Positions 1 through 18,061 of a stretch of DNA of 18,061 nt are shown here, one piece after another; position 1 is the first letter of the stretch; each line of letters starts with the position of its first letter. The stretch spans positions 1 through 18,061 of the forward strand of contig CAMLSD010000095.1 of assembly GCA_946482595.1 (NCBI GenBank). The letters are read 5' to 3'. The notes beneath the pieces were generated by a model that was not told the DNA's origin, searched no databases, and saw only the letters and a program-made list of their open reading frames with translations. Source of the DNA: an uncultured Comamonadaceae bacterium (lineage in GTDB: Bacteria > Pseudomonadota > Gammaproteobacteria > Burkholderiales > Burkholderiaceae). The position numbers were made by a program, and so were the translations under genes.

Positions 1-10
1 AAGCGGACAA

Positions 11-36
11 GGCAAGGCCACCTGCGTGGCCTTGCC
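11..36. repeat. Perfect 11-bp inverted repeat (hairpin)
   Basis: Arms GGCAAGGCCAC (11-21) and GTGGCCTTGCC (26-36) are exact reverse complements around a 4-base loop CTGC. A weaker hairpin, CTTGGC (50-55) with GCCAAG (62-67), follows. No T-run follows on either strand, so a terminator role is not supported. It is probably part of an intergenic palindromic element cut by the window edge. Confidence 0.7.
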
Positions 37-117
37 CCGCTGGAGCCGGCTTGGCCTGCAAGCCAAGTCGTGGACCGAGTTTGCCCCCTTCCCGCCCGGA
101 CCGAGCAGCGCAAGGGA

Positions 118-137
118 GTTTCCGTGCCGACGGAAAC
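118..137. repeat. Perfect 8-bp inverted repeat (hairpin)
   Basis: Arms GTTTCCGT (118-125) and ACGGAAAC (130-137) are exact reverse complements around loop GCCG. It sits in the same non-coding block as the 11-36 hairpin and the dispersed repeat at 236-305. There is no T-tract and no adjacent gene start, so its function is unknown. Confidence 0.6.
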
Positions 138-235
138 CGAGCACTCCGGTGTGGCCTTTTCTTTGGTTCCTCTATTTTGGCCACGCAAAAGAAAGGGACT
201 CGCCCGCCGGGGCGAACTCCCGGCTCGCCCCGCCA

Positions 236-305
236 GGGGCGAAACACAGCGCCACCCGGCACAGCCGCGCCACGCCACAGCACACCCTCTCCCCAATCCT
301 CTAAC
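236..305 (+). repeat. Dispersed composite repeat, left copy
   Basis: This 70-base block begins GGGGCGAAACACAGCGCCAC and ends with CCTCTCCCCAATCCTCTAAC. It aligns without gaps to the minus strand of 9881-9950, with about 58 of 70 positions identical by hand count. It is preceded by a TCGCCCC/GGGGCGA hairpin (225-242), as the other copy is preceded by a longer form of the same hairpin. The palindromic CCCTCTCCCGC end seen in the right copy is degenerate here. Confidence 0.8.
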
Positions 306-391
306 GGCGCCACAAAACGACATCGAAGCGACTCGAAGCACACCCATCCCGTTCACAAAAGCGAAGGGATCGACCCGCTGCGACCGACCCC

Positions 392-2221
392 TCAAGCTGC
401 GCGCGGCACCAGTGTCAGGCGTGCAGTCACCGCGGCTGCGCCCGGCTCGCGCACGCAGGCCACCCAATGCCCCTCGCCCACCTCCACCATCTCGGGCGCG
501 CCTGCAACGGGCACGCCGGCGTCGAACCACTCACGGCCCTCGATCGCCTGGGGCCCGATCATCTGCCGATGCCTGAGACGAAAGCCTGCGTCGCCCAGCG
601 GTTCCAGCCGGGGGGCCGCGGCCAGCAAGGCGCGCGTGTACGGATGGGCCGGACGATCGAACAGGGCATCGCGCGGCGCCAGTTCAACCACGTGGCCTCG
701 ATGCATCACCGCCACACGGTCGGCGATGCTCTCGACCACCCCCAGGTCGTGCGACACGAACAGACAGGCAAACCCATGCCGTGCCTGCAGCTGACGCAAC
801 AGATCGAGCACCTGCTTCTGCACGGTGGCATCGAGCGCCGACACCGGCTCGTCGGCCACGACCACCTGCGGCCCGGGAATCACGGCGCGCGCGATCGCCA
901 CGCGCTGGCGCTGTCCGCCCGAAATCTGGTGCGGCAGGCGGTCGGCCAGCTCGGCGGGCAAGCCCGCTTCCTGCAGCAGCGCCAGCGCACGACGGCGGCG
1001 TTCGGCGGCATCCAGGCGGCGGTCGTGCCGCAGCGGCTCGGCCACGATGTCGACCAGCCGCATGCGCGGGTCGAGCGAGGAGTACGGGTCCTGGAACACG
1101 ATCTGCACGGCGCGCTGAAAGCGCATGCGCCGCGCCCGGTCGAAGGTGGCGACGTCCTCGCCCTCGAACAGCAGGCTGCCGCCGCTGGGCCGCGCCAGCT
1201 GGGTGAGCACCCGCGCCACGGTCGTCTTGCCCGAACCCGACTCGCCGACCACGGCCAGCGTCTCGTGGGCATGCAGGGCCAGGCTCACGCCTTTGACCGC
1301 ATCGACCGGTGCGGCCTTGCGAAACCACTGGCGCGGCCCGGCAAAGCTCACCCGCAGATGGCTGGTCTCGACCACCGGCCGGCCGGTGGGCAGGCTGCGT
1401 GCGGGCTGGCGCGACGGCAGCGCGTCGAGCAGCCGGCGCGTGTAGGCCTCACGCGGACGCAGCAGGATGTCTTCGGTGCGTCCCGACTCGATCACGCGGC
1501 CGGCCTGCATCACCACCACACGGGTGGCGCGTTCGGCGACCAGGGCCAGGTCATGGCTGATCATCAGCACGGCCGTACCCGAGGCCTGTGTCAGCTCGCC
1601 CATCAGGTCGAGCACCTCGCGTTGCACCAGCATGTCCAGCGCCGTGGTGGGCTCGTCGGCGATCAGCAGCCGGGGCCGCGGCAGCATCACCGAGGCCAGC
1701 ATGATGCGCTGACGCATCCCGCCCGAGAACTCGTGCGGGTAGGCCTGCAGGCAGCGCAGTGGGTCGGCCACCTTCACCCGGCGCAGCATCTCGATGCACC
1801 GCTCGCGGATCTCGCGTTCGCCAAGACGGGTGTGCAGGCGCAGCGCCTCGGCCATCTGGTCGCCGATGCGCAGCGCCGGGTTCAGCGACACCAGCGGCTC
1901 CTGGAAGACCATGCCGATGCGTGCGCCACGCACCTCGCGCCATTGCGCGGGGGTCAGGCCCGCCATCGAGCGCCCTTCGAAGCGGATGTCGCCTCCCGCC
2001 ACACGGGCACCGTCGGGCAGCAGCCCCAGCACGGCACGTGCGGTGAGGCTCTTGCCGCTGCCCGACTCGCCCACGATGGCCACCACTTCACCGGCGGCCA
2101 CCTCGACACTGGCGCCGCAGACCGCGGGCCGGCCTTCGCCGAAGACCACATCCAGGCGCTCGATGTTCAGCAGGGCGGCGCCCGGTTCATTCACGGACTC
2201 GTTCATCGGATTCACGTTCAT
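392..2221 (-). CDS. Dipeptide/oligopeptide ABC transporter, fused double ATPase subunit
   Basis: This 609-residue protein has two complete ABC ATPase domains in one chain, like GsiA or a DppD-DppF fusion. It powers uptake through the two permeases encoded just upstream. Domain 1 has Walker A GESGSGKS (51-58), signature FSGGMRQR (165-172), Walker B LLIADEPTTALD (185-196) and switch His223. Domain 2 has Walker A GESGSGKT (326-333), signature ISGGQRQR (433-440), Walker B VVVADEPVSALD (453-464) and His491. The GHWVAC stretch near 584-589 looks like the end of the C-terminal oligo/dipeptide-transporter (oligo_HPY) region. The start is the ATG at 2221, which overlaps the permease stop as ATGA and implies translational coupling. 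The frame stays open to 2953, but that part only shadows the permease. Function class is certain; the substrate is inferred from the operon. Confidence 0.95.
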   Translation of the reverse strand: MNVNPMNESVNEPGAALLNIERLDVVFGEGRPAVCGASVEVAAGEVVAIVGESGSGKSLTARAVLGLLPDGARVAGGDIRFEGRSMAGLTPAQWREVRGARIGMVFQEPLVSLNPALRIGDQMAEALRLHTRLGEREIRERCIEMLRRVKVADPLRCLQAYPHEFSGGMRQRIMLASVMLPRPRLLIADEPTTALDMLVQREVLDLMGELTQASGTAVLMISHDLALVAERATRVVVMQAGRVIESGRTEDILLRPREAYTRRLLDALPSRQPARSLPTGRPVVETSHLRVSFAGPRQWFRKAAPVDAVKGVSLALHAHETLAVVGESGSGKTTVARVLTQLARPSGGSLLFEGEDVATFDRARRMRFQRAVQIVFQDPYSSLDPRMRLVDIVAEPLRHDRRLDAAERRRRALALLQEAGLPAELADRLPHQISGGQRQRVAIARAVIPGPQVVVADEPVSALDATVQKQVLDLLRQLQARHGFACLFVSHDLGVVESIADRVAVMHRGHVVELAPRDALFDRPAHPYTRALLAAAPRLEPLGDAGFRLRHRQMIGPQAIEGREWFDAGVPVAGAPEMVEVGEGHWVACVREPGAAAVTARLTLVPRAA

Positions 2222-3051
2222 TGCCCCTGCATGCGAGGATCGGCCCAGTCGCGCACCGCGTCGCCGAACAGGTTGACACCCAGCAGCGCCACCGAAATGC
2301 ACAACCCCGGCAGCACGCCAAGCCACGGGGCCTCCTCGATGGTTGCCCGGCTGTCGGCAAGCATGCCGCCCCAGCTCGGTGCCGGCGGCGGCACGCCCAG
2401 CCCCAGGAAGCTCAGCGCACTCTCGGACAGCAGCACCCAGCCGAACATCGAGGTCGTCAGCACCGTCAGCGGCGGCACGCAAGCCGGCAGCACGTGGCGC
2501 ACCAGCGTGTACAGCCCGGAGTTGCCCATGGTGCGCGAGGCCTCGACGTACTCTTTCTCGCGGATCGACAGCACGCTGCCACGCACCACACGCACAACCG
2601 ACGGCAGGAAGGCCAGCGCCAGCGCCATCACCACGCCCCAGCGGCTCGGCCCGAACGTGGCGATGATCGCCAGCGCGAACAGCAGTCCGGGAAAGGCCAG
2701 CAGCACGTCGTTGAACGCCATGAACACGGTGTCGAACCAGCCGCGGGCATAGCCGGTCAGCGTGCCCAGCACCGCCCCGGCCGTCACCGCCAGCAGCACC
2801 GTGACCACACTGACCGACACGCTCGTGGCCGCACCGGCCAGCAGGCGGCTGAGCACGTCGCGGCCCAGGTCGTCGGTCCCCAGCCAGTGCTGGGCGGAAG
2901 GCGCCGCCATGCGGGCCATGAAATCGGGGGCATTGGGGTCGGCCGGCTGCCACACGCTGCCGACCAGGGCCGCGGCCATGACAAGCGCCAGCAACACGCC
3001 GCCCACCACCGCATTGGGGCGCCGCCGCAGCAGACGCGCAAGACGGGACAT
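2218..3051 (-). CDS. ABC transporter permease, DppC/GsiD type
   Basis: This inner-membrane permease has about 277 residues and several hydrophobic segments. It shows the DppC-family hallmark HWLGTDDLGRDVLSRLLAGA after the first transmembrane helix. The cytoplasmic EAA-type loop, around EYVEASRTMGNSGLYTLVRHVLP, docks onto the ATPase; near the end come ALSFLGLGVPPPAPSWGGM and a C-terminal DPRM. It would pair with the DppB-type permease encoded directly upstream. I chose the ATG at 3051. A GTG at 3060 is equally possible: it overlaps the upstream stop as GTGA and adds three residues. The stop overlaps the ATPase start by four bases. Confidence 0.93.
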   Translation of the reverse strand: MSRLARLLRRRPNAVVGGVLLALVMAAALVGSVWQPADPNAPDFMARMAAPSAQHWLGTDDLGRDVLSRLLAGAATSVSVSVVTVLLAVTAGAVLGTLTGYARGWFDTVFMAFNDVLLAFPGLLFALAIIATFGPSRWGVVMALALAFLPSVVRVVRGSVLSIREKEYVEASRTMGNSGLYTLVRHVLPACVPPLTVLTTSMFGWVLLSESALSFLGLGVPPPAPSWGGMLADSRATIEEAPWLGVLPGLCISVALLGVNLFGDAVRDWADPRMQGQ

Positions 3052-3056
3052 GGTTT

Positions 3057-3998
3057 TCACAAGGTCACCCGCGGGTCGAAGAGAGGATAGGCGAGGTCCA
3101 CCACCAGGTTGACCACGGCATAGACGAAGGCGATGAACATCAGGCAGCCCTGGATGACGGGGTAGTCGCGCGCATAGATCGCATCGACCAGCAGACGGCC
3201 CAGTCCGGGCAACGTGAACACGGTCTCGACCACGGCCGCACCGCCCAGCAGATTGCCCAGGATGAGGCCGATCAGCGTCCAGGTGGGCGCAAACGCGTTG
3301 GGCAGGGCATGGCGGAACAGCACCGAGCGCTCGCTTGCGCCCTTGGCGCGGGCATGGGTGATGTACTCGAGCCGCAGGACATCCACCGTGCTGGCCCGGG
3401 CCATGCGCGCGATGGTGCCGGTCTCGACCAGCACCAGCGTGAGCACCGGCAGCGCCATGACCTGCAGGGCGGCCCAGGCGTCCTCGCCAAAGGGCACATA
3501 GCCCACCACGGGCACCCACTGCAGCACCATGCCGAACACCAGCAGCAGCATCAGGCCCAGCCAGAAGCTCGGGATGGACAGCAGTGCCGTCGACAGCCCC
3601 ACCACCGCCAGGTCCGGCCAGCGGTTCTGGCGCCATGCAGCCAGCAACCCCAGCGGCACGGCCAGCACAGCGGCCAGGCCCACGGCCACCAGCACGATCA
3701 GCGCGGTGACCTGGAAGCGGTCCCAGATCAGGGCCGCCACGGGCAGTTGCGTCGAGATCGACAGGCCGAACTCCCCTGTGACCATCTGCGCCAGCCAGCG
3801 ACCGAACTGCACCGCCACCGGCTGATCCAGGCCGAGCCGCTGGCGCAGGTCCGCCACGGCGGCGGGGTTGTCGACATCACCCAGCAGGATCTGGACCGGG
3901 TCGCCGGGGATCGACCGGATCAGCACGAACACGATCACGCTGACCATCAGCAGCGACAGCAGCGCCATCGCCACACGCTTGAGCAGAAAGTGGAGCAT
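3057..3998 (-). CDS. ABC transporter permease, DppB/GsiC type
   Basis: This 313-residue protein opens with the DppB-family N-terminus (LLKRVAMALLSLLMVSVIVFVLIRSIPGDPV), a first membrane helix followed by the conserved PGDP turn. The large periplasmic loop contains LRQRLGLDQPVAVQFGRWL. The EAA loop, starting EYITHARAKGASERSVLFRH, spans about residues 211-240, followed by ETVFTLPGLGRLL (258-270). It forms the transmembrane channel with the DppC-type partner. The start lies nine bases after the stop of the binding-protein gene and the end abuts or overlaps the next permease, so all four transporter parts are co-transcribed. Confidence 0.95.
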   Translation of the reverse strand: MLHFLLKRVAMALLSLLMVSVIVFVLIRSIPGDPVQILLGDVDNPAAVADLRQRLGLDQPVAVQFGRWLAQMVTGEFGLSISTQLPVAALIWDRFQVTALIVLVAVGLAAVLAVPLGLLAAWRQNRWPDLAVVGLSTALLSIPSFWLGLMLLLVFGMVLQWVPVVGYVPFGEDAWAALQVMALPVLTLVLVETGTIARMARASTVDVLRLEYITHARAKGASERSVLFRHALPNAFAPTWTLIGLILGNLLGGAAVVETVFTLPGLGRLLVDAIYARDYPVIQGCLMFIAFVYAVVNLVVDLAYPLFDPRVTL

Positions 3999-4007
3999 GG
4001 CAGCGAC

Positions 4008-5585
4008 TCAGGGGGTGGCCAGCTTCACGCCCCACAGCCTTTCCTTGCCGGCGGCCCATGACTTGTAGCCGCTGACACGCTGGGTGTGCGCAAATTCGTC
4101 GGTCGAGTTGAACAGCATCACCAGCGGCACGTCCTCGAGCATCATGCGGTGCAGTCGGTCGAAGATGGCCTGGCGCTGCGGACGCTCGGCCACCTTGAAG
4201 CTCTCGTCGAGCAGGGCCAGCGCCTGCGGGTTGTCCCAGACCTTGCGCGGCTGGGTGTCCTTGGGGCCGGCCATCGATTCGAAAGCCAGTGCCGGGTCCA
4301 GGCGTGCCGAGTAGCCGAAGGCCATCACCTGGTACTGCCCCTTGGTGTATCGCTCGAGCTGCGCGCCCCACTCCAGCACCTCCAGCTCCAGGTTCAGCCC
4401 GGCCTGCCTGGCCATGGCCTGCGCGATCAGCGCGGCGTTGTACATGTCCCCGTAGCGCTTGTTGGTCATCAGCTTGATGGGTGCGCCGGCATAGCCTGCT
4501 TCCTTGAGCAGGGCACGTGCGCGCTCGACGTCGGTCTTGTGGCCCTCCCGCTGCACGGCACCGTAGTAGGCGCTGGTCTTGGGCACGATGGATGCGTTGG
4601 CGGGCGCAGCATCACCCGTGACGACCTTGACCAGCTGGTCCACGTCGATCGCCAGGGCCAGCGCGCGGCGGATGCGCACATCCTTGAGCACGGGGTCGCG
4701 TGTCTGCAGCAGCAGGGTCGTGGTCGAGTTCGTCAGGTGCCCGCCCAGCACGATGCCGGGCTTGCGGGCCAGGTCCTGGCGCGACTCGCGGCTCAGGTAG
4801 GGCAGTACGTCGACATCGCCACGCTGCAAGGCGGCCTTGGCCACCGCCTCGTCCGGGATGAAGACAAACCGCACCCCGTCCACGTGCACCGTCTTGTTGC
4901 CGGTGTAGCCATCGCGCTCGCCGTCGCGCGGCTTGTAGTCGGCGAACCGCTTGAGCTCGATGTACTGCCCGCGCCGCCAGTCCCGGATGGTGAAGGGCCC
5001 GGTGGCCACCGGCGCCTTCCATGAGCCGTCGGCATTGATCGAATCGCGGTGCAGGATCGCGCCGCCGCCGCACTGCACGGCCGCCATCTCGGTCAGGAAC
5101 ATGGCATTCGGTACGCTGAGGCGGAAGTCCACGGTACGCGCATCGCGTGCCACCACGTCCTCGATCTTGCTGCGGCCGCGGCCGTCGAACTGCGACAGGC
5201 ACTGCCAGCCAGTGGCCGGGTCGAGGTAGCGCTTCCAGGTCCAGACCACATCAGCGGCCGTGAGCAGCGCGCCGTTGTGGAACTTCACGTCGGGCCGCAG
5301 CGTGAAGGTGTAGCCCAGGCCGTCGCGCGAGACCTCGACCTTGTCGGCCAGCATCGGGCCGACCGATCCGTCCTCGCGATGCGCCACCAGACCTTCGACC
5401 AGGTGCTGCAGCACGGTGTCCGAATTGCTGTCGCGGTTGACACCGGGGTTGACCCCGCGGATGTCGGCATTCATGGCCACGCGGATCACGTTGCCGGTGT
5501 CGGTCTGGGCCAGGGCCGGGCCGGTGGCGCCGATCCACAGGGCCGCCAGGCCGGTGACAGCCCGCGAGATGGAGGGATGGGTCAT
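4008..5585 (-). CDS. Periplasmic peptide-type substrate-binding protein (SBP family 5)
   Basis: This 525-residue solute-binding protein should deliver substrate to the permease pair. The N-terminus is a Sec signal peptide: a hydrophobic stretch ending in GPALA, with probable cleavage before QTDTG at about residue 26. The mature part has the family-5 pattern: VLQHLVEGLVA near the N-terminus, LADKVEVSRDGLGYTFTLRPDVKFHNG, then LTAADVVWTWKRYLDP, and later VLKDVRIRRALALAIDVDQL. The ATG at 5585 has a good AGGAG ribosome site about seven bases upstream. The frame extends 27 codons further to 5666, but that part lacks signal-peptide character and overlaps the upstream gene. Family members bind peptides, but also opines, nickel or glutathione, so the ligand must be inferred from the neighbours. 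Confidence 0.94.
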   Translation of the reverse strand: MTHPSISRAVTGLAALWIGATGPALAQTDTGNVIRVAMNADIRGVNPGVNRDSNSDTVLQHLVEGLVAHREDGSVGPMLADKVEVSRDGLGYTFTLRPDVKFHNGALLTAADVVWTWKRYLDPATGWQCLSQFDGRGRSKIEDVVARDARTVDFRLSVPNAMFLTEMAAVQCGGGAILHRDSINADGSWKAPVATGPFTIRDWRRGQYIELKRFADYKPRDGERDGYTGNKTVHVDGVRFVFIPDEAVAKAALQRGDVDVLPYLSRESRQDLARKPGIVLGGHLTNSTTTLLLQTRDPVLKDVRIRRALALAIDVDQLVKVVTGDAAPANASIVPKTSAYYGAVQREGHKTDVERARALLKEAGYAGAPIKLMTNKRYGDMYNAALIAQAMARQAGLNLELEVLEWGAQLERYTKGQYQVMAFGYSARLDPALAFESMAGPKDTQPRKVWDNPQALALLDESFKVAERPQRQAIFDRLHRMMLEDVPLVMLFNSTDEFAHTQRVSGYKSWAAGKERLWGVKLATP

Positions 5586-5611
5586 GGTGTGTCTCCTGCC
5601 GGATATGGGAC

Positions 5612-6721
5612 TTACAGCGTGTATTCGGTGTAGCGGTGCTCGGCGAACGGTGTGGGCGCAATCCACATGCGGCGCGCGGCGGGCTCCATCACGATGGTGG
5701 CCACGGTGGCCGAGGTGGCCCCGCCGGGCCCGGCGCTCGGGCTGCGGCAGACGGCACGCGGCGCACCGAAACGATCGGACAGCGCCGCGATCACGTCCTC
5801 GCGGGTGATGCTTCCTCCACGCGCCAGCTGCGCCTGCAGGGCCTGCGTGACGCGGCGGTCGCGATACAGCGAGTCGGGCGAGGTCTCCAGGCTGCGGTCA
5901 TGCACCCGCGCCAGCGCGCCGGGGGTCTTGAAGTGGTTGGCATGCACGATCAGGCCGTGTTCGGGCATCTGCCAGAAGACCTCGCCCGGGCAGGTCTCCA
6001 GGCTCACGGCCTCGCCCTGTGCATCACTCACGATGATGTTGTTGGACACCGTGCGTTCGCTGCGGAACACCACCGACAGTGCCTGGGCAAGGAGGGTCGA
6101 CTTCAGGATGGCCCGACGGATCAGCGGCAGCGGCACGCCCGCGCGGCTGCCGTCCTGCGCCGACTTGAGGAAGTTCCCGGTGGTGGCGATGCCATGCTCG
6201 TTGAAGCCCGCGCGTGCCAGCATGCCCGCCTCGACGAAGGTCAGCATGGCCGGGCCGTCGGCAGGCCGCACACGCAGAACCACACCCAGCGCGGCACTCT
6301 CGACACGCCAGTCCCAGTTCTGCGCATGGATCAGCCGTCCATCGCGGCTGGCCTCGGGCAGCACCACGACACCGGTGCAGCCGTCCGGCGGTTCCGTGGC
6401 ACTGAGCCTGTCGTGCGCATAGAGCAGTTCGCTGCGCGCATTGAGCGCCACGATGTCCTCGACTGGCACCTCGGCGCCGCGCGCGACCCCTTCGATCTCG
6501 GCCAGCGAGCCGGGGTCATAGGCGGCGATGCGCGGGACGAATTGCGCGGCCAGCACACGGGTGCGGGCCCAGTCGAGGCCGACCTTCTCGTACGCGGCAC
6601 GGTAGGTGGCCAGGCTTTGGGCGATGCGCTCTCCGGCCAGGCGACCGTACTGGTGGCCACAATCGGCCGGGCTGCCTTCCAGATCGATCAGCGGAAAGGC
6701 GTCAGGGGCTTGCAGACTCAT
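5612..6721 (-). CDS. C45-family Ntn-hydrolase (penicillin acyltransferase-like amidase)
   Basis: The protein has about 369 residues and resembles acyl-CoA:6-aminopenicillanic acid acyltransferase (IAT). These enzymes cut themselves at a Gly-Cys bond and use the freed Cys as nucleophile on amides. The key motif is DGCTG, with the predicted cleavage between Gly114 and Cys115, followed by AQNWDW with Asp137. Fungal IAT has the same arrangement (DGCT, then QNWD with its catalytic Asp). Other family-like parts are NARSELLYA before the cut, SNNIIVSDAQGEAVSLE (a candidate oxyanion-Asn region) and HANHF. No signal peptide is visible, so it should act in the cytoplasm. It sits between the dehydrogenase and transporter genes, suggesting it splits an imported amide. 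I chose ATG 6721 because it matches the usual family N-terminus; ATG 6742, overlapping the upstream stop, would add seven residues. Confidence 0.9.
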   Translation of the reverse strand: MSLQAPDAFPLIDLEGSPADCGHQYGRLAGERIAQSLATYRAAYEKVGLDWARTRVLAAQFVPRIAAYDPGSLAEIEGVARGAEVPVEDIVALNARSELLYAHDRLSATEPPDGCTGVVVLPEASRDGRLIHAQNWDWRVESAALGVVLRVRPADGPAMLTFVEAGMLARAGFNEHGIATTGNFLKSAQDGSRAGVPLPLIRRAILKSTLLAQALSVVFRSERTVSNNIIVSDAQGEAVSLETCPGEVFWQMPEHGLIVHANHFKTPGALARVHDRSLETSPDSLYRDRRVTQALQAQLARGGSITREDVIAALSDRFGAPRAVCRSPSAGPGGATSATVATIVMEPAARRMWIAPTPFAEHRYTEYTL

Positions 6722-6735
6722 GATGGGCTCGGTTC

Positions 6736-8211
6736 TCAGCATTGGTGAACGAACTTGGTGGTGAGGTAGCTGTCCAGGCCCTCGATGCCTCCCTCACTGC
6801 CGTAGCCGCTTTCCTTCACGCCCCCAAAGGGCGTTTCCGGCGACGACACGGCAAAGGCATTGAAGGACAACATGCCCGTCTCCAGCTCGTTGGACAGGCG
6901 CAGCATCGCACGTGCATCGTGCGTGAAGGCATAGGCCGCCAGGCCGTAAGGCAGACGGTTTGCCTCGACGATCGCATCCTCGATGCGATCAAATGGCGCA
7001 ATGGTGGCCACCGGACCGAACGGCTCCTCATTGAGCAGGGCGCAATGCATGTCAGCTTCGGTGACGACGGTCGGTGCGTGGAACCAACCTTCGGACTCCA
7101 GCCGGTTGCCGCCGAACAGCACGCGCGCACCGCGCCCGCGCGCATCAGCCACGAGGCGTTCGACCGCGGCCAGCCGGCGCGGATTGGCCAGCGGCCCCAT
7201 CTGCGACGTCGACAGTGCACCATCGCCCACACGCAGATTGCGCGCGACGTCGACATACGCATCCACGAAGCGTCGGTACAGCCCGCGCGCCACCAGGAAG
7301 CGTGTGGGAGACACGCAGATCTGGCCGGCATTGCGATGCTTGGTCTGAGCGGACAGCCGGGCGGCCGCGATGGCGTCGGCATCGTCGAGCACCAGCACTG
7401 GCGCATGCCCGCCCAGCTCCATCGTGAGCCGCTTGACGCCGCCGGCCGCCAGCGCCGCCATCTGCTTGCCCACCGCCGTCGACCCGGTGAACGACAGCTT
7501 GCGGATCACGGGTGAAGCCACCAGCCGGGCCGACACCTCGGCCGGGTCGCCCATCACCACCTGCAGCACACCGGCCGGCAGGCCGGACTCCTCCAGGGCC
7601 TGGGCCAGATACAGGCAGGCACTGGGCGTTTCTTCGGACGGCTTGATGATGCACACGCAGCCCGCAGCCAGGGCACCCGCCACCTTGCGCGCCGGTGTGA
7701 CGACCGGGAAGTTCCATGGCGTGAAGGCCGCCACCGGGCCAACGGGTTCACGCAGCACCGTCATGCGGTGGCGGGGGTCACCGGGCACCACCCGGCCATA
7801 GGCCCGACGGCCTTCTTCGGCATACCACTCGAACACCTCGACCGCACGGGCCACTTCACTGCGCGCCTCGGCCAGCAGCTTGCCCTGCTCGGCCGTGATG
7901 GCCTGCGCGATGGCGTCACTGCGAGACTCGACCCACAGTGCCGCGCGGCGCAGCACGCGCGAGCGGTCCAGCGGCGCGGTGGCACGCCAGGCGGGCTGAG
8001 CCTTCGCGGCGGCACACAGGGCCTCGTCGAGGTCGTCGACACTGGCATGCTGCACACGGCCGATCGGCACGGCCGCCGCCGGGGTCCAGACCACGGTGTG
8101 ACCCGCGCCGCGACCTTCACGCCACACCCCGCCGATCCATTGGCGCAAGCGTCGGCCATCCTCGGCCAAGAAGGCGGGCGCCGTCTTCCACGGCATCGCC
8201 GCGGGCGTCAC
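6736..8211 (-). CDS. NAD(P)-dependent aldehyde dehydrogenase, succinate/ketoglutarate semialdehyde type
   Basis: This 491-residue protein has all the catalytic parts of the aldehyde dehydrogenase superfamily: PWNFP with Asn167, cofactor-binding KPSEETP with Lys190, FTGSTAVGK (241-249), general base Glu265 in MELGG, nucleophile Cys299 in NAGQICVSPTRF, and EEPFGPV with Glu396. The NAGQxCVSPTRF and FGGVKESGYGSEGG signatures resemble succinic and alpha-ketoglutaric semialdehyde dehydrogenases rather than CoA-acylating MmsA enzymes. It would oxidise the semialdehyde made by the upstream transaminase to a dicarboxylate. The GTG start at 8211 overlaps the transaminase stop as GTGA and is preceded by GAGG at about seven bases. 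An internal ATG at 8196 is the alternative. The exact chain length of the substrate cannot be read from the sequence. Confidence 0.93.
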   Translation of the reverse strand: MTPAAMPWKTAPAFLAEDGRRLRQWIGGVWREGRGAGHTVVWTPAAAVPIGRVQHASVDDLDEALCAAAKAQPAWRATAPLDRSRVLRRAALWVESRSDAIAQAITAEQGKLLAEARSEVARAVEVFEWYAEEGRRAYGRVVPGDPRHRMTVLREPVGPVAAFTPWNFPVVTPARKVAGALAAGCVCIIKPSEETPSACLYLAQALEESGLPAGVLQVVMGDPAEVSARLVASPVIRKLSFTGSTAVGKQMAALAAGGVKRLTMELGGHAPVLVLDDADAIAAARLSAQTKHRNAGQICVSPTRFLVARGLYRRFVDAYVDVARNLRVGDGALSTSQMGPLANPRRLAAVERLVADARGRGARVLFGGNRLESEGWFHAPTVVTEADMHCALLNEEPFGPVATIAPFDRIEDAIVEANRLPYGLAAYAFTHDARAMLRLSNELETGMLSFNAFAVSSPETPFGGVKESGYGSEGGIEGLDSYLTTKFVHQC

Positions 8212-9545
8212 GGCTGCACCTCGCGGATGCCGTCAGCCACGGTCTGCACCATGCGATCGACCTGCGCACGTTCGATCACCAGTGGCGGCGACATCACAAT
8301 GGTTTCGCCGACCGCACGCACCAGCACACCACGCTCGAAGGCATGGGCCGCCACGGCCTGCGCATGCGCGCCGACCCGGCTCGGCCAGGACTGCAGTTCG
8401 ATGGCGGCCAGCAAGCCGATGTTGCGGATGTCGACGATGCCGGCCTCACCCTTGAGTGCGTGCACCGCCTGGCCCAGCACCACCCCCTGCTCGGCGGCTC
8501 GCTGCGCCAGCCCTTCGGCCGCATGCACCGCCAGGGTGGCCAGCGCCGCCGCACAGGCCAGCGGGTGACCGGAGTTGGTGTAGCCGTGGGCAAACTCGAC
8601 CGCATCCTCGGCACCATTCATGAAGGCCTGGTGCACATGCTCACGCACGATCACCGCACCCATCGGCACGGCCGCGTTGGTGAGCGCCTTGGCGGTGGTC
8701 ATCAGGTCGGGCACCACGTCGAAGTGGTGGGCCGCAAAGGCATGGCCCAGGCGCCCGAAGCCGGTGATGACCTCGTCAAAGATCAGCAGGATGCCGTGCC
8801 GGTCGCAGATCTCGCGCAGGCGGCGCAGGTAGCCCACCGGCGGCGGCAGCACGCCCGTCGACCCCGCCACCGGCTCGACGATCACGGCCGCCACGGTGGC
8901 GGGGTCATGCAAGGCCAGCAAGGTTTCCAGTGCGTCGGCTCGCTCCACGCCGTGTTCGGGCAGGCCGTGCGAAAACGCATTGCGCTGCAGGTCGTGGGTG
9001 TGCGGAAGATGGTCCACCCCGGGCAGCAGCGGGCCGAAGGCGCTACGGTGCTTGCCGATGCCTCCCACCGACAACCCACCGAAGTTCACGCCGTGGTAAG
9101 AGCGCTCCCGCCCGATGAGCCGGAAGCGCCCGGCCTGTCCACGGGCCCGGTGATAGGCCAGGGCCATCTTGAGCGCCGTGTCGACCGACTCCGAGCCGGA
9201 GTTGGTGAAGAACACATGGTTCATGTCGGCCGGCGCCAACGCCGCCACCTGCTCGGCCAGCCGGAAGGCATCAGGATGCGACAGCGTGAAGCTCGAGGCG
9301 TAGTCCAGCCGGTCGATCTGCGCCTTCATCGCTGCGGCGATGGCCGGGTGGCCGTGGCCCGCATTGACACACCACAGCCCGGCGATGCCGTCCAGGATCT
9401 CGCGGCCCTGGCTGTCGGTGTAGTACATGCCTCGCGCACCGACCAGCATCTGTGGCTGACGCTTGAACTTGCGATTGGGAGTGAACGGCATCCAGTACGC
9501 CTGCAGCGTGGCGGCGTCCGGTTGCGAGTGTGGGGTGGATGGCAT
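8208..9545 (-). CDS. Class III omega-amino acid:pyruvate-type aminotransferase
   Basis: This 445-residue PLP enzyme moves a terminal amino group from an omega-amino acid or amine to a keto acid, giving a semialdehyde. It follows Pseudomonas omega-amino acid:pyruvate transaminase (beta-alanine:pyruvate, BauA-like) closely: YWMPFTPNRKFKRQP near the N-terminus, LWCVNAGHGHP, VFFTNSGSESVDTALKM, YHGVNFGG, VIVEPVAGSTGVLPPP, IFDEVITGFGR with Asp257, and the PLP lysine Lys286 in TTAKALTNAAVPMGAV. Arg410 in VLVRAVGETI aligns with the carboxylate-binding Arg of that family. It is the first gene of the seven-gene operon and overlaps the dehydrogenase by four bases. There is no Shine-Dalgarno sequence before the ATG at 9545, and the start lies in an inverted repeat, which suggests controlled translation. 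BauA-like specificity is likely; GABA, putrescine or taurine substrates remain possible. Confidence 0.93.
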   Translation of the reverse strand: MPSTPHSQPDAATLQAYWMPFTPNRKFKRQPQMLVGARGMYYTDSQGREILDGIAGLWCVNAGHGHPAIAAAMKAQIDRLDYASSFTLSHPDAFRLAEQVAALAPADMNHVFFTNSGSESVDTALKMALAYHRARGQAGRFRLIGRERSYHGVNFGGLSVGGIGKHRSAFGPLLPGVDHLPHTHDLQRNAFSHGLPEHGVERADALETLLALHDPATVAAVIVEPVAGSTGVLPPPVGYLRRLREICDRHGILLIFDEVITGFGRLGHAFAAHHFDVVPDLMTTAKALTNAAVPMGAVIVREHVHQAFMNGAEDAVEFAHGYTNSGHPLACAAALATLAVHAAEGLAQRAAEQGVVLGQAVHALKGEAGIVDIRNIGLLAAIELQSWPSRVGAHAQAVAAHAFERGVLVRAVGETIVMSPPLVIERAQVDRMVQTVADGIREVQP

Positions 9546-9589
9546 CTTCGGTCAGGGGTGAGGCCCACAGGAGGGGCGATGACCGAAGA
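9545..9589 (-). promoter_or_regulatory. Perfect 10-bp inverted repeat enclosing the operon's start codon
   Basis: Plus-strand arms TCTTCGGTCA (9545-9554) and TGACCGAAGA (9580-9589) are exact reverse complements with 25 bases between. In the transcript the downstream arm ends on the A of the aminotransferase ATG, so the hairpin would cover the start codon. It could equally be a protein operator on DNA. The proposed -10 hexamer overlaps the distal arm. Confidence 0.55.
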
Positions 9590-9615
9590 CTATGCGTGTG
9601 CATTGTTTTATTCAA
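9587..9615 (-). promoter_or_regulatory. Candidate sigma-70 promoter for the seven-gene operon
   Basis: On the minus strand, TTGAAT (plus 9610-9615) lies 17 bases before TAGTCT (plus 9587-9592), a fair but imperfect -35/-10 pair. Transcription would start near 9580. This is the only AT-rich stretch upstream of the aminotransferase. An alternative -10-like AATAAT lies a little further upstream. Confidence 0.35.
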
Positions 9616-9655
9616 CGCACAAGAACATTATTTGCAGGGGGCAGAAAACAATGCA
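9599..9655. promoter_or_regulatory. Perfect 11-bp inverted repeat, candidate operator
   Basis: Arms TGCATTGTTTT (9599-9609) and AAAACAATGCA (9645-9655) are exact reverse complements 35 bases apart (46 bases arm to arm). They are AT-rich in a GC-rich genome and flank the candidate -35 hexamer of the aminotransferase operon. This is what a two-site or looping repressor/activator operator looks like. The binding protein is unknown; no regulator gene is adjacent to the operon inside the window. Confidence 0.55.
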
Positions 9656-9688
9656 GGCGCTCGTGGTGGCGCTGCACCCTCTCCCCAA

Positions 9689-9712
9689 CCCTCTCCCGCA
9701 AGCGGGAGAGGG
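9689..9712. repeat. 24-base palindrome, copy 1
   Basis: CCCTCTCCCGC (9689-9699) pairs with GCGGGAGAGGG (9702-9712), with AA at the centre. It is preceded by CCCTCTCCCCAA (9677-9688). Confidence 0.85.
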
Positions 9713-9768
9713 AGCGAACCTCCCGGTGAGCATGTGCGGCGACGCCGATGTGCGTTGCCGGAGTTGCC

Positions 9769-9792
9769 CCCTCTCCCGCTGGCGGGAGAGGG
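9769..9792. repeat. 24-base palindrome, copy 2
   Basis: CCCTCTCCCGC (9769-9779) pairs with GCGGGAGAGGG (9782-9792), with TG at the centre. It is identical to copy 1 apart from the central two bases and starts 80 bases after it. Confidence 0.85.
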
Positions 9793-9865
9793 AGTTGGCG
9801 CACGTGCGGAAGCCGTTGTCCCTGGCACCATGTTTCGAGCCCGATGGGGCGAGGCTCGGCGTACT

Positions 9866-9889
9866 CCCTCTCCCGCTTGCGGGAGAGGG
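9866..9889. repeat. 24-base palindrome, copy 3
   Basis: CCCTCTCCCGC (9866-9876) pairs with GCGGGAGAGGG (9879-9889), with TT at the centre. It is followed by TTGGGGAGAGGG (9890-9901), the mirror image of the flank of copy 1. Confidence 0.85.
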
Positions 9890-9950
9890 TTGGGGAGAGG
9901 GCTGGCGTTGGCGTGGCGCCGTTGTGTTGGGTGGCGCTGTGTTTCGCCCC
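9881..9950 (-). repeat. Dispersed composite repeat, right copy (inverted)
   Basis: The minus strand of this block aligns without gaps to plus 236-305, about 58 of 70 bases by hand count. It begins with the same GGGGCGAAACACAGCGCCAC. It overlaps the end of the MITE-like element, so the two repeat families are joined here. Orientation is opposite to the left copy, and the two copies flank the complete seven-gene operon. Confidence 0.8.
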
Positions 9951-9964
9951 GACAGGGGCGAAAC
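9941..9964. repeat. Perfect 10-bp inverted repeat downstream of phoX
   Basis: GTTTCGCCCC (9941-9950) and GGGGCGAAAC (9955-9964) flank loop GACA. It lies about 47-70 bases past the phoX stop. No T-run follows on the minus strand, so it could protect a 3' end or impede polymerase but is not a standard terminator. The dispersed repeat begins in its left arm. Confidence 0.75.
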
Positions 9965-10010
9965 AAGGGCCGCAAGAACAAGCGCAGAGCGACTCGGAGC
10001 GCACTCCCGC

Positions 10011-12233
10011 TCAGCTACCGATGCGTCCGCCGTCGTTCTTGGTGATCACAACGGTGGCCGAGCGCGGGCGGGCATTGGCACCGCCTGCGCCGTAGCCGGC
10101 GTTGCCGGGCCAGTGGCTGGTGTACTTGCTCGGGTCGCCGATGTCGGCCATCTTCGTGCCCTCGCCCGGGTGCTGGATGTTCACGAACATCGTCTTGCCG
10201 TCGGGCGTTTCGGCCACGCCGGTGATCTCGGAGTCGCGGCAGCCCACCAGGAAGCGCTTGAGCGCTTCGGCCGTCGGCTTCTTGCCGACGTAGGTGTCCA
10301 CGTTCATCACCGAACCATCACCCTTGGTGTAGCTCAGCGTGACCTTGCTGCCATCGCCCTGGGCGCCAGGCAGGCCGGCCAGCATCATGCAGTTGGTGAC
10401 GTCGGTGTAGGCGCCGTCGTCGGTCTGGATCCAGCAGATGCCGGTGTGCGGGCTGAACCACAGGCCGTCGGGGCTGGACATGTCCTGGTCGGCGGTCAGG
10501 CCGGACAGGTTGACCTTGCCGCCATCCGCGCCCGCTTCGGCCGCGAACAGGTAGACGTCCCACTTGAAGCTGGTGGCCGCGCCTTCTGCACCGGCCTCGG
10601 CCAGGCGGATGATGTGGCCGTTGACGTTGCCCGACTGGGTGCTGGCGCCCTTCATGTCGGTATAGGCACGCGGGTTCGGGCCATCGACCATCATCTGCGA
10701 GGCGCTCGACGGTTCCACACGGCGGTTGCTGTTGTTGGTCAGCGTGTAGTAGACGTCGCCGTTCTTGGGGTTGACCGAGCACCACTCGGGGCGGTCCATC
10801 TTGGTGGCGCCCACGGCGTCGGCGGCCAGGCGGGCATTCACCACCACGTCAGCCTGGTTGGCAAAGCTGTAGGCGGCGTAACCGGCAATCGCCGGGTTGG
10901 TGATGCTCAGCTCGATCCACTGGCCGGTGCCGTCGGCATTGAACTTGGCCACGTAGAGCTTGCCGTTGTCGAGGTACTTGTCACCCGTCGTGGAGCGATC
11001 GGTCGGGGTGGCATCGGCCGTGGCCCAGGTGGCGGCCGTCACGAACTTGTACATGTACTCGCCGCGCGAGTCATCGCCCATGTAGACGGCCAGTGGCTTG
11101 CCGGCGGCCGGGCGGCTGAAGCAGGCGCTTTCGTGGGCGAAGCGGCCCAGGGCCGTGCGCTTCTTGGCGGGGCGGGTGCGGTCGTAGGGGTCGATCTCGA
11201 CCACGTAGCCCATGCCGTTCATCTCGTTGCGATAGTCGTCGCTGCCGTCGGCCGAGGTGCCGGTCTTGCTGATGTCCCAGCGGGCGTACTTGTCGTCCGC
11301 GCCGCCGGTTTCCCAGCCGTGACGGCTTGCGGCGCCCTGGGAGCGGCCGTAGCGGTTCAGCGACACGACGCTCTTGTCGCCACGCGCGGCGTTGTCGTTG
11401 GCATTGCGGGTGAAATAGCCGAACCAGTTTTCTTCGCCGGTCAGGAAGGTGCCCCAGGGCGTCTTGCCGGTGCCGCAGTTGTTCAGCGTGCCGCGGGTCT
11501 TGGTGCCGGTGGGCGCGTACTTCGTCACCAGCAGGGCATCGCCACGCGCCGGGCCGTTGATCTCGATCTCGCTCAGGGCCGTGAGGCGGCGGTTGAATGC
11601 CGAGCCCTGGACGTATTCCCAGCGGCCGTTGTTGTTGCGCACTTCGACCGCAGCGATGCCGTGCAGGTCGACTTCCTTGTCCACCTCGGCGGCCGGACGC
11701 GGCAGCGTGCTGGTGCCACCATCGGCATGCACAAAGAATGACGACAGGCGCTCGTCGGTCGTGGCTTCGTGGTTGATCATCAGCACGCCGCGCGAGCTGC
11801 CGTTGGCATCGGGCTTGCCGTCGCTGGCCAGGCCGAAGTACTCCATGCCGTCATGGTGGTCGCCGGAGCGGTTGGCAAAGTCACCGTCGGTGCCGTCGTT
11901 CTTGTAGGCCGCCACACCGGCTGCCAGCGGGTCGCCCAGGGCGATCAGCGGGCGCACCGTGTAGCCGGCCGGCACCGTGACGGTGTCGGCGGTGGTCTTG
12001 GCCACGGCGGCAAAGGCCAGCAGCTTTTCTTCGTCGTCGCTGCTGCCGCCGCAGGCGGTGGTCGCCAGGCTGCCGAACAGTGCCGTGGCGGCCGTGCCGA
12101 CCGTCCCTTGCAGCATGCTGCGGCGGCTCAGCCGGGCCTGCAGCACCGATTCGAAAGCGGGGTTGGCGCTGTTGTTGTGGCTGATCTCGTCCGGATCGAT
12201 CTCATGGACGGGGAAGTCGACTCGCTTGTTCAT
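10011..12233 (-). CDS. phoX: PhoX-family alkaline phosphatase (DUF839), Tat-exported
   Basis: This 740-residue protein matches the PhoX family: calcium- and iron-dependent phosphatases that free phosphate from organic esters outside the cytoplasm. Visible family parts are VLMINHE (150-156), NNCGTGKTPWGTFLTGEENW (251-270), GYVVEIDPYD, ALGRFAHESA (361-370), YMGDDSRGEYMYKFV (384-398), ATKMDRPEW, GDVYYTLTNN, SPDGLWFSPHTG and GVAETPDGKTMFVNIQHPGEG. A twin-arginine signal is present (SRRSMLQG with Arg37-Arg38, then an Ala/Gly-rich hydrophobic core), with Cys61 just after. Residue 266 is Gly where PhoX usually has Cys in TCEEN. The ATG at 12233 has AAGGA eight bases upstream; the frame stays open to 12524 but would cross the iclR stop. 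A Pho box lies upstream. DUF839 proteins are diverse, so phosphatase activity is probable but not certain. Confidence 0.9.
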   Translation of the reverse strand: MNKRVDFPVHEIDPDEISHNNSANPAFESVLQARLSRRSMLQGTVGTAATALFGSLATTACGGSSDDEEKLLAFAAVAKTTADTVTVPAGYTVRPLIALGDPLAAGVAAYKNDGTDGDFANRSGDHHDGMEYFGLASDGKPDANGSSRGVLMINHEATTDERLSSFFVHADGGTSTLPRPAAEVDKEVDLHGIAAVEVRNNNGRWEYVQGSAFNRRLTALSEIEINGPARGDALLVTKYAPTGTKTRGTLNNCGTGKTPWGTFLTGEENWFGYFTRNANDNAARGDKSVVSLNRYGRSQGAASRHGWETGGADDKYARWDISKTGTSADGSDDYRNEMNGMGYVVEIDPYDRTRPAKKRTALGRFAHESACFSRPAAGKPLAVYMGDDSRGEYMYKFVTAATWATADATPTDRSTTGDKYLDNGKLYVAKFNADGTGQWIELSITNPAIAGYAAYSFANQADVVVNARLAADAVGATKMDRPEWCSVNPKNGDVYYTLTNNSNRRVEPSSASQMMVDGPNPRAYTDMKGASTQSGNVNGHIIRLAEAGAEGAATSFKWDVYLFAAEAGADGGKVNLSGLTADQDMSSPDGLWFSPHTGICWIQTDDGAYTDVTNCMMLAGLPGAQGDGSKVTLSYTKGDGSVMNVDTYVGKKPTAEALKRFLVGCRDSEITGVAETPDGKTMFVNIQHPGEGTKMADIGDPSKYTSHWPGNAGYGAGGANARPRSATVVITKNDGGRIGS

Positions 12234-12300
12234 CGTGGGCATCCTTAATACAACGGGGTCAGAAGACCGCGAGAGGTTAGGGATGCCAGATGAAGCCCGC

Positions 12301-12329
12301 GTTACCTTTCCGTGACAGTCGCGTGACGA
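12301..12329 (-). promoter_or_regulatory. Pho box (PhoB site) with three 7-bp units upstream of phoX
   Basis: Reading toward phoX on the minus strand, the units are TCGTCAC (plus 12323-12329), CTGTCAC (12312-12318) and AGGTAAC (12301-12307), each separated by exactly four bases. That is the 11-bp period of PhoB sites, whose consensus unit is CTGTCAT. The middle unit is near perfect and the outer ones are weaker. The site ends 67 bases before the phoX start and lies just after the iclR stop. Confidence 0.65.
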
Positions 12330-12346
12330 TGCCGGGCGCTGCCATG

Positions 12347-13198
12347 TCAGCGCGGTGCGCCGTGCTCCAGGCGGGTGCGCAGTTCGAGCAGTTGCGGCCG
12401 CACGGTCTCGAGCAGGAACTGCGGACTCAGGTGAAACGCCGGGCCGCCGCAGTTGATCGCCATCAGCGAACGCCCGCCTTCGGCACGAAACGCGATCGCA
12501 ATGGCATTGACATCTTTCTGCCATTCACCGAACGAGGTGCACACACCGAGCTCGACCAACTGCTGGCGCGCCGTCTCGATGCCCTGGCGGATGCGCGGCC
12601 ACGCCACCTCGTCCAGCTCGCGGATGCGGTCCATCAGGTCATTGCGTTCGGTGTCCGGGCAGCTCGCCAGATAGGCGCGGCCCATGGCGGTGGTGGCCAG
12701 CGGGATGCGCGAACCCACGTCCAGGCTCAGCGTCAGCGCGCTCTGGCTGCGGCAGTTCTCGACATAGATCATGCTCAGCCGGTCGCGCGTGCCCAGCGAC
12801 ACCATGGCTTGTGCGGCATCGGCCAGTTCCTGCATCAGCGGGCGCGCGAGCTGGCGCACGTCCATGCGCGCGAGCATCGCACTGCCCAGCGACAGCGTGG
12901 CGCTGCCCAGCCGGTAGCGGCCGGTGTCCTCGATGTGGTCGAGGTAGCCCAGCTTGGTGAGCGTGTAGGTGAGCCTGGAGATGGTGGACTTGGGCAGGCC
13001 GCAGCGTCGCGCCAGCTCCTGGTTGCTGAGCATGCGGTCGCTGGAGCGAAAGCTCGCCAGCACCTCCAGGCCACGGGCCAGCGCGGTCACGAAATGGCGG
13101 TCTTCCTTGATGCGGGCGCCGCTCGCGGTGTCGTCGGAGTCATCATCGCTCGGCGCGTCGGACGGGTCGCTGTTCAGGTCACTGTTCAGGTCGTTCAT
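12347..13198 (-). CDS. IclR-family transcriptional regulator
   Basis: This 283-residue regulator has an N-terminal winged helix-turn-helix at about residues 36-98 (FVTALARGLEVLASFRSSD, then LSNQELARRCGLPKSTISRLTYTLTKLGYL). A C-terminal IclR effector-binding domain (about 120-275) carries family elements such as VGSRIPLATTAMGRAYLA and NAIAIAFRAEGGRSLMAINCGGPAF. Such proteins bind small aromatic or aliphatic acids. The first 30 residues are a highly acidic tail rich in Asp and Ser that includes a short sequence duplication. It starts ten bases after the ligase stop, so both are probably co-transcribed, and it may control the ligase gene. A GAGGG sits almost against the ATG at 13198, closer than usual. 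Confidence 0.9.
   Translation of the reverse strand: MNDLNSDLNSDPSDAPSDDDSDDTASGARIKEDRHFVTALARGLEVLASFRSSDRMLSNQELARRCGLPKSTISRLTYTLTKLGYLDHIEDTGRYRLGSATLSLGSAMLARMDVRQLARPLMQELADAAQAMVSLGTRDRLSMIYVENCRSQSALTLSLDVGSRIPLATTAMGRAYLASCPDTERNDLMDRIRELDEVAWPRIRQGIETARQQLVELGVCTSFGEWQKDVNAIAIAFRAEGGRSLMAINCGGPAFHLSPQFLLETVRPQLLELRTRLEHGAPR
13166..13189. repeat. Tandem 12-bp duplication inside the iclR N-terminus
   Basis: Two adjacent units, GTCGCTGTTCAG (13166-13177) and GTCACTGTTCAG (13178-13189), differ by one base. They encode the repeated Asp-Leu-Asn-Ser pattern at residues 3-10 of the IclR protein. The repeat is in frame, so copy changes would lengthen or shorten the acidic tail by four residues. 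Confidence 0.75.
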
Positions 13199-13208
13199 GC
13201 CCTCAAGC

Positions 13209-14774
13209 TTACGATGCCGCCGCAGGCCCCAGCTCGGCCGCGATTTCGCGCAGTTTCGACTTGAAGATCTTCCCGGTGGCCGAGGCCGGCAGCCGCGGCA
13301 TCGGCACGATGCGCGCCGGCAGCTTGTACGGCGACAGGCGCTCCCTCAGAAAGCGCTCGAGCGCCTCCAGATCCAGCGTTGCCCCCGGGACCGGTTCGAC
13401 AAACGCGATCACCTCCTCGTTGCCGGGTACGGCGCGCCCGACCACCGCCGCCAGCACCACGTCAGGGTGTGAACACAGCACCTGCTCCACTTCCACCGGG
13501 TACACGTTGAAGCCCGAGCGGATGATCAGCTCCTTGCATCGGCCGACGATCTCCAGCGTGCCGTCGGGCGCGATGCGGGCCAGGTCACCGGTGTGCAGCC
13601 AACCCTGCGCGTCCACCGTCTCATGGCTGAGGGGCTCGTTGCGGTAGTAGCCCTTCATCACGTTGGGCCCGCGCACCTGCAGTTCGCCGGTCTCGCCGTC
13701 GGGCTGCTTCCGGCCGGTGTCGAGGTCGACCACCCGCACCTCGATGCCCGGGATGGGCGGGCCCACCGAACAGTCGCGCCGCGGCGCATCCAGCCGGGTC
13801 TGGGCGATCGACGGGGCGGCTTCGGTCATGCCGTAGCCGTTGTGCAGCACCACGCCGAGCGCCGCCTCGAAGCTGTCCTTCAGGGCCTGGTCCAGCGGGG
13901 CCCCGCCCGACTGGGCCACCCGCAACGAAGGCGCCAGCAGCCGATGCCCAGGGCGGCGTGACCACTCCAGCAGCCGCGCGTACATCGCCGGCACCCCATG
14001 CATCACGGTGATGCCGTCCTGCGCGAGTGCCTCGGCCAGGTGGCCCGGATCAAAACGCGGCACCAGGCTGAGCCTCGCACCGGCACACAGGCTGGCCAGC
14101 AGCAGCGCGGTCAGGCCATAGACGTGCGACATCGGCAGCACGCCGTAGATGCGGTCGTGCGGTTGAAGCGCCCGCATGCGGCAGCTGTTGCGGGCGATGA
14201 ACATCAGGTTCGCGTGCGTGAGCATCACGCCCTTGGGCTGGCCGGACGTGCCGGAGGTGTAGATGATCGCCGCCACCTGTTCGTCGGCCGCATCGAGCAC
14301 CGGCTCGGTGTCGACCTCGGGGCGCACGGGCGACAGCGAAAACGGCCCGGTGCCCGGCCAGTGGCACGACCGGGCGGCACAGCGGGCCGCATGCGCACGC
14401 GCCTCGGGCGAGGCATCGTCGAGAAACACCACGAGCCGGGCGCCGCTGTGGTCGATGAAGGTGTCGATCTCGCGCTCGGACAGCCGCGCATTGACCATGG
14501 CCACCCAGGCATCGAGCGCGCTGCAGGCCAGCACGAACAAGGCTGCGGCATTGCAGTTCTCGCCCACCACCAGCAGGCGGTCGCCAGGTTGCAGCCCGGC
14601 CGCCGCCAGGTGGTCCCGGGTGGTGGCGATGCATTCATCGAGCTGCCGGTAGCTCAGCTGCCCCTGGGCATCCGCCAGTGCCGGGGCATCCGGCGTGGCC
14701 TGCACCCAGGGCAGGATCAGTTCATGAATGCGGCGCGGCCCGGCATCGGCGGGAGGGGTCGGGGTGAGGGACAT
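13209..14774 (-). CDS. AMP-forming acyl-CoA ligase (class I adenylate-forming)
   Basis: This 521-residue enzyme activates a carboxylic acid with ATP and transfers it to CoA. Motifs seen: the phosphate-binding loop YTSGTSGQPKGVML (172-185), MSHVYGLTALLLA, VLHNGYGMTEAAP, HTGDLARIAPDGTLEIVGRCKELI, the hinge-side SGFNVYPVEVE, and the catalytic Lys in PASATGKIFKSKL (about Lys502). It resembles medium/long-chain or aryl acyl-CoA synthetases; the chain type cannot be read off. I chose ATG 14774. The frame is open to 14849, but those 25 codons use many A/T-ending codons (CCA, CGA, GAT, GCA, CAA, TCA), unlike the gene, and they overlap a promoter-like pair. It stops ten bases before iclR. Confidence 0.88.
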   Translation of the reverse strand: MSLTPTPPADAGPRRIHELILPWVQATPDAPALADAQGQLSYRQLDECIATTRDHLAAAGLQPGDRLLVVGENCNAAALFVLACSALDAWVAMVNARLSEREIDTFIDHSGARLVVFLDDASPEARAHAARCAARSCHWPGTGPFSLSPVRPEVDTEPVLDAADEQVAAIIYTSGTSGQPKGVMLTHANLMFIARNSCRMRALQPHDRIYGVLPMSHVYGLTALLLASLCAGARLSLVPRFDPGHLAEALAQDGITVMHGVPAMYARLLEWSRRPGHRLLAPSLRVAQSGGAPLDQALKDSFEAALGVVLHNGYGMTEAAPSIAQTRLDAPRRDCSVGPPIPGIEVRVVDLDTGRKQPDGETGELQVRGPNVMKGYYRNEPLSHETVDAQGWLHTGDLARIAPDGTLEIVGRCKELIIRSGFNVYPVEVEQVLCSHPDVVLAAVVGRAVPGNEEVIAFVEPVPGATLDLEALERFLRERLSPYKLPARIVPMPRLPASATGKIFKSKLREIAAELGPAAAS

Positions 14775-14839
14775 CACGGCGGGCAGCGCGGTGGGTGACG
14801 CTTGCGGCACCGTCGCTGCATCTGGGTTGGACTGCGGGG

Positions 14840-14868
14840 ATCGTGGCATGCACCCACCGGAGCGTCAA
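14840..14868 (-). promoter_or_regulatory. Candidate promoter for the ligase-iclR pair
   Basis: On the minus strand TTGACG (plus 14863-14868) is followed after 17 bases by CACGAT (plus 14840-14845). The -35 is strong and the -10 is weak. It would give a leader of roughly 60 bases before ATG 14774 and lies in the 152-base gap after uvrD. Confidence 0.3.
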
Positions 14869-14926
14869 TTCCATTTCCCGCCAGAAATTCCGCAATGCAG
14901 AACCCCGCCTACCCACACGCACCGTT

Positions 14927-17296
14927 TCAGTCGACCGGCGTCAGCTTGGCCACCCCGAGCGCAAGCCACTTCATCCCGTGGCGACCGAAGTTGATCTGGG
15001 CACGCGCGTCCGGCCCGCTGCCTTCGAGCGTGAGGATCACGCCCTCCCCGAACTTGGTGTGGAAGACCGACTGCCCCACCCGCAGGGCCTTGCCGTCGCT
15101 GGTGGCCGCCTTGGGCGCCGGGGCACTCCAGGCCGGCGGCGCCGCCTGCTGGCCCGCACCGACGATGGAGCCCAGCCCGGTGCCACGCGACCAGGCCGAC
15201 TGGTAGTCCCGGGCAAAGCCCGAACCGAAGGCCTGGGTGCGCGGGGTCAGCCACTTCAGCGCACTTTCAGGCAGCTCCTCGAAGAACCGGCTCTTGACGT
15301 TGTAGCGGGTCTGGCCGTGCAGCATGCGGGTCTGGCTGTGGCTCAGGTACAGCCGCTTGCGGGCCCGGGTGATGGCCACGTACATGAGGCGGCGCTCTTC
15401 TTCGAGGCCGTCGTGGTCGGACATCGAGTTCTCGTGCGGGAACAGGCCCTCCTCCAGGCCGGTGATGAACACGCAGTCGAACTCGAGCCCCTTGGCGGCA
15501 TGCACGGTCATCAGCTGCAGGGCGTCCTGGCCGGCCTGGGCCTGGTTGTCGCCGGCCTCCAGCGAGGCATGCGTCAGGAAGGCCGCCAGCGGCGACATGA
15601 TCTCGCCGGTCTCGGCATCCGGCGTGAGGTCGGCGGCGGCCAGGGCCGGTGGATCGCCCGGCACGAAGGACCCGGGCACCTCGTCCACCGGCAGGGCCAC
15701 GGCGTCCTTGCCAAACCCTTCCTGGGTCACGAAGGCCTCGGCCGCGTTGACCAGTTCGTCCAGGTTTTCCAGGCGCTCCCGGCCTTCCTTGTCGTTGCGG
15801 TAGAAGTCGGTCAGGCCGCTGGCATGGATGGTGTGTTCGATGATCTCTCGCAGCGTGAGCCCCTGCGTGGCGCTGCGCATCGCGTCGATCAGGGCCACGA
15901 AGGCCTGCAGGTTCGCACCGGCCTTGCCGCTGAGCGCGCCCACGCTCTGGTGCAGGCTGCGGCCCGAGGCCCGAGCGGCATCCTGCAGCTGCTCGATCGT
16001 GCGCGCGCCGATGCCACGGGTCGGGAAGTTCACCACCCGCAGGAAGCTGGTGTCGTCGTTCGGGTTCTCGATCAGGCGCAGATAGGCCAGCGCATGCTTG
16101 ATTTCGGCGCGCTCGAAGAACCTCAGGCCACCGTACACACGGTACGGAATGCCGGCATTGAACAAGGCGCTTTCCAGCACCCGCGACTGGGCGTTGCTGC
16201 GATAGAGCACGGCCACTTCGCTGCGCGCCACGCCGTCGCGGTGCAGCTGCTGCGCCTCCTCGATCAGCCATTGCGCCTCGCCGTAGTCGCTGGTCGACTC
16301 CATCACGCGCACCGGTTCGCCCGGGCCCGCCTCGGTGCGCAGGTTCTTGCCCAGCCGCCGCGTGTTGTGCGCAATCAGCTCATTGGCCGCATCGAGGATG
16401 TTGCCGAAACTGCGGTAGTTGCGTTCGAGCTTGATGACGTGCTCGACGCGGAACTCGCGCTCGAAGTCGGCCATGTTGCCCACCTGGGCGCCGCGGAAGG
16501 CATAGATGCTCTGGTCATCGTCGCCCACGGCGAACACGCTGTTGCCGCTGCGTTGCGGGTCGCCCGCGAACATCTTGAGCCAGGCGTACTGCAGCTTGTT
16601 GGTGTCCTGGAACTCGTCGACCAGGATGTGCCTGAAGCGGTGGTTGTAGTGTTCGCGCAGCGCGGTGTTGTCACGCATCAGCTCGTAGGTGCGCAGCATC
16701 AGCTCGGCAAAGTCGACCACCCCCTCGCGCTGGCACTGGTCTTCATAGGCCTGGTAGATCTCGACGAGCTTGCGGGTCTGCTCGTCGCGCACCGACACGT
16801 CCTGCGGCCGCTGGCCGTCTTCCTTGCTGCCGGCAATGAACCAGGTCACCTGCTTCGGCACGAAGCGTTCCTCGTCCAGGTTCATCGCCTTGATGATGCG
16901 CTTGACGGCCGAGAGCTGGTCCTGCGAGTCGAGGATCTGAAAGCTCTGCGGCAGGTTGGCCAGCTTCCAGTGCGCGCGCAGGAAGCGGTTGCACAGGCCG
17001 TGGAAGGTGCCGATCCACATGCCACGCACCGGAATGGGCAGCATTGTGGACAGGCGCGTCAGCATCTCCTTGGCGGCCTTGTTCGTGAAGGTCACCGCCA
17101 TCAGCCCGCCCGGCGACACCTGCCCGGTCTGGATCAGCCAGGCGATGCGCGTGGTCAGCACCCGGGTCTTGCCCGAACCGGCCCCGGCCAGGATCAGCGC
17201 ATGGCGGGCGGGCAGCGTCACCGCGGCCAGCTGCTCCGGATTGAGGTTGTGCAGCAGGGGCGAATCGGGCGCAACAGGGGGGACAGCAGGGTTCAT
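14927..17296 (-). CDS. uvrD: DNA helicase II, UvrD
   Basis: This 789-residue superfamily 1A helicase unwinds DNA 3' to 5' in nucleotide excision and mismatch repair. Motifs in order: Q-motif LNPEQLAAV (18-26), Walker A AGAGSGKT (37-44), Ia VTFTNKAAKEM, II VDEFQDTN (226-233), III GDDDQSIYAFRGA (258-270), IV LERNYRS (290-296), V MTVHAAKGLEFDCVFITGLEEGLFP, and VI EERRLMYVAITRARKRLYLS. The C-terminus carries the UvrD Tudor-like segment VFHTKFGEGVIL and ends NFGRHGMKWLALGVAKLTPVD. It is longer than the 720-residue E. coli protein, mainly through a linker near residues 545-580 and the C-terminal part. There is no strong ribosome site before ATG 17296 and no LexA-type box in the upstream 172 bases. 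It is divergent from the DUF1772 gene. Confidence 0.97.
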   Translation of the reverse strand: MNPAVPPVAPDSPLLHNLNPEQLAAVTLPARHALILAGAGSGKTRVLTTRIAWLIQTGQVSPGGLMAVTFTNKAAKEMLTRLSTMLPIPVRGMWIGTFHGLCNRFLRAHWKLANLPQSFQILDSQDQLSAVKRIIKAMNLDEERFVPKQVTWFIAGSKEDGQRPQDVSVRDEQTRKLVEIYQAYEDQCQREGVVDFAELMLRTYELMRDNTALREHYNHRFRHILVDEFQDTNKLQYAWLKMFAGDPQRSGNSVFAVGDDDQSIYAFRGAQVGNMADFEREFRVEHVIKLERNYRSFGNILDAANELIAHNTRRLGKNLRTEAGPGEPVRVMESTSDYGEAQWLIEEAQQLHRDGVARSEVAVLYRSNAQSRVLESALFNAGIPYRVYGGLRFFERAEIKHALAYLRLIENPNDDTSFLRVVNFPTRGIGARTIEQLQDAARASGRSLHQSVGALSGKAGANLQAFVALIDAMRSATQGLTLREIIEHTIHASGLTDFYRNDKEGRERLENLDELVNAAEAFVTQEGFGKDAVALPVDEVPGSFVPGDPPALAAADLTPDAETGEIMSPLAAFLTHASLEAGDNQAQAGQDALQLMTVHAAKGLEFDCVFITGLEEGLFPHENSMSDHDGLEEERRLMYVAITRARKRLYLSHSQTRMLHGQTRYNVKSRFFEELPESALKWLTPRTQAFGSGFARDYQSAWSRGTGLGSIVGAGQQAAPPAWSAPAPKAATSDGKALRVGQSVFHTKFGEGVILTLEGSGPDARAQINFGRHGMKWLALGVAKLTPVD

Positions 17297-17414
17297 GCCC
17301 GGATTCTAGGAGTCTGCGCGCGGCCCACGCCGGCCGGGACGCACGCGGCGGTCTCCCGCATGCCCATGTAAAGCCCGCGCAAAGTTCGGAAAAGCCCGGC
17401 GGGGCGACACGGAA

Positions 17415-17425
17415 CTGACAGTCAG
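17415..17425. promoter_or_regulatory. 11-base palindrome between uvrD and the DUF1772 gene
   Basis: CTGAC-A-GTCAG is a perfect short palindrome in the 172-base space between the divergent genes. It may be an operator or chance. It does not match the LexA pattern CTGT-N8-ACAG. Confidence 0.25.
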
Positions 17426-17468
17426 GCCGGTTAGGCTGCGCACCGTCCCCAACCGAGCGATCACCCCC

Positions 17469-17978
17469 ATGCACACCCTGAATCGCCTGACGGCCGTCCT
17501 TGCCACCGTCCTGCTCGGCCTGATGGCCGGCTTCTTCTTCGCGTTTGCCGTGGACGTCGCCCCGGCGATGACCCACCTGGACGGCCCGCACTACGTGACC
17601 ACACAGCAGTGGATCAACAAGGTGGTACGCAATGCAGCCTTCGGCAGCGTGTACTTCGGCGCGGCACTGCTGCCGTTTGTCGTGGCGCTGCTGGCGGCCG
17701 GCCGCCGGCAGTGGCGCTGGGCCCTGGGGTGGGCCATCGTGGCCGGTGCCTATGCCGTGGCGGTGTTTGCGCTGACCAGCTCGGTCAATGTGCCGATCAA
17801 CGAGGCGATGGCCCAGTGGAACCCGGCCACGCCCCCGGCCGACTGGGCCGAGCTGCGTGATGCATGGAACCAGGCGAACCTGACGCGCGCGCTGGCCAGT
17901 GCGGCGTGTTTTGCGGCTGCGGTCGTGCTCATCGCCTGGCCGGCGCCGCACGCCCCGGCCGCAACGTCATCGCCCTGA
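17469..17978 (+). CDS. DUF1772 (anthrone oxygenase-like) membrane protein
   Basis: This 169-residue protein has four predicted membrane helices at about residues 8-30, 58-78, 86-105 and 141-157. It carries the DUF1772 pattern: GLMAGFFFAFAVDVAPAM in the first helix, then ALTSSVNVPINEAMAQW and WAELRDAWNQANLTRALAS before the last helix. The family is named after anthrone oxygenase, but most bacterial members have no known role. It is the only plus-strand gene in the window and is divergent from uvrD. The ATG at 17469 follows a weak GAGCG at about nine bases. The C-terminus is a short Ala/Pro tail. A hairpin with six T's lies 49 bases past its stop. Confidence 0.82.
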   Translation: MHTLNRLTAVLATVLLGLMAGFFFAFAVDVAPAMTHLDGPHYVTTQQWINKVVRNAAFGSVYFGAALLPFVVALLAAGRRQWRWALGWAIVAGAYAVAVFALTSSVNVPINEAMAQWNPATPPADWAELRDAWNQANLTRALASAACFAAAVVLIAWPAPHAPAATSSP

Positions 17979-17990
17979 AACCCTGCTGCG

Positions 17991-18020
17991 TTGCGGGTCA
18001 AGTGCCACCCCGCGTAGAAT
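17991..18020 (+). promoter_or_regulatory. Candidate sigma-70 promoter reading out of the right edge
   Basis: TTGCGG (17991-17996), an 18-base spacer, then TAGAAT (18015-18020), a near-consensus -10. Transcription would start near 18026-18028, at the foot of the hairpin that follows. It presumably serves a plus-strand gene beyond the window. Confidence 0.5.
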
Positions 18021-18026
18021 GCGCCA

Positions 18027-18056
18027 CCGGGCCCAAATTTTGGCGCCCGGTTTTTT
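18027..18056 (+). terminator. Intrinsic terminator-like hairpin
   Basis: CCGGGC (18027-18032) pairs with GCCCGG (18045-18050) and inner CCAA (18033-18036) with TTGG (18040-18043). This gives a stem of about ten pairs with one bulged C and a three-base loop, followed directly by six T's (18051-18056). It could end the DUF1772 transcript or act as a leader terminator just after the promoter at 17991-18020. Confidence 0.6.
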
Positions 18057-18061
18057 GTGCC

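Follow-up and report, generated by a model that had tools for sequence, protein, structure and literature searches.

Among the closest described counterparts of the locus studied here is the caprolactam pathway of Pseudomonas jessenii, in which amide cleavage gives an omega-amino acid that is converted, via pyruvate-dependent omega-transamination, to a dicarboxylate by the products of one gene cluster (PMC6061476). Its hydrolase is an ATP-dependent, two-subunit enzyme related to 5-oxoprolinase, and the abstract of that report mentions no importer. We analyzed a window, i.e., the whole stretch of 18,061 nucleotides from an uncultured Comamonadaceae bacterium, in which likewise one cluster may encode amide cleavage, omega-transamination and formation of a dicarboxylate. 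Different from the caprolactam cluster, however, its hydrolase is a C45-family Ntn-hydrolase and an importer is encoded with it. No 5-oxoprolinase-related two-subunit lactamase was found among the window proteins scanned, and the locus is in this respect not of the caprolactam type. The gene set is a new combination of known families, and no described pathway with this set was found among the matches listed from the open-access literature. We estimate the probability that the operon imports and degrades an N-acylated (amide-capped) omega-amino acid at roughly 60%.

The seven genes form a compact run on the minus strand at positions 392–9545. The first gene of the operon encodes an AptA-type class III omega-aminotransferase (8208–9545), whose score of 672.7 bits with NF052567 exceeds the cut-off of 500 and places it in the AptA family. 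It is followed by the genes for a semialdehyde-dehydrogenase-like protein of the SSADH/KGSADH group (6736–8211; PF00171), which is an accessory gene, the C45-family Ntn-hydrolase (5612–6742, with a probable ATG start at 6721; PF03417 and NF040521), a family-5 solute-binding protein whose N-terminus looks signal-like by eye (4008–5585; PF00496), a DppB-like permease (3057–3998; PF00528 and PF19300), a DppC-like permease (2218–3060, starting at GTG 3060 or ATG 3051; PF00528, with OppC_N just under its cut-off) and an ATPase (392–2221). The ATPase contained two ABC_tran and two oligo_HPY stretches and hence two nucleotide-binding domains, which identifies it as a fusion of DppD- and DppF-type proteins. 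The earlier note on this DNA had described a run of seven genes for a transaminase, a dehydrogenase, a C45 protein and an ABC importer, joined by overlaps or small gaps. All seven were located as described, and the junctions agreed, with short overlaps or gaps of at most 26 bases that varied with the choice of start codon. About 50–115 bases upstream of the first gene, a repeat search found an imperfect inverted repeat (9594–9660; 16-nucleotide arms, 88%), which is a possible operator. No match to a sigma-70-type promoter was found within positions 1–10100. No GntR/FCD regulator was seen in the window, whereas one was near C45 in 42 of the 80 best C45 loci.

Among these 80 loci, an AptA gene (at least 50% identity) was within 10 kb of C45 in 49 and an importer (at least three parts) in 60; both partners were present in 45 and neither in 15. 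Linkage was also found in genomes drawn regardless of context, where AptA was within 10 kb of 6 of 29 C45 genes against 0.14 expected. The corresponding Poisson P was about 9e-9, or 1.4e-5 with three close relatives counted once; these counts exclude the centre genomes G001 and G006, which were chosen because they hold C45. In 12 of the 80 loci, the C45 proteins were 69–75% identical to that of the window. The 11 of these that reached upstream (ten from Variovorax and one from Polaromonas) all contained AptA and the importer, while the twelfth, which starts inside C45, contained the importer. Thus, the conservation of the C45 neighbourhood in close relatives, on which the earlier note had staked its proposal, was borne out, and absence of C45 did not occur. 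The grouping was seen again in several genera and gene orders, and the co-occurrence of C45, AptA and importer is real, i.e., more than chance. However, the 23 of 29 drawn C45 genes for which no AptA was found within 10 kb, together with the 15 loci with neither partner, indicate that C45 also works elsewhere. Many soil and plant bacteria were found to have importer, amidase and dedicated transaminase together. On a Halocatena plasmid (L145, and L148 in a second strain), genes for a methylmalonate-semialdehyde dehydrogenase of the acylating type and a class III transaminase were close to C45; as two other haloarchaeal loci differed, this plasmid was not taken as support.

Similar to the AptA proteins of NF052567 and the Pseudomonas enzyme 4b98, the window AptA retained Lys286, the PLP residue, and the carboxylate-binding Trp58 and Arg410. 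The carboxylate site of the Pseudomonas beta-alanine:pyruvate aminotransferase consists of Gln421, Trp61 and Arg414 (PMC3606037). Two of these three residues were retained in the window AptA, which departs from the Pseudomonas type at the third: in the pairwise alignment, Gln421 and Gly423 of 4b98 were replaced by Val417 and Ser419, and the specificity of the window AptA may therefore differ. In a tree of 30 linked and 29 unlinked rows, the C45-linked AptA proteins formed a single clade without any of the tested unlinked paralogs (support 100/100), which corresponds to one change of linkage state; a tree of 52 linked and 15 unlinked rows gave the same separation. Ser84 of the window AptA is specific to this clade. 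Around the unlinked AptA genes, neither C45 nor DppB was found in any of 13 stretches covering 2.6–8.7 kb on each side. A Zn-dependent hydrolase and an NCS1 transporter were each found in one of them, and dihydropyrimidinase, which was expected from Leisingera aquaemixtae, in none. In a pyrimidine-degradation-like cluster on a plasmid of L. aquaemixtae, an AptA relative with 55% identity adjoins dihydropyrimidinase and a Zn-dependent hydrolase, unlike in the window, and no match to C45 or the importer was found in the stretch examined.

The best solved relative of the binding protein was AgaA (6hlx, E 3.2e-43), and its ligand region contained Lys376/Arg377 and Arg428. In DppA, Arg383 and Asp436 hold the two ends of a dipeptide, and the R383D+D436R double mutant showed no binding (PMC12136057). 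Moreover, an Arg at the place of the DppA amino clamp prevents dipeptide binding (PMC3295651). The position of Arg383, on the carboxylate side, was basic in 61 of 63 aligned binding proteins. In contrast, Asp436, which holds the free amino end, was missing in all 63, and 62 had a neighbouring Arg. Thus, the window importer shares its subunit families and the carboxylate-side basic residue with DppABCDF of E. coli, but differs in its fused ATPases and in having an Arg beside the missing amino clamp, and by this residue test it is not a dipeptide importer. The pocket fits a ligand that is blocked at its N-terminus and bears a carboxylate, i.e., an N-acyl omega-amino acid, and in this respect the N-acyl substrates suggested in the earlier note are compatible with the residues. 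Family-5 proteins that bind other ligands are also known to lack an amino clamp. The pocket thus excludes ordinary dipeptides and is not proof of N-acyl ligands.

A general scavenging operon, which imports mixed peptides and amides and in which C45 is one interchangeable amide hydrolase while AptA handles one product, is possible, and we consider it unlikely. Other hydrolases are indeed found near C45 elsewhere, as rough gene calling gave an amidase in 6, an alpha/beta hydrolase-like protein in 16 and gamma-glutamyltranspeptidase (GGT) in 4 of the 80 loci; the name alpha/beta hydrolase was taken from database records, and the cluster representative had no Pfam match. Moreover, the drawn C45 loci number 32 when those of G001 and G006 are counted, and among the 20 of them that were read, the importer was present in 13, while AptA was within 10 kb in only 3 and about 17 kb away in a fourth; five of the remaining 12 had AptA within 10 kb. 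However, the single dedicated clade of linked AptA genes and the pocket residues conserved in 61–63 of 63 binding proteins argue for one ligand class.

The C45 protein scored 287.8 bits with NF040521 (cut-off 85) and 66.9 bits with PF03417 (cut-off 23.2). Cys115 was invariant in 23 of 23 sequences, and in the model the chain from residue 115 onward aligned with Ntn enzymes counted from the first residue of their mature form, which identifies an Ntn fold with a Cys nucleophile. Self-cleavage is predicted between Gly114 and Cys115, whose codon is at 6379–6377. The C45 relatives found carried generic names only, with no substrate given. The protein resembled isopenicillin N acyltransferase (IAT) along its full length, and acyl transfer is also possible for IAT-like enzymes. 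It is improbable, however, that C45 is an acyltransferase or a protective enzyme, for instance in turnover of an amide antibiotic or signal, with the transaminase and importer, though co-transcribed, serving an unrelated nitrogen source. An acyltransferase is its nearest solved relative, the fold is common to MacQ and acid ceramidase, and isolated neighbourhoods contained an NRPS-family gene (L127) or drug-efflux genes (L121 and L125). In contrast, the linkage of C45 with uptake and amino-acid genes was conserved across several gene orders, and the gene tables examined held no recurring biosynthetic or export gene next to C45. The window protein was 25–26% identical to IAT of Penicillium chrysogenum (2x1c/2x1d; family C45) and, unlike it, is bacterial and lies amid uptake and amino-acid genes, not in penicillin synthesis.

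The best NCBIfam match of the dehydrogenase was TIGR01780 (SSADH), with 452 bits against a cut-off of 646.35, and this score does not place the protein in the SSADH family. Alignments to 5vbf, 5x5t and 3jz4 gave Arg175, Arg293, Cys299 and Ser456, of which the two Arg and the Ser align with GabD (3jz4); presumably these three bind carboxylate, as in human SSADH and GabD. Ser456 was absent from the eight linked homologs examined. A dehydrogenase of at least 45% identity was within 10 kb of C45 in only 4 of the 80 loci, in one of which (L002) it was on the opposite strand about 3 kb away, and no SSADH-like gene was inside the run in any of the 11 close Variovorax and Polaromonas relatives reaching upstream. 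The complete set including the dehydrogenase was also found in Tistrella mobilis and Rhizobium etli. The linked dehydrogenases formed no single clade in the tree, where row L085 carries the label unlinked but represents the linked L011 gene. The dehydrogenase is therefore ruled out as a core member; it is optional and apparently joined some clusters by several recruitments. Thus, of the two partners with which the earlier note had expected C45 to co-occur, the transaminase held and the dehydrogenase did not.

Pantothenase converts pantothenate to pantoate and beta-alanine, and Pseudomonas fluorescens is its classical source. That C45 is this enzyme and AptA then makes malonate semialdehyde is very improbable. 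Pantothenate is indeed a beta-alanine that is blocked at the nitrogen and free at the carboxylate, and as of 2023 no protein had been assigned to pantothenase according to PMC10393543; Caulobacter AptA is active on beta-alanine (PMC3281772) and an unlinked AptA adjoins dihydropyrimidinase. However, the gene tables examined contained no recognisable gene for pantoate or vitamin metabolism, the window dehydrogenase is SSADH-like and not of the acylating malonate-semialdehyde type, and the pocket of the linked AptA clade is unlike that of other AptA proteins.

For the import and degradation of an N-acylated omega-amino acid, we infer a substrate class and a sequence of reactions as follows. The binding protein would capture a ligand with a free carboxylate and without a free alpha-amino end, which the DppB/C/DF-like machine would carry into the cell. 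Cytoplasmic C45, activated by self-cleavage before Cys115, would cut the amide to release the free omega-amino acid, whose amine the dedicated AptA-clade transaminase would transfer to pyruvate, yielding alanine and an omega-semialdehyde. In the window strain and some others, the semialdehyde dehydrogenase would then oxidise the omega-semialdehyde to a dicarboxylate. Beta-alanyl, GABA, aminovaleryl and aminohexanoyl compounds are all candidate substrates, which these sequence data do not separate.

It would be a bold and quite unlikely extension that the C45-AptA-importer unit represents an undescribed, widespread catabolism of a single class of N-acyl omega-amino acids and that C45 is the missing gene of an orphan amidase, with pantothenase as one candidate. 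The fixed partners of C45, i.e., its own importer pocket and its own transaminase clade, turn one C45 branch into a testable pathway, with the candidate ligands narrowed to N-blocked carboxylates. If the proposed pathway is true, soil and plant bacteria would have an additional route for drawing nitrogen and carbon from amide-capped amino acids, and C45 may supply the gene for an orphan amidase.

The seven genes expected from the earlier note were all found at their places in an operon spanning 392-9545 on the minus strand. In the order of transcription, they encode an AptA-type aminotransferase, an aldehyde dehydrogenase, the C45 hydrolase, a binding protein, two permeases and an ATPase, the last being a single gene with two nucleotide-binding domains. 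The junctions between these genes were either overlaps of a few bases or gaps of no more than 26 bases. In addition, an open frame of 1267 residues at 7938-11741 ran antisense to much of the first genes of the operon and to the adjacent phoX gene. It had no Pfam match and is a typical shadow frame of GC-rich DNA.

To find relatives, species genomes were searched for C45 with a 23-sequence alignment as the query, and the best 80 of 490 relatives were kept. An AptA with at least 50% identity was encoded within 10 kb of C45 at 49 of the 80 loci, at least three importer parts at 60 and both at 45, while 15 loci had neither an importer nor any AptA-like gene within that distance. Among the 58 loci of at least 19 kb, the corresponding numbers were 42 for AptA, 51 for the importer and 41 for both. 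Moreover, regulators of the GntR/FCD family were found near C45 at 42 of the 80 loci and were often divergent (e.g., L051, a C45 locus, 8991-9932); none was seen in the window.

The genes for a PhoX-type alkaline phosphatase, an IclR regulator and an AMP-binding ligase upstream of the operon (10011-14849, minus strand) were left out of the unit, and no firm link to C45 was seen. IclR homologs with 38-39% identity were near C45 at 6 of the 80 loci, five of which were from Variovorax; ligase homologs were near C45 at 2 of 80 and PhoX homologs at 0 of 80. The region between phoX and the operon contained, at 9677-9901, three palindromes of nearly identical sequence (CCCTCTCCCGC..GCGGGAGAGGG), whose starts were 80-97 bases apart, and a 38-nt stretch with an inverted repeat copy without mismatch; these look like dispersed intergenic repeats. 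Finally, a small gene at 17469-17978 (plus strand), adjoining a UvrD helicase gene, matched the anthrone oxygenase-like family PF08592. The UvrD gene itself matched Mitsuaria (80.7% over 2.3 kb), which points to a host from the Burkholderiales.

Since the 80 loci were the closest relatives, a second count was made in genomes drawn without regard to context, of which 398 were from one phylum and 289 from one class; AptA and C45 were searched for in every genome. The C45 search yielded 32 distinct genes from 26 genomes, and 8 of these genes had AptA within 10 kb; such counts may be low given that few candidates were scored per genome. G001 and G006, the two genomes on which the draws were centered, had been chosen for holding C45 and were both among the 26. 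With them left out, AptA was within 10 kb of 6 of 29 C45 genes in 24 genomes, where 0.14 pairs were expected by chance (Poisson probability about 9e-9). Three of the six paired loci were close relatives, and merging them to one left 4 pairs with a probability of about 1.4e-5. One more pair, about 17 kb apart, was found in genome G876. The importer permeases and ATPase were found in 13 of the 20 drawn C45 neighborhoods examined (20 of the 32 genes, one being in a center genome). C45 genes at E 1e-60 or better were rare (10 of 399) in the genome family of the Variovorax G001.

In the final AptA tree, all 30 AptAs linked to C45 formed one clade with a support of 100/100 and all 29 unlinked ones fell outside, requiring a single change of state. 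The linked rows were thinned from a larger set and include two whose genome was already represented. The unlinked rows, a sample rather than a census of the more than 200 AptA matches from the draw, comprised 13 paralogs from nine C45-holding genomes (among them G003, which had no linked AptA), 2 rows from plasmid records and 14 hand-picked high scorers of the draw, whose genomes had C45 elsewhere or in which none was found. The split was the same in an earlier tree, which had 52 linked rows and 15 unlinked ones, and neither C45 nor a permease was found within 2.6 to 8.7 kb on each side of the 13 unlinked paralogs. Position 84 was Ser in all 30 linked AptAs and Pro (27) or Thr (2) in the unlinked ones. 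This Ser lies two residues ahead of Phe86, which aligned with the pocket residue Phe89 of a Pseudomonas beta-alanine enzyme. Compared with that enzyme, as described in PMC3606037, the AptA of the window retains two residues of the carboxylate site, Trp and Arg, whereas Gln421 and Gly423 are replaced by Val and Ser, respectively. The Caulobacter enzyme after which the AptA model is named was reported to be active on beta-alanine and beta-aminobutyrate (PMC3281772), and one unlinked AptA relative in Leisingera adjoins genes for a dihydropyrimidinase and a Zn-dependent hydrolase, a beta-alanine setting. The chain length of the substrate may therefore be that of beta-alanine or of a longer acid.

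The conserved co-occurrence with C45 that the earlier note had put forward for checking thus held for the transaminase but not for the dehydrogenase, whose homologs with at least 45% identity were within 10 kb of C45 at only 4 of 80 loci and were seen at none of the Variovorax C45 loci. The complete set, with a dehydrogenase 49-51% identical, was also found in Tistrella mobilis and Rhizobium etli IE4803. Three of the 20 drawn loci examined had a dehydrogenase homolog with 51-52% identity, and these were closely related to the loci of Tistrella, L011 and L012; at the C45 loci L011 and L012 the dehydrogenase was paired with a different class III transaminase (family shown for L012). The linked dehydrogenases form no single clade in the tree, which makes repeated recruitment of the gene probable. 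The two Arg residues that face the carboxylate in succinate-semialdehyde dehydrogenase were kept in the dehydrogenase of the window and in 8 of 8 linked homologs, while a third residue, Ser456, was present in the former and absent from all 8. The dehydrogenase, being of the succinate-semialdehyde dehydrogenase-like kind, points weakly to GABA or longer substrates. The core of the proposed pathway stands, with oxidation by the dehydrogenase as an optional rather than a constant step.

Among relatives of the binding protein with a solved structure, AgaA is the closest, and it tells little about the ligand. In E. coli DppA, the carboxyl end of the dipeptide is held by Arg383 and the amino end by Asp436, and reversing both charges abolished binding (PMC12136057). 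HbpA2 proteins do not bind dipeptides, which PMC3295651 ascribes to an Arg at the place of the Asp. DppA (K-12) was aligned with the window protein and 62 other binding proteins, one best match per C45 locus. A basic residue, Lys or Arg, stood at the place of Arg383 in 61 of 63 proteins; the place of Asp436 was a gap in 63 of 63, followed by Arg in 62, and this gap may slip by one residue, putting Arg at the Asp436 place itself as in the pairwise alignment. Judged from the aligned residues, these proteins lack, under either placement, the clamp that would hold a free amino end, and they retain the carboxylate side. Such a pocket would fit what an N-acyl amino acid needs, which lends new support to the N-acyl substrate class suggested earlier; the residues do not single out one omega-amino acid, and the clamp is also missing in family-5 proteins with other ligands. 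In some clusters (C45 loci L063, L074, L120 and L171), two or three binding proteins accompany one permease set, suggesting more than one ligand per importer. By eye, the N-terminus of the binding protein was signal-like and no signal was visible on C45; thus, uptake would come first and amide cleavage by C45 would follow in the cytoplasm.

C45 was also found in other settings. On a haloarchaeal plasmid (L145, 8998-18808), it was close to genes for a Zn-dependent hydrolase, a class III transaminase and an acylating methylmalonate-semialdehyde dehydrogenase, a grouping not found at two other haloarchaeal C45 loci. In Streptomyces cadmiisoli (L149, 2897-10152), it followed a spermidine/putrescine-type ABC importer, a different class, and a polysaccharide deacetylase. 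In Shinella (L122, 8983-17307), a single importer and an alpha/beta hydrolase gene lay between two C45 genes. A plasmid of Klebsiella pneumoniae that was typed as conjugative (L125, 7243-15071) carried GntR, alpha/beta hydrolase, C45 and importer genes with no AptA match; therefore, the unit may move between hosts.

No description of C45 with AptA, importer and dehydrogenase partners was found in searches of the open-access literature. Nearest in logic is caprolactam degradation, in which, according to PMC6061476, an amide is opened, its omega-amino group is transferred in a pyruvate-dependent transamination and the product is converted to adipate. This pathway also has a gene cluster, and its hydrolase is unrelated to C45. 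The C45-AptA-importer grouping is a real, recurrent unit built of known families, and its role is most likely catabolic. According to the sequence comparisons, its transaminase belongs to a clade dedicated to the unit, and its binding protein has a distinctive ligand pocket.
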